Below are positions 1 through 52,861 of a stretch of DNA of 52,861 bases, piece by piece. The DNA lies in IMG/VR virus record IMGVR_UViG_3300033149_002181, positions 1-52,861 of that record; one strand, 5' to 3'. The notes under the pieces were generated by a model, which saw nothing but the letters and a program-made list of their open reading frames with translations, made no database searches and was not told the origin of the DNA. Source of the stretch: a virus. The first letter of the stretch is position 1. Each line of letters opens with the position of its first letter. The translations under genes were made by a program, and so were the position numbers.

Positions 1-134
1 ATCCAAACCTGAAAGTTATACAATTATAATTCAAGGATAATCCCAGCTAAAATAATTATTAACACAATTAATATAATTCAGAATAAAATATACAGAGGAC
101 AGATGTCCTTATTTTTATAGGAGGATTCTTGCTT
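1..134. other. AT-rich intergenic region with a small hairpin
   Basis: No convincing gene is visible. A short perfect inverted repeat (AGGAC at 96-100, GTCCT at 105-109) is followed on the + strand by a T-run at 112-116, so it resembles a weak terminator. A near-identical palindrome lies close to the other window end (about 52768-52781). If the molecule is circular, the two flank the gap between the tail/lipoprotein genes and the lysis genes. Confidence 0.35.
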
Positions 135-935
135 TTATTGTTCAGAATAATGATCCCAAGCGAATTCTACTGTATTCTCCCATAAATCTTTTAAATCCTC
201 CGAGATAGTGGATGAATGTGAATAAGTAAATGCTGATAATTTATAATGCACCCCATCTGCGGCAATGACTTCAAAAATCCCATTGGGGGGCATAATTTCA
301 GTTATAAAATTTTCGCTACTGGGAGTATTATATTTTTCAAAATACGCATCACGTAAAATTGAGTCTTCTAACTTTTTAATTCCGTAGGGAGCTATAATTT
401 TTGTCCTATTGTGTGAGGCACCATAAGTTTCAATATAAACATCTGCCTCGTTTATAGACACGAATGATTGAGAAGAAAAAGACCAGCCTTGATGTTCATC
501 AGTATTATTGTGGATACATTTAAAATATCCATATGCTATAATAGTTAATTCCGCCGTTTCTTCTTGATATTTAGCAAATAATTTCCCTCGCCCTTTCTGA
601 GCTTTTGGCATAACATAAATACCATTATTCCTAACTGGGTCTTTTTCCCATGTTATACCCTCTGGGAAATTTGTTGACCATTCGATAGTAGGATTTTTTA
701 TCTTATTCCCATCACTATCATATACTTCTGCCCATGCATACCATGATTTAGCTTCAGGATATGGATATCCCGCATAAACATGACCCATATCGTTCTGGCT
801 ACTAATATTTCGTATTTTTATCACAGATTCCACCTCCGGTGAATGTTTATGTTTGATGGTTATTGAATATAAATTTAGCATTGAACATCCAGAGGCAATT
901 AACAAAAAAATGATTAAAAAATATATTTTTTTCAT
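135..935 (-). CDS. Phage-encoded lipoprotein (lysogenic-conversion candidate)
   Basis: This 266-residue protein has a classic lipoprotein signal: a Lys-rich start, a hydrophobic stretch and the lipobox LIASGC, so Cys17 should be lipidated and the protein anchored outside the membrane. The mature part is mostly beta-like. A stretch around residues 70-130 (WAEV, IEWSTN, GIYVMP) resembles a bacterial Ig-like fold. A strong purine-rich ribosome site precedes the ATG. It follows the tail genes and, on a circular map, precedes the lysis genes. That is a usual place for cargo genes, but a role in superinfection exclusion or surface change is only inference. The exact family is not recognised. Confidence 0.7.
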   Translation of the reverse strand: MKKIYFLIIFLLIASGCSMLNLYSITIKHKHSPEVESVIKIRNISSQNDMGHVYAGYPYPEAKSWYAWAEVYDSDGNKIKNPTIEWSTNFPEGITWEKDPVRNNGIYVMPKAQKGRGKLFAKYQEETAELTIIAYGYFKCIHNNTDEHQGWSFSSQSFVSINEADVYIETYGASHNRTKIIAPYGIKKLEDSILRDAYFEKYNTPSSENFITEIMPPNGIFEVIAADGVHYKLSAFTYSHSSTISEDLKDLWENTVEFAWDHYSEQ

Positions 936-975
936 TCATCCTCCCTCCTTTTTATATTATAATAGCAAAAATTTC

Positions 976-3282
976 TTATTTTTTCAAGATCAATACACTT
1001 AACTCTCTGTCTCCTGAATATGCGTATAATCCAGCCACATCTATTTTAGCTCTGCCTTTAATAGTATGGGTTCCAGCCGATACATTTTCTTCAAAATGAA
1101 TAATAGTAATATGTGATCCTGTTAATGAAAATTGCTCTCCACCTGTAATTCTAACTCGTGCTTCTTTGTCTGTTATATCAGTTCCATCATAATTTAAACA
1201 CCATGATGCGCTTAAATTATTTGTAACAGCTTCTTCGATAACTACCCAAGCATTCACTTGCATAATAAACATGCAAGATGCTGCTTCCGATAATGTGAAT
1301 TGCTTGCTAAAATTAGTAATATCTGAATAAGAAGTACTATTTATACGTGTCCCTGTATTATCATTTTTTGTAAATATTTGACGGTTAGTAAGGGCTCCAT
1401 CGGCGATTTTTTCTGTTGTAGTTGCTCCATCTTCTATATCCTCTGTCTGAATCCTTCCCGCCACCGCGCTAACCTGACTCGTATACCCCGAATAATTTCC
1501 CGAAGTGTCGTAAGCCCGCGCTTTCACGTAATAGGTCGTGCCCGGTGTCAGGTCTACTAAATCAAATCTGGCTGCCCGCCCTTTAGCTTTAAGCGTACTA
1601 CTTGATGGCGTAAACCCGCTTGATGTGGAAACGTGGATCTCGAATCCATCCCAAGTTATCTCAGGATTTGCATTCAACGTAACCGTCAAACCACGAATAG
1701 CAGAAGTGACAGTTAAACCGGTAGGCGTAGAAATCGTCTCCGTCATCTGGACGTTTCTGGTATTCGGCCTCCCAGCCGCCCCCGGTCTGGTTTGCATTTT
1801 CAACCACCGGCGCTTACCGCCGATAATTCGACCACATCCTGTTATTTCTGTCCTATATTTATGGCTGTCGAAATCTAAGGAGTGCCGGAAGCTCTCTACT
1901 CCGTAAAAATCATTTGTCGACGATAATTGGGGATTTATTACCACTATCCCTTTAAATATGTCCATCTCCGGTAAAAACGGCATATTGATTTTAGTTGTGC
2001 TTGTCAGGTCTTTTAGATCACTTAGAGCGGCATTGGCTAAATCAGTAGCTTCAGCAGAGGTATCAATCATGGAAGCATCGTCTTCCTCTATTTGCATAGC
2101 CCTGCGCCCGTAAGCAGCTATGCTAGCCGAATCCGTTACCGTTACACTTGCCCGGTCACCGGTGGAAATATCTCGATAGGTGACCTTGATGGCATTCCGC
2201 ACGTCACGATCCGAAATGTCCAAATCCTGGACATAAAAATCGTCTTCATAATCGAGAACGAAATCAGCTCCAACTGCAACCATAGACCGGGGCGGTTCCA
2301 TGAGTGTCAATTTATATTGGCTCGTCCCGGAATCCCATCTATATCCGCAAAACCATCCGAACATGCTTGTAATTTTCTGAAGGGCATCCCATACCGACAT
2401 GTATCCAATTTTAGCCGCATCGGTGTTTAGTATGGCAAATCCGGGAGAAACAGGGGTATACAAAGTGACCGCTCCGGCTCCTAAATTGTCGTCCAGAATA
2501 GACTGCATTACAGTTTCTGCCGGCGTGCCCCCTTCGCTGCCATACTGTGTTTCCGTCTCAATATAACAATCTTGTAGACGTTTAGACAAATCCCGGCATT
2601 CGCACGAGACGGAAAAAGGGCTTGTTGCAATAGAATCCCCTAGATATCCATGAAACAATGTAATGTATCCAGTATCGGCTGCATAATGCCTATAATTCAT
2701 GAGGACTGTTATATTCTCCGGAGGTGGAGTCGTAAAAGTTACCGCGCCGGTCGTTGTGTTAACAGAAAAATCGCTGGTATATTCAGTTGTGCTTTTTAAG
2801 CTGTTCCATCTGATATTCGTCGCCTCGGCCCAGGTTATGTTATTTAGTTCAGACCAGGTGTACGAGGCTCCGGCTGAATCTATCTCTACCGAACCGGAAA
2901 CTATAGGAACATGCTCCAGATAAAAAACGGTAGTAGAACCATCTCCTACCCCAATTACTTCTTGATGAACATAGGATTCAGCGGTTACGCGCGCCTGAAA
3001 TTGTACTTCACGATTCGGCCACAATAAGGGTGCATAGCTGCCGGAAAATTGATTCCATGAACTGTTTCGATCACGAGGGGCGAATGAGTTGTTTTCATCA
3101 TTGTGCAGAGTAAACGACATCCGACGCACTACTCCGTCAACGCCTGAACCGGTTCCCACTCCCGACACATCGCCCTGTTCTATTTCAAGTCTGGAGAGAT
3201 ATTCGGTTACATCTTCCCAAGTCTCGCCGTCAGTGCGACCGATATATAGTTTTGTGTATATTTTTCTATCGGAAGGTATCAT
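976..3282 (-). CDS. Tail tip/hub protein with fibronectin type III domain
   Basis: This 768-residue protein lies downstream of the tape measure gene, where siphophage tail-hub or tail-associated proteins are encoded. The first 500 residues look like a tail-hub/prophage tail protein, with an N-terminal segment on strand-rich measuring words (KLYIGR, WEDVTEYL) common in baseplate hub proteins. Residues about 515-610 form a fibronectin type III-like domain (TPTGLTV, ITWDGFEIHVS, LTPGTTYYVKARAYD). A short linker (EDIEDGATTTEKIADGA) of the kind that joins trimeric tail fibres follows. The C-terminal beta-rich part may bind the host surface. Subassembly is inferred from position. Confidence 0.7.
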   Translation of the reverse strand: MIPSDRKIYTKLYIGRTDGETWEDVTEYLSRLEIEQGDVSGVGTGSGVDGVVRRMSFTLHNDENNSFAPRDRNSSWNQFSGSYAPLLWPNREVQFQARVTAESYVHQEVIGVGDGSTTVFYLEHVPIVSGSVEIDSAGASYTWSELNNITWAEATNIRWNSLKSTTEYTSDFSVNTTTGAVTFTTPPPENITVLMNYRHYAADTGYITLFHGYLGDSIATSPFSVSCECRDLSKRLQDCYIETETQYGSEGGTPAETVMQSILDDNLGAGAVTLYTPVSPGFAILNTDAAKIGYMSVWDALQKITSMFGWFCGYRWDSGTSQYKLTLMEPPRSMVAVGADFVLDYEDDFYVQDLDISDRDVRNAIKVTYRDISTGDRASVTVTDSASIAAYGRRAMQIEEDDASMIDTSAEATDLANAALSDLKDLTSTTKINMPFLPEMDIFKGIVVINPQLSSTNDFYGVESFRHSLDFDSHKYRTEITGCGRIIGGKRRWLKMQTRPGAAGRPNTRNVQMTETISTPTGLTVTSAIRGLTVTLNANPEITWDGFEIHVSTSSGFTPSSSTLKAKGRAARFDLVDLTPGTTYYVKARAYDTSGNYSGYTSQVSAVAGRIQTEDIEDGATTTEKIADGALTNRQIFTKNDNTGTRINSTSYSDITNFSKQFTLSEAASCMFIMQVNAWVVIEEAVTNNLSASWCLNYDGTDITDKEARVRITGGEQFSLTGSHITIIHFEENVSAGTHTIKGRAKIDVAGLYAYSGDRELSVLILKK

Positions 3283-3374
3283 TGTATCACCCCAACTATT
3301 AAAATGTCATCGATAGAGCTTGCCAGTCCCGTCGGTGGCGAAGAGGCTCGGAGGTTTCGTCTTCGAGCTTTGGG

Positions 3375-4154
3375 TTATTTGTAGCGGCCTCGTGCGCTTA
3401 CATGTACGTTGCACGTGTCCCCGCTTTGAAATGCCCCATTAGACATGATGTCTAATATAACGCTTGAAATACTAAAGGTCCCCAATCGGAAATGTGTTTC
3501 ACGTTTATCTAAGCCAATATCGTCTGTAGCTGTGTAGTTAATATAAAATTGAGTATCCATAAACGATACAGGAAACAGCCATGTCCCTCGTATAGTGAAA
3601 GAGCTAACATAATCGCAAGTCAAGATTCTATAACACCATTGCTCTCCGTCTGCCGTTCTTTTCCATTCACCATACTCATTCTTCCCGCTTTCCGCTCCGC
3701 CTTCGCCACAATTGATAATATACCACGTCGTTGCGTTTACTCTATATACGGCCCCAATAATTCTCTCGTCCGTATCATAATAATAACCCTGTTTGGCATG
3801 ATTATACCCGCTCCATTGAAAATAAGCATCGGTCGGTCTTTCTGTAGCGGCACCGGTAGCAGAACGAAGCGTCACAGTCCCAGAAGTGTCTATGGTTACA
3901 TAATACCACTGTGCCCCCAATCCTGATTCACCGGTAAGCTCGGTTTCGGAGGTTTTCACCACGCCATAATCATTAGAACCATCATTGACATGTATAAACC
4001 CCGGAGTTATGCGTATATCATCTGAACCATAATAATAAATTTCAAGCCCTCTTTTTGCGCCCCATATCGACGTATTGAAATTCTCTCTGATATGTTGTGC
4101 GCTTACATTTATATAATCATTATCAGCCGGTTTATTATTATTCCAAATCGCCAT
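3375..4154 (-). CDS. Probable tail fibre / receptor-contact protein
   Basis: The 259-residue product starts with WNNNKPADNDYINVSAQ, a style of N-terminus common in phage fibre or appendage proteins that follow the tape measure gene. It is rich in Gly, Thr, Ser, Tyr and Asn and predicted beta. No enzyme motif was seen. A GAGGTG ribosome site lies just upstream of the ATG. Role is inferred from position between a small distal-tail gene and the tail hub. Confidence 0.5.
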   Translation of the reverse strand: MAIWNNNKPADNDYINVSAQHIRENFNTSIWGAKRGLEIYYYGSDDIRITPGFIHVNDGSNDYGVVKTSETELTGESGLGAQWYYVTIDTSGTVTLRSATGAATERPTDAYFQWSGYNHAKQGYYYDTDERIIGAVYRVNATTWYIINCGEGGAESGKNEYGEWKRTADGEQWCYRILTCDYVSSFTIRGTWLFPVSFMDTQFYINYTATDDIGLDKRETHFRLGTFSISSVILDIMSNGAFQSGDTCNVHVSARGRYK

Positions 4155-4168
4155 ATTTTTTCACCTCG

Positions 4169-4525
4169 CTACTGTTCTGTTACCGTAAATGATAGTTCCC
4201 GATACTGATATGGCCACAAAGCGCGACTTTCCTTGTCCACCTCTACATAAGCGGAAACAGTATTAGCCTCATCTCCAAATTCATCAAGCCAGAAATCGAC
4301 AGTGCCAAACGAAATAGCTTCCAGGTAACTTAAAATAGCATCTGCCTGCGCTTTGGAAATCAAACGGGTCTCAATCTTCCATATACGTTTATAAGAAGCG
4401 GCGGCAAGCGTATCTTGTCTTAACTTGCCGCCGGCCGTCCGGGCTTTGTCTCCTAGTATTTCCCTTGAGATTTCCTGCACATAAACGCGGGGAATTTCTA
4501 TCGTATCAAATTTCGCTATTGCCAA
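4169..4525 (-). CDS. Small distal tail protein
   Basis: The start chosen is TTG at 4525, one base after the tape measure stop and preceded by GGGGGTG. A longer frame exists upstream but would overlap the tape measure gene. The 118-residue product (AIAKFDTIEIPRVYV...) contains an alpha/beta pattern ending in YRELSFTVTEQ. The size and the site directly after the tape measure gene suit a distal tail or tail-tip component, but I do not recognise the family. Confidence 0.55.
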   Translation of the reverse strand: MAIAKFDTIEIPRVYVQEISREILGDKARTAGGKLRQDTLAAASYKRIWKIETRLISKAQADAILSYLEAISFGTVDFWLDEFGDEANTVSAYVEVDKESRALWPYQYRELSFTVTEQ

Positions 4526-4526
4526 T

Positions 4527-7499
4527 TTAGTACACCCCCTGACCGGCGAGGTTAAGTGAGCGGCCGCGTCGCCCGACTGCCAGGTTGACTTTGCGTTCAA
4601 AATCGTCATAGCCGTAAACGTCACCGTATATATTAATCGTTAGTCCGCCGCGTACCCTGGATTCAGGGGTGATATATTCCCCCTCTCCGCCTTCAGCCAC
4701 TCGGACGATTCGTCCGCCCGGAGTCGGCGGGATATAACCACCGTTGGCAAAACCGGGTATGGGAATGGCCCGCGCTACTTGGAAACGGGTCAGGACGTAT
4801 TTAAAACCGGCAGGGATATTCCTTAGAGACTGACTTACCTTATCTGCAGTTTCGGCCAAATCCTCAGCGGAATCAGCCGCTTGAGCTTGCGCCATAGCCG
4901 AATCCCAAGTTAGATTAGCCAGCTCATTTAATCCTTCTTGCAGCGGTTCTGTATTTATTGTCCCTAAATGAACTCCCAGCCAACCTAGTGCCCAATTAAT
5001 AGCTCTGGCAACAGCGTTCCAGGCGTGGGCGATGCCTAAAGCCAAAGCGGACACTACTATACCAAGCAACTTAAATACCGGGAAAAGCGCCTGCAGAACC
5101 GGCATAAAAATCGCGGAGAAAATAACACTCAAAACTTTCAGGACCGGGGCTAGGGACTTAGAAATCACTAGAATCAACGGCAATAACGGCTGCAATAACA
5201 TACCTACAGCATCAGCGGCCGCCTGTAGGAGAGGATTGATGATGTTTAGAATTTGTGCAAAAGTCTGCGAATTAGATATAACAGCCGTCAGGGCGCCGGC
5301 GGCCATCCCAACCGGTCCGCCTGCAGCTCCGGCCTGCGCTCCTTGTATTGCCGCAAAAACTATCGGAATGTTTTGGAGCAGCTTATCTATCGCGAAGTCT
5401 TTGATAGATTTCAGGCTGTCCGTTAACTGTTGCCATAGAGTCTTTTGTTCTTCTATGACCGGTCTCATTTCCGCTACTTGCAACATGATATTTATCAAAC
5501 TGCTAGTGGCTTCTTCTGCAAAGAAAAAAGAGTCTATAAAGTCCTCCAGTTTTGTCCGCAGCTCTGCAAAGGTGCTTTTTATCTGCTCGACTTTTTCCTC
5601 ACCTAATATGGCTATGGCCAGTTTCTCAACTGCAGTAGCAATGATCTCAAAAAGTCGCGTAAATCCTGCAAGTAATGATCGACCAAGAGAACGGAACATG
5701 TCTCTCATATCGGTTACTGTCGCTTTGGCCTCGCTTAAACCGGGAACGGTAGCCTGTGGCGCGTAGCCTTCCTGGAAACCAGGTACTCCCATTGCTCGGA
5801 ACCATCCGGCCACAGCGGGTAAACCACCCTGTACAATTTTTGCAGGCACAACCGCTTCGCCGGGTGCGAGGAGAGCGGGGAATTGGTCAGGACCGAAGGC
5901 GCCGGGTAAAACAGCCCCTTCTTGAAATCTCCACTTGAACAATTCACCAAGATTCGGCATAGTAAGTGGTTTCCTAAATCCCTCCTTAGTGGCTTCACCG
6001 AATTCTCTGCCGAATTCTTTCACCTTCTGCATAAAGCCAGAGCCTAATTCAAGGTTTAACGCTATTGTGAACGCTAGTACACCGGCTTGAGGGCTACCAG
6101 TAAACACTCCTATCCCTATCCCGGCTGCCAGCGCTAACGCCATATCCTGGCCAAATTTTTTGAAACTACCGGCTGCAATGGCTTCGGATAGTTTTATTCC
6201 GACAGTGAGCAGACCGATGCCCAGCGATAACCCGCCTATCCCCAATTTTCCGCCGACATTGCCAAATACTGAACCAATAGCAGTTAAAATTTTTGCCGCC
6301 GCACCTTTGGCCAACATTAAACTAATAGCAATCACCGCACCTTTAGACCATAAATCGGAAATCGTACCAAAAAACGTTGCCCAGTCACCGGATTTTAGGG
6401 CTTCCCAAAGTGTTCCGCCGATATTAATTACCCAGTTCCAAGCTTTTTTCACATAATCCCAAAGAGTCTCAAATACCGGCCTGATAGCGTCCCAAACGGC
6501 TAAAGTCTTATCCCGTATCCCGCCCCAGTTGTCTTTCCATACAACGTACAAGAGGGATAGACCTGCAGTGATCAGCATAAAGGGCGAAGTCAGAATGCCG
6601 GCGATAAATGCTATGACCCCCCCTATCAGGGTAAGGCCTTTTACGAAAACAGCAATCCCGGCGACTACAACACCAAAAACGGTAACCAGTCCTAAGATGG
6701 CAGCTGCAAGAACGCCCCAACGAGCAATTTGAGACTTTGTCGTATCATCTAACTGACTTAACTTCTCGACCAGGCGGCTTGCTTTGCGGGTAATTTTCTG
6801 GAATACTTTTACAAGCGGTTGTTCAATTATAAATCCCATCTGTTCCGCTAAATCGCCAAGCACGTTTTTCATCTGGGTAAACGCACCCATCGCTGTTTTA
6901 GTCATTTCCCGGGCGGCCGGGCCAGTGTTCTTGTCGAGAATCCGCATCAACAAAGCAATTTTTTCAAATTGATTAGCAGCATCAAATGCTTTTCGTTCTG
7001 CCTCGGTGAGGACAATACCATAACGCGAAAGTGCCCCGGCCCCCGTTGAGAGCGCGCGGCCGACCTGCACAGCAGCCTGGCGCAAATCCATATTATACAT
7101 AGCGGCCAAATTTTGTACTCTAGGAAGTAAGTCAAGAATTTGCTTTTCCGTCAGTTGAAATGTAGTCAGCATAGCAGCAGCTTCAATAGTGGCTTCGTCA
7201 CCGTATTTTGTAAGTTTCTGCAGTTGACTGGCATACCGCTTAATTTTCTCAATATTAATGGCCTGTCCGGTGCCCTTAATCGCCGCCGCTAGTTTTAGTT
7301 CCGCCTCCCTTTGTTTTGAAGCTGCTGCGACAAGACCCATGGAAACAGCAGTAAACCCGGCTAGGGCGACCGTAGCTCGTTTTGCGAAGCGCGTTGCTAC
7401 ATTTTGAAGCCCGTCTAATTTTTTATGCACCCGCGCGAGACCTGCTTCAAACCCCCGTGTGTCCGCGCCGATTTTAAATTCAATCGTCCCTACTCGCAT
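4527..7499 (-). CDS. Tail tape measure protein
   Basis: This is the longest tail gene (990 residues). The N-terminus (MRVGTIEFKIGADTRGFEAGL...VHKKLDGL) is typical of phage tape measure proteins. Several hydrophobic membrane-like segments lie around residues 260-310, 440-480 and 770-830. Helical Ala-rich stretches alternate with them. The protein sets tail length and is ejected with DNA. It starts inside the end of the second chaperone frame, as is usual. The C-terminal Gly-rich region (FANGGYIPPTPGGR, VAEGGEGEYITPES) matches the usual tape measure tail. I see no lytic transglycosylase or peptidase motif. Confidence 0.92.
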   Translation of the reverse strand: MRVGTIEFKIGADTRGFEAGLARVHKKLDGLQNVATRFAKRATVALAGFTAVSMGLVAAASKQREAELKLAAAIKGTGQAINIEKIKRYASQLQKLTKYGDEATIEAAAMLTTFQLTEKQILDLLPRVQNLAAMYNMDLRQAAVQVGRALSTGAGALSRYGIVLTEAERKAFDAANQFEKIALLMRILDKNTGPAAREMTKTAMGAFTQMKNVLGDLAEQMGFIIEQPLVKVFQKITRKASRLVEKLSQLDDTTKSQIARWGVLAAAILGLVTVFGVVVAGIAVFVKGLTLIGGVIAFIAGILTSPFMLITAGLSLLYVVWKDNWGGIRDKTLAVWDAIRPVFETLWDYVKKAWNWVINIGGTLWEALKSGDWATFFGTISDLWSKGAVIAISLMLAKGAAAKILTAIGSVFGNVGGKLGIGGLSLGIGLLTVGIKLSEAIAAGSFKKFGQDMALALAAGIGIGVFTGSPQAGVLAFTIALNLELGSGFMQKVKEFGREFGEATKEGFRKPLTMPNLGELFKWRFQEGAVLPGAFGPDQFPALLAPGEAVVPAKIVQGGLPAVAGWFRAMGVPGFQEGYAPQATVPGLSEAKATVTDMRDMFRSLGRSLLAGFTRLFEIIATAVEKLAIAILGEEKVEQIKSTFAELRTKLEDFIDSFFFAEEATSSLINIMLQVAEMRPVIEEQKTLWQQLTDSLKSIKDFAIDKLLQNIPIVFAAIQGAQAGAAGGPVGMAAGALTAVISNSQTFAQILNIINPLLQAAADAVGMLLQPLLPLILVISKSLAPVLKVLSVIFSAIFMPVLQALFPVFKLLGIVVSALALGIAHAWNAVARAINWALGWLGVHLGTINTEPLQEGLNELANLTWDSAMAQAQAADSAEDLAETADKVSQSLRNIPAGFKYVLTRFQVARAIPIPGFANGGYIPPTPGGRIVRVAEGGEGEYITPESRVRGGLTINIYGDVYGYDDFERKVNLAVGRRGRSLNLAGQGVY

Positions 7500-7789
7500 T
7501 TTTTCTTATCCCTCCGCCTATCTACGCCGCCGAAGAAAACATTCAGTCGTTCTACGATCACAAGTTGTTCCTTCCAGCTTTTTGGCTTTTTCGGGAATCG
7601 CGGCATAAAATCTTCTGGTTTGAGTCGGTGACCTTTTTTTGCGAAAATGTTGGCCAACGTCGAACAGATTAAACCGGTCTGCCAGCTCTCCCATCGTTTC
7701 TGCTCCTCCAGCCTTTCCACCAAAGCCGAATACTGCCGCGGCGTCAACCTCCAAAACTCTTCGTCACCAAGCCCCAGGTCATACCGCAC
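7490..7789 (-). CDS. Tail assembly chaperone, frameshift (T) part
   Basis: This frame encodes WRLTPRQYSALVERLEEQK, a pattern found in the second (T) half of siphophage tail chaperones. The GTG at 7789 is the first standard start, but the frame is open further upstream (RKRTDWLTVWSVVRYDLG) back into the end of the preceding gene. The functional product is therefore probably a G-T fusion made by -1 frameshifting at 7828-7834. The fused protein would guide tape measure and tail tube assembly and is absent from the finished virion. It overlaps the tape measure start by 10 bases. Confidence 0.75.
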   Translation of the reverse strand: MRYDLGLGDEEFWRLTPRQYSALVERLEEQKRWESWQTGLICSTLANIFAKKGHRLKPEDFMPRFPKKPKSWKEQLVIVERLNVFFGGVDRRRDKKKCE

Positions 7790-7803
7790 AACTGACCAGA
7801 CAG

Positions 7804-8154
7804 TCAGCCAGTCTGTTCGTTTCCTGCTAAAGGGGATTCCTCAGCCTCCGTATTGTTCTCGCCGTTCTCAATGAGCGAATTATTCATCAGATCAGAGAGG
7901 CTTGAAATGATTTTTGTCATATTCCCGGAGTGAATCAGTCTGCCGACGTCCTCTATGTTGATTTCGGGGTCACTGCCAGAACGAATACACGCCCAAAGCA
8001 AGGCCCTGATGCTCCGGGCACTGGCCTGATTTTGTAGTTCAAAAATGGTTATGCCAGTAGTCTCTTCAAAATTGACAAGGGCGTTGAAGTCAAGCCGCAG
8101 GGTATATTTCTTTCCTTCGAGTTCTAGTTCTACGGTTGGAGATATTGGATTCAT
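7804..8154 (-). CDS. Tail assembly chaperone, G part
   Basis: The 116-residue protein begins MNPISPTVELELEGKKYTLR, followed by FNALVNFEETTG, matching the usual tail assembly chaperone fold (short strands, then helices). It lies between the tail tube and tape measure genes, the canonical chaperone site. An unslipped ribosome ends at the TGA at 7804. A slip on C CCT TTA near the end joins it to the downstream frame. GTGAGGTGA is the ribosome site. Confidence 0.8.
   Translation of the reverse strand: MNPISPTVELELEGKKYTLRLDFNALVNFEETTGITIFELQNQASARSIRALLWACIRSGSDPEINIEDVGRLIHSGNMTKIISSLSDLMNNSLIENGENNTEAEESPLAGNEQTG
7828..7834 (-). promoter_or_regulatory. Putative -1 ribosomal frameshift site (C CCT TTA)
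   Basis: Read on the minus strand, the heptamer is C CCT TTA in the zero frame of the first chaperone gene (Pro-Leu codons), fitting the X XXY YYZ rule exactly. After a one-base backward slip, translation continues as PFSRKRTDWLTVW and enters the downstream chaperone frame. Frameshifted chaperones at this position are established for many siphophages. The efficiency of this heptamer is not known to me. Confidence 0.65.
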
Positions 8155-8165
8155 ATTTAATCACC

Positions 8166-8600
8166 TCACACTAATGTTGGTTGACCGGAAATTTTAAGGG
8201 TAATACTGCTCTGGAGTCTACCGGCCACCGGAGCCGACGGCTCCATCCCGGTTACAAGCGCCGAGAAGGACCAAGTGGTTTGACCCGCATCGGGAAATAC
8301 TAGCTGAAAGTTCCGAAGCGTCCGATTCATCATATCGGCAACTAGACCGGTACTAGCATCGTGAGTTCCATGGGTCGGAATATAATTGATATCGAACGTT
8401 ACCTCACCTGATCTCAAGATAGTCCCGATGTGTTCCTCCCAGCCACCAGTGGAGTCATGGCTGGTAACGTCTTCTGTGTCCAGGCTGAGACTGGGGCCGG
8501 TGATGTCAAGGACCTCAGCGATGGTCGTGAAGTTCTCGGTGGGCTCTGCACCGTCGCCAATTTTTAACAGCGTCCCAAATGAGCTAATAGCATTAGACAT
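8166..8600 (-). CDS. Major tail tube protein
   Basis: The 144-residue protein matches small siphophage tail tube proteins: ISSFGTLLKIGDG at the start, then EVLDITGPSLSLDTEDVTSH, GEVTFDINYIP and a C-terminal SSITLKISGQPTL. These polymerise as hexamer rings to form the tail tube. It lies right before the chaperone pair. Strong GAGAGGAGG ribosome site, fitting a highly expressed gene. Confidence 0.82.
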   Translation of the reverse strand: MSNAISSFGTLLKIGDGAEPTENFTTIAEVLDITGPSLSLDTEDVTSHDSTGGWEEHIGTILRSGEVTFDINYIPTHGTHDASTGLVADMMNRTLRNFQLVFPDAGQTTWSFSALVTGMEPSAPVAGRLQSSITLKISGQPTLV

Positions 8601-8620
8601 TTTTTATTTACCTCCTCTCG

Positions 8621-8968
8621 TTAAGGCAGCACTATAACGCCGAATTTGATATCCGCAGTGCTGGCCTCCAGATAAATTTTCCCATCCGACTGCTGCCAAC
8701 CAAGTGTCGGAAATGGACCAAAAATTGCAATTCCGCCTGCATCGATACTGTAATCCGTGATGTCCTCCGTCCGCCCATAAGGATCGGCAGTGGAATTAAT
8801 AGTCACAGTTCCACTGCTTGCACCCGTATTCTGTGCAACCACCAGTTCCTTTCCCGTTGAAACGAACTCATTTTTATTGGTAACATCCGCCGCCGCCAGA
8901 GTTAATGCCGCTCCGGTCGAGGCATAATAACCTGGAGCATTGGTCTTAGTTAAAGTCGCTCTGGCCAT
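8621..8968 (-). CDS. Small structural protein of the connector/tail region
   Basis: The 115-residue product is Thr, Ala and Gly rich and beta-like (GYYASTGAALTLAAADV..., SGTVTINSTADPYGR, GGIAIFGPFPTLGWQ). The pattern resembles small capsid- or tail-decorating proteins. It lies between tail completion and tail tube genes and has a good AAGGAGG ribosome site. Precise role not identified. Confidence 0.5.
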   Translation of the reverse strand: MARATLTKTNAPGYYASTGAALTLAAADVTNKNEFVSTGKELVVAQNTGASSGTVTINSTADPYGRTEDITDYSIDAGGIAIFGPFPTLGWQQSDGKIYLEASTADIKFGVIVLP

Positions 8969-8972
8969 TTAC

Positions 8973-9200
8973 TCATTCCTCCTTATCCCCGATTAAGTTT
9001 CCGAATCGGTCATAAATCGGTACTGTTACCGGTTTTATTTTTGGTCGGGGGGTGTGTCTTGCCAGGATGTGTTCTTTTATGTCACTTTCGTCCAATGAAT
9101 CATAAGCGCATAAATTACACCGATAGCAAGACGTCCCCCGCCATGTGCCGACTGTATATTGTTGATGTTCTTCTGCTTCTACGCGTTTTCGTCTGGCCAA
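8973..9200 (-). CDS. Small C2H2-type zinc-finger protein in the tail operon
   Basis: The 75-residue product starts at TTG behind AAGGAGGTG. It contains a C2H2-like finger (CNLC, then H-x4-H in KEHILARH) preceded by a basic segment (ARRKRVE). A zinc-binding fold is thus likely. Such proteins occur in structural operons of some Firmicutes phages with unknown role. The C-terminus (VPIYDRFGNLIG) is not recognised. It may bind nucleic acid or be a structural accessory. Confidence 0.55.
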   Translation of the reverse strand: MARRKRVEAEEHQQYTVGTWRGTSCYRCNLCAYDSLDESDIKEHILARHTPRPKIKPVTVPIYDRFGNLIGDKEE

Positions 9201-9216
9201 TTCAGCACCTCCTTAA

Positions 9217-9600
9217 TTAGGAGTACGAACACTCAACGTTCAAACTCCACTCGTAGTTACCATTCGCGTCCTGACCTAGATATATCGGTTCCGACTGAAG
9301 GAGTAAAAAATCCATGTAGCCTGGATACCGGAGGTCGAAAAGCGCATCGTAGACTGCCGATGCTTTCTCGTAACCCTCGGCAAAACTTTCCGCCCTCACT
9401 CGAATTTGCGCTGTTGGGTAGCGAATCTCCGACCGGTCGGAATGGATACGCTGCCCTGCTCGACCGCCGGTAGCAAGAACGAAAATGGAATCGACAGGGA
9501 TACCGTTGGCCGGACGCACGGGACCTTTGAAAATGTCTACTCCTAATGTTCCCAGCCCCGCCTGCTGGAGGGCGAGGGCAATGTCATGCGCTGGTTCCAA
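9217..9600 (-). CDS. Tail terminator / minor tail protein
   Basis: 127 residues, TTG start behind GGGGGTG. The sequence (MEPAHDIALALQQAGLGTLG..., IRVRAESFAEGYEKASAVYDAL, YPGYMDFLLLQSEPIYLGQD) resembles the minor capsid/tail terminator proteins that close the tail tube at the head-proximal end. It lies immediately downstream of the HK97 gp10-like gene, the expected order. Confidence 0.68.
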   Translation of the reverse strand: MEPAHDIALALQQAGLGTLGVDIFKGPVRPANGIPVDSIFVLATGGRAGQRIHSDRSEIRYPTAQIRVRAESFAEGYEKASAVYDALFDLRYPGYMDFLLLQSEPIYLGQDANGNYEWSLNVECSYS

Positions 9601-9603
9601 CTG

Positions 9604-10002
9604 TTACACCCCCAGCCGTTTTTTCACAAATTGCCCGACTCGTCCCGCCATACCGGTTGCAGCTCCTTTGGCCGGGTCTTCCAAATATTTGGCTTTGCCA
9701 GTCGCGTGACTCAATTCCGTCCGTTCGTGGACGTAAATGGCGTATGGTGCGGCCGGGCCTCCATACCCGAGCGTGACGGAAATACTGCGACCCTTGAATT
9801 TCGGTTTCTCCACGTGCCCGGTACCGCGGAGCGTTCCGGTATCCACGGGACATTCCCGTTTCGACTCGGTCATGATCTCCTGTCCCTCTACATAAAGACC
9901 GGCGGCAAACGCCCTGCGGCCCCTTTCTCCAAACCGGTTCAGCTCCTTCAAGACTTTGTCGAGTCCCTTAATTTTGACGTGGATTTGGGTTCTCCGAGCC
10001 AA
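9604..10002 (-). CDS. HK97 gp10-like tail completion protein
   Basis: The 132-residue product shows the family signature: VKIKGLDKVLKELNRFG at the start, then CPVDTGTLRGTG and a central YAIYVHERTEL, followed by AKYLEDPAKG. Members complete the tail/connector interface. The start is TTG at 10002, behind AGGAGTGG. Position between the stopper and terminator genes agrees. Confidence 0.8.
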   Translation of the reverse strand: MARRTQIHVKIKGLDKVLKELNRFGERGRRAFAAGLYVEGQEIMTESKRECPVDTGTLRGTGHVEKPKFKGRSISVTLGYGGPAAPYAIYVHERTELSHATGKAKYLEDPAKGAATGMAGRVGQFVKKRLGV

Positions 10003-10019
10003 AATGCACCACTCCTTTT

Positions 10020-10334
10020 TTAGCCGAAAAATACTACCTCGTGATGATCGCCATTCTCATCAGGGAACTTGGCCACGGCCAGGATGGGTGGGGATGAGCC
10101 GTCGGGCAATGTTACCCGATCTTCAGGGCTTACGTTGGAAATCTCGTAGATATAGACTTGGCTGGAGGAGACCTTCTCTTCTCCGGACGGAGTCCGCACC
10201 AATTTTTGTTTACCGACCACCCGCGCATTATAACTGGTCGCATCTCCATATATCGGCTCTCCATAGTCATTACGGCCAAGGAACGGCTCTATGACAATAG
10301 TATGGGGGAAAAAGTCTTTGAAATCGACTTCCAT
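10020..10334 (-). CDS. Head-tail joining (stopper) protein
   Basis: The ATG at 10334 is preferred because GAGAGGTGG lies eight bases upstream. A GTG start 12 bases earlier would overlap that site. The 104-residue product is a short beta-rich head-closure protein (FKDFFPHTIVIEPF, RVVGKQKLV, SSQVYIYEI, EDRVTLPDGSSPPIL), typical of SPP1 gp16-like stoppers that hold DNA in the head. Confidence 0.68.
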   Translation of the reverse strand: MEVDFKDFFPHTIVIEPFLGRNDYGEPIYGDATSYNARVVGKQKLVRTPSGEEKVSSSQVYIYEISNVSPEDRVTLPDGSSPPILAVAKFPDENGDHHEVVFFG

Positions 10335-10371
10335 TGAACTTTCCACCTCTCAAAGGAAATCCTGTTAGCCG

Positions 10372-10905
10372 TTACTCCTCTATAACTGAGAAGCGTATTA
10401 GTATCGTGCTGCTGGCCGAGCCGTCATTTGTGATTGATATGACGTAATCTTCATCAGCCTTAAGCATAATGGGTTTCTGTCCCGTAAGTATGTCGCCTCC
10501 AACCGCTTTAAATCCCACAGAGCCACCAACATAAAACTCGTCAATCTGGGTGCCGCCAGAAACGTCGGATGGATCAGAATAAACACCTACAGAAGAAGTA
10601 TTCGAGCTAGCACGGTTACGATTGATTAAAATAACAGCAGAGGTTCCGTCCGTTATTGTGGGATTCTCGTACATCTTTAAGGTCATTTTATCCCCGTCTG
10701 TCACAACCGAGTCAACCATGAAGCATGCTGCAGTAGAGTCAGTCTTTATTTGTAAGTGTACGGTTGCCTCAGCATCAATCGTATATTTCACGTACCCGTG
10801 ATAAGCATTGCCGTCTAAGCAGTGTTTCATAAGCAAGTCCAAAAACACAAACGCGTTCTGCGTTTTGTCATAGCCATTTGCGGTTTTTATGGTCGCGGTG
10901 CTCAA
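10372..10905 (-). CDS. Virion structural protein of unknown type
   Basis: The 177-residue product (NAFVFLDLLMKHCLDGNAYHG, VHLQIKTDS, ADEDYVISITNDGSASS) looks like small capsid-associated or decoration proteins of siphophages. It lies between the adaptor and stopper genes. Beta-rich with no enzyme motif. Family not recognised with certainty. Confidence 0.5.
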   Translation of the reverse strand: MSTATIKTANGYDKTQNAFVFLDLLMKHCLDGNAYHGYVKYTIDAEATVHLQIKTDSTAACFMVDSVVTDGDKMTLKMYENPTITDGTSAVILINRNRASSNTSSVGVYSDPSDVSGGTQIDEFYVGGSVGFKAVGGDILTGQKPIMLKADEDYVISITNDGSASSTILIRFSVIEE

Positions 10906-10922
10906 ACCATCACCACCTAAAT

Positions 10923-11309
10923 TTAATCGTCATCTTCATCAGTCAGGTAGGAGTCGTTCTCCATCATACCGAGCTCAAACCGCGCATCTTCTTCCGGCTC
11001 CTGCCATGTCGGATAAACAGATGCGGTTACAGCGCGTTTCTCCAGGTCGGTGGCCAGAGCCATATACGTCTTGGCCTTCTGGCTAAGGCTTATGCGGAGA
11101 TCGCCTACAGCTTTATCCGCCTGGCGGGAAAACTTGGCCGTTATCGCTTTTGCAGCCCGACTTGCCGCTAATAAAACATTTGTTGTTTCAGTCAGCAGGT
11201 AAGTTATCTCTTCATCTTGCAGAAGCTGGTCCGTTTCGTCCGTATCGCCGATGTGAAAGCGCACCTTGTCCTTGTCGGTCGACAAACTGCTGTCATAGCT
11301 CCATGTCAT
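10923..11309 (-). CDS. Head-tail adaptor protein (Ad1)
   Basis: The 128-residue product starts MTWSYDSSLSTDKDKVRFHIGD, the hallmark opening of gp6/gp15-like connector proteins. A DEEITYLL segment and a long Ala-rich helix (LLAASRAAKAITAKFS) follow. It docks under the portal and begins the neck. The acidic tail (YLTDEDDD) is common in the family. Confidence 0.8.
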   Translation of the reverse strand: MTWSYDSSLSTDKDKVRFHIGDTDETDQLLQDEEITYLLTETTNVLLAASRAAKAITAKFSRQADKAVGDLRISLSQKAKTYMALATDLEKRAVTASVYPTWQEPEEDARFELGMMENDSYLTDEDDD

Positions 11310-11321
11310 TTAACCCACCAC

Positions 11322-11675
11322 CTAAAACGAAGTCCCGGCATACTGTGTAGACAGCGTGCCGTGTTGATCCGCTATTGCTGGTTTTACCTGTACCTTGAGA
11401 TTGGTGTAATAAGACGTTACCTCTTTTGTTACCGCTGCCGCAGTTGTAACCGAAAACTCACTGACTGCCGTATACGGGTAGGTCGCGCCGCCGTCCATGC
11501 TCCCTAACACCTTGACGGTCAGGTCATTAGTTGTTGTAGCAAACAGAAACGTTTTAGTTTTGAGGATCATGGTATCCCATGCTCCCGCGTCCGCGTAATC
11601 ATTGCCTGTAGTGGTATAATCGTCGAACGAATCGTACATGGCATACAGATATCTATTCAGTAATCTCTGGACCAT
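11322..11675 (-). CDS. Small structural protein
   Basis: 117 residues, ATG start inside the end of the preceding coiled-coil gene. Beta-rich, with VKVLGSMDGGATYPYT and VTSYYTNLKVQVKP. The phrase TNDLTVKVLGSMDGG resembles small virion proteins with a jelly-roll-like pattern. It lies in the capsid-connector block. Function not identified. Confidence 0.5.
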   Translation of the reverse strand: MVQRLLNRYLYAMYDSFDDYTTTGNDYADAGAWDTMILKTKTFLFATTTNDLTVKVLGSMDGGATYPYTAVSEFSVTTAAAVTKEVTSYYTNLKVQVKPAIADQHGTLSTQYAGTSF

Positions 11676-11829
11676 CAGGCGCCACCTCAGCTTCTGACTG
11701 GTCGATTAGTCCCAACCAATATTCGCAATCCTGGATCGCTCCGTTATAAGCGTTGAGGTTGGCAAGAAGCTGTTCGCGCTCGGCTTTCAGCTTCGCCAGC
11801 CTCTGCTCAATCTTCTCTTTTGTCAGCAC
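11653..11829 (-). CDS. Small coiled-coil virion-operon protein
   Basis: Found by reading the gap between its neighbours. GTG at 11829 follows GGTGGTGG, and the frame gives 58 residues: TKEKIEQRLAKLKAEREQL, then NLNAYNGAIQDCEYWLG. The first half has a heptad pattern typical of a coiled coil. Phage genes of this size and shape are common near the capsid genes. It overlaps the next gene by 23 bases, which suggests coupled translation. Role unknown. Confidence 0.6.
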   Translation of the reverse strand: MLTKEKIEQRLAKLKAEREQLLANLNAYNGAIQDCEYWLGLIDQSEAEVAPDGPEITE

Positions 11830-11840
11830 GATGCCACCAC

Positions 11841-12515
11841 CTAGCTAGCCGAGTACAGCGGGATAGCGTAATCAGCACCGTCCAAGCTTACCTTAAGGAA
11901 CTTCTTGGTGGTGCCAGCATACTCGCTGTCGGTCAGCATATCTCTGGAACTGCCCTGGATTGTCAGGAACGTGTCTGGCAGGGCAATTCCCTGGAAGTAT
12001 ATCCCGGTCTTCGCTACACCCGATCCTTGCAGTGACATCAGAATGAACGCATCAAGGCCGCCCTTGGTTGTGGTTTCTCTTTGTAGCCATAAGTTTGTCA
12101 GGTAATCAGTCGCACCAACTTCTGCTAAATGCACGTTCCAACCCGTGACCGCCTGGGACGAAAGATCCGGAGTCCCGCTCTTGCCGATATAGATATAGCC
12201 GCCGTTGACATTCGCTGTCTCGCCTACTGTCAAGTCCGCCGCTAAACCGTTCCACTGGGAAACGGCAGATCCCCCAGTCTTTGCGCCCGTGTTTGATGCC
12301 ACCAGGTGAAACATGTTGGCATAACCGCTGGAGAATGTGGAGCTATCGGTTACAGTTAGCGAAAACGCATCATCTGCAGCTGATCCAGCGATTGTACCTA
12401 GAGCTATGTCAACCGCCCCAGCCGCACTGTTCGTGATTGTGGAACTGTTATTCAAAGTGACTTTACCTGTAGCCAAGCTACCAACTATAGCTTTACCTCT
12501 TGTCAGCAGGTTCAC
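11841..12515 (-). CDS. Structural beta-rich protein (decoration-like)
   Basis: GTG start at 12515, product 224 residues, rich in Thr, Ser, Gly and Ala. The start (GKAIVGSLATGKVTLNNSS) and middle (GGYIYIGKSGTPDLSSQAV) suggest a repetitive beta fold exposed on the virion. It lies just after the capsid gene. The family resembles small fibre or decoration proteins, but this is inference from composition and place. Confidence 0.5.
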   Translation of the reverse strand: MNLLTRGKAIVGSLATGKVTLNNSSTITNSAAGAVDIALGTIAGSAADDAFSLTVTDSSTFSSGYANMFHLVASNTGAKTGGSAVSQWNGLAADLTVGETANVNGGYIYIGKSGTPDLSSQAVTGWNVHLAEVGATDYLTNLWLQRETTTKGGLDAFILMSLQGSGVAKTGIYFQGIALPDTFLTIQGSSRDMLTDSEYAGTTKKFLKVSLDGADYAIPLYSAS

Positions 12516-12526
12516 CCATCATCGCC

Positions 12527-12865
12527 TCACTTTCCTTTCGCCTTGTCAAGATTAAGTGGAGCCAGCTCCTCCATCATACGTTCCTCTCGTTCTGCCCGCC
12601 TGTCTTCTTCTTCCGGCGTTAAGACTTTTCCAGAATGCTGTTTGTTTCCATGGTGAGTGCGCTCTGCGGAACCGATGAACTCAGCCCCGCAGATGGCACA
12701 CTGGTATGTTTCAGCCTTCTTCCCGACCGGGGCGAAATAGCCGAGGCGGACGAGCTTCTCATCATTCCGCGCGCCTACGAGCTCTACGATTTGTCCTCGG
12801 TCAAGCTCCTGTCCCGCATAGCCAAAGGGTCTCCTTGCCCAATAACGTTGCTTGGTAGTTGCCAT
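12527..12865 (-). CDS. Capsid-operon protein with C2H2-like zinc motif
   Basis: The 112-residue product starts MATTKQRYWARRPFGYAG and then has DRGQIVELVGARNDEKLVRL, a common head-operon pattern that may match a small capsid-associated protein. A Cys2His2-like finger follows (CAIC, then HHGNKQH), and the C-terminus is a charged helix (EEEDRRAEREERMMEEL). It begins where the capsid gene ends (one-base-level overlap), so expression is probably coupled. Zinc binding is inferred from spacing. Function unknown. Confidence 0.55.
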   Translation of the reverse strand: MATTKQRYWARRPFGYAGQELDRGQIVELVGARNDEKLVRLGYFAPVGKKAETYQCAICGAEFIGSAERTHHGNKQHSGKVLTPEEEDRRAEREERMMEELAPLNLDKAKGK

Positions 12866-13821
12866 TATACCACCGCCCCACTCATAAAGAGACCGGCATT
12901 TGTGCCGGTTGCTTTTTGGTCAAAATAGGTGTTAGCCTCGATGATATCCACCTCACGTTCCTCATCGCGCATCCGTTTGATATACTGAAGCGCATTGGCT
13001 ACTATTTGCCAGACGAAGGTATAACCGGCAGCAGGAGTTAGCAGAGACGGCCTCTCTGGAACGTAAATCATCAAAGCATTCTTGCCCCAAATCCTGGAAT
13101 ACGACACTGAGGATTCGGCAGTGCCCTCGGCAGAGGCAGTGTAAATTGCCCGACCGATCAGTACTTTGTCAAACTCAGCCAGCGAAGCAAACAGATCTTT
13201 GGTCATCTGTCCTTTCTGGGTGTACTTGATGGTGTCAATCAGATCCGGATGCCATTTGAGCTTAAGCCAAACCTGTTTCCCTAGTATGAGGGCGTTAGGT
13301 TCGCGGCCAATCAATGCCTCGACCGTGTCCTTGTAGTCGTCAAGATCAGTCAGCGGACTGGAGTTAGCATAGTCTGACCAAACGGTGAAGTCGGACCCGC
13401 CAGTCTTGTCGGTGCCCCAAACACCGGTCGTAAAAAAGTCGGTAGCGAACGCCACCTCACGCCGCATTTGGATTTTATCCGTCACCCACTCGGTTGCATC
13501 CCGGTCCAGGTTGAACGGAGCGTCCGCATTCTTCCTGGTCTCATCGTCGATCTCTTTCCGGATGGAAAAGCGGTCGCAGAAATACTTCGCGGTGGTTGTT
13601 ACCTTCCACCCACCACCAGCGGACTTAGTCCCCGGGGCCCTCAGTTTGGCCTCATCCCTAAACCAGTGAGACTGATCGTACTGCGGGATGATGTCAGACT
13701 GCTTCTGCACCGGCACGATCGGAAAGATCTGGTCGGCAATGTATTCCGGATTCTTGTACCCGATAGAAATATTGGTCAACAATTGGTCTACATGAAGCGT
13801 GCTTGCTACAGGATTAGGCAT
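12865..13821 (-). CDS. Major capsid protein
   Basis: The 318-residue product has features of HK97-fold major capsid proteins in this size class: an N-terminal NPEYIADQIFPIVPVQKQS motif, then TKYFCD-like and EIDDETRKNADAP segments, and DKIQMRREVAFATDFF. It forms the icosahedral shell. The ribosome site AAAGGAGTG is strong. Gene order (scaffold, decoration protein, capsid) agrees. Confidence 0.85.
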   Translation of the reverse strand: MPNPVASTLHVDQLLTNISIGYKNPEYIADQIFPIVPVQKQSDIIPQYDQSHWFRDEAKLRAPGTKSAGGGWKVTTTAKYFCDRFSIRKEIDDETRKNADAPFNLDRDATEWVTDKIQMRREVAFATDFFTTGVWGTDKTGGSDFTVWSDYANSSPLTDLDDYKDTVEALIGREPNALILGKQVWLKLKWHPDLIDTIKYTQKGQMTKDLFASLAEFDKVLIGRAIYTASAEGTAESSVSYSRIWGKNALMIYVPERPSLLTPAAGYTFVWQIVANALQYIKRMRDEEREVDIIEANTYFDQKATGTNAGLFMSGAVV

Positions 13822-13852
13822 TACTAATCACTCCTTTTTCAAAATAAATTCA

Positions 13853-14242
13853 CTAGGTCGTGCTCAGCGTAAACGGCCCGGTCAGCAGTACACGAATAAC
13901 CGTCCCGTCGGCAGACGAAGCATCAAGCGCAATACCGGCGATATAGTTGGTGTCAGACGCTTTTTTCACTGCTTTGCCGCTTGCATCGGTGCCGACGTAA
14001 TCGCCAACGGCAATGTTGGTGCTGGAGCCGTCAGATACGACCTTGCTAATGCCCAGCACCCTTACTTGTGCCGCATGATACTGGGTCGGCTTGTTCTGCA
14101 ATACACCGATAGGCTTATCTGCCGCATTGTCACAGACATCAACTTGATCAGTACCACTCAATTCAACAAAGTAATATTGCTTTGCGCTCAGATCGTTCTC
14201 AGCCTTTGCGCTGATGTCGAATACAGCCATTTCGGTTGCCAT
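13853..14242 (-). CDS. DUF2190-like capsid decoration protein
   Basis: The ATG at 14242 is preferred because AAGGAGGTAG lies in front. A TTG one codon earlier is less likely. The 129-residue product (ISAKAENDLSAKQYYFVEL, ADKPIGVLQNKP, AVGDYVGTDASGKAV, AGIALDASS) closely follows the pattern of DUF2190 proteins, small trimeric beta-barrel capsid decorators encoded next to the major capsid gene. Confidence 0.8.
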   Translation of the reverse strand: MATEMAVFDISAKAENDLSAKQYYFVELSGTDQVDVCDNAADKPIGVLQNKPTQYHAAQVRVLGISKVVSDGSSTNIAVGDYVGTDASGKAVKKASDTNYIAGIALDASSADGTVIRVLLTGPFTLSTT

Positions 14243-14256
14243 CAATATCTACCTCC

Positions 14257-15141
14257 TTAAATCCTAACCGCAGTCTCTTTGCGGTACTGTTCATAAAGCT
14301 GCGGGTTTTCAGCCAGCACTTTCGCCAGCGCGTCCATCCTGCTTAAGTTGGCGTTTTTCTGCACTAACCCCGCTGCCATGGCCTCGACTTTGGCAACAGC
14401 GGAGTCGCCAGCGGGCATGCCGCCTCGGCCAATCTCAGCATAGAGCGCGCCTTTCTCGATGGCTTCACTGGCCGCCTTCAGCACACCTTCAAGCTTGGTA
14501 TATTCTTCCGGCGCCTTTTCAGCCAAACCCTTCAGCACCAAACCAAATTCTTCCGGCTTGGTCGGCAGGTTGGTAAAGTCAGTCGCGGCCTTTTGCACGA
14601 ACTCCTTGCGAAGCTGCTTGTCGCGTTCTTCCTTAAGCACCTTCTCAAGCTCTTCGGCTTTCTTGATGGCTTCCTGCTGCTCTTTCCAGAGTGCCTCTAC
14701 CGCAGGACGAACTTCTTCCGGAATACCGGAAAAGTCATAGCTTCCGTCTTCCTTTTTGGTCGGTGCAGGATAACCATATTTCTTCTTCTTGTCTTCTTCT
14801 TCCTCGTCTTTTTTGTCCTTAGCCTTCTCGGTCGGTGCAGGATAGCCGTAGCCGGCCAACTCGGCCAGAGTCTTCATGATGTCCTTGGGCAAGGAGTCCT
14901 TATAAGCGTTGAGTAGTCGTAAAGCGCCTTTGACTGCATTCTGTGCCTTGTCGGATAGCTTGGCTGCTTTCAGGACTTCCTCCACTTTCTGCTCATCTTC
15001 AAGTTCAGTTTCTAAAACAGCCTTAAGAATTTCTTCCATTGAACTTCCCTCCTCAGATTTGTAAATAAAAAAGCGCTTTTTTACAGCGCCTCTTGGTACA
15101 AGACTAACTTCTGGAATTTCTAAATCACTTAATTGGTACAC
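14257..15141 (-). CDS. Capsid scaffolding protein
   Basis: 294 residues, GTG start at 15141. The middle and C-terminus are highly charged and helical (EALWKEQQEAIKKAEELEK, KEERDKQLRKEF), typical of scaffold proteins that are removed during maturation. The N-terminus (LSDLEIPEVSLVPRGAVKK) resembles the C-terminal tail seen in XkdF-type protease proteins. This suggests that it derives from, or is cut from, a protease-scaffold unit. A short duplicate (GYPAPTEK / GYPAPTKK) brackets a Lys/Glu/Asp-rich linker around residues 97-128. Confidence 0.75.
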   Translation of the reverse strand: MYQLSDLEIPEVSLVPRGAVKKRFFIYKSEEGSSMEEILKAVLETELEDEQKVEEVLKAAKLSDKAQNAVKGALRLLNAYKDSLPKDIMKTLAELAGYGYPAPTEKAKDKKDEEEEDKKKKYGYPAPTKKEDGSYDFSGIPEEVRPAVEALWKEQQEAIKKAEELEKVLKEERDKQLRKEFVQKAATDFTNLPTKPEEFGLVLKGLAEKAPEEYTKLEGVLKAASEAIEKGALYAEIGRGGMPAGDSAVAKVEAMAAGLVQKNANLSRMDALAKVLAENPQLYEQYRKETAVRI

Positions 15142-15153
15142 ATAACCACCCTC

Positions 15154-18100
15154 TTACGCTATTTGGATGTCAATAAACTCCACCTCCGGTAACTTTGGTT
15201 TGTCAATTGAGGTCCTCACGCCAAAACCACCAACAGAATAACTTGTTAGCCTTCTTTCTTCGACCTCTTTCCATAATCCATCGGCCTGAATTTTACTGCC
15301 GAGAATCCATGCCCCGGAATGGAATATCTCTCCGCCGCACTTAACCCTGTACGCCCTATGTGGCTTCCCTTCCATCGCCTTCTGCCAGTCATCATATGAG
15401 GGGTACGGGAATAGATAACTCTCGACAGGCACAGCATCGGCCTTCTTATGATGTCGATAGCCTAACAAACGAGATTTGATCAGCCAATTATGTGCCACCT
15501 GCTCAACATCTGCTGGACTTACCCAATCGTCCTGGGAATCAACTTGATAGGGATCCAACGCTACACCATACACAATTCGTCGGGGCTGATCGATTTTAAT
15601 GATCGGAGCCTGGTACTCTTTAGCAATTTTCGCTTTTGCCACATCAATTTTCTGTACGGGCTTACCTGGTTCATCAGCCCAAAGTAACCATTTTTGACCT
15701 TTCTCTTTTAGTTCGCTTATGACATCAGCGAGTTTGTGCGTTTTTGTATATGGTTCCTGCGATTCTGGCCGGTTTACTAACCATACTCTTCGCCCCTGTC
15801 CCAACGGAGCATATTGTATAAGTAAACGGCCTTTCAAGTGTTTGCCGTTCAAAAAAAGTTCACGTCCGTGTTCCCGGGCAAAAGAAAACTTGTACTCGCC
15901 ACCGTCAAGTTTAAAAAACTTTGAATAAGTTTTGCTCGTAGACCCGGGGCCTCCGGGTTCAGAAATATACGGACCTTTATCTGTAATGGTTATCCACCTA
16001 ACAGGTTGGAACAGTTTGAACTGGCCTTGTAGACTGTCATCAGGCGGTAATTCAAGCAGACGACTTCCGTACTCCGTCTTACGGATGTCTTCGGTATCGC
16101 CCTCAAAGACTGAGAACCCCCAAGCTGTCTCATCGTCTATCTGGAAGCGCAGGTCGCCGTGGACACTATGGTTGGTTTTCAATAGCTCTTCGTGGCTAAG
16201 TTTGGTTTCTTCCTCGCTCAGCCCGCGCCAGTGCATCTGATAAACCCATCTGCCTCGTCCAGATTTCGGGTACATGTTGTGCCATTCTTCTTCATACAAC
16301 TTCTCCGCTATTTCAGCCCGAGTGTCGCCTTCCTCGCCTAAACGATCAGCTTTTTCCACCTGTTCTAGTGCACGTTTAATTTGCTTTAGCTTCCTCGCTA
16401 CCTCCCCGCTGTCCCCGAACCGCCTAACCGCCATCGGGTGAGGCAAAACAAAATCCGCTCTTTCACCTAGAGCGGACTTAGCGGTCTGACCTAACGCAAC
16501 TATAATTTGCGGATTGGCTTTGTCTAGTTCGTTAAACAGCCAATCGCGCCATTTTTCTATTTCTTCTTTGCTTGGTTCGCGCACCCGACCTTTTTCATCG
16601 GTCAGGAACTGGGGAACTGCATTGGTGAGAAACACTTCATTAGGCTTGAGACCCAACGGTTTCAAATAAAGTTCTTTAAATGTTTCCCCGCTGGGGCCGG
16701 TAAACGGTTCCCCCCTAGCTGCCTCAACCCGGCCGGGAGAGGCACCTACAAAGACTAGTTTTGCGTTTTTAGGTCCCCGACTGGGAACTATGTCCTGCAT
16801 CGATTTCTGAAGCACCTGCCCGCGCTTCGCAACATCGATAGCTTGAGCAGCAGTGTAAGGTTCTTTTCGAGTATCATCCACATCAATTACACGAGCTCCA
16901 AGCCAAGCGAGAACTTTCTTCTGTTCGTCCGGGATAAGCTCCAGCACCTCGCACGTGATAATGTCGCCAACCTTGGCCTTAATGTTTGTAGAAAACGTCT
17001 TACCTAAATCAATGTACTTCTTGCCGTTTAGTTCCCGAACGTTGCGCCACTCCATACCTACGCTCGGCAGGAGACCGCCCCAATAGTTGTAGTCTCCAGC
17101 TTTCGTGCGCTGTACGTCAAGCACGATAACTTTCAGCTCAATAACTCGCTTTAGCTTGAACCACTCGTCGGTGGCCCCGCTCAGTTCGTATTTACCTCCG
17201 GCAGACTTCGCTACTAGCCCCTCGGAGCGGTCCTGGTCGAACGCCCAGCGAGCGGCCACCTTAGCTTCCTGTGGCGTCTTGCACCATTTCAAGGGAGAAA
17301 TAGTTAACAGCTTTCTGAGGTTCAGCGACTCCAATATCTTGCGCCTTTCCTTGAACGGTTTATCGCTCAAATCTTCTCCCCAGTACGGCACATCAAAGAC
17401 CGTCAAAATAGGCGTCTCGTTTTCAGCGAACTCTGGTTTCTCGCGGTTGAACTTCATTAGATCTGGCCTTGCCACCCGCTTACCGTCGCGCAGCATGCCC
17501 AAGTCGCAGTCTAGGATAAAGTCAGCGTTAAGCTTTTCCAAGACCGCTTTTATCTCGGGGAATTTGTGCAGTTGGTCTTTGCCATATTGCCCCTCAAACC
17601 AAAGCCGTAGCTGGCTGCCCTTTTTTTCGGCAATGCTCCTGAAACCATTATGCTTCGGCTCTACAGCTATCGGCCAGCGGTTTTTTGCCCACTCTAGCAG
17701 TTCGTCTATGGTGTAAGCTTCTGTGTATTCGGCCATGCTCGGTTTGGGCGGTACAAACTTCTCAAATGGCTCCAACCCCGCCTTGCTTACTGTCTCCGGC
17801 TTACGTAATATACCTCGGACATAAACCAAATCGTCATTCTGGATTTCCTCCAGCTTCTCAACCTCGAACTTCGGGCGGCCTTCAAGTAGGTTATCCTGCG
17901 TCCAAAAGACGAAGGTGGACTTATTCCAAAAGCTCTTGTGGTCGGGGTGGTTAAACGCGCCCTCTCCTTTCGTACTCGGCACTTCGAAGACAAACTTGCC
18001 GCCGGGCTTTAAAACCCGGTGGATTTCGACCATGATGTGCTCTTTATCCGCGAGATGCTCCAGGACGTGGTTTGCGCGTATTTCATCCGCGCTGTCGTCA

Positions 18101-18939
18101 GGATAGGGTATACCCTGCTCTAGGTCATATACTACATCAACCTGCGGGCCCGGTTCTTTATCGATTCCCGTATAGCCGTCGGGTTTAGAATCGCCACAGC
18201 CGAGATCTAGTTTAAGTGCGTCTCCTTTCACTACTTGGCGTCTCGGTTCCTCGCGCCGGAGAACTAGCGAGTAGCACGGTATGAAATCTGCATGGCTGCC
18301 TTGTGGCGAATCTATAAAATGGAGTATTCCTTTTTTCTCGGGGTCAAGCACCTTTCGCACCGGTAGCCAGACATTATCTGCATGGATCAGAAAGTTCTCA
18401 CCAGATTTATCCCTGTTTGCCCTGAATAGTACATCTATATCTTCCGGGTTTTCCTTGCCCACGGCTGCTGATCCCACAACAGAGACAAAGTTAGGAACAA
18501 CAACCACTTCCTGCGGCAGGCTTGCCAATTTCGTCTCTATACTCTGGGCTTTTTTCACGTCCTGGAGCTTCTTTGCTTCCTGCACCAGTTCACTGTTTTC
18601 GTCGTAGTCAAAGCCCCGGTGATCGAATTCCTCCATTACCCAGATGGCGGCATTGACAATCTCCTCCGCCGGTTCTTTACGTTTCTTGGCCGCACTATAC
18701 CACTGGTGCAGTCTAAGCCACGCTTGCCTTACCTCTTCATCCGGCGCCTCTTTTAGCTTATCAGGCCGTATTTCAGCCAGAGCCATTTTTTCTAAAAAAG
18801 ACGGTTCCTCCGGCTCGCGCCATCGGGCCTTACCACCAGCAGCGGGAAGAGCGGCCTGATGTATAGCGTTCCAGGCCCAGTCTGGAAGCAGCTCCTTTGC
18901 TTTTTCTAGAGCTGTCTCAAGGTATTCTTTGCTTGGCAT
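15154..18939 (-). CDS. Polyvalent multi-enzyme protein ending in an XkdF-type prohead protease
   Basis: One 1261-residue frame carries six recognisable parts. About 145-230: nucleotidyltransferase-like (GSAAVG at 156-161, D167 and D169). About 242-380: class I SAM methyltransferase (DLGCG at 245-249, HVLEHL, RVLKPGG). About 420-690: ATP-dependent nucleic acid ligase (Lys429 in EPKHNGFR, FDVPYWGED, EGLVAK at 573, WFKLKR at 593). About 715-850: family-4-like uracil-DNA glycosylase (GASPG at 732, PFTGPSG, TNAVPQF, late HP). About 895-1075: LigD-type 3'-phosphoesterase-like (HGDLRF at 927). About 1115-1245: XkdF-type protease (RIVYGVALDP, SPADVEQVAH). The ligase site is KHNG, not the usual KxDG. 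The protein is encoded between the MuF-like and scaffold genes. Polyvalent proteins of this kind are described in phages as cargo of virions. Packaging and self-cleavage here are inference. The N-terminal 140 residues are helical and unassigned. Confidence 0.8.
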   Translation of the reverse strand: MPSKEYLETALEKAKELLPDWAWNAIHQAALPAAGGKARWREPEEPSFLEKMALAEIRPDKLKEAPDEEVRQAWLRLHQWYSAAKKRKEPAEEIVNAAIWVMEEFDHRGFDYDENSELVQEAKKLQDVKKAQSIETKLASLPQEVVVVPNFVSVVGSAAVGKENPEDIDVLFRANRDKSGENFLIHADNVWLPVRKVLDPEKKGILHFIDSPQGSHADFIPCYSLVLRREEPRRQVVKGDALKLDLGCGDSKPDGYTGIDKEPGPQVDVVYDLEQGIPYPDDSADEIRANHVLEHLADKEHIMVEIHRVLKPGGKFVFEVPSTKGEGAFNHPDHKSFWNKSTFVFWTQDNLLEGRPKFEVEKLEEIQNDDLVYVRGILRKPETVSKAGLEPFEKFVPPKPSMAEYTEAYTIDELLEWAKNRWPIAVEPKHNGFRSIAEKKGSQLRLWFEGQYGKDQLHKFPEIKAVLEKLNADFILDCDLGMLRDGKRVARPDLMKFNREKPEFAENETPILTVFDVPYWGEDLSDKPFKERRKILESLNLRKLLTISPLKWCKTPQEAKVAARWAFDQDRSEGLVAKSAGGKYELSGATDEWFKLKRVIELKVIVLDVQRTKAGDYNYWGGLLPSVGMEWRNVRELNGKKYIDLGKTFSTNIKAKVGDIITCEVLELIPDEQKKVLAWLGARVIDVDDTRKEPYTAAQAIDVAKRGQVLQKSMQDIVPSRGPKNAKLVFVGASPGRVEAARGEPFTGPSGETFKELYLKPLGLKPNEVFLTNAVPQFLTDEKGRVREPSKEEIEKWRDWLFNELDKANPQIIVALGQTAKSALGERADFVLPHPMAVRRFGDSGEVARKLKQIKRALEQVEKADRLGEEGDTRAEIAEKLYEEEWHNMYPKSGRGRWVYQMHWRGLSEEETKLSHEELLKTNHSVHGDLRFQIDDETAWGFSVFEGDTEDIRKTEYGSRLLELPPDDSLQGQFKLFQPVRWITITDKGPYISEPGGPGSTSKTYSKFFKLDGGEYKFSFAREHGRELFLNGKHLKGRLLIQYAPLGQGRRVWLVNRPESQEPYTKTHKLADVISELKEKGQKWLLWADEPGKPVQKIDVAKAKIAKEYQAPIIKIDQPRRIVYGVALDPYQVDSQDDWVSPADVEQVAHNWLIKSRLLGYRHHKKADAVPVESYLFPYPSYDDWQKAMEGKPHRAYRVKCGGEIFHSGAWILGSKIQADGLWKEVEERRLTSYSVGGFGVRTSIDKPKLPEVEFIDIQIA

Positions 18940-18940
18940 T

Positions 18941-19834
18941 TCACAATTTCCTCCTGACTAACCCTTCTGTACATCGACATTGCGGATGTAAAATCGGACC
19001 CACAATCCCGCCTTCATATGCGCCTTCAATCGGAGCCCGTTTACCATCCATCGCCATGCATTGCTCACATGAACGTTCGTCGGGAGTATAAATCCATTCA
19101 CGTTCCATTTCTGCAGGATCAAGATACCCCTCATCTACCGCTTGTCTCCAGGCTTCTCGCTGTCCCTCATTAGCCGCCATCATGGTTTCTGTACGTGCAA
19201 TCACTTTTGACCGATAACGCAACAATTTCCGAGAATAACTATCAGCCATTTCATTTACTCGTTTTAATGATCGCGTGCCATCCTCTGCTAACCTGGCCCA
19301 ATAATTATCTACGGCACGCATCTGTCGCTCGGTAAGACCAATGTAATTTCGAATCTTCCTTGCCTGTTGATAAGGATGGCCACCTTCCTCAAAAGCTCGG
19401 CGAATTATTGCCTGAATAGCCTGTCGACTTTCCTCCGTTATCTGAGTGATAAGTTCTCCGGTATGCCGGTTAATAAACTCAACTGCACGCGGGTTAAGTA
19501 GGTCAAAACGAAGCTCCATTTTTAATCTCTTACTTAATCTTCTTACTGTTGCTTCTCCAGCTTTATTTATAATATTTTGAAAAATCTTTTTAAATGCCCA
19601 AAGACCGGCACCAAAAGCGACCCAGTCGATTGAGTTTTCAACGGAGGTTTGATTCCCTCTTTCTATACCTTCGGCCATTTCTTTTACCTTGACTTTCTCT
19701 TTAGTTTCGGTAACTGCTGATAAAAAAGATCTCTCAAAGTTGTCTTGTTCATCATCCGCTATACGATGTATCACACGCCATTCTGGACTTCTTGACTGAT
19801 CAGCTTTCAAAATAGGTTCGCGAAAAACAAACAC
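18941..19834 (-). CDS. MuF / SPP1 gp7-like minor head protein
   Basis: The 297-residue product has the Mu F/SPP1 gp7 C-terminal motif: ERSCEQCMAMDGKRAP and then LHPQCRCTEG, with conserved Cys and His. Upstream, GLTERQMRAVDNYWARL and VIARTETMMAANEGQREAW match this family. It enters the prohead with the portal and helps DNA ejection. GTG start at 19834 behind CGGAGGT. The gene directly upstream of the multi-enzyme gene fits the known link between MuF-like proteins and toxin or enzyme cargo. Confidence 0.82.
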   Translation of the reverse strand: MFVFREPILKADQSRSPEWRVIHRIADDEQDNFERSFLSAVTETKEKVKVKEMAEGIERGNQTSVENSIDWVAFGAGLWAFKKIFQNIINKAGEATVRRLSKRLKMELRFDLLNPRAVEFINRHTGELITQITEESRQAIQAIIRRAFEEGGHPYQQARKIRNYIGLTERQMRAVDNYWARLAEDGTRSLKRVNEMADSYSRKLLRYRSKVIARTETMMAANEGQREAWRQAVDEGYLDPAEMEREWIYTPDERSCEQCMAMDGKRAPIEGAYEGGIVGPILHPQCRCTEGLVRRKL

Positions 19835-19859
19835 AATCTATACCTCCGCATTAGGACTG

Positions 19860-21131
19860 TCATTCTTCTATACCTTCACTGGGTAGATTTGCCACCTCTA
19901 ATAAGTACTTCTCAAGTTCTTTGTTCGGGAATAAAGGCATTCCCGCCATCGCCAGTCGGGATATGAAATTGCTTAATTCCTCCAGACTAATGGACTCAAT
20001 GTCTCCATGCCTCAGCTCAGGATATTTTTCTATTTTGAATTCGTTCAACTTAAATAACCTCGGTACTGCATGAGTATTCAGCACGGCTTCAATTTCATCC
20101 AGAAAGGCGCCTATTGCAACGGCGAAAAGCTCCGTTTTTGAGCTTGCCAGTGCGAAACTACCCACCTTCTGAGTCCCCAACATAATAAAGTCCGCCAGTA
20201 CTGTTTGTGCTATCTGCGTATTATACCGTTGGATAATGGTGCTGGTATCGAACTGTCGTCTGCCTCCGGTAGAAAGCAACTGTATATCGTACAGCTTATT
20301 TCCTTCTTCATCATAGGCCAGCGGCATAACAATTCCTTCCTGCTGATCCCGGCGGATCTTGGTTACCAGACTCTTAAACGCATTTAGGACCGTAGTTTCA
20401 GCGTCTGTTGACGGATTTGCTACGTTAGGCGGTACCCAGACAACGGGGAGTCCAGCTAAATCGCGCTCTACACCGATACCCTCAATAGTCTCAATATTTT
20501 TCTTGAAATACCAGGGTTTGTAACAATTCCTCAGCATGCTCCGCCCCTGTGGCGAATTCTTCATCGATTCTGTCCTGAAAAGGAGCAGCTTCTCAATCGG
20601 TATCTCCCGGAGCTTATAGTCTGGCGGCGCTACTTGTCTTATGCCTTGGATCCCGCCTTCCTCATCGAATATCCATTCTTGTATTGAGTCTTGACTGCGA
20701 ATCGAAAACTTCCGCCAGCCTATTCTGCCGTCGTTATATTTGCTACGTTTTCTAGGATCCTGATTGTCTCCCAATCGACGCTTATATACAATCTCAAAAA
20801 CCGAGTAACCGTACACCAACATAGATAAAACTTCGCTTATGAAGTCCTGCCATGAATGGCTAGTATCATGGATACATTCCTCCAGAAACCTGGCTGCTTC
20901 TCTATCGGCGTTGCTGGCACCTGCTGCGTCAACCCGCCATGGAACTTGACGACATAGCATCCTTATGGCGAAAAGAATGGCACCGATTATCGGGTCGTTA
21001 TCAGCCATCTCCCTGTACACACGAGTAGCTTTAACGCCTTGTAAATCTGGAAGCCACTCTTCATATATATTTCCGCCCCATCTACTAAGGCCCGTAGATC
21101 CTAACATAGTATACAAGTCTATTTTAGCCAA
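19860..21131 (-). CDS. Portal protein (DUF935-like)
   Basis: The 423-residue protein begins LYTMLGSTGLSRWGGN and has a helical middle part (SWQDFISEVLSMLVYGYSV, FEIVYKRR) followed by FSIRSQDSIQEW and LLLFRTES, which fit the DUF935/Mu gp29-like portal families. It makes the dodecameric DNA channel at one capsid vertex. TTG start at 21131, overlapping the end region of terL within four bases. Position after TerL is canonical. Confidence 0.82.
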   Translation of the reverse strand: MAKIDLYTMLGSTGLSRWGGNIYEEWLPDLQGVKATRVYREMADNDPIIGAILFAIRMLCRQVPWRVDAAGASNADREAARFLEECIHDTSHSWQDFISEVLSMLVYGYSVFEIVYKRRLGDNQDPRKRSKYNDGRIGWRKFSIRSQDSIQEWIFDEEGGIQGIRQVAPPDYKLREIPIEKLLLFRTESMKNSPQGRSMLRNCYKPWYFKKNIETIEGIGVERDLAGLPVVWVPPNVANPSTDAETTVLNAFKSLVTKIRRDQQEGIVMPLAYDEEGNKLYDIQLLSTGGRRQFDTSTIIQRYNTQIAQTVLADFIMLGTQKVGSFALASSKTELFAVAIGAFLDEIEAVLNTHAVPRLFKLNEFKIEKYPELRHGDIESISLEELSNFISRLAMAGMPLFPNKELEKYLLEVANLPSEGIEE

Positions 21132-21134
21132 CTT

Positions 21135-22484
21135 TTATCGCCTCCAGCGGCTTTCACCGTCGATGCCAACAGGCGAGAGAATCGGCGTCTGCATGCCAGA
21201 CTTTACTGCCCAGCATGCTAATGCCAGACTCATCACACAGTCGTCATGCCGACCTTCCGGTGCTTCGGGCCGTACGTTCATTCCACGTCGTACCCGCCGG
21301 AAAAATCGAAGCTCATCCCTTATGGTTGTATTACTTGTCGGTAGAAGCAGCTTTTTTTGTTCGACCTGGATCATCAAGTTTGAAATAAGCTCCTCTCGGC
21401 TGCGTTGCGTGAATACAAACGGCACGCAGTCCTGTACCTGCTCCGCTACAGGATCGCCTACGCCCGTAGCATCAAGATAAACCTTAGCCGCATACTTTGA
21501 CTGCAGATTGTTCACTTGGGCCACAATATCACCGTAAAGCCTGCTGCGGTAGCGATACCACTCGACGATCCTGTATGGTGTCATTGTTATGTCCAATACT
21601 GTTATAACCGTGTAATCTTGATATTTTGCTAAATCCACACCGATGCTGTATACATGGCCTTGCTCCCGCGCGCCCTCAGGTCTATAATCTTCAAACACGT
21701 GCTGGAGAACTGACCAAGGAAAAACTATTGTATCGTCATCGATGAACTCCGCTAAGTACTCTACCCGGAAAGCTAACTCAGGAACTTCTTTGCGAATTCG
21801 TTCAACTTCTTCCAAATCCAGACGGGGGTTATCGAAAACCGTGGCATGAAAGCTTCGGTAGTAACCACTGGCATCATTTAACCCCTGTTGATAGAGCTGA
21901 TATATATATCCCTGGTTACCGTTAGGTGTGGTTTCAGCCCGGATTTTCCCTTTCCGATCTAGAACCATAGCCCTAATGACATCGTTATAAACTTTATCCT
22001 TTACGAATGCAGCTTCGGTAATGACAACTCCATCCGCACCTTTACCTCGGAGATAAACCCCGTCCCGGGCAGTAGACCGCGCCATAATCCGGCTCCCGTT
22101 GATAAGTTCAACTTTCGGAAAAGGAGACCACTTAAATTTTTTCCCCGGCACCAAAATGGAAAGCAGCGGGTTTTCCATCCGCTGCTCAAGCTCGCTAAAA
22201 TATATTTTCGCCTGATCCATACTGGGAGCCGTGATATACCAGCGCTGTTTTTGCTTAGTGGCGCATTCATGAAGTATATCCACCAAGGTAGTTAAAGTTT
22301 TACCGAAGCGTCGGCCAGCTACTTTTACTGAGACCTTGCCACCCAAGTTAACCGCCTTGGACTGTTTTTCTTCCAAAACCACGCCTAGAAACTTTTCAGC
22401 GAAATAAACTTTATCATTGCGACACCTTTTAAGCACATCTCTGGCCTTCCGTTGTTGCTCAACCGTCCATATCATCATCATCAT
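21135..22484 (-). CDS. terL: Terminase large subunit (TerL)
   Basis: The start chosen is the first of four consecutive ATG codons (22484). It overlaps the end of the small-subunit gene, and an upstream extension is antisense-like and unsupported. About 449 residues. The ATPase domain has a Walker A-type VAGRRFGKT near residue 55 and a Walker B-type GVVITEAAF. The nuclease domain has SIGVDLAKYQD, DATGVGDPV and HDDCVMSLALA, supplying metal-binding acids. It packs DNA through the portal and cuts it. Confidence 0.88.
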   Translation of the reverse strand: MMMMIWTVEQQRKARDVLKRCRNDKVYFAEKFLGVVLEEKQSKAVNLGGKVSVKVAGRRFGKTLTTLVDILHECATKQKQRWYITAPSMDQAKIYFSELEQRMENPLLSILVPGKKFKWSPFPKVELINGSRIMARSTARDGVYLRGKGADGVVITEAAFVKDKVYNDVIRAMVLDRKGKIRAETTPNGNQGYIYQLYQQGLNDASGYYRSFHATVFDNPRLDLEEVERIRKEVPELAFRVEYLAEFIDDDTIVFPWSVLQHVFEDYRPEGAREQGHVYSIGVDLAKYQDYTVITVLDITMTPYRIVEWYRYRSRLYGDIVAQVNNLQSKYAAKVYLDATGVGDPVAEQVQDCVPFVFTQRSREELISNLMIQVEQKKLLLPTSNTTIRDELRFFRRVRRGMNVRPEAPEGRHDDCVMSLALACWAVKSGMQTPILSPVGIDGESRWRR

Positions 22485-22965
22485 CCCAAAGTGATTGAAA
22501 AGCGTCGACCAAACGGGATTGCGGGTCATCACCGATAAGTTCTTGCCGTGTTCGCATTGCCTGGCGTATTTCGCTCTGCAACTTCTCCCGTAGCTGGACC
22601 AGTGCAAGTGGCGGATTTCTCCTCTCTTTAATGAGGTCTTTTAGCCAAGCTTGTGTTGCTCGACTAAGTTCATAGTTATCCGTTATAGTAGCATCCAATA
22701 TTTCAACGTCACTCAGCCTTTTCTTGACCTGCTGTTGCATTTGTTCCTGGCTCTTCCAGTACTGCTCCCTAACTTCAGCTTTAATGTCAAAATGTTCATT
22801 CATGTGTTTCCAGATGGACTGGTGGCTTATTTTTTCCCCATGATCTTCAAACAGCTTTACAGATGCGGCTCTGGGACTAAGACCTTCCTCTTTGCACCAT
22901 TTTTCTATTTCAGCCCGGCGCTGACTGTTGCATACCTTGCACCGGGAAGAATATCCAGTCGGCAC
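22459..22965 (-). CDS. terS: Terminase small subunit (TerS)
   Basis: GTG at 22965 is preferred: AGGAGGTGGC lies 6-8 bases upstream and the product (PTGYSSRCKVCNSQRRA) begins with the DNA-binding fold. A longer frame upstream would be translated through a simple tandem repeat (HEHKQ units) and has no good ribosome site. The 168-residue product carries CKVC, EGLSPRAASVKLFED and SHQSIWKHMNEHF, resembling the HTH N-terminus of TerS, then an oligomerisation helix (ATQAWLKDLIKERRN). It recognises the packaging site, perhaps the repeat just upstream. Confidence 0.72.
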   Translation of the reverse strand: MPTGYSSRCKVCNSQRRAEIEKWCKEEGLSPRAASVKLFEDHGEKISHQSIWKHMNEHFDIKAEVREQYWKSQEQMQQQVKKRLSDVEILDATITDNYELSRATQAWLKDLIKERRNPPLALVQLREKLQSEIRQAMRTRQELIGDDPQSRLVDAFQSLWDDDDDMDG

Positions 22966-22994
22966 ACCGGGCCACCTCCTTGTTCGTTGTTCGT

Positions 22995-23054
22995 GTTCGT
23001 GTTGTTTGTGTTCGTGTTGTTTGTGTTCGTGTTGTTTGTGTTCGTGTTGTTTGT
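22995..23054. repeat. Four perfect 15-bp tandem repeats upstream of terS
   Basis: The unit GTTCGTGTTGTTTGT occurs four times without any change (22995, 23010, 23025, 23040), with partial copies to about 22982 and 23065. The array ends about 20 bases before the TerS ribosome site. Small terminase subunits usually bind DNA near their own gene, so this is a candidate packaging (cos/pac) site. There are no spacers between units, so this is not a CRISPR array. Confidence 0.75.
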
Positions 23055-23174
23055 GTTCGTGTTCGATTGCCCAGCACGTTCTTGCCCAATAGAAAAACCC
23101 TGCCGTTATGACAGGATTGGAGTTTCGCGCCCCAAACATTGCCCGGAGCTTTGCCAGAACCTAAGACTCATCTT

Positions 23175-23246
23175 GTGATACGGGTCACGATACACCTCCG
23201 CGACAGTCACCTGTAACCGGGCAGTTAGGACTATGGCTCGTATCAC
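23175..23246 (-). other. tRNA-like unit A (degenerate?)
   Basis: A 72-base segment is closed by GTGATAC and GTATCAC, the same seven-base acceptor-like stem as the neighbouring unit. An internal stem (GTCGCG / CGTGAC with one G-U pair and a nine-base loop) sits where a T-arm would be. D-arm and anticodon arm are not canonical. It could be a decayed tRNA or another structured RNA. Strand is assigned only by analogy to unit B. Confidence 0.3.
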
Positions 23247-23330
23247 ATAATGGTCCCTTAACATTTTTTAGTTTCGGGGGTTTACTCACCTACCCACCAT
23301 TCGGTGTATCAGTGAAACCATTTTATTATA

Positions 23331-23462
23331 GTGATACGGGCAAGGATTTGCACCTTGCATGATAACGCAAACCACTTAGATAGGGGTCTAAGTCCCTTTG
23401 ACACATTCCTTAATGCGCTATCTAACCTCCACCAGCGTCTACCTATTCCGCCACCGTATCAC
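23331..23462 (-). tRNA. Atypical tRNA-Leu-like element
   Basis: On the minus strand the acceptor is GTGATACGG paired with CCGTATCAC, followed by TGGCGGAATAGGTAGACGC, an almost classical leucine tRNA D-arm. An anticodon-like GGGACTTAGACCCC suggests UAG. The T-arm is GCAAG / CTTGC with GTGCAAATC (TGCAAAT instead of TTCAAAT). Odd points: about 35 extra bases lie between the D-arm and anticodon arm, the T-loop is irregular and alternative stems (ACTTAGA / TCTAAGT, TTAGATAG / CTATCTAA) compete. It may be inactive or an unusual structured RNA. Confidence 0.45.
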
Positions 23463-23647
23463 CTTATACTGGTTCTCCTAACATTTTTCAGTTCTTGTTT
23501 AAAGCATACTGCATATCTTTTACCTAACAAAACCATCCAAGCATCTTTAAGTCGAATTTTTAATGAATTCCATATGATAGGTTTTGCTATATACCATTTA
23601 CCGTCTATTTCTACTTGGTTATCGACTAAAGTGTCAATTAAAATCAC
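23459..23647 (-). CDS. Small conserved phage protein
   Basis: GTG start at 23647 behind AGGGAGGAG. The 62-residue product (EIDGKWYIAKPI, then LKIRLKDAWMVLLGKRYAV) looks like a small phage protein seen in replication/late regions, with a Trp-Tyr core and a DAW...GK motif. It overlaps the end of the tRNA-like unit by only a few bases. No function assigned. Confidence 0.6.
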   Translation of the reverse strand: MILIDTLVDNQVEIDGKWYIAKPIIWNSLKIRLKDAWMVLLGKRYAVCFKQELKNVRRTSIR

Positions 23648-23750
23648 TTCTTTTTTCTCCTCCCTCTAAAAAAAATAAATTTTTACCGCTTTCTCCTGCG
23701 GCCTCCTGCATTGCATCGGGTTTAATCTTCATGCAGACCCACCGGTTCAT
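23634..23750 (-). CDS. Possible very small protein
   Basis: A 38-residue frame (MNRWVCMKIKPDAMQEAAG...) precedes the 62-residue gene and overlaps its start by 14 bases. A GGGTTGATTTGTGG stretch precedes the ATG but it is a poor ribosome site. It is plausible as a short coupled gene or merely a fortuitous frame. Confidence 0.35.
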   Translation of the reverse strand: MNRWVCMKIKPDAMQEAAGESGKNLFFLEGGEKRSDFN

Positions 23751-23800
23751 CCACAAATCAACCCGTAAGCATTGTGGTCACCCGGTTTTCACACATCCTA

Positions 23801-24064
23801 TTATACTCGCTCCCAAATTGCCACATAAAAATAACCTGCCGGAAACTTATATACACTCATTAATTTAAATAAAATTTCTTTCGGAATTTCCCAATGCCCA
23901 TTTTCGTACATGCATAATGTACCTAAATCAATTCCTAATTGTTCAGCAGCTTCTTCCAAAGTTAAACCCCTGGCTTGTCTGGCATCAACAAGACGCTCTG
24001 GAACAATATAGTCAACTATTTCTCGTTTTCTAACACGTACTTTAAAATCATGAAATAAACTCAT
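23801..24064 (-). CDS. XRE-family helix-turn-helix protein
   Basis: The 87-residue product has an HTH domain (LVDARQARGLTLEEAAEQL, LGTLCMYENGHWEIP) of the XRE/Cro type, with a basic N-terminus (VRVRKREIVDY). It lies just downstream of the type IV-B-like operon and its small gene, on the same strand. It may regulate that operon or late genes. The ribosome site is weak. No metal-binding or dimer domain is visible. Confidence 0.7.
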   Translation of the reverse strand: MSLFHDFKVRVRKREIVDYIVPERLVDARQARGLTLEEAAEQLGIDLGTLCMYENGHWEIPKEILFKLMSVYKFPAGYFYVAIWERV

Positions 24065-24084
24065 TTTTAATGTTCCCTAATATG

Positions 24085-24231
24085 TTATTTTTCTGAATTA
24101 AATTTTATTTCCTCAACTTGAATCTGCTTTCCCTCCGGCATCATTCGAATCCCGTCTATAATAGCACTCATAATTCGTGCAGTATTTATTTCTTTGGGGA
24201 ATTTAATAATACAATCAATTTTTATTTTCAT
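24085..24231 (-). CDS. Small conserved-looking protein following cysH
   Basis: Read directly from the gap: 48 residues (KIKIDCIIKFPKEINTARIMS..., then IRMMPEGKQIQVEEIKFN). AAAAGGA lies about 8-10 bases before the ATG, which lies inside the frame-corrected end of the cysH-like gene (stop 24215). The overlap suggests coupled expression with the operon. Short beta/alpha pattern, no known family. Confidence 0.5.
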   Translation of the reverse strand: MKIKIDCIIKFPKEINTARIMSAIIDGIRMMPEGKQIQVEEIKFNSEK

Positions 24232-25002
24232 TACTGCTATTTCCTTTTAAAATATTTTTAAGCGGAGGAGTGGGGAGCTCCCTGTATGGAAAAACAGATA
24301 ACCTGATTTTTACCATCCTTTTCGGATAGCTCTCTCTGATACCACTATAGCACAGAAACATACCCTCTGTAGTATTGAATTTGTATGGAACGTGATTTTT
24401 TTAACAAAACATCGATACTTCGGGGAAAATAGAGATATTATGTATGCCCAGACATCCTCCCCTTTCCAACCAAAAACCGGTCGGCATTTCCATATTTCCT
24501 CCGTCTTTGAAAAATAAAACAATCCATATTTACCACTGTATTTTCGGCCTAAACTTTCCTCTCCTCGTAAACCAAATATTAAACAATCTATATCAAATTC
24601 GTTAATTGCTTTCTTTATACCGGCCATTAAATTATTTTTTAAAATTTCACGTTTGATATTACTTAACCCGCCTGCTTCCCGATATATTTCAAAAATTTCT
24701 TTCGGCGTTTTAACTCGATGATAATTCAATTTATACTTTTGCGCATAATTATCATACATTTCAACAGCTTCTTCTAAATCTCCGCCTTGACCCCGATCGA
24801 TATTTATAATCAATATATCCGGCTTAATCTGCCTTGCAATATCCACACAAACAAGACTATCTTTGCCAAAACTAAAACTAACTGCTGGATTTCGGCATGT
24901 TTTAATCGCTTGTTTAAGCGCATTTTGCGCTTCTTCCAAGCGGCGCTTAAATCTTGGTAATAACGCTGTCATAAAATACTGATCTTTTTGCCATTGTTCC
25001 AT
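24215..25002 (-). CDS. cysH: CysH-like PP-loop protein of type IV-B operon (frameshifted in this sequence)
   Basis: The protein belongs to the PAPS reductase/adenine nucleotide alpha-hydrolase superfamily: SFSFGKDS near residue 45, then IINIDRGQGGD and LIFGLRGEESLGRKY. As written, the reading frame ends at 24310 with an abnormal tail. If one A is added to the A7 run (T7 on the + strand, 24396-24402), the frame continues as NHVPYKFNTTEGMFLCYSG and IRESYPKRM, a typical C-terminus of this family, and stops at 24215. The gene would then encode about 262 residues. A gene of this type is the hallmark accessory of type IV-B CRISPR loci. Its reaction there is unknown. The break may be a sequencing error, real decay, or slippage. 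Start at 25002 overlaps the upstream membrane gene. Confidence 0.7.
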
Positions 25003-25871
25003 CTCCTATACCCCCAGACAGTGTAAAGAATCATCGGCATAACAATAAATATCCGCGCCGTCGCATACCATGTCCATATCTGCGTCGCTGTTTTAGTTGC
25101 AAATAATGGCCATGAAAATAATGCGGCAACGGATATAACAACTGCCAATATGTCACCAGATAGATCTTGCAATGCCGCAATACATGAATCGAGTGTCGAC
25201 GTTGCCACGGCTATGATTATAATCGCAAATAATATTTGTGAAATTGCGCCTTGAGATAGAAAGGCGAAAAATACCAGGCTTAAATATAGGCCAAAAGCCA
25301 AAGATGCCAAAAGCCACGGATTGACACCTTTAATCCTTTCTGCACGTTGAAATTGCTGGCCGTCGAGAAATGGCCCGGCCATCAATCCTATACAAGCAGA
25401 TACAACCCAGCTAACATTAACCGGCTGATAATTTAAAACATTAAGATTAAATTTGCCTGTCAAAATAACAAGCACCAATCCACCAACCATAGCTAAATAT
25501 TGCCATTGATCACTTTCAACAGAAAACTTAAATTTATATTTATATGTCAGAAGAAATATTATGGTCGCGACAGTAGTTGCCCATCCGTTGCCAATATAAG
25601 TTGCCATGATCCTAATATTAATCCATATACAAAATATTTGTATCCCAATCATAGCTAATTTGATAAATATACTATTCTTTAATTTGATATAACCCGGATA
25701 TTTTCTTACGAACGCCCCATAAATAAATAGTGATAAAATGTTACATACCGCCCATGGCAGAAAAGAATGTAAGCCCATAGTTTTTAAAATACTAAAGCTC
25801 ACGCCCAAACTAACTCCCCAGGCCCAGGAAGCGGCTGCACTAATACCTAATTTAAACTGTTTGATTTGCAT
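24969..25871 (-). CDS. Multi-pass membrane protein, SSS-symporter-like, inside the type IV-B operon
   Basis: The 300-residue product is almost entirely hydrophobic with about nine or ten predicted membrane spans. Two sequence cues recall solute:sodium symporters: GPFLDGQQFQRAER in the middle, resembling the GxxQxWQR loop, and STLDSCIAAL near residue 220, resembling the S-T-x-D-S sodium-site helix. Typical symporters are near 500 residues, so this is a reduced form. It overlaps csf3 by 20 bases and cysH by 34 bases, so the three are probably translated together. GGAGG precedes the ATG. Substrate and role are unknown. Confidence 0.65.
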   Translation of the reverse strand: MQIKQFKLGISAAASWAWGVSLGVSFSILKTMGLHSFLPWAVCNILSLFIYGAFVRKYPGYIKLKNSIFIKLAMIGIQIFCIWINIRIMATYIGNGWATTVATIIFLLTYKYKFKFSVESDQWQYLAMVGGLVLVILTGKFNLNVLNYQPVNVSWVVSACIGLMAGPFLDGQQFQRAERIKGVNPWLLASLAFGLYLSLVFFAFLSQGAISQILFAIIIIAVATSTLDSCIAALQDLSGDILAVVISVAALFSWPLFATKTATQIWTWYATARIFIVMPMILYTVWGYRRWNNGKKISIL

Positions 25872-26520
25872 TGCATGCTAACCTCCGATCGTTTGGTATT
25901 AATACTCTCGTCCACTGCCACGCAAGCCAATATGGTGAACGAATACCCATTTCAACATCTCCGTTTTCATCGGGAATGGCCCGGAGGTAAGAAAGATCCT
26001 CCGGCCACTCCCCGACTGTCCAACGTACCACTCGTCCAAACCCCTGGCTACGTTTTTTACCGATGTGAGTCACGTATTTTAGCAATATTTCTATTTTGTT
26101 TTTTTCTCCTACTGCATACCATTCCAGCTTTGGCATAAGATATGTCACCAGCGGCATTCGATAGTTTTTATATTGACCTGACTTAACATTGACCTTTCCG
26201 CGTTTTTTGCCGAAGTCAATGTATTTCTGCGCGTCATCAAAATCCAATCTTTTATGCCAGTGCACTATCTCTTCGCGTTGCGGTTTTCCGCAGGCAAACG
26301 AACAAGCCCAATACCAGTCATCATCTTCGCCTCGTTTTTCAAGCGGTAAATCAGGGACTATTAAATTTTCCGGCATAATACTGCTTTGAGAAGCAATCAT
26401 AGCTTCAGGGTGATTCAATCTAATCCAAACCTCAGCCAGAATTGAGTCGAGAGGCAGAAAAAGATCATATGTTGCTATTTTCCCAGTCTGCATATATGCA
26501 GTAATTTTCAGTGGTTGCAT
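25852..26520 (-). CDS. csf3: Csf3 (Cas5-like) of type IV-B CRISPR system
   Basis: 222 residues from the ATG at 26520, the one correctly spaced after AGGAGG. The upstream ATG at 26526 overlaps that site. The product begins QPLKITAYMQTGKIA and ends with a typical Cas5/RAMP arrangement, including LLKYVTHIGKKRSQGFGRV, a glycine-rich loop common in RAMP proteins, preceded by WYAVGEKNKIEILL. It should cap the RNA-bound filament. Its start overlaps csf2's stop, showing translation coupling. Family assignment rests on motifs and synteny. Confidence 0.78.
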   Translation of the reverse strand: MQPLKITAYMQTGKIATYDLFLPLDSILAEVWIRLNHPEAMIASQSSIMPENLIVPDLPLEKRGEDDDWYWACSFACGKPQREEIVHWHKRLDFDDAQKYIDFGKKRGKVNVKSGQYKNYRMPLVTYLMPKLEWYAVGEKNKIEILLKYVTHIGKKRSQGFGRVVRWTVGEWPEDLSYLRAIPDENGDVEMGIRSPYWLAWQWTRVLIPNDRRLACNANQTV

Positions 26521-26522
26521 AT

Positions 26523-27506
26523 TCATCCTCCTATGGCGCGAATTAACGAGTCTCGTTTTTCCTCCAGATACCCAGCGTATCGGTTGAGAAACTCATCATA
26601 TTTCACCTTCGCGTCCTTCGCCGATTCAGCGAGAAAACATTTTCCGTCAGCCACACTCAAAAACGGTTCTTTTCCTTCGCCGAATAGCTCAATTTGCATA
26701 TCGACTTTTACTTTTCCCATTCCGATCCGTGCCTGTCCGCCGATGTATGGCTGCTTGGACCATTCAACGATTGCTGCCACGAAGGCGCCGAGCTCAATTT
26801 CGGTCATATCCTGAAAGACGGTTTCCTGCCATAACACAGAACCCCGGCATAATACCTCAATCATGTACCGCATCTGCTCTGGTCTATCTTTCTTCTTCTC
26901 TTTCTTCTCGTCTCCTGAGTCAAGCATCAAGGCGGCTTGTCCGCCGGTAAGTTTCGGAGTGTCATCGCTCTGGAGATATGGCCGGAGCAGATCATCTTTC
27001 GCATCGTCCTTCCGGCTATAACTAATTTCCGTTGTCATTTGCCGCCATGATAATTTCCGGTTCCCGGGAACCTCCTGTGGTATAATATGCGCCAGCTCTC
27101 TGCACACCGGCAACCCCTCACCAACAGCCAATTTCCCGGGCAACAGCATGTTTCCGACTCCACCGCCGAACACTGACAGGTGGGGTATTTGCTCCCTTAT
27201 CCGCCGTGCCTGATCAATATCGATTGACTGATCGCCACCGATTGCTCCACCTGAGAAAAACAGATAAAACATCTCAAGCGGAATCTGTAACGTTACACCG
27301 CTCCCTAATTTGTCCAGCATGTACCGGGCTCCCGAATCCCGCCACACGCCACGCAGAGCGTTCCCGGAGTATACGAATACCTGAGCGATATTTCCCTCCG
27401 CGTCCAGAATGTCCTGGGTTGACAAGTATGAATTCGGTCCGATACTCTCCCCAATATGCGATAAGGGACTTAATAGTGTAAAAACCGTTTCTATTCTACC
27501 GTTCAT
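26523..27506 (-). CDS. csf2: Csf2 (Cas7-like) backbone of type IV-B effector
   Basis: The ATG at 27506 is chosen because GGAGGAG lies eight bases upstream. A longer frame starts inside the preceding gene. The 327-residue product starts NGRIETVFTLLSPLSHIGES, with NSYLSTQ, FVYSGNALRGVWRD and a Gly loop (VFGGGVGNMLLPGKL), the pattern of Csf2. Cas7-type subunits polymerise along RNA. The start lies 11 bases inside the upstream small-subunit gene. A Lys/Asp-rich insertion around 214-224 (DEKKEKKKDR) is variable in the family. Confidence 0.85.
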   Translation of the reverse strand: MNGRIETVFTLLSPLSHIGESIGPNSYLSTQDILDAEGNIAQVFVYSGNALRGVWRDSGARYMLDKLGSGVTLQIPLEMFYLFFSGGAIGGDQSIDIDQARRIREQIPHLSVFGGGVGNMLLPGKLAVGEGLPVCRELAHIIPQEVPGNRKLSWRQMTTEISYSRKDDAKDDLLRPYLQSDDTPKLTGGQAALMLDSGDEKKEKKKDRPEQMRYMIEVLCRGSVLWQETVFQDMTEIELGAFVAAIVEWSKQPYIGGQARIGMGKVKVDMQIELFGEGKEPFLSVADGKCFLAESAKDAKVKYDEFLNRYAGYLEEKRDSLIRAIGG

Positions 27507-27978
27507 AAATAATCTCCTCCTCGTCTTCTTTGATAATTCCACTGACCTCAAGCGGTTTTTCTCTTTCAAGCCGGTCGCGGACTAACGCAATTACCCATGA
27601 TGTTTTTTGATATAAAATCTCCAGAATCGGTCCATGGTTCACTTGCTCCAGAATCCCAACCCAAAATTGCCGACGGCCTTTGTCTTGTTTTTGAATCAGC
27701 TCGCCGGTTTCTCTATCGACCGCCATTGTTATTGTTTCCGGGTCAGTCGCCATCCACTTGGGTTTCAGAGTAGAGCACATCAGCCGGGGTTTGAGTTTTT
27801 CGATGAAATCATGTAGATCTAACGCCCGCTTTGCGCTGCTCTTGCAAGCCCTCTCAATAATTCCCCACATGTCAGGGGTTACTTTAAAACGTTTCATGTC
27901 ACGGCTTCTGTAAATGCCGTATATAATTAAAGCCCCGATAGCCGCGTCTTCTGAATTCGTCTCGAATCCGTAATACAT
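27496..27978 (-). CDS. Probable Cas11-like small subunit of type IV-B system
   Basis: The ATG at 27978 overlaps the upstream stop (TGATG) and AGGAGGAAA precedes it. The 160-residue helical protein (MWGIIERACKSSAKRALDLH, FWVGILEQVNHGPILEILYQK) lacks known motifs. In type IV-B loci the small subunit gene sits between csf1 and csf2, and this one overlaps csf2 in the same operon, so a Cas11-like role is assigned mostly by synteny, size and helical character. Confidence 0.5.
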   Translation of the reverse strand: MYYGFETNSEDAAIGALIIYGIYRSRDMKRFKVTPDMWGIIERACKSSAKRALDLHDFIEKLKPRLMCSTLKPKWMATDPETITMAVDRETGELIQKQDKGRRQFWVGILEQVNHGPILEILYQKTSWVIALVRDRLEREKPLEVSGIIKEDEEEIIYER

Positions 27979-28394
27979 CAAATTTCCTCCTCTCGCCTTT
28001 TAATCTCATTTAAAAATCCCGTTTTACGTGCTATTTTAAGGATCCGCGCAGGATTCATACAAAAAGACAGCACTTTCAAAACCTGCTGTTTTTCTGGATC
28101 ACCGCGGATCGCTGCCCTCCGTCGACTAAAAAATATTTCCACCGCATTCTGGCTACGATTAAGCCTCCTGGCTATGTAATCATAACTTTTACCCATTGAG
28201 TATAACTTGATCGCAATTTCTTTTTCCAGCTCTGTCCATCGGCGGACGGGCCGGCGGATAATGCCTGCTTTTTTTAGGTATCGTTCAACAGTGGTATGAG
28301 AGATATTAAGCACTGAAGCTGTTTGACGGATAGTTTTCCCGCCTTGAATCAAAAGAATAATCTTCTGTCGTTTTGCGTCGCTTATTTTTTGCAT
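27978..28394 (-). CDS. Two-domain HTH regulator in the CRISPR operon
   Basis: The start at 28394 is preferred (GGAAGGGG upstream). An upstream in-frame ATG at 28448 has no site. The 138-residue product has two DNA-binding segments. The first (AKRQKIILLIQGGKTIRQTASVLNIS) resembles a resolvase-like or homeodomain-like HTH. The second (RRWTELEKEIAIKLYSMGKS, then IARRLNRSQNAVEI) resembles a SANT/Myb-like fold. It separates csf1 from the other subunit genes and overlaps the next start. It is a candidate operon or phage regulator. Confidence 0.6.
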   Translation of the reverse strand: MQKISDAKRQKIILLIQGGKTIRQTASVLNISHTTVERYLKKAGIIRRPVRRWTELEKEIAIKLYSMGKSYDYIARRLNRSQNAVEIFFSRRRAAIRGDPEKQQVLKVLSFCMNPARILKIARKTGFLNEIKRREEEI

Positions 28395-28506
28395 TTTGCG
28401 CCCCTTCCCGCTCTTTAATATTGTCACTATTGGTAAGTGAGATTCCAAGCCATATGCTTTGTAAATTGCCTAACTGCGTGCGGAGTCACAAAATATTTTC
28501 CGGCTA

Positions 28507-29187
28507 TCATTTTTCCTCCCGCTGCGCTATAAATAGCGCTAATTGAAATAAGCTGCTTCTCCGTACCGGCGCTATGGTTTTTTCAAGTTGTTCCCAACGT
28601 TCCAAACCGAATTCCCGGATTCGGTGGCTCTGATATTGTCCTGTTTCTATTTCCTTTTTTGTAAATACCTGATATAACGACTCAATGATATTAAGCAGGT
28701 CTTTAAATCGTCCAGGCACCACCATAACGTCATAATTATCCATCCTGACAGTAAATTTCTGATTCGACAAATTAACCTTCGCCTTGAAATGCAGCCACCT
28801 TTGCCCCGACTCCGCTACCGTCATTAAAAACGGTGGTTTGGGTGGTTGCAACAACGTTTCGCGAATTTGCAGTCGTGACAGGTGATATAACCCGTTCCCT
28901 GTCGCCAGCAGAGAATAATTTCTCAATTCCCTATACGACAGAGCCCATATGCAGTGTTCGCAAACCATCTCTGACCACGGGATTTTCGCCAGATCATGAT
29001 CGGTAAATGTCGGTTTAATGATTTTCTTTTTCGGGTGGCCTGTTTCAGGACGACATCCGCAAAGCCAACATTGCCCAGATAGTTTTCCCTCCGGCGCAGG
29101 ATCATAATGGACTGTTTTCCCACTCGGTGTTTCTATGTTGGGCTTCCGCATCGCTGCACAATACAAAAAATCAACAGAGCAAACCAT
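28507..29187 (-). CDS. csf1: Csf1-like (large-subunit-like) protein of type IV-B CRISPR system
   Basis: The 226-residue protein has the two-part zinc motif of Csf1: CWLCG at residues 39-43 and CEHC near 75, separated by a Lys-rich stretch and FTDHDLAKIP. The middle (PPKPPFLMTVAESGQRWLHF, then NLSNQKFTVRMDN) and the C-terminal helical part (RRSSLFQLALFI) follow the family pattern. GAGGTGGG precedes the ATG. It opens the operon. In known type IV systems Csf1 is the Cas8-like subunit. No Cas6, DinG, Cas1, Cas2 or array is visible here. Confidence 0.75.
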   Translation of the reverse strand: MVCSVDFLYCAAMRKPNIETPSGKTVHYDPAPEGKLSGQCWLCGCRPETGHPKKKIIKPTFTDHDLAKIPWSEMVCEHCIWALSYRELRNYSLLATGNGLYHLSRLQIRETLLQPPKPPFLMTVAESGQRWLHFKAKVNLSNQKFTVRMDNYDVMVVPGRFKDLLNIIESLYQVFTKKEIETGQYQSHRIREFGLERWEQLEKTIAPVRRSSLFQLALFIAQREEK

Positions 29188-29196
29188 ATTCCCACC

Positions 29197-29637
29197 TCAA
29201 ATCAATTCATACATTTTTGCAATTCTGCCTAATGCTCGAAATTTAGTATCAAAATAATCGTTACGGTATCCAAACCCTAAATAGACCATCACTTCCTCAT
29301 CAGTCGGTTCTGCCGGATTGAAATACCGCGTTTCAATTAATTTTCTTTCCCGTTCTGTACAGGCCGCCAACCCTGAATCTATGCGTCCGATCCAAAATTC
29401 CAAGTCTTTTATTTTCTGATCCGTCCGCTCAGCCAGTATTCCCGCTGCACTGGTGGGATCTCCCGGTTCACCAGATTGTACCGAAATATTAACAGCCTGT
29501 CGTGACTTATAATATATATCTTGTCTATCCTGCTTAAGCTGTTTAAGCTGCGCTTTTTTAATTTTATATTCCCGGAGCTCATTTTCTATAAAAACTTTCA
29601 CATGATGAGGAAGTTTAATTTTTGGTTTTTCGCTCAA
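29197..29637 (-). CDS. ArpU-like phage transcriptional regulator
   Basis: TTG start at 29637 behind GGTGATGG. The 146-residue product has a helical first half and a C-terminal sigma-region-4-like part (CTERERKLIETRYFN, then EVMVYLGFGYRNDYFDTKF and RALGRIAKMY). This matches the ArpU/RinA-like late-gene activators found just before the packaging genes in Firmicutes phages. The csf operon follows directly, so the activator may control it as part of the late transcript (inference). Confidence 0.7.
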   Translation of the reverse strand: MSEKPKIKLPHHVKVFIENELREYKIKKAQLKQLKQDRQDIYYKSRQAVNISVQSGEPGDPTSAAGILAERTDQKIKDLEFWIGRIDSGLAACTERERKLIETRYFNPAEPTDEEVMVYLGFGYRNDYFDTKFRALGRIAKMYELI

Positions 29638-29812
29638 TTTCCATCACCTGTCCTTTTTCCTTCAGCTTGATCTCTTGCGTTTCCATGTGCCTTAAAATCG
29701 CTTTATAGTCATCAATCGTTGGATTATATACCCCACCGCGGTATGGCCGGGGTGGTTTACGGCCTATTTTTTTAAAGATTTCTTCTATGATTAGCTGTTT
29801 TGTGCTTGGCAT
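29615..29812 (-). CDS. Small phage protein
   Basis: 65 residues, rich in Lys and Arg (LIIEEIFKKIGRKPPRPYRGG, then YKAILRHMETQEIKLKEKG). It overlaps the regulator start by 23 bases and the RusA gene end by 41 bases, so it belongs to the same operon. Such small basic proteins are common next to rusA. Function not identified. Confidence 0.55.
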   Translation of the reverse strand: MPSTKQLIIEEIFKKIGRKPPRPYRGGVYNPTIDDYKAILRHMETQEIKLKEKGQVMEIERKTKN

Positions 29813-30200
29813 TTTCCCTCAATCCCTCAATCTTAATAATCTCAATTTCTACCCGAGGATTCTCTCGATCAACCCCCACAATTTTTGAACCATCCAATCT
29901 CATTACATCCTGATCATCTCGTATAATCCCGGCCTTTTGGAGTATATCCTGTGTCGCCTGTATCAGTCCCACCAGATCCGGTTTTTGCCTCGTCGGCATC
30001 CAATATTCGCATTTTAACCTAACCGGCCCAGTGAAACATGGGCCGCGATACTTTTTCAGATGCCAGAGACATTCTGTCTCATAGTTTTGATACTGCTCTG
30101 ACTGCACGACAAAAGGTTTTCCTGTTTTCCGGTTTCGCCAGATTTGTTGGTGATTTTTCTTGGACATGGGCCTGCCTGGAAGGGTGATTTCAACTTTCAT
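29772..30200 (-). CDS. rusA: RusA-family Holliday junction resolvase
   Basis: 142 residues from ATG at 30200. The start (VEITLPGRPMSKKNHQQIW) and the later PTRQKPDLVGLIQATQDILQK with DDQDVMRLDGSKI contain the conserved Lys and Asp positions of RusA. RusA dimers cut four-way junctions during replication and recombination. An upstream in-frame extension (to 30236) is possible but overlaps the neighbour and has no better site. It ends near the tail of the downstream small gene. Confidence 0.82.
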   Translation of the reverse strand: MKVEITLPGRPMSKKNHQQIWRNRKTGKPFVVQSEQYQNYETECLWHLKKYRGPCFTGPVRLKCEYWMPTRQKPDLVGLIQATQDILQKAGIIRDDQDVMRLDGSKIVGVDRENPRVEIEIIKIEGLRENAKHKTANHRRNL

Positions 30201-30576
30201 TTTTCCATTTCCATTTTTCGCCATCATAACAATCATGACAAGGCTCTTCGGCGCCGCTTTGGTACTGGTATTTACAGTTTAAACAATTTCTTATAACAGG
30301 CATCTTATCTTCATCGCCAGGCGCCCTTTCCAACCACTCCTTCGGCACTCGATGAAAACCGTGCAGATCAGTGGCAACAAGGTAGACTTTTTGAGGATGT
30401 TCCGGGCAGAAAGTATGATTATCAACCCATTCTCCATCTTTCCAGATTGTCCGCACTCCACAGATAACTCCTGCCAATTTGTCCCCATGTCGCCATTCAA
30501 CCCAACCCCGTTGTTTTCTGCCGCTTTTCCGCTTCACTAACTCCTTACTAAATCTCACTTTATCGCCGAGTTTCAT
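30190..30576 (-). CDS. Small phage protein with a Cys cluster
   Basis: The 128-residue product begins with MKLGDKVRFSKELVKRKSG and contains a C-terminal CLNCKYQY...CHDC zinc-binding-like cluster. The start overlaps the upstream two-TM gene by ATGA, indicating coupling. Metal binding is inferred from spacing. No family identified. Proteins of this look are frequent in phage early regions. Confidence 0.55.
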   Translation of the reverse strand: MKLGDKVRFSKELVKRKSGRKQRGWVEWRHGDKLAGVICGVRTIWKDGEWVDNHTFCPEHPQKVYLVATDLHGFHRVPKEWLERAPGDEDKMPVIRNCLNCKYQYQSGAEEPCHDCYDGEKWKWKNES

Positions 30577-30752
30577 CTCGTCACCTCCGGATAAGCCAAA
30601 ATAAGAAAGTATAACACCGTTAATATCTCACATACCAAAAGAAAACCACTAAACAATATAACTCTGTAATTTTTGGCCTTTATTGTTTTAATAAAAATAC
30701 ATAGAAAAAATTGGACCAACATGATATGGAATATCCCTAAGAACACATTCAT
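30573..30752 (-). CDS. Small two-span membrane protein
   Basis: 59 residues found by reading the gap: hydrophobic segment (FHIMLVQFFLCIFIK) then a second (VILFSGFLLVCEILTVLYFL). ATGA overlaps join it to both neighbours. It could be a membrane effector of the phage, for example an exclusion or holin-like protein, but the sequence alone does not decide. Confidence 0.55.
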   Translation of the reverse strand: MNVFLGIFHIMLVQFFLCIFIKTIKAKNYRVILFSGFLLVCEILTVLYFLILAYPEVTR

Positions 30753-31228
30753 CCTTCTTCACCCCTTGCCTCCTCAATAATCCCATCTATCAGCGCCAGG
30801 TAATTGATCGCATCACCAATCCGCTCACCAATCGGTCCCGTGGCTGCTATTTCCTTAACTCTTTTTAATGCAGTCTTCAAAATATCATCAACGGCCTTCA
30901 CGTCAATATGTGATACATAAACTTTATGATCACCTATATGTCCAATTTGGCTACTTGTGACCATATATATTAATCTGGCAAGGTATGCTGTCATTTCATC
31001 TCGACAACGGATCGCCTCATCCCTTTCTTTCTGTAACTGTTCAATCTCATCAAGAGCTTTCGGTAAAGCAGTACGGGCAATAGCAATAAATTTTGCATCA
31101 TCTGTCATTGGAATAAAATCTACGATCATTGTCCCGTCTTGAGTGACAATCCTTGACGGGAAAGATGTAGCATCCCACGGTCCTGGCGTAGCAGCTTCGC
31201 ATAATGCCCTCAGTCTCTTTATATCCAT
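30749..31228 (-). CDS. Ead/Ea22-like phage protein
   Basis: 159 residues from the ATG at 31228, behind AGGAGAGGAAG. A longer frame starts upstream without a site. The phrase CEAATPGPWDATSFPSRIVT and then FIAIARTALPKALDEIEQLQ are hallmarks of the Ead/Ea22-like group, found in many temperate phages with unclear function. A long C-terminal half, with VKAVDDILKTALKRVKEIA, is helical. Confidence 0.7.
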   Translation of the reverse strand: MDIKRLRALCEAATPGPWDATSFPSRIVTQDGTMIVDFIPMTDDAKFIAIARTALPKALDEIEQLQKERDEAIRCRDEMTAYLARLIYMVTSSQIGHIGDHKVYVSHIDVKAVDDILKTALKRVKEIAATGPIGERIGDAINYLALIDGIIEEARGEEG

Positions 31229-31262
31229 TTTCTTCCTCTCCTTGCCTTTTGCATTTGCATTC

Positions 31263-31427
31263 CTAGTCGCTCTGTAATATTTGTTCTCTTGGAATATGCT
31301 CCAATTTAAGCCCACTTTTTATAATCTTCGCCACATGTCGGGCGGTAAACTCCCGATTATCAGGATCATCTGCCACCACCATCAAAATAGAGCCGCATTT
31401 GCAACGACCTATATAGGACATTCTCAT
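31263..31427 (-). CDS. Small zinc-like protein, tandem paralogue 2
   Basis: 54 residues. RCKCGSILMVVADDPDN is almost the same as the next gene's CKCGAIRMAVVDEPDN, and both share an FTA..A.II..G.KLEHIP pattern. They are plainly a tandem duplication. This copy is shorter at the C-terminus and lacks the second Cys pair. AGGAAGTG lies ahead of the ATG. Function unknown. Confidence 0.6.
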   Translation of the reverse strand: MRMSYIGRCKCGSILMVVADDPDNREFTARHVAKIIKSGLKLEHIPREQILQSD

Positions 31428-31431
31428 TTCA

Positions 31432-31620
31432 TCACTTCCTTTTTTTGCATTTACATGTCCTATTATCTGTGCGAACTTGCTCCTCAGGTATATGTTCTAG
31501 TTTGTAACCTCTTTTAATAATTTCTGCTACATATTGCGCAGTAAAAGCGGGGTTATCCGGTTCATCTACAACTGCCATTCTGATTGCGCCACATTTACAG
31601 CGACCAACATAAGCATTCAT
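31432..31620 (-). CDS. Small zinc-like protein, tandem paralogue 1
   Basis: 62 residues with CKCG near the start and CKCKK at the end, so zinc or iron binding is plausible. GGGGGTGATG precedes ATG. The direct paralogue lies immediately downstream. No family identified. Confidence 0.6.
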   Translation of the reverse strand: MNAYVGRCKCGAIRMAVVDEPDNPAFTAQYVAEIIKRGYKLEHIPEEQVRTDNRTCKCKKRK

Positions 31621-31706
31621 TTCATCACCCCCTTATCCTTACCGGTCTAAACTTTATTCTCATACCAAGGGATTTTATTTCGTAGCATCGCCTGCCGAAC
31701 ATGCGT

Positions 31707-32412
31707 TTAAGGAATTTCATTTTGAATCATCCTTTCAAAACTGAGGTTTTCCATCCGTTTCCATTTAACTTCCAATTCCGTCAGGCTAGTGTCTTTAAAT
31801 ACCGTCTTTCCAATTAGTTCTTCCATTTCTTTAGCTTTATAAAACCGTTCGGGATAATATCTCCATACTTTATACCAATCCCGTTTCCCGGCTTTGAAAC
31901 ATGGGATACAATTATTGTGTTTAAAATACTTGTATGGCTCCGGAAGTTTAATGCCCCATTCATTGGCAATAATACGTTTTATTTCTCTGCTTGTTATTCG
32001 CGTTTCAATTAGTGGATATTTGGCTGTTGATCCTAAAGCCTGTGCCCGTATGATTCGTCTGTATTCCTCAATATCATACCCCGACATATAACTGGTATTC
32101 TTCGTTTAATTGTTTATAAAATTTCGCGGCTGGTTTAAGTTTAAAATCTTCATTACAAAATGGAATTCGTGAACTAGGTAAACAATTATGTGCTTTAATA
32201 ACTTCCCATAATGTTCTGCCGTCTGAGACTTCGGTAATTGGTACATCTAAGAAATTAGATAGGTCATCAAGAAATGTATATGTGTCGGGATGTTGTCCCT
32301 CTGGAACATCATGGTAAAGAAGTATTACATCTTGCTTGCTATACTTTTTTATGACCAAATATGCCGCATATGCACTCCCGACACCACCGGAGAATTGAAC
32401 GATATGTTTCAC
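31707..32412 (-). CDS. PP-loop (PAPS reductase-like) protein, frameshifted
   Basis: GTG at 32412 follows GGGAGGTGAGG. The frame runs to 32074 and then breaks. Continuing one base out of register gives YDIEEYRRIIRAQ onward to 31707, which together form a PAPS reductase-like protein: FSGGVGSAYAAYL, LLYHDVPEGQHPDTY, SRIPFCNED, LYVGYDIEEY and CIPCFKAG. The break lies at a CCCC run (32079-32082 on the + strand). The usual P-loop Lys/Asp (SGGKDS) is replaced by SGGVGS, so catalysis may be lost or altered. A sequencing indel, decay or a true frameshift cannot be separated here. Confidence 0.6.
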
Positions 32413-32416
32413 TTCC

Positions 32417-32551
32417 TCACCTCCCAAGGGGCCGGAATCCCGGTTCTACGCAGTCATACCAAACACCGCGCCATTTTGTTCCGGAGTCATTTTTTTCTTC
32501 GGGCCGAAGTGTCATTTGTCCATGACCGGCTGGACACTCCGGAAGGTTCAT
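32417..32551 (-). CDS. Small Cys-containing protein
   Basis: 44 residues (NLPECPAGHGQMTLRPEEK, then WRGVWYDCVEPGFRPLG). The stop overlaps the ribosome site of the PP-loop gene. No strong ribosome site for itself. The composition looks protein-like and short, so it may be a real small gene. Confidence 0.4.
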   Translation of the reverse strand: MNLPECPAGHGQMTLRPEEKNDSGTKWRGVWYDCVEPGFRPLGR

Positions 32552-32581
32552 CGGGAGATTCACACCGCCACCCCCAACATC

Positions 32582-32824
32582 TCAAGCCCTCTCTGCACCG
32601 TCTGCACCCGCCGAAGGTGTCTCCATGCTTTTTTCTTCGCTAGCTCCGGACTTTGTGCCGGGACCCGCATTGTAGAAGGCCAAGGCGGTCAGATAGTCGC
32701 CGTTTGCTTTGTCATAACAATATTTTAAAAATTGGATTCCTACCTCGAAAACCTGATCTAAGTTCCGGAAATCACCGGTTGGCCGAAGGATTTTAAACCG
32801 ACCATATGTAACCTGGATCGCCAA
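32582..32824 (-). pseudogene. Truncated lytic transglycosylase-like fragment
   Basis: The frame encodes the back half of a soluble lytic transglycosylase domain: AIQVTYGR, then VGIQFLKYCYDKANG and TALAFYNAGPG. The catalytic Glu region that should precede it is missing, because an upstream in-frame TAG separates it. A TTG or ATT start may still give a short product. Probably a decayed or miscalled gene. An indel is possible. Confidence 0.5.
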
Positions 32825-32828
32825 CCTC

Positions 32829-32936
32829 TCACCAATCTATCTCAGCTTTGAGATCTGCTATTTTTTGAAATTGGCAGTAGCAGACGACACAGGCAACGAT
32901 CAGAGCAGTGAGGATAAGGGATTTTAAAACGTTCAT
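32829..32936 (-). CDS. Small signal-anchor peptide
   Basis: 35 residues: KSLILTALIVACVVCYC is a hydrophobic span, then a short polar tail. The ATG overlaps the methyltransferase stop. A small spanin-like or anchor peptide is possible, but no evidence fixes a role. Confidence 0.45.
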   Translation of the reverse strand: MNVLKSLILTALIVACVVCYCQFQKIADLKAEIDW

Positions 32937-34777
32937 GATCCGACCTCCTTTACTTCAAAGGTATCAAATATTAATTTGCTTCCGTCAAATCCATTCCGAC
33001 GGAGAGCTATATTAAGATATTCGCGGTTTAAATCAATATATATTGAGTTCCTACCTTCTTGTGCGGCTACCATTGTAACAGTCCCAGAGCCGCCGAAAGG
33101 GTCAAGAACTGTACAGGGGATTGGCTCTTCTCCGCAGTCGCAAGTCGAGTGCCAGCCGGTTGTTAGGTATTCAGCGCTTACAGATTTTTTATTTCCTTTT
33201 TGACTCATTCCTTTACCAAGGTCATCTGAATGGTCGTGATAACTTTTTCCAAGATATTTTTTATAACTTTCTGATGGCTCTTTCACTCGCTCCCACGGCG
33301 CCCCGCACCTCGGGCAACAACCTTTTTCCGACGTTCCCGCTTGGATGCAAGGCCTGACTAGATCAGGCGGGAACGTTGCGAAATGTGCTTCCGGGCAGGG
33401 ATAGGGAGGAATTTCCCAGACGGTTCTTTTATTGCGCTTGCCAATATAACTAATATTCCTTCGACCTCCTCTGTGTTGTGAAATTTGCCTGGGTGGTGGT
33501 GATTCTGATACATCACGGGCAAAAGAACAGGCTCTGTTTTCTGCTTGATTAATTGCCTCTTCTTTAATGGCTTCGTTGTCGTAATAATATTTTGTCGACT
33601 TCGTAAGCAGAAAAATATACTCATGTGCCTTTGTTGGCCTGTCTGTTATGCTTTCCGGCATAGGATTGGGCTTAAACCAGATGATTGTTGACCTACAGAT
33701 CCATCCATCTCCCATTAGTGCTCGTTTTACCAAGTCAGGTACACCAATTTCCTGTTTCTGCCTTAATGTATTTGACATTCGGTAGGCTTTATCGTATAAT
33801 TCTAAGTAATGTATAAAACTACCAAAACGATTGGAGATGAAAAGATGTCCTACACTTCTAAAAGCAATCTCAATAGCCCCCTGCATCAACGTGAGCGCGA
33901 AATGCTTCTTGCTGGCTTTAGTTACGCTGAAATCGCGCAAGCCCTCGGTGTTCGACAAAAGAGTGTCAGTGAGCGCAATCGGCTTGTCTATCGCATCAAC
34001 TTGCAAGACGCTTTTGCTAGACGAATTGAGCGCGACGGTATTCCTAACCGTTTGAATGTGAGTGATAGTTTCGGATATTGGTTTAGTGGGTTCGTTGACG
34101 GTGAAGGAAACTTTGAAATTTTTAGTCGCAGACGTCGAACAGGTAAATATGTTGAACGCCGGGCATGGTTGCAAATTATCATCCGCGACGATGACACGGA
34201 TACCATTCAATTCATTTACGATAATCTCAAGTGTGGCATTATCTACCATAACAAAGGACACGGCAGAACTAACCCAAATGTTACATTTCGTGTCGAGAAG
34301 ATTAAGGGCTTGGCAGAAATTATCGTCCCGCTTTTTGAAAAGTATCCGCTTCACACCAAGAAGGCATCGGAATTTATTATTTGGCGTAATGTTGTCAAAA
34401 CTCAATACATTCTCACTCTTGGAGGATATAGCCAACGTGTTGCAGCTACCGATGAACAAAATGCCGCCTTTAATCAAGCGTTGCAGGCAATTACAAAGAT
34501 TAGACATTATACCCCCACTAGAAAATGAATCCCCCAAATTCAGCCACAACGTCCCATCATCTCTGAGCACCCGCCAAACTTCCTGGAATACCCGAACCAA
34601 CTTTTTGATGTACTCCTCCGGCGTTTTCTCAAGCCCGATCTGTCCATCGACACCATAATCCCGAAGTCCCCAGTAAGGTGGGGAAGTTACAACAGTATGA
34701 ACAGATTTTTCAGGTATGATGCGGAGACAGTTTATTACATCGCCGAGGTAGAAGATATGGTTAGTCACAAAAATCAC
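32933..34777 (-). CDS. Phage DNA methyltransferase with large antisense-HEG insert
   Basis: The 614-residue frame contains a beta-class N4/N6 methyltransferase in two parts. N-part: VVTSPPYWGLRDYG (motif IV) near residue 30 and LNLGDSF at 80-85. C-part: IIWFKPNPMPES, SHEY-like HEYIFLLTKS, a Cys ribbon, then LDPFGGSGTV (motif I). Residues about 84-311 are not methyltransferase-like and are exactly antisense to the homing endonuclease gene. Without them the protein would be near the usual 370-400 residues. No stop interrupts the insert. Whether the full protein folds, or the insert is disruptive, is unknown. GTG start at 34777 with weak ribosome site. Confidence 0.8.
   Translation of the reverse strand: MIFVTNHIFYLGDVINCLRIIPEKSVHTVVTSPPYWGLRDYGVDGQIGLEKTPEEYIKKLVRVFQEVWRVLRDDGTLWLNLGDSFSSGGIMSNLCNCLQRLIKGGILFIGSCNTLAISSKSENVLSFDNITPNNKFRCLLGVKRILFKKRDDNFCQALNLLDTKCNIWVSSAVSFVMVDNATLEIIVNELNGIRVIVADDNLQPCPAFNIFTCSTSATKNFKVSFTVNEPTKPISETITHIQTVRNTVALNSSSKSVLQVDAIDKPIALTDTLLSNTEGLRDFSVTKASKKHFALTLMQGAIEIAFRSVGHLFISNRFGSFIHYLELYDKAYRMSNTLRQKQEIGVPDLVKRALMGDGWICRSTIIWFKPNPMPESITDRPTKAHEYIFLLTKSTKYYYDNEAIKEEAINQAENRACSFARDVSESPPPRQISQHRGGRRNISYIGKRNKRTVWEIPPYPCPEAHFATFPPDLVRPCIQAGTSEKGCCPRCGAPWERVKEPSESYKKYLGKSYHDHSDDLGKGMSQKGNKKSVSAEYLTTGWHSTCDCGEEPIPCTVLDPFGGSGTVTMVAAQEGRNSIYIDLNREYLNIALRRNGFDGSKLIFDTFEVKEVGS
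33772..33800 (+). promoter_or_regulatory. Perfect sigma-70/sigma-A promoter reading into the homing endonuclease
   Basis: TTGACA at 33772-33777, then exactly 17 bases, then TATAAT at 33795-33800. Both hexamers match consensus. Transcription would start near 33807, so the first ATG at 33809 is unlikely and the ATG at 33845, with GGAG at 33833, is favoured. The element lies inside the methyltransferase coding region on the opposite strand. Confidence 0.8.
33845..34528 (+). CDS. LAGLIDADG homing endonuclease (antisense within the methyltransferase gene)
   Basis: 227 residues on the + strand from ATG 33845 (GGAG eight bases upstream). An N-terminal helical segment (AEIAQALGVRQKSVSERNR) resembles an HTH. 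The core begins FGYWFSGFVDGEGNFEIF, the single LAGLIDADG-1 signature with its acidic residues, and continues with AWLQIIIRDDD, FRVEKIKGLAEIIVPLFEKY and SEFIIWRNVVK. Such single-motif enzymes act as homodimers and cut a long target. The gene sits antisense inside the methyltransferase and its codons are register-aligned, so it avoids TTA, CTA and TCA throughout. No intron or intein elements fit in the insert. Confidence 0.85.
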   Translation: MSYTSKSNLNSPLHQREREMLLAGFSYAEIAQALGVRQKSVSERNRLVYRINLQDAFARRIERDGIPNRLNVSDSFGYWFSGFVDGEGNFEIFSRRRRTGKYVERRAWLQIIIRDDDTDTIQFIYDNLKCGIIYHNKGHGRTNPNVTFRVEKIKGLAEIIVPLFEKYPLHTKKASEFIIWRNVVKTQYILTLGGYSQRVAATDEQNAAFNQALQAITKIRHYTPTRK

Positions 34778-34810
34778 TCTTTCGCCGAATTGCTCCGCGG
34801 TTGGTTGCGC

Positions 34811-36136
34811 TCATGATTCATTCCTCCTTGCAGCCAAGGCGAACCTTGACTTTGATTTGAAAAATTGAAAGTCTACTCTCCCCAGTGGCCCGAATCGATT
34901 CTTTGCGATGATAAGATTTACAAGCGACGGGTCAACCGGTTCCTTCGGCGGGTTGTAATAATCCTCACGATAGAGAAACATCACAGTTGAAGCATCCTGT
35001 TCCAGAGTTCCAGAATCCCGAAGGTCGGCCAGCTTCGGGATTTTGTTATTTCGATTTTCAACATCCCGGGATAATTGGGAGAGAGCCAGAATTGGGATAT
35101 TAAGTTCTTTTGCTAGCCCCTGAAGGATTCCGGAGGTTTCGGATACCTCTTTATTCCGGTCAGCATGTCTCTCGGGCGCCATAATCTGAATGTAGTCCAC
35201 TATCACAAGGCCGATCTGATGTAATGCGGTGAATCGCCGGAGCCTAACTGCCAAATCTGAAGCGCGGATCCGGTGGCTATCGTCAAGATATAAACTCGAT
35301 TCGGCAATCCGTCCGCAGGAGCGGGTGATATGTCGCCAATCCTGATCAGTTAGCTTTGTAGTATTTTGCAGAAGTTGAGAATCTAAACCGGCGTCTTCGG
35401 TGATCAGTTTCTCAACCAACTGATCGTTGGTCATTTCCAGTGATACGAAGATGGTCGGAATCCGCTCCTTCAGAGCTGTATATTTGGCAACATTTAGAGC
35501 TAGGGTAGTCTTTCCCATCGACGGCCGCGCGGCCAGGATATGTAAATTTCCCTTCCGTAGACCGCCGATTTTTCGGTCAAGATCACTATAACCGGTCGGG
35601 ATCCCGATGATTCCGTTTGTCTCTTTACGATCCTCCAAACTCCCGTAAACCTCAAAAACTTTTTGCCTAACGTGGATAATTTCTGACTTCGTCTTGTCGG
35701 CAATAAGTTTTGAATCCTGGATCATTCCTTGAGATATAACCTCAACCGGATCCTCATCGTCATAAAGTTTTTCTGCTGTCTCGAAACACTGGCGGATTTT
35801 TTGACGTGCAAGGCTTTTCTTTCTAACTATCTCTGCATAATGTTTGATGTGGGCTGCGGTCGGGACCACACTGGCCAGGTGTAGGATATAAGCATCGCCG
35901 CCTATTTTCTCCAGTTCGTTTTTGAGCTTTTCTTTGACTGTGATAAAATCGATTGGAGTTCTATCGTTTGACATTTTGACGATTGCGTCCCATATCAGCC
36001 GGCGCTTTTCGTCGTAGAAGTCGTAGGGGAAAATAATTTCTCTTGCTTCATTGACTACAGCCAGCCCGCCAATGAGACAGGATCCAATGACAGCTTCTTC
36101 AGCTTGATCGTTATGTGGTGGTACTTTTTCAATCAT
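34811..36136 (-). CDS. dnaB: Replicative DNA helicase (DnaB-like)
   Basis: 441 residues with an N-terminal DnaB domain (PPHNDQAEEAVIGSCL) and a C-terminal RecA-fold domain: ARPSMGKTTLALN (Walker A) around 210, VDYIQIM (Walker B) and SQLSRDVENR. A hexameric helicase opens phage replication forks. It follows the replisome organizer gene and overlaps it closely. Ribosome site GGGGTGATTG is good. Confidence 0.9.
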   Translation of the reverse strand: MIEKVPPHNDQAEEAVIGSCLIGGLAVVNEAREIIFPYDFYDEKRRLIWDAIVKMSNDRTPIDFITVKEKLKNELEKIGGDAYILHLASVVPTAAHIKHYAEIVRKKSLARQKIRQCFETAEKLYDDEDPVEVISQGMIQDSKLIADKTKSEIIHVRQKVFEVYGSLEDRKETNGIIGIPTGYSDLDRKIGGLRKGNLHILAARPSMGKTTLALNVAKYTALKERIPTIFVSLEMTNDQLVEKLITEDAGLDSQLLQNTTKLTDQDWRHITRSCGRIAESSLYLDDSHRIRASDLAVRLRRFTALHQIGLVIVDYIQIMAPERHADRNKEVSETSGILQGLAKELNIPILALSQLSRDVENRNNKIPKLADLRDSGTLEQDASTVMFLYREDYYNPPKEPVDPSLVNLIIAKNRFGPLGRVDFQFFKSKSRFALAARRNES

Positions 36137-36140
36137 TCAA

Positions 36141-36962
36141 TCACCCCATTTTTCCGTAGAATTCGAGGGTTGCGGCAGTGGGGTCTGGTTCATTTATTTG
36201 GTTGATATACTCCTCAAAAGGTTTATCTGGACCAAGGAATGTGGCAGCGTGTTTTATAAACCTCTCTTCAATCTTTTCTTTCTGACAATACGCTGCATAA
36301 TTTTTAGCTGCATTAATCAAGTCTTCGGACTTAAAATCTTCTTTTAGCCTTGTTTTCCAACATCTAAAAGCCCGTTTCTTTTCTTTTTTTCTGGGGTATA
36401 CCTTCCAAAACTCCTGAAACTTTTCGGTGTATTCGTCACTTTTTGAGTTGCTTTTTTCTTTTTGTTCATCACCATGCACACATATATTATTTCTTAGATC
36501 TATATCTAGATCTAATGCGTTACATTGCGTTACATCAGCGTTACCTGTAACGTTACATGTAACGTTACCATCAGGAAGTTTTTGACGTTCTCTGTACCTC
36601 TGAACCCTGAGCCTGGTTTGTTCGCGAATCCGTTCCATCCCCTCAATACTCTGGTGCTTTTCCCAATTAGTTATAAATATGGCTCCGGCAATACGTTCAA
36701 TCATTTTGAGTTTTTCAAAGGTAGCTAATGCCAACTTAACGGTATTTATAGGCCGGCGGAATTTATGAGCAAGCATTTCCTCTGTGTACGGAATATTTTC
36801 AGTTAGGAGAATATATCCACCGGCATTACACTTCCCGGCAAGGGTTAAAAGTTTTATCCAAATCACGAGGATTGTATCGCCGTCAGGAAGGCTTTCGATG
36901 TAGTCGATTTTTTCGTCATCAAACATAGAGGTGGTAATTTTTATCCATTTAATTTCCGACAT
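36141..36962 (-). CDS. Phage replisome organizer (DnaD-like)
   Basis: 273 residues. Residues 1-120 form the winged-helix N-terminal domain of phage replisome organizers (KWIKITTSMFDDEKIDYIE, WIKLLTLAGKCNAGG, FRRPINTVKLALATF, FITNWEKHQS). The C-terminus (FQEFWKVYPRKKEKKRAF) fits helicase-loading proteins. Its middle part encodes repeated NVTCN-type peptides, which are a by-product of the CGTTAC iterons in the DNA. It should bind this origin and load DnaB. Confidence 0.8.
   Translation of the reverse strand: MSEIKWIKITTSMFDDEKIDYIESLPDGDTILVIWIKLLTLAGKCNAGGYILLTENIPYTEEMLAHKFRRPINTVKLALATFEKLKMIERIAGAIFITNWEKHQSIEGMERIREQTRLRVQRYRERQKLPDGNVTCNVTGNADVTQCNALDLDIDLRNNICVHGDEQKEKSNSKSDEYTEKFQEFWKVYPRKKEKKRAFRCWKTRLKEDFKSEDLINAAKNYAAYCQKEKIEERFIKHAATFLGPDKPFEEYINQINEPDPTAATLEFYGKMG
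36518..36568. other. Putative replication origin iterons
   Basis: CGTTAC occurs five times at 36518, 36528, 36539, 36551 and 36563, with spacings of 10, 11, 12 and 12 bases. The last two lie in the palindrome GTAACGTTAC. They are located inside the organizer gene, a known place for phage origins. The repeat is the only such cluster in the window. Confidence 0.65.
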
Positions 36963-37098
36963 TCAGCCTTCTCTCCTAAAAACTTATTTTTTTATTAAGT
37001 GAATGTATCTCATTTAAGGAAGGGTATCGGGAATATACTGGGTTTATACGATAGGGGGAGTATGGTAATGGATAAATTAATACCCCCCTACCTGCGAT

Positions 37099-37803
37099 TT
37101 ATGGAATATACACAGGTTTACCCGTAAGTTCCTGAATCTCCCGCTTAAACCTCTCAGCGTCACTATTCTCATCAGAGAGATGCAGAAGCCATATCTCCTC
37201 CACCTGGCTCAGGTCATTAGCCCGGAGAAATTCTTTTACGTTCTCTAGACTGAAATGCGATTGAATAAGCCGGTTTTTCATAGCCATTGGTATCACTCCC
37301 GATTCGACGTTGCGGTCAAGAATGTCGTAAGAATGGTTGCATTCGACCATGATATGGCTTAATCTGTTGAATCGATACCGAATATAATATGTATCAGTCG
37401 CATATAAGAGCTTTTCGCCGGTTCTGTTTGCCAGTAGGAACCCCAGAGGTTCCGCGGCATCGTGCTGAACATCGAATGGGAGAATGGTCCAGGTACCGAT
37501 TTTGAATTGTTCTTTGGGCTTTACAACCTTTATCCGGTGGAAAATAGGAATGCCTAATGCCTCTCTGGTTCCTTCACTCATGTAAATATCGATTCCATAT
37601 TTGGCTAATTTAAAGAATTCCATACTGTGATCGTTATGTTCATGAGATATGAGGCACCCAATTATATCTGACATCTGAAAATTCAACTTCCTTCGAATCC
37701 CATCAAACCGTATCCCGCACTCCAGAAGGAGCGGGGTCTTGCCATCAGTCACGTGATAGCAATTCCCCGCACTCCCGGAGGCCAGGGCCCGAATCCCAAT
37801 CAA
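37099..37803 (-). CDS. MBL-fold nuclease-like protein (YycJ/WalJ type)
   Basis: The 234-residue product has the metallo-beta-lactamase signature SHEHNDHS near residue 52, a starting LASGSAGNCY and a later YATDTYYIR, VECNHS and HLSDENSD. Members are exonuclease-like. It overlaps the RecT stop (TTG start at 37803), so it is likely part of the recombination unit, possibly supplying the exonuclease for RecT annealing. Confidence 0.8.
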   Translation of the reverse strand: MIGIRALASGSAGNCYHVTDGKTPLLLECGIRFDGIRRKLNFQMSDIIGCLISHEHNDHSMEFFKLAKYGIDIYMSEGTREALGIPIFHRIKVVKPKEQFKIGTWTILPFDVQHDAAEPLGFLLANRTGEKLLYATDTYYIRYRFNRLSHIMVECNHSYDILDRNVESGVIPMAMKNRLIQSHFSLENVKEFLRANDLSQVEEIWLLHLSDENSDAERFKREIQELTGKPVYIP

Positions 37804-38636
37804 AAACCCGGACCTTCTTTCTCCTCTTTTTTTGGTTCAAGCTTGAATTCCTCGGCGGATTCCTCTTCTTGAACCTCGGCCTCGATATCGATTGTTTCAG
37901 AATTGGCGTTGGCTTCGATCTCCTCGGCCACCCCGCTTTCCTCGTTGAAGTCTCCGTCATTAGTAAGGGCGGTCATCATTTCGGTTGAGAGGAATCCGTA
38001 GTGAGACAGGAGTTTTCGAATTACAGTTTTTTGTGCCATCTCATCAAAGTTTGTTTTCCAAGCTGAGGAATTGCTCTTGAATGATGGGCTATACCGTTTG
38101 GCATGTGCCAGGACCTCATCCTTAGTCATATACACCGTCTTTGAAAACCCATTCAAGAGTTCCATATATGCAAAGTATCCTTGGGGTTTATCGCTGGTCG
38201 GTTCGCCTGAAAACTCAATCCTACCGGTCAGAATATCTCTATTGACTCCAACTCCCTCTTGGATTATACCAGCGTTGATATACCGATACTGTCCGGTTCT
38301 CATAGCCAACTGTATATATCCTTTGTAACCGATTTGGAATTGCGGAATTGGGACGTTGTTTTTCTTGTATGGTACAATCCAGGCAAATCCAAGCTGTTTG
38401 TTAATAGGGAGTTTCAAAGTGGCAGCTTTAAGTGCTTCCATGACGACCTGATTCGGATCACACTTCTGGAGATAAGTATCGCTGCTATAAAGGTCAATGA
38501 TAGAGGCCACGAATGCCCCGGTATTTTCCTGGAGAGCATTTTTAAATTGCTGTTGTACGCTCTCGGCATTGAGGACTGCTTTAAGTTTATTAACAGAGGA
38601 TATCGTTATTTGATTTTTATTTTTCGAACTTGCCAT
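37800..38636 (-). CDS. recT: RecT ssDNA-annealing protein
   Basis: 278 residues from ATG at 38636, eight bases after GGAGGTG. Signature: NKLKAVLNAESVQQQFKNAL at the start, DPNQVVMEALKAATLKLPIN, GFAWIVPYKKN and QIGYKGYIQLAMRTGQYRYIN. RecT pairs complementary strands during recombination and replication. The C-terminus is a Glu-rich acidic tail. It forms a unit with the SbcC-like ATPase and MBL nuclease. Confidence 0.9.
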   Translation of the reverse strand: MASSKNKNQITISSVNKLKAVLNAESVQQQFKNALQENTGAFVASIIDLYSSDTYLQKCDPNQVVMEALKAATLKLPINKQLGFAWIVPYKKNNVPIPQFQIGYKGYIQLAMRTGQYRYINAGIIQEGVGVNRDILTGRIEFSGEPTSDKPQGYFAYMELLNGFSKTVYMTKDEVLAHAKRYSPSFKSNSSAWKTNFDEMAQKTVIRKLLSHYGFLSTEMMTALTNDGDFNEESGVAEEIEANANSETIDIEAEVQEEESAEEFKLEPKKEEKEGPGF

Positions 38637-40582
38637 TATTGGCACACCTCCACGTTTAATTTATTGTATTTTTTCCGGTCATTTTCCGTCTCAATCTCCG
38701 GTTTGATTAACCTGATAACTTGGGCTTTCATTATCGGTAAGGTGGTCACCGATTCGGCATTATCGATGAATATCGGCGCCCAAAAACCGTAATGCTCCGA
38801 AAGAGTATTAATAATGTCCAGTCCCACGATGATCCGGTGCCCGGAATTGAGACCAGATGAATATGGAACGCCATTATATAATGTCTCACAGCATTCCTCC
38901 ACCCCGCCATTGACAAGCTGGTTAAAGAGCTTGAATTTAGCCAGCTTGAACCGGGAATTGATTTTTCCCTCCAGCAGATTGACCTTGGTTCGGATAAATT
39001 CTTCGGTGAGATAAAGCTCATGTTCCAGCTTCTCATATTCCTTGGCAAGCTGCTTTTCCTGCGCCTCAAGCTCTTTGATCCGGGTCTGCCCTTGGCGGTA
39101 TTGATTCATCTTTTGTTTGGATTCTTCGAGGGTCTCCAGAGCCGTTTCAAAATGTCCAATCTCCTCCTGGAGCTTTGCGACAGTCTCCTGGCTCCCGGCT
39201 TTTAAATCGGTGATAGCTGCCTCCAAAGTCGCTTTCTCTTTCGACTTGGTCATATACGCCGGGGTCTTGATATCGCCAGCGCAAAGTTGGTCGATTTCTG
39301 CTTTGATTTGTGCGATCTGAGTCTCAAATTTCTGAATTTCTTGGCGTGTTTCTTTGGCTTGTTTAGATTGTTTTTTGTTCTCGGCTTTGGCGCGCTCGAG
39401 AGCGGACCTTTTTTCTTGCCCTTCTGCATTGATTCGTTCAAGTTCTTCTGCCTTCTGGCGGCTGAAATTAGTTCTGGCTTCCTCGATTTTTTCTGCCGGT
39501 AATACCTGTCCGCAGGTTGGGCAAGTATCGGGTGCGGAGAATTCGCGGGAGTTGACTTCATGCCATTTGTCGCGGAGCCGTTGGATCTCTTTTTCAAGTG
39601 ATTCTAAGCTCATCATCGGCGGGTTCGCTTTTGGCCGCAATTCCGCTATTTTGTCTTGTAATTCCATAATCTTTCTGCGTTTGCTGGTGGCTTGCGTCTC
39701 AATATTGGCTCGGAATTCATTCTCAATTTGAAGTAGTTCGCTTTCAACCTGCCGAAGTTGTTTTGTCTTTTCCGCAATCTCCCCACCGTTTTCTATCCGG
39801 CTTAATTCGGCTTGCTTCTTGTTTATTTCATTTTTCAGTTTCTGAATATCTTCAGAGAGCTTGTCCGGAACGATTCCGCTGATGTCCGGCAGGTTCCGCT
39901 CCACTTCATCAATCCGGGTCGGGATTTTCTCAAGTTCATCATTGATTTTCTTCTTCTTGCTGGCGATGAGTTTTCGGTGCTCATCTATGTCCCGGTCACC
40001 CAGGATTTTAGCCAGGTTCCGGAGTTCTTCGTTAGCATACATAACCTCCTCATTCGATACATCACCGCAGATCCTGAGAAGCGTTTTCCGCCGCTCTGTC
40101 CAGTGAAGCTGTTCGTTGAAATACGTCGGCGAAGTTAACAGCATAAAGACCTTCTCGTCAATCAGTTCCGCGATCCGGGCTTCATACTCGCCTTTCTTCA
40201 CTGGGACATCGTTGATGTAATAGTTTGTTGTATGGCCGGTGAAAACGGCTTTAGCTTGTCCGCGCTTTTTGGTCCATTTCTCGGAAAAGACTTTTTTCAA
40301 TGTCATCTGCTTTTCATTGATTGAAATAACTCCCTCGACCTCATGCTCCAGGCCATGAATTGGCTCATTATTTTCATCAAGAGTTTTGATCGGGAATTCC
40401 TTGACTCCTCGGCTGTCTTTGTCAAACAGAAGCCATGACCAACCGTCCGCCAGGGTTGTTTTGTACGTTGCATTGTCGCCGCGGACATTGGCGTTTTTGC
40501 CTTCGGGACGGAGTTCAAAGTCACGAAGACCTTTAAAGTTTCGGTATTTAAGGCTCATCAATCTAATCTCAGTCAAGTACAT
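38636..40582 (-). CDS. SbcC/RecN-like SMC-type ATPase
   Basis: 648 residues. The N-terminus (YRNFKGLRDFELRPEGKNA) begins an SMC-type ABC domain. A long coiled coil follows (ERRK-like stretches, EKIEEARTNFSRQKAEELER). A zinc-hook CPTCGQVLP sits in the middle. The C-terminus contains GHRIIVGLDIINTLSEH and FIDNAESVTT (Walker B/D-like). Walker A reads GDNATYKTT: the usual Gly before Lys is Tyr. It probably stimulates end processing alongside RecT. Confidence 0.82.
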   Translation of the reverse strand: MYLTEIRLMSLKYRNFKGLRDFELRPEGKNANVRGDNATYKTTLADGWSWLLFDKDSRGVKEFPIKTLDENNEPIHGLEHEVEGVISINEKQMTLKKVFSEKWTKKRGQAKAVFTGHTTNYYINDVPVKKGEYEARIAELIDEKVFMLLTSPTYFNEQLHWTERRKTLLRICGDVSNEEVMYANEELRNLAKILGDRDIDEHRKLIASKKKKINDELEKIPTRIDEVERNLPDISGIVPDKLSEDIQKLKNEINKKQAELSRIENGGEIAEKTKQLRQVESELLQIENEFRANIETQATSKRRKIMELQDKIAELRPKANPPMMSLESLEKEIQRLRDKWHEVNSREFSAPDTCPTCGQVLPAEKIEEARTNFSRQKAEELERINAEGQEKRSALERAKAENKKQSKQAKETRQEIQKFETQIAQIKAEIDQLCAGDIKTPAYMTKSKEKATLEAAITDLKAGSQETVAKLQEEIGHFETALETLEESKQKMNQYRQGQTRIKELEAQEKQLAKEYEKLEHELYLTEEFIRTKVNLLEGKINSRFKLAKFKLFNQLVNGGVEECCETLYNGVPYSSGLNSGHRIIVGLDIINTLSEHYGFWAPIFIDNAESVTTLPIMKAQVIRLIKPEIETENDRKKYNKLNVEVCQ

Positions 40583-40781
40583 CCTCTCCTTTCATACACT
40601 TCCTACACTCTCCATTCGGCCCGGCCTCGCCCCTCTTGACCACCCGCCCACACCGAGGACAAAGCTCTCTCAGGTAGCGATCTAAATAGCGATCTAAATA
40701 GCGATCTAAACAACGTAAGCACATAAATACAGCAACTGTCATACTTATAAGAACCAGGATCTCTTTGAAAATGGCATTCAT
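40569..40781 (-). CDS. Small membrane-anchored zinc ribbon protein
   Basis: 70 residues: a membrane span (KEILVLISMTVAVFMCL), then three copies of DRYL produced by a 12-base tandem repeat, then a CPRCG...CRKC ribbon. It is translationally coupled to a short upstream gene and overlaps the SMC-like gene end. Role unknown. Confidence 0.55.
   Translation of the reverse strand: MNAIFKEILVLISMTVAVFMCLRCLDRYLDRYLDRYLRELCPRCGRVVKRGEAGPNGECRKCMKGEDVLD
40675..40710. repeat. Three perfect 12-bp tandem repeats
   Basis: TAGCGATCTAAA is repeated three times with no change (40675, 40687, 40699). It lies inside the membrane/zinc gene and encodes the DRYLDRYLDRYL stretch. Replication slippage could change the copy number. 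Confidence 0.9.
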
Positions 40782-40867
40782 CTCCTCACCACCGAAAACA
40801 AATATTCATGCGTCCGCAGGTCTTTCCGTAGATCCCGAGCTTTTCGTATTCGGAAGATTATGGACAA
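40778..40867 (-). CDS. Very small protein
   Basis: TTG at 40867 follows GGAGGTGG with good spacing. The 29-residue product (SIIFRIRKARDLRKDLRTHE...) ends in an ATGA overlap with the next gene. The site and coupling argue for a real short gene. No motif. Confidence 0.5.
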   Translation of the reverse strand: MSIIFRIRKARDLRKDLRTHEYLFSVVRR

Positions 40868-40913
40868 ATGAACCACCTCCGTATATAATGGAATTGTCAG
40901 TATTTTTGTTATG

Positions 40914-40931
40914 GCCTCTTTTGAGGCATTT
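40914..40931 (+). terminator. Intrinsic terminator-like hairpin
   Basis: GCCTC-TTTT-GAGGC is followed on the + strand by ATTTTTT. All genes around are on the minus strand, so its direction is unexpected. It may act on antisense transcripts, or be a plain hairpin between minus-strand genes. Confidence 0.4.
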
Positions 40932-41047
40932 TTTATTTAAGGCTCCCAGTATGATATCTCGTCTTCGATAGCTGCGTTTAGGTCCGCTATAGTTTTGATT
41001 GGTTCATATTTCTCATCGTTTGCAAAAGTCGTTAATTCGTCTTCTAA

Positions 41048-41650
41048 TTACCCTGCATTAATAAATATTCTAAGATTTTTCAATAATCGGAGTAACTCGT
41101 TATAAACCATTTTCACTCTTTCCCTTCCCTTTACGTTACTCCTTAATTTTTTTTGTATAATATTAAGCTGTTTTTCACGTTCAGCGTTCTTGGTTGCGAC
41201 CCGTATAACTGCGAGGTTAGCTGCGGTCCAGGCTATGGTTTCGGCCTCGGTTTTAACTGCGATTCTAGTTGCAGTCATGATTATACTTTTAGCAATATCG
41301 GGTATGGTTTGGGCTGCATATCTAACTGTGTCTAATTCTTCTTTTGTTGCTCGACCTCGTATATATCTCCGTGCAGTTTCTATTACTACACGAGGTCTGT
41401 CGTCATTTGGATATTTTTCTTCGTATATATGCAATGTGCTCTCAGCAAAGTCACACGCTAATTCCTGTAATTCCCGCTCGCTAAAAAATTCATTATGCAG
41501 CAGGGCCCAAACTCGATCTTCCGCCGGTATGTCAAGATCAAGAATTTCTATTGCGCTTAAAGTCTCGCGTCCGGCGAAAAGTTCTTTAATTCGTTCTTCA
41601 ATGTAACACGGGTTCCAGTTCATTACATCCTTTAGGGTTACTGTTTTCAC
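41048..41650 (-). CDS. Phage immunity-region-like protein with Ala-rich helices
   Basis: 200 residues, GTG start behind GGGGGTG. It has LSAIEILDLDIPAEDRVWALL, then FFSERELQELACDFAE and a helical Ala/Thr-rich stretch (TAANLAVIRVATKNAE). The pattern resembles a family of phage proteins annotated as putative immunity proteins. After its TAA the same frame stays open for 36 codons (to 40937). It may be a readthrough tail or a separate small gene. Confidence 0.5.
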   Translation of the reverse strand: MKTVTLKDVMNWNPCYIEERIKELFAGRETLSAIEILDLDIPAEDRVWALLHNEFFSERELQELACDFAESTLHIYEEKYPNDDRPRVVIETARRYIRGRATKEELDTVRYAAQTIPDIAKSIIMTATRIAVKTEAETIAWTAANLAVIRVATKNAEREKQLNIIQKKLRSNVKGRERVKMVYNELLRLLKNLRIFINAG

Positions 41651-41692
41651 TTTATGTCACCCCCCGTTTCATTTTTCTAAAATGATTTCCCC

Positions 41693-41977
41693 TCAATCCT
41701 TCCCCGGCTTTATAAAGTTTTCAATGAGATTTCGGGGGATTTTCCTCCCTCCGAAACGCGAACATTTTTTGCCCCAATATACATCACATTTATGGGGGCA
41801 ACCTAACTGCCGACATTCCGCCTCTGCATGCCGGCCCTCAGCCCGCAGTTTTATGATCAACCGTGTCATCCAAATATTCCGGGCGAAATTCTTTTTCTGC
41901 CAAGTTGTTTCAGGAACGATATCCTTGTGAGGATATGTATCAATAATGTTTCGCTCCCACTTTTCAAGCTGAATCAA
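41693..41977 (-). CDS. Small Cys/His-rich phage protein
   Basis: 94 residues, TTG start with GGGGGGTG. CRQLGCPHKCDVYWGKKC forms a Cys-rich zinc-like cluster. The first half is helical (NIWMTRLIIKLRAEGRHAE). The gene overlaps the upstream one by 14 bases. Function not known. Confidence 0.5.
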   Translation of the reverse strand: MIQLEKWERNIIDTYPHKDIVPETTWQKKNFARNIWMTRLIIKLRAEGRHAEAECRQLGCPHKCDVYWGKKCSRFGGRKIPRNLIENFIKPGKD

Positions 41978-42248
41978 GAGTTTTCACCCCCCTATACTGC
42001 AGATTTTCGATCCTTTTGATTGTCCGATCTATGGCGCCTTGGACTTTTCTGTGTGTGCCGAACGAAACGACACTTGAACACATCGCCGTATTCATGACGT
42101 TGAATGCTCTTAGCCAAGAGCAAGTTCTCTGCTGTTCGCGCTGGAAATCTTCTCTATCTTCTATCATTTTTAGATCTTTCCAAAGCCTGAGAAGTAGCCA
42201 GGCGACTTCAGAGACATAATTGGAATCAACGTCCTGAATGCTTCTCAT
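41964..42248 (-). CDS. Phage hypothetical protein
   Basis: 94 residues, helical, from ATG behind AGAGAGGTG. Includes YVSEVAWLLLRLWKDLKMI and GAIDRTIKRIENL. Overlaps both neighbours, so it belongs to the operon. Not recognised. Confidence 0.5.
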   Translation of the reverse strand: MRSIQDVDSNYVSEVAWLLLRLWKDLKMIEDREDFQREQQRTCSWLRAFNVMNTAMCSSVVSFGTHRKVQGAIDRTIKRIENLQYRGVKTLDSA

Positions 42249-42423
42249 TTATTTCACCTCTCTCTATTTTTAAAATTTTTCTCGCCATAGCGCGGGCTTC
42301 CAGAATGTTACGATCAGTCAATTCATATGCGCAGAATTCAGCCAGTTTTAGCAGGTTTTCTCTCTCGACAGTCTCATCTATCTGATCCTGAAAGACTTCG
42401 CTCGCCTCATTTATTGCATCCAT
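42226..42423 (-). CDS. Small helical phage protein
   Basis: 65 residues, ATG behind AAAGGAGGTG. Mostly helical and acidic (ETVERENLLKLAEFCAYEL), ending in basic KILKIERGEI. No known family. Confidence 0.5.
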   Translation of the reverse strand: MDAINEASEVFQDQIDETVERENLLKLAEFCAYELTDRNILEARAMARKILKIERGEINEKHSGR

Positions 42424-42454
42424 TTTTTCACCTCCTTTCTCTGTTTGTTCACTT

Positions 42455-42727
42455 TCACCACTCTGTACAAGCGATAATAAACGGTCCCTCGATATTGCTT
42501 TTTTTGATTACCTCGCGGAAAGTAGTTTTTTTCTGCAACATATCTCGATAGATGAAAACACCGTCTTTTGTTGTGATTGAACGAATTTGAGGATGCTTGT
42601 GCTCTTTCGGGTCTATATCCTCATCGTCAATACCGCATTCTTTTTTGTACCATTCTGCCGCTTCTTCAAGCGAATGAGCTGCCACCCAGGCACAATCATC
42701 CATTTGAAAAACTTTCATGTCAGACAC
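42455..42727 (-). CDS. Small phage protein
   Basis: 90 residues, GTG start behind AGGAGGTG. FQMDDCAWVAAHSLEEAAEWY is conserved-looking, followed by an acidic loop and a helical part. An early-region phage protein. Function unknown. Confidence 0.5.
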   Translation of the reverse strand: MSDMKVFQMDDCAWVAAHSLEEAAEWYKKECGIDDEDIDPKEHKHPQIRSITTKDGVFIYRDMLQKKTTFREVIKKSNIEGPFIIACTEW

Positions 42728-42765
42728 TCTTTTTCACCTCCTTTCACTGCTTGTTCATCCGGGCA

Positions 42766-42993
42766 TTAGGCCCGGAGGTTTTCACTGTTGACTTCCTGCT
42801 TCCCGTTTCGCACCCAACCAATGACATCTTGCTTGTAGATCCGCCACCCGCGGTTAAAGTGTTTGCAAGGAATTTCCCCGCTTGTCAGGAGTTTTATGGC
42901 GGTTCCATAGCCTACTCGGAGGTAGGCCATAAATTCCGCCAGGTTCATAACCTCTGGGAAATCTCGTTTTTCAGTTCTTTTTTTACGCGGCAT
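42766..42993 (-). CDS. xis: Excisionase-like HTH protein
   Basis: 75 residues. EVMNLAEFMAYLRVGYGTAI followed by LLTSGEIPCKHFNRGWRIYK matches the HTH_17/excisionase-type winged helix. It likely binds attP arms and aids excision or regulates early genes. It lies between the antirepressor and small early genes, with GAGGTGATACC as ribosome site. Confidence 0.65.
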   Translation of the reverse strand: MPRKKRTEKRDFPEVMNLAEFMAYLRVGYGTAIKLLTSGEIPCKHFNRGWRIYKQDVIGWVRNGKQEVNSENLRA

Positions 42994-43002
42994 GGTATCA
43001 CC

Positions 43003-43755
43003 TCAAATAATTTTCTTGCGAAAAACATCTAACAAAGCCTTTCTTCCGGCCTCGTTATACCGCCACGTTTGGACTTGCTTTGGAGAGTTTGGGGACTTAT
43101 CCCAAACATAGAGGCCATATCCAGGCGATTTTAGGTTGTGCCGGTTGGCGATCCGCCCGACCATATTGGCAGTGATGCCGAGTTCTTTGGCGATGTCTTC
43201 CGCGGAATAAGTTTTTTCGGTCTCTGGTAGCGGGAGTAATGGTTTTCCGGCTATAAGTTTGCTTGCGTGGGAATATAGAACTTGTTTGTACTCCTTGGGG
43301 ATATCGTTATCTTTGGCGATCTTGAGGAGTATGTTCGCCTGGCGGGAACGGGCATTTTTAAGACGGGCTTCAAGTTCAAGCTTTTTATATTTTTCAGCCA
43401 TCATCAGTTTAACCTCGCCTTTACGGAGACCTTCTAAAATTTCATATACCCAGTCGTAAAATTGGTCCGCTTTGGGTTGACGCGACCAGCGACAGATCTC
43501 GTAGACACCCTTGGCATTGTAAAGATAAGTGTTATATAGTTTCCCATCAGTACCGGACAGTTTGACCGTTACTGAAAATTTATCTAATCGTTCTTTGTTG
43601 CGTTCGTGAATTTTTCTGATGCTATCACCGGGATTTGAGTACTCCAAAGCTGTCCCAATTTGTTCCCTGGTCATCCATATTTCCTTGTCATCGCTGTAAA
43701 AATCACACTTTACCGTCCCAAAGTTTTCAGATTTGATTAAAGTCAAGTTAGTCAC
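43003..43755 (-). CDS. Phage antirepressor (BRO-N type)
   Basis: 250 residues, GTG start. The N-terminal half is a BRO-N/Ant domain (EIWMTREQIGTALEYSNPGDSI, LYNAKGVYEICRWSRQPKADQFYDW). The C-terminal half has an HTH-like TYSAEDIAKELGITANMVGRI segment. It likely overcomes the CI-like repressor. It overlaps the Cro-like gene stop by eight bases. Confidence 0.8.
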   Translation of the reverse strand: MTNLTLIKSENFGTVKCDFYSDDKEIWMTREQIGTALEYSNPGDSIRKIHERNKERLDKFSVTVKLSGTDGKLYNTYLYNAKGVYEICRWSRQPKADQFYDWVYEILEGLRKGEVKLMMAEKYKKLELEARLKNARSRQANILLKIAKDNDIPKEYKQVLYSHASKLIAGKPLLPLPETEKTYSAEDIAKELGITANMVGRIANRHNLKSPGYGLYVWDKSPNSPKQVQTWRYNEAGRKALLDVFRKKII

Positions 43756-43984
43756 CTAATTCATCTCCTTTGAAATTAAACTCTATTTCAGAGTTAAATA
43801 CATCAGGAAAAAGTACTTCTTTAGGAACACCAAATAATTTTTCCAGAAATAACATTTTTTTAATCGGGGGAGTGGTTCGCCCAACTTCCCAGTGACTGTA
43901 TGTTTGTTGTGCTACACCACATTTTTTAGCAATATCTGCCTGGGATTGGCGTCCCCGCGCATTAATTAAAGAGTATCTCTTCAT
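43748..43984 (-). CDS. Cro-like XRE repressor
   Basis: 78 residues from ATG 43984, with AGGTGA five bases upstream; a GTG at 43993 is less likely. The HTH (ADIAKKCGVAQQTYSHWEVGR) is of XRE type, followed by MLFLEKLFGVP. It is the first gene of the leftward early operon, so a Cro role is expected. Confidence 0.75.
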   Translation of the reverse strand: MKRYSLINARGRQSQADIAKKCGVAQQTYSHWEVGRTTPPIKKMLFLEKLFGVPKEVLFPDVFNSEIEFNFKGDELGD

Positions 43985-44013
43985 TAAAATCACCTACCAT
44001 AAACTTTTATTTT

Positions 44014-44076
44014 GAGTATAACACAATAAAATAGAGTATGTCAATATTTTTTATAGTAATTTATTTATATATACTC
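44014..44076. promoter_or_regulatory. Switch region: early promoter and operator half-sites
   Basis: On the minus strand TTGACA (44039-44044 complement), 18 bases, TATACT (44015-44020 complement) forms an early promoter. Motif GAGTAT recurs at 44014 and 44034 and inverted as ATACTC at 44071, so CI/Cro operators are likely. Two of them overlap the promoter. A TATAAT lies toward the repressor on the + strand. Confidence 0.6.
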
Positions 44077-44137
44077 ATAAATCCAGTATAATACTTACTA
44101 ATATTTCTTGTATTTTCAGGAGGGAGCATGATATGAT

Positions 44138-44473
44138 ATGTTTAAAGAAAGATTAAAATTATTACGAATTGAAAAAGGATTAACTCAGGAACAACTGGGC
44201 AAAATGGTTAATCTTGCCCAACAAACAATAAGCCATTATGAGAAAGGTGCACTCCAACCTGATTTGAAGTCTTTAGTAGAATTTGCAAAGATATTTCAGA
44301 CAACAACAGACTATTTATTAGGAGTTACTAATGATCGATATAAACCCGAATATGCCAATACAGCTCATAAATTACTAAATGAACTAACGGAAAAAGAAAA
44401 AATGTATGTAAAGTCTTTCTTAAAATATTTAATAGCGCAGCGCGACGAACAAGCAGCAGCTGGGGGAAAGTAG
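44138..44473 (+). CDS. CI-like XRE repressor
   Basis: 111 residues, on the + strand, opposite to the Cro-like gene. HTH segment LRIEKGLTQEQLGKMVNLAQQ and ISHYEKGALQPD is of XRE type. A helical C-terminus may dimerise. No S24 peptidase domain is present, so SOS induction would go by another route such as the antirepressor. Confidence 0.82.
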   Translation: MFKERLKLLRIEKGLTQEQLGKMVNLAQQTISHYEKGALQPDLKSLVEFAKIFQTTTDYLLGVTNDRYKPEYANTAHKLLNELTEKEKMYVKSFLKYLIAQRDEQAAAGGK

Positions 44474-44617
44474 CGCTTTTTACCCCGCGAAATTAGGAGG
44501 TGGTGGAAGAGGTACTGTAAGAATAATTCTGGAGGGCCTTTTAAGTAAAAGATTATCGAAATAAGGAGGAGTGTTAAAACGAATAGAATCAAAAGATACT
44601 ACAGTACTAGTATTATT

Positions 44618-45331
44618 ATGTTAGTAGTATTGATAATGAAGTGCATATTATCAACTCCGGCAAACGCTAGCGAATGGAGGTCGGGACTCTCTTGTTCCAG
44701 CAAAGGACTCGGGATCAAATTAATTGAATATATAAATGGAGATTGGGGGTTTTTTGCAGACTCATTTATAACTGAAGATTCTAACAAAGAACTGGAAACA
44801 GTAACAACTAGGATAGGAGTGAAGATTTATTTAAATAAAATTAAGCGAGGTTATTTTTTAAATGGATCTATTTCATCTTATGAAAGTACCACGGGAGAAG
44901 GGCCTATAGATGGTTTTTCGCTTGGTTGTGGTTATATATATGACCTAAGTGATTCTTGGTTTGCTAATATTGAAACCGGATTTCTTTATTTAGGTAATAA
45001 TAATTCTGGATTTTATTTGGCAGGGTCTTGCGACCTTTCTTGGACATCACTTTTTAAAAACAGAAGGAAGAAAAGAGAAGAACAGTTAGCTAAAACAGGG
45101 TGGTCTAGGGAAATTATAAATGCAGTTATGGAACATAAAATAAGAGTAGGAATGACCATGGATCAAGTTTTAGAAAGCTGGGGGAATCCAGATTCAAAGT
45201 ATACCAGCGGTAATTATCAAATTTGGCAATATGAAACATTTTATTCTTATAGTGGTTATTATCATAGCTACACCCTTTATTTTACTAATGGTATACTAAA
45301 TCACTGGGACGAATATGAAAGTAATAATTAA
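44618..45331 (+). CDS. Exported protein with BamE/SmpA-like C-terminus
   Basis: 237 residues. A hydrophobic start and a cleavage-like site (ANAS) suggest a signal peptide. The middle is beta-rich and Asn/Gly-containing. The C-terminus (IRVGMTMDQVLESWGNPDS, YQIWQYETF) resembles BamE/SmpA-like domains. The annotated ATG lacks a ribosome site. AAGGAGGAG lies 50 bases upstream in another frame, so the true N-terminus may be displaced. It lies between repressor and integrase, a site of lysogenic conversion genes. Confidence 0.55.
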   Translation: MLVVLIMKCILSTPANASEWRSGLSCSSKGLGIKLIEYINGDWGFFADSFITEDSNKELETVTTRIGVKIYLNKIKRGYFLNGSISSYESTTGEGPIDGFSLGCGYIYDLSDSWFANIETGFLYLGNNNSGFYLAGSCDLSWTSLFKNRRKKREEQLAKTGWSREIINAVMEHKIRVGMTMDQVLESWGNPDSKYTSGNYQIWQYETFYSYSGYYHSYTLYFTNGILNHWDEYESNN

Positions 45332-45390
45332 TTGATTGCATAAGCTTAACGTTAATAATAAAGCATAAAAATAAGGGAGGGGGAACTATT

Positions 45391-46017
45391 TTGAAAAAAT
45401 TTAACTATTGTTTAACCGTTTTGTTACTGCTTGTAATATTAGCTGGTTGTTATTCTGAACCGGATGGGACATCGACGGGAAATGTAACAATAACCGGCTA
45501 TAAAATAGCCGCTGTTAATGGTGCAACAGAGTTAAAAACTGACTCCGTCGATACTCAATGGACGGCAACAGCAGGAAGTTTTGATAAGACAACCGGTGAT
45601 ACTGTAATTTGGAAGGCTCCGGCAACATCAGGAGTTTATCAAGTTAGTGCTAAATCTGGCGTACTGACAGGAACCGTAAATATAACAGTTAAAAGTACTC
45701 CATTAATAATTACGGGGTGGGAATTAGTTCCCGATTCAATAGGTGGTAAAGATATAAAAATAACTGTACAAAATAACGGTTCCAAAACAATAAATGCTTT
45801 TAGAGTATATATAGTAATGTGGAATAACTTCAACGAAAGAGTTGATTATTTAGGAGAGGATATTTTTAGTGGGATAGCTTCTGATGTATATATTCAACCA
45901 GGTAATTCCTCAGTACATACTTGGAGCTTATACTGGGCAACAGGAGTGACAAAGGCCCTTCCATGGGTTTACCAGATTGCATATACAGATGGAACAACTT
46001 GGAACTTATACGAGTAA
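45391..46017 (+). CDS. Lipoprotein between repressor and integrase
   Basis: TTG start at 45391 behind GGGAGGGGG. 208 residues with the lipobox LAGC, so lipidated Cys20. The mature protein has two beta domains: an Ig-like part (TQWTATAGSFD, TVIWKAPATSGVYQV) and a FxLD-like part (WELVPDSIGGKDIKITVQN). It is likely expressed in lysogens and may alter the surface or exclude phages (inference). Confidence 0.7.
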   Translation: MKKFNYCLTVLLLLVILAGCYSEPDGTSTGNVTITGYKIAAVNGATELKTDSVDTQWTATAGSFDKTTGDTVIWKAPATSGVYQVSAKSGVLTGTVNITVKSTPLIITGWELVPDSIGGKDIKITVQNNGSKTINAFRVYIVMWNNFNERVDYLGEDIFSGIASDVYIQPGNSSVHTWSLYWATGVTKALPWVYQIAYTDGTTWNLYE

Positions 46018-46020
46018 ATT

Positions 46021-46040
46021 AAGCCCGGTCTCCGGGCTTT
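46021..46040 (+). terminator. Terminator after the lipoprotein gene
   Basis: AAGCCCGG-TCT-CCGGGCTT is followed by TTAAAA. It separates the lipoprotein gene from the integrase and may work in both directions. Confidence 0.75.
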
Positions 46041-46066
46041 TAAAATAATGAATAGGTGGTGATCTC

Positions 46067-47197
46067 GTGGCCGGTAAGGGCTCGCTGGTCGAAAAGAATG
46101 GTAAGTGGTATCTAGTTTTAAGTATCAACGAAGGCGGTGGTAAATACCGTCAGAAGTGGCTTGCTCTCAAGGCAAAAACAAAAGCCGAAGCTAAAAAGGA
46201 ACAAAATCTTATCTGGGCCGAGCGAGAACGCGGAGAATGGGTGGAACCGGCTAAGATCACCGTGAACGAGATTTACGAACGGTGGATTTATCATCTTCGA
46301 AACCGGGCGAAACCGGCTGGCCGGCGGACGATAGAAGAGTATGAAAAAATATATCGAAACCACATCCGAGATTACTTGGGTCATGTAAAAATTCAGAAAC
46401 TGACCGCTAAGATGGTCCGGGAATTAATAGAATCGAAAGACAGCCCGCATAAGGCGCGTCGCACTTATGACGTGTTGAATGCCATGCTTAACCTGGCATA
46501 TAAGGATGGGGACACCGGAATTAAAGAAAATGTCTGCAAAAGGTTGACTCCGCCGAAACTCGAAAAGGGAGCCCCAGCATATTGGACGGCTGAACAGTGT
46601 AAACGGTTCCTCGCTGCCCTCCGGGATCACCGATACTATGCAGTTTTCCTTTGCGCCATGACTACTGGTATGAGGATCGGGGAAGTATTAGGGTTAAGGT
46701 GGCAAGACATTGATTTGAGGAAAAAAATTCTGTACGTAAATCAGAAGCTGGAAGCGAAGGAAAAAGGGAATCCTAAAATACAGATCGGGAATCCCAAAAC
46801 AAAAGCATCAAAAGCTCCAATTTTAATGACCGACTTACTAATAAAGGAGTTAAAAAGGGTCAAAGAGCGCCAGATGTTTGAAAAATCGGGGTATCTCGAA
46901 GAGTATGAGGATTTCGATTTTGTATTTAAGAATTTAAAAGGTGGGCCGGTTAACCTTGAATACCTGCGTCGGAAAGTCATGAATAAGGTAATTCGGGAAA
47001 TCGGCCTGCCGAGAATCCGAGTTCATGACCTCCGGCATTCTGCGGCAACTCTCCTCCGAAGTATGGGTGTGGACATACGGACTATCCAACGTTATCTCCG
47101 ACACGCCGATCTTTCCGCCACTCAAATATATACCCACGACGACGATGTGGAATTCTTGAGAGATGCGACGGAAAAAATGAACCAAGCCCTTCAATGA
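46067..47197 (+). CDS. int: Tyrosine integrase
   Basis: 376 residues, GTG start behind AGGTGGTGA. The N-terminal arm-binding part and SAM-like core domain (ERWIYHLRNRAKPAG, TIEEYEKIYRNHIR) precede the catalytic domain: Arg in MRIGEVLGLRW, Lys region, HDLRHSAATLL, then HADLSATQIYTHDD with the nucleophile Tyr. It integrates the phage at attP, which lies just downstream. Confidence 0.92.
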   Translation: MAGKGSLVEKNGKWYLVLSINEGGGKYRQKWLALKAKTKAEAKKEQNLIWAERERGEWVEPAKITVNEIYERWIYHLRNRAKPAGRRTIEEYEKIYRNHIRDYLGHVKIQKLTAKMVRELIESKDSPHKARRTYDVLNAMLNLAYKDGDTGIKENVCKRLTPPKLEKGAPAYWTAEQCKRFLAALRDHRYYAVFLCAMTTGMRIGEVLGLRWQDIDLRKKILYVNQKLEAKEKGNPKIQIGNPKTKASKAPILMTDLLIKELKRVKERQMFEKSGYLEEYEDFDFVFKNLKGGPVNLEYLRRKVMNKVIREIGLPRIRVHDLRHSAATLLRSMGVDIRTIQRYLRHADLSATQIYTHDDDVEFLRDATEKMNQALQ

Positions 47198-47218
47198 GCC
47201 GAAAGGCTCTTATTTTTT
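47196..47218 (+). terminator. Terminator after integrase
   Basis: GAGCC-GAAA-GGCTC followed by TTATTTTTT, beginning at the integrase stop codon. A typical Rho-independent terminator. Confidence 0.85.
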
Positions 47219-47258
47219 ATGTACCGTTTTAAGTTCAGTCATGGTGCGGATTTGCAGA

Positions 47259-47480
47259 TTTTCTTAGATTTTTTCTTAGATAGAGGCAAAAGAAAAATCC
47301 TGACTTCGCGTCAGGATTGAGTTTGTGCATGGTCGGGCCGACAGGATTTGAATTTGTCATCGTATCTCTCCTAATTTTCTCTGAATTTCTAAAAACCTTG
47401 TAAAATAAAAGACTGCAGTTATTATTGTTTTTTTACGTTCCCTCAGATTTCTAAGAATTTTTCTATTTATTCTTAGAAAA
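47259..47480. other. attP: tRNA-Pro-like core and arm repeats
   Basis: The core at 47330-47352 is, on the minus strand, TTCAAATCCTGTCGGCCCGACCA minus its ends, i.e. the T-loop and 3' acceptor end with CCA of a tRNA. The CCGACCA end suits tRNA-Pro. Flanking arm-like copies of TTCTTAGA lie at 47261, 47273 and 47471, with an inverted TCTAAGAA at 47450. A hairpin (AATCCTGAC / GTCAGGATT) lies at 47296-47318. The upstream part of the tRNA is absent, which is as expected for attP. Confidence 0.75.
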
Positions 47481-47654
47481 TTTTTAGACAGGTTAAATAA
47501 AAAATAACCCGCTTTAACAGGGCTATATAAAAATCTTTTCAGCAAAGACTGATTTGGCTGAAGCCATGAAAATGATAATGCTTGCAGGAAAAGCATTTAG
47601 AGTGACAATAGAGGAGGTATAAAAAAAACCGGAATTAATTTCCGGTCTTTCAGC

Positions 47655-47903
47655 TTACCACTGGGAGAGAAAATCCTCCTCAGTGATATTTTCATGTCCC
47701 CACGCTCTGGCTTCTGCTGCTAAATGGCGGGCATCTTCGCGGAGGGTCGGACATTCTCTGACGTGTTCTTCCCACCGCTCCACCTCCCAGACTTCACATG
47801 CGTCTGTTCCTCCGTAATCGGCGGAGGCAGTTCCAATGGTGACACCGCAAAGCCCGCAAATAACATGCAATTTGTCATTGATATAAATATGTTTAGTTTT
47901 CAA
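47655..47903 (-). CDS. Small zinc-like protein near attP
   Basis: 82 residues, TTG start behind AGGGAGGG. ICGLCGVTIG and VRECPTLRED give four Cys/acid positions for a zinc fold. Last gene of the leftward cluster before attP. Not recognised. It might be an anti-defence protein by location only. Confidence 0.5.
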   Translation of the reverse strand: MKTKHIYINDKLHVICGLCGVTIGTASADYGGTDACEVWEVERWEEHVRECPTLREDARHLAAEARAWGHENITEEDFLSQW

Positions 47904-47987
47904 ATTTTTCCCTCCTTTTTTTTATTTTGGCCTGCCTCATCAGCGGTGGGCGGCCAACCTCACCGGACGCCCTGAAGGGCGTTTCGG

Positions 47988-48206
47988 CTATTCTACGAAG
48001 TCCGTATCCCCGTCTGGCAACATACGGTATGTGCCAGACTTAATCCGGAAACTTCGATGATCGAAGTTTTCTGGACACCCGATGTGGAATTCGCCGTCGG
48101 TCTGGTCAAATTCCAAAATGTCTAATGGGGCTCCGCATTCGGGGCAGCGGAGATTTTCCAACCCTTCCGTGGAGCCATTCCGTTTGAAAATGACAGTGTA
48201 AATCAT
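47988..48206 (-). CDS. Small zinc-ribbon-like protein
   Basis: 72 residues. CPECGAPLD and a later GCPENFDH fit a zinc ribbon. It lies one base from the next gene. Role unknown. Confidence 0.5.
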   Translation of the reverse strand: MIYTVIFKRNGSTEGLENLRCPECGAPLDILEFDQTDGEFHIGCPENFDHRSFRIKSGTYRMLPDGDTDFVE

Positions 48207-48207
48207 T

Positions 48208-48726
48208 TTAATCCTCCTTTTTTCTGTTTCTTTCTAAATGGTATTCACACATACATGTACTACGTGGAGAAATTGGGCGCGTACAGTACATGCAAATACC
48301 ATTCGCTTTTTTCTTGTCACGATATTGCCGCGTTTCTTCTGCTGTTCGGGGACGAGACTGGTATTTTTTCATTGCCTTACGTATTTTCCCTAAACAGCTT
48401 TGGCAATACCATTTACTAGTTTTTGCTATCGGTCTCTTGCCGCATTGGGCGCAGAGACCGGATTTTCTCAATTTTGCCTGCCGGTCGGCTTCATTTTTTT
48501 CAGCCGTTCCAAGCAGGCAAAACAAATTGTTTTGCCTGGAAGGGCAGGATTTGAACAATTAGTGCAAATCCCACCCTTCTTTTTTTGATAATATTTTTTC
48601 CTTTTTTTGTTCTAAGTGGTAATCACATAACCACTTAGAACGTTCTGAGAGCGGGCGAGAGCACTTCATGCAGAAGCCTTGCTCTCGCTTTTGACGAAAA
48701 TATTTTTGTTGGGCTTTGTATTTCAT
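48208..48726 (-). pseudogene. Four-unit zinc-knuckle protein, frame broken at homopolymers
   Basis: ATG at 48726 overlaps the upstream stop (ATGA). Four similar Cys units appear in succession: FCMKCSRPLS, ICTNCSNPALPG, LCAQCGKRPIA and ICMYCTRPISP, each followed by a second Cys/His pair (for example LCDYHLE and MCEYHLE). The first, second and last pair lie in three different frames. Removing one A near 48594-48608 and adding one in the A7 run at 48494-48500 would join them into about 172 residues. Sequencing error is therefore likely, but decay is possible. Confidence 0.55.
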
Positions 48727-48995
48727 CCGGCAAAAACTTCGCCTTCACTTTCTACTTCATCGCCAATCAGCTCCCCGTCCTCGATATGAACGGGGATATG
48801 ATTTTCGTATGTGGCGGAGAAGGTTTTCTGAGATAACGGAATTTTCTCGGTATATAATGAAGTTTTGTCCCCGGGGATATCCGATGGGACGACGATCATG
48901 GCGGTATCTTCTTGGATGCGAAGTTCGAAGCCCCGAGGAAGTAATTTTTTTGTTTCAGGATGATAGATACATCTGTCAATCCAGTAGGTTTTCAT
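48723..48995 (-). CDS. Hypothetical small protein
   Basis: 90 residues from ATG 48995, behind GAGGAGGA; a longer frame exists upstream. Contains YWIDRCIYHPETKKLLPRG and a beta-rich middle. Acidic end. Not recognised. Confidence 0.55.
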   Translation of the reverse strand: MKTYWIDRCIYHPETKKLLPRGFELRIQEDTAMIVVPSDIPGDKTSLYTEKIPLSQKTFSATYENHIPVHIEDGELIGDEVESEGEVFAG

Positions 48996-49197
48996 TTTCC
49001 TCCTCCTCTTCGGCTCTTTTAATATACCAGTCAACGTCGTAAAGACCGTTGACCTGTTTCATCAATTCTCCGGCTTTCCGGAGAACTCTCTCCCGGTATT
49101 CGGGAGTAGAAAACTTGCAAAAGTCGGTATCTTCCGCTGGCATGTTGTCTATAGTACAACAGCCAACGGTATATTGGGGACAAAATTTACATAACAT
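48976..49197 (-). CDS. Small Cys-rich protein
   Basis: 73 residues; the ATG overlaps the upstream stop (TAATG), with AGAGGAGGA before it. LCKFCPQYTVGCCTIDN has five Cys in 20 residues, so metal binding is likely. The C-terminus is acidic. Function unknown. Confidence 0.5.
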   Translation of the reverse strand: MLCKFCPQYTVGCCTIDNMPAEDTDFCKFSTPEYRERVLRKAGELMKQVNGLYDVDWYIKRAEEEEENENLLD

Positions 49198-49550
49198 TAG
49201 ATATCCTCCTCTTCTAGTTTGTCTTCTTCCTCCTCGGCCATTTGTTCCTCGTAGAGCTGTTTCAGCTCTCGGAACTTCTTGGTTTCGAGGAGATTGAGAT
49301 TTTGGGACCGGAGAATCTCCTGGAGAGCTTGCTCTGCGGAAATAATTTCCGCGTAATCGCGCTCTCCTTGCCATTGTGTCCCATGGATCAGGACGTATCG
49401 ACCGTCCCGAAGTTTGGTCAGTCCTTTGTGGCGCCCCACAGAACCGCAGGTCCAATCCTGGCCATTCCAAAAATCTAAGTTTTGGTTGTACCGAACGCGG
49501 GCAATAACTTTTTTGCCCTCATAAACATTCACTCTGTATTCTTTTGCCAT
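49197..49550 (-). CDS. Hypothetical protein with acidic tail
   Basis: 117 residues. N-terminus (AKEYRVNVYEGKKVIARVR) then a short LDFWNGQDW; C-terminus is Glu-rich (EEEEDKLEEEDI). Possibly a DNA-mimic-like end, but this is only composition. No family found. Confidence 0.5.
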   Translation of the reverse strand: MAKEYRVNVYEGKKVIARVRYNQNLDFWNGQDWTCGSVGRHKGLTKLRDGRYVLIHGTQWQGERDYAEIISAEQALQEILRSQNLNLLETKKFRELKQLYEEQMAEEEEDKLEEEDI

Positions 49551-49592
49551 ATTTTTCTCCTCCTTTCTCTGGGATCATAGCTCCCGGCCAGC

Positions 49593-50348
49593 CTAAAATA
49601 GGTCAGCTAACTGGCGTTCCTCCCACGTGGCAGAGAGGAGGGAGTCGCCTGTCCATATATAATAATGGGCTTCAGGAGCACCGTAGAGCCGTCCAGAATA
49701 ACCGGTACGGAATACGATGTCCTTCGAAATAAGGGCAATAAGCTGCTCTCCCGAACCCATTCTACCAGCATCTCCCTGGGCAATAACACCTTTGGTGAGG
49801 ATTTTTCCGGGAAATGGCGCAAAACTGAGGTGCCGCTCGAACCCCGCATCCCAGCGCCACTTGTTTGGGTCGTCATCGGGATATATGGTTTTCATGAGTG
49901 TACGGGAATACTCCCGTACTTCATCAGCAGTATACCGGTCTTGTGCCGGTATCCCGACCCGCCAGGCGTCACTGGAGCGGTAGGGAGATAACTGCCACCA
50001 TTCCGCAGTCCGGTCTCCGGTGTGGGAATTACCTCCCCGGAAACCGATACCCGTGCGAAGTACGGCAATGATTTTCTCGTCCGTGTCTGCTTCGGTCGTG
50101 GCAAAGAATTTGGGGTTGCCCGCTCGGGTCTGGCCAATGCGGGCAGTGGTAACGGTAGTACTGCCGTTTTTCTCCCATTCCTGTTGTTGTTCCGGCAGGA
50201 GTTGGACCGGCAGGACACCGAGTTGGCGCCCACGCCCCTCCTCCCCGACTAAGATAGCGGGGATAGATATCCCTGCTCCTTTGAGGGGGAGTGAGGTCAC
50301 CTGCGCTCCCTTTGTAACGGAGCCGTTTTTGATGGTGAAAATAAGCAT
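49593..50348 (-). CDS. Hypothetical 251-residue protein
   Basis: Start at 50348 behind AAGGAGGTATTATAT; an in-frame ATG upstream lacks a site. The largest gene of the cluster. Beta-rich start (LIFTIKNGSVTKGAQVTSL) and YYIWTGDSLLSATWEE near the end. It looks like a conserved phage protein of unknown function. No motif of a nuclease or inhibitor could be seen. Confidence 0.5.
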   Translation of the reverse strand: MLIFTIKNGSVTKGAQVTSLPLKGAGISIPAILVGEEGRGRQLGVLPVQLLPEQQQEWEKNGSTTVTTARIGQTRAGNPKFFATTEADTDEKIIAVLRTGIGFRGGNSHTGDRTAEWWQLSPYRSSDAWRVGIPAQDRYTADEVREYSRTLMKTIYPDDDPNKWRWDAGFERHLSFAPFPGKILTKGVIAQGDAGRMGSGEQLIALISKDIVFRTGYSGRLYGAPEAHYYIWTGDSLLSATWEERQLADLF

Positions 50349-50450
50349 ATATAATACCTCCTTATTCTCCCTCACACCCTCTAGGCCGAGTCCCTTTTCA
50401 AGAGAGGGTTTGGGGAGTATTGTCTCGGTCAGTGGGGCGCTAGGCCCCGT

Positions 50451-50612
50451 TTAGCACCAGTCATCTGGTGCTACCACAACAGTGTCCTCGTCAAGACGGT
50501 ATATGGTTCCCGAAGCGGGGAGCTCTCCGTTGTAGTCGGCATAGACATTGATGTCTATGCCATCAATGAACCCAGATTCCTGTCCGGTTAGCTCCTGTAA
50601 GTTTTTGAACAT
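50451..50612 (-). CDS. Small acidic phage protein
   Basis: 53 residues from ATG at 50612, behind AGAAGGAG. FKNLQELTGQES and YRLDEDTVVVAPDDW. Acidic. Not recognised. Confidence 0.5.
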   Translation of the reverse strand: MFKNLQELTGQESGFIDGIDINVYADYNGELPASGTIYRLDEDTVVVAPDDWC

Positions 50613-50700
50613 TTTTCCTTCTCCTTTCTGCCGGGATAAGGCTTCCGGCGGGCCAGAATGACTAAGTAACAATTTTGGAGCGCTAAGCCCTGTCTGGTAG

Positions 50701-50901
50701 TCATGCGGATTGTAGTGGATTACCGTTATCGTTCAGCCAAAATCTGGTATAATCCTTGATCTTCCCCGCTGCTTTTGCGACTTTCAATTCTTCCAAAAGT
50801 TCCGGGGTGAGTACTTTTTGTACTCCGTCTACAACGGCATATCCCTCCATTTTTCTTTCCTTTTCCCATACGCTCTTTTTGATTCCGATTCTAACTTCCA
50901 T
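50701..50901 (-). CDS. Small protein, first gene of the cluster
   Basis: 66 residues, ATG behind AAGGAGG. VDGVQKVLTPELLEELKVA and YTRFWLNDNGNPLQS. It is the first gene after the cluster's promoter. No known family. Confidence 0.55.
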   Translation of the reverse strand: MEVRIGIKKSVWEKERKMEGYAVVDGVQKVLTPELLEELKVAKAAGKIKDYTRFWLNDNGNPLQSA

Positions 50902-50932
50902 TTAATTTCCTCCTTCCTTGATTTCTGTTTTA

Positions 50933-50961
50933 ATTGTACTACTTTTTATCCCAATTGTCAA
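50933..50961 (-). promoter_or_regulatory. Promoter of the accessory small-gene cluster
   Basis: On the minus strand: TTGACA, 17 bases, TACAAT. It lies just upstream of the 66-residue gene, and behind the lysis terminator, so the cluster is a separate unit. The palindrome GTTCG-N7-CGAAC at 51008-51024 lies upstream and may be an operator. Confidence 0.75.
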
Positions 50962-51007
50962 TACTTTCGGGACAATATTTTTCTATCTTTTAAAATGTTA
51001 ACATTAT

Positions 51008-51024
51008 GTTCGTATAAATCGAAC
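51008..51024. promoter_or_regulatory. Palindromic operator-like site
   Basis: GTTCG-TATAAAT-CGAAC. Half-sites recall the LexA (GAAC/GTTC) motif in reversed order, but orientation and spacing do not fit the Firmicutes LexA consensus. Binding protein unknown. Confidence 0.35.
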
Positions 51025-51067
51025 AAAAGAGCATAAAAAAAGCCCCCCGAAGGAGGTATACCTGTAA

Positions 51068-51097
51068 AATAAAAAAAACCCCCTCTTTCGAGGGGTA
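51068..51097 (-). terminator. Terminator of the lysis operon
   Basis: On the minus strand ACCCCTC-GAAA-GAGGGGGT followed by TTTTTTT. It lies after the last lysis-linked gene and before the next promoter. Confidence 0.85.
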
Positions 51098-51119
51098 ACG
51101 GAGAGTAGTGGTGAGTAGG

Positions 51120-51224
51120 TTAATTTTGCAGTACTTCGACCAGGGTTTTCTCTAATATTCTGCCGTAGCCATTATAAACAAATTCCTTGCGATAGACACG
51201 GCCATCGATGTAATAATAAACCAT
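51120..51224 (-). CDS. Small protein at the lysis operon end
   Basis: 34 residues (VYYYIDGRVYRKEFVYN, LEKTLVEVLQ), ATG behind GCAGGAGGTG. Tiny but with a perfect ribosome site, so likely real. Function unknown. Confidence 0.55.
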   Translation of the reverse strand: MVYYYIDGRVYRKEFVYNGYGRILEKTLVEVLQN

Positions 51225-51242
51225 ATTAGCACCTCCTGCCTA

Positions 51243-51404
51243 TTAAAATAGCCAACCGAACAAAAACTTAAGAATCCTTGAACCCTCAACTATCGGTTGC
51301 AACCAAAGGACAAATTTAACAATGCCGATTAAGGCACCAATAGTTAGAAGTATGCCCAAAACAAAAGTGACCTTTTCATCGATTTTCTCCCACAACTTAA
51401 ACAT
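51243..51404 (-). CDS. Small membrane protein of the lysis region
   Basis: 53 residues: a cytoplasmic start (FKLWEKIDEKV) then a membrane span (TFVLGILLTIGALIGIVKFVL). Perfect AAGGAGG site. It overlaps the holin gene end. It could be a second holin or antiholin. Confidence 0.55.
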   Translation of the reverse strand: MFKLWEKIDEKVTFVLGILLTIGALIGIVKFVLWLQPIVEGSRILKFLFGWLF

Positions 51405-51639
51405 GCTTATCCTCCTTAATTTTATTCGCCCGAGCTTCTACAGTCTTCCGGACCTCATTTCCCACGAAATTTAGTACTCCCTGGCCAATCAGAGCGGTTA
51501 TAATCGCCGGTACGTACTTCCAGAGCTCTTTGTATTCGGGATTTTGAAAAGTCAGATACAACATAGCTACAAGGACGACAGAGGTCATGACCAGGCCCCA
51601 TACAAGAGCGATACCGGCGTATTTAGTGCCCGTTCTCAT
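51397..51639 (-). CDS. Holin-like protein
   Basis: 80 residues with two membrane spans (AGIALVWGLVMTSVVLVAMLY and YVPAIITALIGQGVLNFVG) and a basic C-terminus. It overlaps the amidase stop by four bases. A typical size and location for a class II holin that lets the endolysin reach the wall. Confidence 0.72.
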   Translation of the reverse strand: MRTGTKYAGIALVWGLVMTSVVLVAMLYLTFQNPEYKELWKYVPAIITALIGQGVLNFVGNEVRKTVEARANKIKEDKHV

Positions 51640-52205
51640 GTCAATCCCGCCTTTTCAAGATATATCAGCACTCCCCGAACCACTGCCGCTGCATAGGTTT
51701 TCCAATTGTCGCACAGCTTTTGCCGGTCCGCCGGATTGTCTCCATAGCCATATTCAATTATGAGAGTTTGAACGGCGCCCGTCAGCCGGTGCATAAAATA
51801 ATAATCCCTCCCCGGGTAATCGTTTGATTCTCTAATTCGGATCGGGTTGACATTCGGTTTCATATCAGTTCGTCGGAGTTTCTCATATATCCACTGCGCA
51901 AACGTCGGTTTCGCATGAATTGAATGATATATTTCAAATCCGGATCTGTGACCATCAAAGGCATTCACATGATTCGAGATACACAAAAGCGCGCCTGAGT
52001 CTCTCACAATGCGCGCTCTTTTGGTCGGTTCGATATATATGTCCTCTCGCCTAGTCATAGTGGCCGGTATGCCCCACTTTTGGAATAGTTCCAACTGATA
52101 GAATGATGTATTGAGATTCCAGTCTTTTTCAGTGAAAAGAATATTTGTTCCGCCGCCCAAATCCCTCCCCCCATGTCCGGGATCGATGATAATTTTTGGT
52201 CTCAT
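51636..52205 (-). CDS. N-acetylmuramoyl-L-alanine amidase (endolysin)
   Basis: 189 residues, Amidase_3 fold: IIIDPGHGGRD with the zinc His near residue 10, LCISNHVNAF with the second His, and LIIEYGYGDNPAD with catalytic Glu. It cuts the MurNAc-L-Ala bond. No cell-wall binding domain is attached. GGCGGTGAAC precedes the ATG. Confidence 0.88.
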   Translation of the reverse strand: MRPKIIIDPGHGGRDLGGGTNILFTEKDWNLNTSFYQLELFQKWGIPATMTRREDIYIEPTKRARIVRDSGALLCISNHVNAFDGHRSGFEIYHSIHAKPTFAQWIYEKLRRTDMKPNVNPIRIRESNDYPGRDYYFMHRLTGAVQTLIIEYGYGDNPADRQKLCDNWKTYAAAVVRGVLIYLEKAGLT

Positions 52206-52232
52206 TGTTCACCGCCGCCTTCCATTTTGCTA

Positions 52233-52511
52233 TTACTGCCCTCCATTCTTCCACTCATTAATAATAATACCGGCCAGAAGATAACCAAGCCGTTCTCCTG
52301 CGCTCCATACCCGTTTCCAGATGGTTTTCCTGACTCCAGCAGCTCCTGCTGATTGATTTTGGACTTGTTCCAATACCCTAAGCCGGCTTTCGTGATCGCG
52401 TAGTGTTCCATTTGTTCTTTTCGCCTGCTCCAGTATTTGCTCCAGTGTGCCGCGTTGTTTGCCTTGTTCTTCTTTGATTTCAAGTAGGATTTCGAGTTCT
52501 ATTGGTTCCAT
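52233..52511 (-). CDS. Hemolysin XhlA-like lysis accessory protein
   Basis: 92 residues: a coiled-coil first half (EQILEQAKRTNGTLRDHESRL) and a C-terminal membrane-like part (AGERLGYLLAGIII). This is the XhlA-like pattern found before holin and amidase genes. It may support membrane permeabilisation. The second frame overlapping it is a shadow. Confidence 0.62.
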   Translation of the reverse strand: MEPIELEILLEIKEEQGKQRGTLEQILEQAKRTNGTLRDHESRLRVLEQVQNQSAGAAGVRKTIWKRVWSAGERLGYLLAGIIINEWKNGGQ

Positions 52512-52861
52512 ATAGCCAGCCTCCTTAAGTTTTTAATATATATATGACGATATTTAGTGCTGCCGATTATTAATAGGGGATAGCAAAGCCCGGAGGATAT
52601 CTCCGGGCTTTTGGATATAAAAAAAGAGTTTTTTTAGCTCTACTTCGTCACAATTAATTTAAAATAATAATCAATGTCCGAGAAGTATTGGTAGACTACA
52701 TTTAAGCAACCTAAAAAAATAAAATATACGATTTAAAAATCCTTCCTAATTACATTTAGGACATTTGTCCTCCTAAAGATAATTCAGAAAAATTTTTATC
52801 CTCTTAAATGCCCTGCATATCTTTGGGTTTGGATATTCAAGGGCCCATTTAATGGGGGCAG
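52512..52861. other. Intergenic region at window end
   Basis: About 350 bases without a supported gene. It holds a strong hairpin (52586-52610) and a palindrome like that at 96-109 (AGGACA-TTT-GTCCT near 52768). No repeat of the first bases of the window is present, so closure cannot be shown from overlap. Confidence 0.5.
52586..52610. terminator. Bidirectional hairpin terminator
   Basis: AAGCCCGGAG-GATAT-CTCCGGGCTT, a long GC-rich stem with short T stretches on both sides. It may separate tail/lipoprotein and lysis transcription on the circular map. Confidence 0.6.

Follow-up and report, generated by a model that had tools for sequence, protein, structure and literature searches.

Why would a virus encode a set of putative nucleotide- and DNA-directed enzymes in the same chain as a prohead protease, and place that chain among its head genes? 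The question is raised by a single reading frame in IMG/VR record IMGVR_UViG_3300033149_002181, of which the whole stretch of 52,861 nucleotides (here called the window) was analysed. The initial annotation described a stop-free frame of 1261 residues at 15154-18939, without giving its strand; the frame is indeed present, with an ATG start and uninterrupted, on the minus strand, as are all other features described below. It adjoins an upstream gene for a MuF-like minor head protein (18941-19834; Phage_Mu_F, 1.3e-9) and has a gene for a scaffold-like protein downstream (14257-15141), in agreement with the location given in that annotation, and the surrounding genes encode a cement/decoration protein (13853-14245; Phage_cement_2), the major capsid protein (12865-13821; phrog_1005), and, upstream, the portal protein (19860-21131; Portal_Mu) and terminase large subunit (21135-22607). 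We consider it probable that the product is a head polyprotein of the polyvalent kind, which would cut itself into separate enzymes within the procapsid, for delivery together with the DNA.

Domain content and catalytic residues

The polyprotein starts with a helical segment (NH0, aa 3-41, 18817-18933) and a second helical domain (NH, aa 52-123, 18571-18786), both delimited with family HMMs, the latter being near-universal in the family and without assigned function. The methyltransferase, ligase, UDG and XkdF-type protease proposed in the initial annotation all score above the curated Pfam cut-offs. These are a class I SAM methyltransferase (aa 242-381, 17797-18216; Methyltransf_11 at 1.6e-10 over aa 269-318, together with motifs), the nucleotidyltransferase domain of an ATP-dependent ligase (aa 400-598, 17146-17742; DNA_ligase_A_M at 1.2e-15 over aa 402-597), a UDG-superfamily domain (aa 718-850, 16390-16788; UDG at 2.4e-23 over aa 719-841, 83.2 bits vs a cut-off of 24.3) and the C-terminal XkdF (Peptidase_S78_2) prohead protease (aa 1113-1243, 15211-15603; 2.6e-15 over aa 1113-1242, 57 bits vs a cut-off of 24). 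The UDG domain stays below the cut-offs for family 4 UDG and UdgX (TIGR00758, 69.6 vs 125.3 bits; TIGR03914, 92.5 vs 189.95 bits). The block following the ligase domain (aa 601-700, 16840-17139) is conserved though it gave no match to an OB profile, and judged by its position it is probably the OB fold of the ligase.

The region between the UDG and protease domains (aa 870-1047, 15799-16332) had been called a LigD-like phosphoesterase. The Pfam LigD_N profile did not match the window protein and matched one relative weakly (0.0017, 18.9 bits, below the 31.1 cut-off), and the NCBIfam LigD cut-offs were not attained by the window polyprotein. Structure prediction by domain, which the initial annotation had put forward as a check, gave a confident result here: an AlphaFold2 model built with 51 relatives (pLDDT 92.8) had significant matches to LigD phosphoesterases only, seven chains in all (Foldseek, 5e-7), and aligned to 3p43 with a VIA Z score of 14.2 (rmsd 2.4, 123 residues), the top unrelated structure having a Z score of 3.7. 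A PDB profile search of the region concurs, and on the evidence of the model this disputed region is a LigD-type 3'-phosphoesterase fold. The same approach failed for the nucleotidyltransferase region, as the combined model of NH and this domain had a pTM of 0.54 and no fold match in the PDB, with the PDB profile search likewise empty. The assignment of a Pol-beta-like nucleotidyltransferase (aa 144-230, 18250-18510) is instead suggested by the G...DxD pattern, with G156, D167 and D169 invariant in 52/52 relatives and Ser157 present in 49, and by weak profile matches in relatives (NTP_transf_2 in 9/44 members, DUF6932 in 12/44). Taken together, the Pfam, PDB profile and fold searches back the domain content of the polyprotein.

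The initial annotation had also proposed that the chain is a repair kit, and conservation of the catalytic residues supports this for part of the cargo. The ligase nucleophile Lys429 is kept in 45/46 relatives and Gly432 in 46/46; the intervening Asp of the KxDG motif is an Asn in 27/46 including the window, which has the KHNG centre noted previously, and an Asp in 18. Ligase motifs III, IIIa, IV and V are all present (D/E479, D516, E573-G574 and K595). In the phosphoesterase, H903 (60/61), H927 (61/61), D929 (61/61) and R931 (60/61) are conserved, which we take to be the metal set and the Arg of LigD. As the catalytic residues of both domains are retained, the ligase and phosphoesterase are therefore likely to be active. 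The SAM motif of the methyltransferase is conserved in nearly all relatives, and protease residues H1163 and S1235 are found in 53/54 and 54/54 relatives, respectively. The repair-kit proposal fares less well with the other two domains: while the UDG domain retains N773 and H834-P835, the motif-A Glu of GEAPG is missing (GASPG in the window, where Ala733 takes its place, with Ala in 31/38) and there are no Fe-S cysteines, aa 706-850 of the window protein containing no Cys at all, so that uracil-DNA glycosylase activity is doubtful. One relative (L005) lacks the HP of the UDG as well. The third Asp of the nucleotidyltransferase is found in 43/52 relatives but is Ser224 in the window, and the window domain is therefore perhaps inactive.

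Relatives, synteny and variable cargo

Four scans of viral contigs recovered approximately 60 distinct environmental viral contigs with members of this polyprotein family, and their architectures were mapped with domain HMMs built in this analysis. The family order is NH0-NH-NTase-methyltransferase-ligase-OB-UDG-PE-XkdF (NTase, nucleotidyltransferase; PE, phosphoesterase). Full-length relatives from several metagenomes are 57-79% identical to the window protein and retain this order, hence the polyprotein is not a chance arrangement. That the long frame is an artefact of assembly or annotation fusing separate genes can be put aside as wildly improbable, since it is already refuted by these many intact relatives; its only support would be that the frame is broken in two relatives (L006, L007) and interrupted in a third (L008). 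The synteny portal-MuF-polyprotein-scaffold-cement-capsid protein is conserved in most of the sufficiently long contigs. A scan of genome contigs with the whole protein gave no relative, and a scan with the phosphoesterase alignment gave one, a contig of a Bacillota MAG (L099), which has the complete polyprotein architecture together with head genes and is the sole cellular match. No full-length relative was present in phage records.

Almost every complete relative ends with the XkdF domain at its C-terminus, preceded by cargo that differs widely in size and content. The ligase is absent from four relatives (L027, L043, L052 and L062), the UDG is relocated in L042, and reduced versions consist of NTase-PE-XkdF (L054) or NH-PE-XkdF (L098). 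Among the inserts are D12 adenine methyltransferases in L045, L061 and L072, a metallo-beta-lactamase fold in L018, and phosphoesterases of the 2H/LigT type in L052 and of the DHH type in L098; those in L035, L036, L038 and L058 did not match a Pfam family. Such variation between phages would fit a delivery slot in front of the protease.

A motif in the linkers and predicted cleavage

The initial annotation suggested that the cargo is cut free by the protease. In the window, a hydrophobic-x-K-A/S motif is found at nearly every domain boundary, giving predicted sites at VKK130/A131 between NH and nucleotidyltransferase (18547-18552), VSK386/A387 between methyltransferase and ligase (17779-17784), LQK712/S713 between ligase and UDG (16801-16806), VEK863/A864 between UDG and phosphoesterase (16348-16353) and VAK1102/A1103 between phosphoesterase and protease (15631-15636), with a weaker predicted site at VVK238/G239 between nucleotidyltransferase and methyltransferase (18223-18228), where relatives have VVK-A or VVK-S. 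The motif also occurs at the N-termini of the MuF protein (MFVFREPILK/AD, 19802-19807) and the scaffold protein (KKRFFIYK/SEEG, 15055-15060).

The motif was first noticed in the window and later tested on relatives, with expected numbers taken from composition-preserving shuffles. In 33 proteins that are <60% identical, [VILM]-x-K-[AS] is present in 76/164 linkers vs 19.8 expected, with the caveat that linkers sharing ancestry are not entirely independent observations. The motif is missing from about half of the linkers, 17/33 proteins are individually non-significant, and at the NH0-NH joint it was found in 0/15. It is about 5.6 times as dense in linkers as in domains. When all 400 dipeptides following a hydrophobic residue at -2 were ranked, with the window excluded along with the NH0-NH joint and the linker preceding XkdF (the latter because the first XkdF strand could mimic the motif), K-A was at the top (33 vs 8.7 expected) and K-S third (16 vs 4.7), neither number being reached in any of 1000 shuffles. 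In the linkers of the 32 relatives without the window, the true motif occurs 49 times vs 13.3 expected, with a mild excess of the mirrored motif as well (22 vs 13.2), while replacing the K by R, E or D abolished the enrichment, and a T4-like motif ([ILV]xE[AGS]) was not enriched in linkers. The motif is present at 24/45 MuF N-termini (7.7 expected) and 31/50 scaffold N-termini (9.9 expected), and there was no enrichment at the N-termini of capsid proteins (5/39 vs 4.2) or cement proteins (3/40 vs 5.9). Helical repeats such as EILKA may account for part of the scaffold signal.

The prohead protease of HK97 cleaves at K103/S104 (PMC10275583), and with the linker motif this leads us to predict self-cleavage at K/[A or S]. 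The linker-specific motif is thus a candidate cutting signal of the XkdF protease; this sequence pattern is the part of the proposed release that stands, with cutting itself following by inference. In the scheme that we favour, the C-terminal XkdF protease, fused to the nucleotidyltransferase, methyltransferase, ATP-dependent ligase, UDG-fold domain and LigD-type 3'-phosphoesterase, would be produced together with the head proteins and taken up into the procapsid. Once activated, it would cleave after the Lys of the [VIL]-x-K-[A/S] linker sites, and also near the N-termini of the MuF and scaffold proteins. Packaging of the cargo in the capsid is suggested by gene context and precedent. The freed enzymes may stay in the head and be ejected into the cell alongside the DNA, where they could act on the incoming molecule, the phosphoesterase healing 3' ends and the ligase sealing nicks or ends.

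Alternative readings and known systems

A different role for the cargo would be mainly to provide structure or DNA binding within an internal scaffold core, with enzyme folds recruited for DNA binding or control of head size, and cut and discarded at maturation like scaffolds. The presence of the motif at scaffold N-termini, the damaged catalytic sites (motif A of the UDG, the third Asp of the window nucleotidyltransferase and the UDG of L005) and the variation in cargo size and content all fit such a role, which we nevertheless regard as unlikely, as the ligase Lys, EG and K motifs, the metal residues of the phosphoesterase and the SAM motifs are preserved in nearly all relatives, and the cargo that has been gained consists of enzymes such as D12 methyltransferase, 2H and DHH.

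The linker motif could also be a by-product of composition or inherited sequence and not a cleavage signal, with the chain cut elsewhere or left uncut. Both the mild enrichment of the mirrored motif and the common ancestry of homologous linkers are in line with this, yet the expected numbers come from composition-preserving shuffles, the enrichment is specific to K and extends over several non-homologous boundaries, and the signal at MuF N-termini, the lack of enrichment in the capsid and cement controls and the corresponding K/S site of HK97 make such an origin quite improbable. There is even less reason to assume that the polyprotein works uncut in the infected cell as one multidomain enzyme of repair or replication, with its protease part maturing only the head. 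While ligase, UDG-fold and phosphoesterase activities could aid replication, and accounts of polyvalent proteins include uncleaved virion examples such as the N4 virion RNA polymerase (PMC5512222), this is difficult to reconcile with the constant place among head genes, the C-terminal prohead protease and a motif recurring at many non-homologous domain boundaries. If the self-cleaving head polyprotein is correct, this tailed-phage family would equip its capsids with a set of enzymes at a fixed ratio, through fusion to the maturation protease followed by release by cutting inside the capsid; exact predicted cut sites are now available, as is a potential cargo route into phage heads.

The class of protein is itself already known. 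The phage encoding the polyprotein has portal and terminase packaging genes, and the single chain combines at least two domains with disparate activities, both of which are characteristic of polyvalent proteins. Those described for phages and conjugative elements (Iyer et al. 2017, PMC5512222) likewise combine a number of unrelated enzyme domains in a single polypeptide, in a head-gene context with portal and terminase, and include a C-terminal assemblin-like peptidase and, in some members, Pol-beta nucleotidyltransferase, 2H or methyltransferase cargo. In contrast, the parts of that text consulted mention no ATP-dependent DNA ligase, glycosylase or LigD phosphoesterase as cargo, and describe no cleavage-site signal; the cleavage-like signal in the linkers is new here. 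The protease domain is shared with the XkdF/S78-type prohead proteases, and related Rhizobium phage proteins are annotated as DNA methyltransferase/prohead protease, although that annotation names a single methyltransferase whereas the polyprotein has up to five enzyme domains. In Salmonella phage SPN3US, head ejection proteins are cut by gp245, a prohead protease that likewise processes internal head proteins at a short motif, but these are encoded by separate genes with N-terminal propeptides, and there is no polyprotein containing the protease (PMC10052503). Searches of the literature available to us found nothing on a ligase/prohead protease polyprotein, nor on LigD phosphoesterases in capsids.

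Bacterial LigD (PE-LIG) also has a phosphoesterase and an ATP-dependent ligase in a single chain, with the same phosphoesterase fold and metal residues. It differs in that the polyprotein lacks a polymerase domain and has the UDG positioned between ligase and phosphoesterase, and Ku was not matched in the 20 contigs that were searched, many of which are fragments. The 866 aa 'ATP-dependent DNA ligase' of the ANMV-1 virus (AJP62006) has the order NTase-ligase-OB-PE and is encoded between a portal gene and a gene for a protein with a MuF-like C-terminus; unlike the polyprotein it lacks the XkdF, UDG and methyltransferase domains, and the virus is archaeal. It is conceivable, though we hold this broader view only tentatively, that we are dealing with a widespread tailed-phage family in which a self-cleaving head-core polyprotein uses one K-A/S linker signal and a slot for exchangeable enzymes, with a base cargo of LigD-like phosphoesterase and ligase in common with the archaeal virus that would heal incoming DNA and seal it independently of Ku. 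This would represent a candidate Ku-free pathway of end-healing and sealing for incoming viral DNA, common to viruses of bacteria and archaea.

Interrupted, split and neighbouring genes in relatives

In two of the environmental viral contigs carrying relatives of the polyprotein, L006 (3300033388_004322) and L007 (3300033388_001231), its open reading frame is split by frameshifts, which reflect either sequencing error or decay. In a third, L008, the gene is broken at about 4172-5060 by an insert of approximately 860 bases, the opposite strand of which seems to code for an HNH-type protein; an Rfam search of this interruption found no intron at the gathering score. In the archaeal virus ANMV-1 (L011), the NTase-ligase-PE gene is adjoined by a gene for a cysteine-rich repeat protein of 1166 aa (5868-9368), the C-terminal end of which looks like a MuF-type CxxC...HxxCRC motif.

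Longer capsid proteins

The capsid protein open reading frames of the related contigs L052, L058 and L083 are longer (371-390 aa, measured stop-to-stop) and have N-terminal extensions that contain the predicted prohead-protease cut signal [VILM]-x-K-[AS], whereas the short capsid proteins differ and lack this motif.

Replication genes, a ribozyme and a CRISPR-like gene set in the window

The minus strand of the window encodes an N6_N4 DNA methylase (32933-34777), a DnaB helicase (34811-36136), a Phage_rep_org_N replisome organiser (36141-36962) and RecT (37800-38645), a replication module. Such modules are associated with Firmicutes phages, in agreement with the match in a Bacillota MAG. A type II hammerhead ribozyme is located on the same strand at 47926-47989 (51.4 bits, E 1.2e-7, exceeding the Rfam gathering score).

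Also on the minus strand of this virus contig are genes matching Csf1/Cas8 (28507-29187, 1.3e-41), Cas11 (27496-27981, 2e-37), Csf2/Cas7 (26523-27569, 6e-63), Csf3/Cas5 (25852-26526, 7e-46) and a PAPS-reductase/CysH-like protein (24310-25002, 3e-16), and by the likeness of these genes the region 24310-29187 is a candidate module resembling type IV CRISPR effectors.

What the first reader, a model, noticed from the sequence alone, without database searches (positions are those of the whole stretch)
23175..23462. Pair of atypical tRNA-like units upstream of terS sharing one acceptor stem
Two minus-strand segments are closed by GTGATAC/GTATCAC. Unit B has a classical tRNA-Leu D-arm, UAG-like anticodon arm and a T-arm, but 35 extra bases and odd loops. 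They might be decayed tRNAs, tRNA decoys, or structured RNAs for packaging or for the IV-B complex.
Basis: partly seen in the sequence, partly recalled or inferred. Interest (0 to 1): 0.55.

Follow-up and report, generated by a model that had tools for sequence, protein, structure and literature searches.

The report
Phage tRNA-like RNA with swappable arm
A short stretch of this phage genome encodes an RNA built on the frame of a transfer RNA whose anticodon part is replaced by a large arm that differs between phages; it belongs to a widespread, apparently undescribed family and may be a natural version of the laboratory 'tRNA scaffold'.

Summary
Unit B (23331-23462, minus strand) is real and is not a decayed tRNA. 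It belongs to a large RNA family of phages and prophages, seen so far in Bacillota. A covariance model built without the window finds it at 73.1 bits, E 4.7e-17. The family has a 7-bp acceptor-like stem of free sequence, a tRNA-Leu D-arm, a 6-bp T-arm, and an arm of about 20-180 nt in place of the anticodon. Three helices covary strongly. D-loop nt 17 and T-loop nt 55 change together. Arms behave as cassettes: two Enterococcus phages share 97-98% identical flanks but unrelated arms; SPP1 and Grass share an arm but not flanks. Encoded CCA and a canonical anticodon arm are nearly always absent. Some copies follow late-transcription activators, others sit in tRNA clusters. Tests found no Ro60 partner, no Rfam match on unit B, and no general link to IV-B or to this terminase. 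Unit A is a partial duplicate, not a member. Best reading: a natural tRNA scaffold, cut from long transcripts by host tRNA-processing enzymes, that displays a variable effector RNA. The scaffold is shown; processing and function are inferred.

The parts
23331..23462 (-). Unit B: whole tRNA-like RNA (model hit 23333-23460; outer stem reaches 9 bp)
   Evidence: R1 73.1 bits, E 4.7e-17, window not in the model
23454..23462 (-). 5' strand of the acceptor-like stem (7-bp core 23454-23460, extended to 9 bp)
   Evidence: pairs with 23331-23339; the helix has changes on both sides at all 7 core pairs in 40 sequences
23435..23451 (-). D-arm GCGGAATAGGTAGACGC of tRNA-Leu type, preceded by TG (nt 8-9)
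   Evidence: 2 of the 3 D-stem pairs have changes on both sides, the third never varies
23361..23434 (-). Variable arm, 74 nt, in place of the anticodon arm; helix P3 = 23414-23422 with 23361-23369, next to the T-arm
   Evidence: MFE fold; a helix of 7 bp or more at this place in 44% of 112 elements against 18% with swapped tails
23340..23358 (-). T-arm: 6-bp stem, loop TGCAAAT (G at nt 55)
23331..23339 (-). 3' strand of the acceptor-like stem; no CCA follows
23175..23246 (-). Unit A: partial duplicate of leader and acceptor ends of B without D-arm or T-arm; not a family member
   Evidence: alignment score 36, shuffle maximum 28; not found by R1
23459..23647 (-). 62-aa ORF (phrog_21988, unknown function) whose stop codon overlaps the 5' end of unit B
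22459..23139 (-). ORF downstream of the RNA, terS by position only
   Evidence: no Pfam or PHROG match
21135..22607 (-). Terminase large subunit
   Evidence: Terminase_6N, phrog_2

Best explanation
Unit B is a natural 'tRNA scaffold': a phage non-coding RNA whose constant part copies the body and elbow of tRNA-Leu (acceptor-like stem, D-arm, T-arm) and whose anticodon arm is replaced by an exchangeable arm. Shown by sequence comparison: the fold, its conservation across unrelated phages, the near-total lack of an encoded CCA end and of an anticodon arm, and different arms within one constant scaffold and flank. Inferred: the RNA is transcribed within late-operon or tRNA-cluster transcripts, cut out at its ends by host RNase P and RNase Z that read the acceptor/T-arm/elbow, kept stable by the tRNA-like fold, and acts in trans through its arm on a host target. 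My best guess for the target is a host factor that binds or attacks tRNA or blocks phages, because arms diversify like parts in an arms race.
For: Covariation: 98.3% of 640 cells paired (shuffled 76.8), 141 cells with both sides changed (shuffled 35.7), lost when partners are slid. 97 non-redundant elements: acceptor pairs 94-99% at six positions, against 42-62% shuffled at five of them; the innermost is nearly invariant G-C, 97 against 95%. D/T-loop link: G55 with A17 in 199 of 199 distinct elements, U55 with G or C17 in 17 of 19. Arms: L004/L154 flanks 96.7 and 98.3% identical over 300 nt each, arms of 75 and 150 nt unrelated; 285 elements (218 distinct sequences) fall into 86 arm clusters. 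The converse, arm kept while 4-6 of 7 acceptor letters differ and flanks are at background: L153/L159, L105/L155, L062/L115, L095/L102. NCCA in 2 of 114; none in L020, L052, L061, L096, the loci with nine or more tRNAs nearly all of which encode CCA (38 of 40). Nearest upstream ORF co-oriented in 90 of 106, downstream in 72 of 103; no promoter enrichment (1 against 2 of 101). The engineered tRNA scaffold has the same layout (PMC3753655, passages).
Against: No transcript, processing or phenotype was seen. The acceptor-plus-T helix is 13 bp, not 12, and pairing often extends to an 8th pair (62%, shuffled 40%), so RNase P/Z cutting at tRNA positions is uncertain. Terminator-like sites follow 14 of 101 elements (8 upstream, 1 at random places), so some may end their own transcript. 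Arms show no complementarity to their own locus, so no target is known. A pseudoknot in the arm is only marginal. Relatedness of sequences and search patterns inflate the conservation figures.
Confidence: 0.55

Rival explanations
1. tRNA decoy: the body itself, not the arm, is the active part; it binds host enzymes that recognise tRNA (anticodon nucleases, acceptor-modifying toxins, processing enzymes) and, lacking an anticodon, cannot be cut.
For: Elbow residues kept with no CCA and no anticodon arm. Short tRNA-like units of 39-63 nt without room for an anticodon arm lie near several elements, e.g. L016, whose homologues in L123 and L128 keep that arm. [quoted passage not shown]
Against: A pure decoy needs no variable arm of 20-180 nt, and does not explain arm swapping.
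Confidence: 0.2
2. Cis-acting leader of the late operon: the fold acts in the transcript as antiterminator or processing site for terminase and head genes.
For: Of 86 upstream ORFs scanned, 19, 15 and 7 match the regulators phrog_36, phrog_248 and phrog_2198 (overlapping tallies); some HNH and terminase genes lie downstream (up to 3 of 72 per family).
Against: Also in tRNA clusters of Herelleviridae; 22 of 114 lie within 500 nt of a tRNA, expected 9.7. Not found in A118, A500 or vB_ElaS_B1578 at the corresponding place.
Confidence: 0.15
3. Packaging signal or pRNA-like RNA.
For: In the window, Brochothrix BtpYZU01 and two records where it lies near a genome end, it is close to terminase genes or the genome terminus.
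Against: 0 of 24 TerL-relative records hold the T-arm core (fragments, exact core only); in SPP1 it lies between genes 9 and 11; it also lies in tRNA clusters.
Confidence: 0.03
4. Guide or partner RNA of the type IV-B Csf complex in the window.
For: Csf1, Csf2, Csf3 and Cas11 in the same contig; a IV-B complex was isolated with heterogeneous RNA and the RNA that Csf3 would recognise is unknown (PMC7937560, passages).
Against: 0 of 30 other RNA-carrying records have type IV Cas7.
Confidence: 0.03
5. Decaying tRNA-Leu without function.
For: The D-arm is of tRNA-Leu type, and true tRNA-Leu genes are weak hits of R1 (cyanophage genes called tRNA-Leu by ARAGORN score 36.6 and 43.6 bits).
Against: Compensatory changes and loop-loop covariation over many unrelated phages.
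Confidence: 0.02

Closest known systems
Engineered tRNA scaffold for recombinant RNA (PMC3753655, passages seen)
   Same: tRNA acceptor stem, D-arm and T-arm kept; anticodon stem-loop used as an insertion region for a foreign structured RNA
   Different: Man-made from a true tRNA. Here natural, no encoded CCA, 6-bp T-stem, arms differ between phages with one scaffold
tRNA-Leu (type II tRNA)
   Same: D-arm sequence, TG at nt 8-9, A14, A15, G18G19, T-loop with C56 and A58 (numbering by recall)
   Different: No anticodon arm, no encoded CCA, 13-bp acceptor/T helix, mostly G55 in the sets found; none of 114 elements called by ARAGORN
YrlA / bacterial Y RNA (RF02553)
   Same: tRNA-mimicking domain with D- and T-arms in a non-coding RNA
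   Different: No Ro60 in the window or in 30 carrying records; RF02553 has no match in the window; in YrlA the paired ends form a large stem that binds Rsr (PMC8394870, passages), here they are the acceptor-like stem itself
tmRNA
   Same: acceptor plus T-arm with the anticodon arm replaced by a long insert
   Different: Good D-stem here; no Rfam tmRNA match on unit B; a tmRNA lies beside the element in L004 as a separate gene
T4 species 1 RNA (rnaC)
   Same: Small stable phage RNA (annotation) with a T-arm in a tRNA cluster
   Different: Canonical UUCGAAU loop, no such D-arm; no R1 match on it

Membership tests
tRNA | anticodon arm (5-bp stem, 7-nt loop with U33) | tested here: not met
   window arm: none; 1 of 85 distinct arms next to the D-arm
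tRNA | NCCA 3' end, encoded or added | tested here: inconclusive
   encoded NCCA in 2 of 114, none in four loci where 38 of 40 tRNAs encode it; enzymatic addition cannot be tested here
tRNA | D-arm/T-arm elbow | tested here: met
   GG at nt 18-19 in 217 of 218 (elements were accepted with up to 4 changes in the D-arm); D- and T-stems covary
tRNA | called by a tRNA finder or Rfam tRNA model | tested here: not met
   ARAGORN: none in the window, 0 of 114 overlap a call; Rfam: no tRNA match on unit B
YrlA Y RNA | matches the Rfam YrlA model | tested here: not met
   no match in the window
YrlA Y RNA | Ro60/Rsr partner encoded nearby | tested here: not met
   0 of 1 window, 0 of 30 carrying records
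tmRNA | Rfam tmRNA match | tested here: not met
   no match on unit B
tmRNA | tag reading frame with resume codon | not tested
   no search made
type IV-B guide RNA | co-occurrence with Csf proteins | tested here: not met
   0 of 30 other carriers
family defined here (model R1) | acceptor, D and T helices and consensus, found by a model not containing the sequence | tested here: met
   73.1 bits, E 4.7e-17
engineered-type tRNA scaffold (as mechanism) | stable RNA released by host tRNA processing | not testable with these tools
   needs RNA from infected cells

The most novel reading that the evidence does not exclude
Phages of Bacillota evolved a natural RNA display system: a constant tRNA-Leu body, made and stabilised by host tRNA enzymes, on which structured effector arms are exchanged as cassettes between unrelated phages to counter changing host defences or seize host factors.
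Probability: 0.35. Interest if true: 0.9.

Novelty: new variant of a known kind. Interest (0 to 1): 0.72.

Why it matters
A conserved RNA present in a model phage, SPP1, carries no annotation there, is passed over by ARAGORN and matches no Rfam family where tested. Its constant frame with exchanged arms gives a testable system: the arm shared by SPP1 and the herellevirus Grass, both recorded on Bacillus subtilis, can be deleted or swapped. If arms counter defence, the family offers a large natural collection of effector RNAs; if the body is the decoy, it says which tRNA features host factors read. It also suggests how a tRNA can be turned into a carrier for other RNAs.

Tried and rejected
Y RNA: rejected by no Ro60 and no RF02553 match. 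T4 rnaC as relative: no D-arm match, no R1 match on it. Antisense arm against own locus: 82 elements, longest match mean 9.12 against 9.15 shuffled (only the held stretch of each locus). H-type pseudoknot in the arm: 87 elements, score 11.41 against 10.73 (best of 100 shuffles 11.42), 3% individually significant, not claimed. A short hairpin right after the D-arm: 4 bp or more 43% against 38% shuffled, 5 bp or more 21% against 13%, equal to the best of 200 shuffles; borderline, not claimed. A conserved partner gene: among the three nearest ORFs on each side the largest protein cluster spans 10 loci. Terminase relatives of the window: four motif hits look like chance hits downstream of the TerL start (read by eye, not tested).

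Host range: at E up to 10 the phage searches also listed non-Bacillota records (Synechococcus, Acinetobacter, Escherichia and others). Of three fetched, two Synechococcus hits are ordinary tRNA-Leu genes and one Escherichia hit (SUSP2) is an isolated T-arm-like hairpin with 13.4 bits over 17 model positions. The Acinetobacter rows listed fall under protein genes. The rest were not examined, so 'Bacillota' rests on the 22 titles and the phages named here; hosts of metagenomic contigs are unknown.

Bias to keep in mind: one search fixed CAT and AGGTGCAAATCCT and stopped at 120 rows, and one search also stopped at its limit, so T-loop conservation in those sets is partly imposed, the family is larger than counted, and G55 is not universal. 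D-loop nt 16-17, the acceptor and the outer T-stem pairs were free in those patterns, but scripts accepted D-arms only within 4 or 5 changes of the consensus, which has A17. Rows dropped: 27 of 138 hits lacked a D-arm within 260 nt (some carry one further off or more diverged, some are cut by the locus end, some are chance); duplicates by middle were removed; the U55/A17 exceptions L226 and L255 vanish under the redundancy filter, so one search is the count used. The 285 elements include the same place under two locus ids. Sequences are related, so the Fisher value (4e-14) overstates.

R1 does not separate family and tRNA-Leu cleanly at the low end: strong members score 59-88 bits, long-armed L154 47, L214 48.9, tRNA-Leu genes up to 43.6, the diverged A511 copy 35.6 (placed by its stem and position, inference).

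Literature: the listings in the held library showed no paper on this RNA; subscription papers and preprints are mostly not held. The SPP1 re-annotation (PMC6316719; abstract and passages) has no occurrence of 'tRNA' in its text. PMC9569102 and PMC11780869: passages only.

Full report
What is there. The finding covers two minus-strand units. Unit B (23331-23462) reads, 5' to 3', acceptor-like stem, TG, D-arm GCGGAATAGGTAGACGC, a 74-nt arm, T-arm GCAAGG-TGCAAAT-CCTTGC, acceptor 3' strand, no CCA. ARAGORN calls no tRNA in the window and Rfam 15 has no match on unit B's strand at gathering score or up to E 10 (two weak opposite-strand matches, far below their gathering scores). Unit A (23175-23246) shares the leader and acceptor ends with B but has no D-arm or T-arm and is not found by the model; I read it as a partial duplicate.

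Relatives. A blastn search of 50,697 phage records hit two short stretches, the D-arm and the T-arm, at a similar spacing in phages of Paenibacillus, Listeria, Enterococcus, Bacillus, Leuconostoc and others. Of the 20 of 44 records listed, 17 had no annotated feature under the match, 2 carry no annotation at all, and one (gp64 of B025) is a predicted ORF. In the later listings a few matches fall under hypothetical proteins, and the only RNA features seen under matches are tRNA-Leu genes of non-Bacillota phages. SPP1 has the element between genes 9 and 11. A pattern for the T-arm in IMG/VR stopped at 120 stretches; over all loci then held, 111 of 138 core hits had a D-arm within 260 nt upstream. 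A D-arm/T-arm pattern over 84,980 species genomes gave 22 stretches, all Bacillota by their titles (phylum by recall of the names). In a sample of 299 Bacillota genomes, 4, the centre included, had a match at E 1e-8 or better: an accessory, prophage-like spread.

Structure. In 97 non-redundant elements acceptor pairs form in 94-99% at the six inner positions (77% at the seventh); when 3' strands are dealt out anew, five of the six fall to 42-62% and the innermost, nearly always G-C, stays at 95%. In 40 sequences, without the window, three helices give 98.3% pairing, 12 of 16 pairs with changes on both sides and a covariation score of 0.617 against 0.174. The model R1 from this set scores unit B 73.1 bits. 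Strong members in ten host genomes score 59 to 88 bits; hits of tRNA size (79-86 nt) score 28-37 there, and two cyanophage genes that ARAGORN calls tRNA-Leu score 36.6 and 43.6. So tRNA-Leu is the nearest relative seen. The arm often has its own helix against the T-arm: 7 bp or more in 44% of 112 against 18% in swapped controls. Members with a canonical U55 loop exist; nt 17 of the D-loop is A with G55 (199 of 199 distinct) and G or C with U55 (17 of 19). This loop-loop covariation is what a tRNA elbow predicts.

What it has lost. Encoded NCCA follows the acceptor in 2 of 114. In L020, L052, L061 and L096, where 8 of 9, 12 of 12, 9 of 10 and 9 of 9 tRNAs encode CCA, the element has none. A canonical anticodon arm stands next to the D-arm in 1 of 85 distinct arms. 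Charging and decoding are therefore unlikely.

Arms are cassettes. Enterococcus phages vB_Edu_21C1 (L004) and EFDG1 (L154) share 96.7% and 98.3% identity over the 300 nt on each side and the same scaffold, but arms of 75 and 150 nt without similarity; R1 finds both. IMG/VR contigs L225 and L240 share 92% over 300 nt upstream and have unrelated arms. Six phage records, three of them Enterococcus, match the DNA upstream of the L225 element, with an ArpU-family gene in one and a 'transcriptional activator' in another; the match ends just before the element, and the one fetched (vB_ElaS_B1578, L362) has no R1 hit, so the RNA is dispensable at that place. Conversely four pairs (SPP1/Grass, L105/L155, L062/L115, L095/L102) keep the arm while acceptor and flanks differ. 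285 elements in 275 loci, 218 distinct, form 86 arm clusters.

Context. I scanned 86 of 106 nearest upstream ORFs (mainly the co-oriented ones; for the window the 62-aa ORF): 19 match phrog_36, 15 phrog_248 and 7 phrog_2198, all transcription regulators; tallies overlap. Of 103 nearest downstream ORFs I scanned 72: HNH and terminase families in up to 3 members each. 22 of 114 elements lie within 500 nt of a tRNA against 9.7 expected; 29 of 110 loci hold any tRNA or tmRNA. The nearest upstream ORF is co-oriented in 90 of 106 and the nearest downstream in 72 of 103. Promoter-like sites are not enriched upstream; terminator-like sites follow 14 of 101.

What it is not. No TROVE protein in the window or in 30 carriers: no Y RNA pair. 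No type IV Cas7 in 30 other carriers: not a IV-B guide in general. No exact T-arm core in 24 TerL-relative records, mostly fragments: not tied to this terminase.

Mechanism. [quoted passage not shown] I infer that host RNase P and RNase Z release the RNA from longer transcripts and that the arm acts in trans, most likely against host factors that restrict the phage. A body-as-decoy reading is the strongest rival. Neither processing nor target is shown.

Noticed in passing
window 24310-29187 (-): Type IV-B Csf set: Csf1/Cas8 28507-29187, Cas11 27496-27981, Csf2/Cas7 26523-27569, Csf3/Cas5 25852-26526, with a PAPS reductase (CysH-like) gene 24310-25002. No CRISPR array search was made.
   Followed up: partly
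window 47926-47989 (-): Type II hammerhead ribozyme, 51.4 bits, above Rfam's gathering score of 37.
   Followed up: no
L016:1152-1209, L156:2889-2947, L023:7492-7549, L137:7026-7068, L026:254-295, L127:882-925, L131:826-877, L021:4661-4699: Short tRNA-like units of 39-59 nt (others up to 63) with acceptor stem and canonical T-arm but no room for an anticodon arm, near elements of the family; homologues of the L016 unit in L123 and L128 keep the anticodon arm (no hits in the reversed control).
   Followed up: partly
L158:2392-2532 (Listeria phage A511): Diverged copy in which the D-loop GG motif and the T-loop C56 are both lost while the acceptor stem is kept.
   Followed up: no
L198:2197-2570 (A118) and L199:1641-2010 (A500): At the slot where vB_LmoS_188 carries the element, A118 and A500 have a different non-coding stretch after shared upstream DNA.
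   Followed up: no
L153:3549-3580 (SPP1): Small T-arm hairpin just downstream of the SPP1 element with a sub-threshold tmRNA match (13.8 bits).
   Followed up: no
L363:1503-1519 (Escherichia phage SUSP2): Isolated hairpin with loop TGCAAGT, like the family's T-arm, in a tRNA cluster, without a D-arm before it by R1; similar blast rows in other enterobacterial phages.
   Followed up: partly
window 15154-18939 (-): One 1261-aa ORF with methyltransferase, ATP-dependent DNA ligase, uracil-DNA glycosylase and XkdF-like protease domains.
   Followed up: no
window 22975-23070: Tandem repeats around GTTCGTGTTGTTT within the 5' part of the ORF taken as terS (seen).
   Followed up: no
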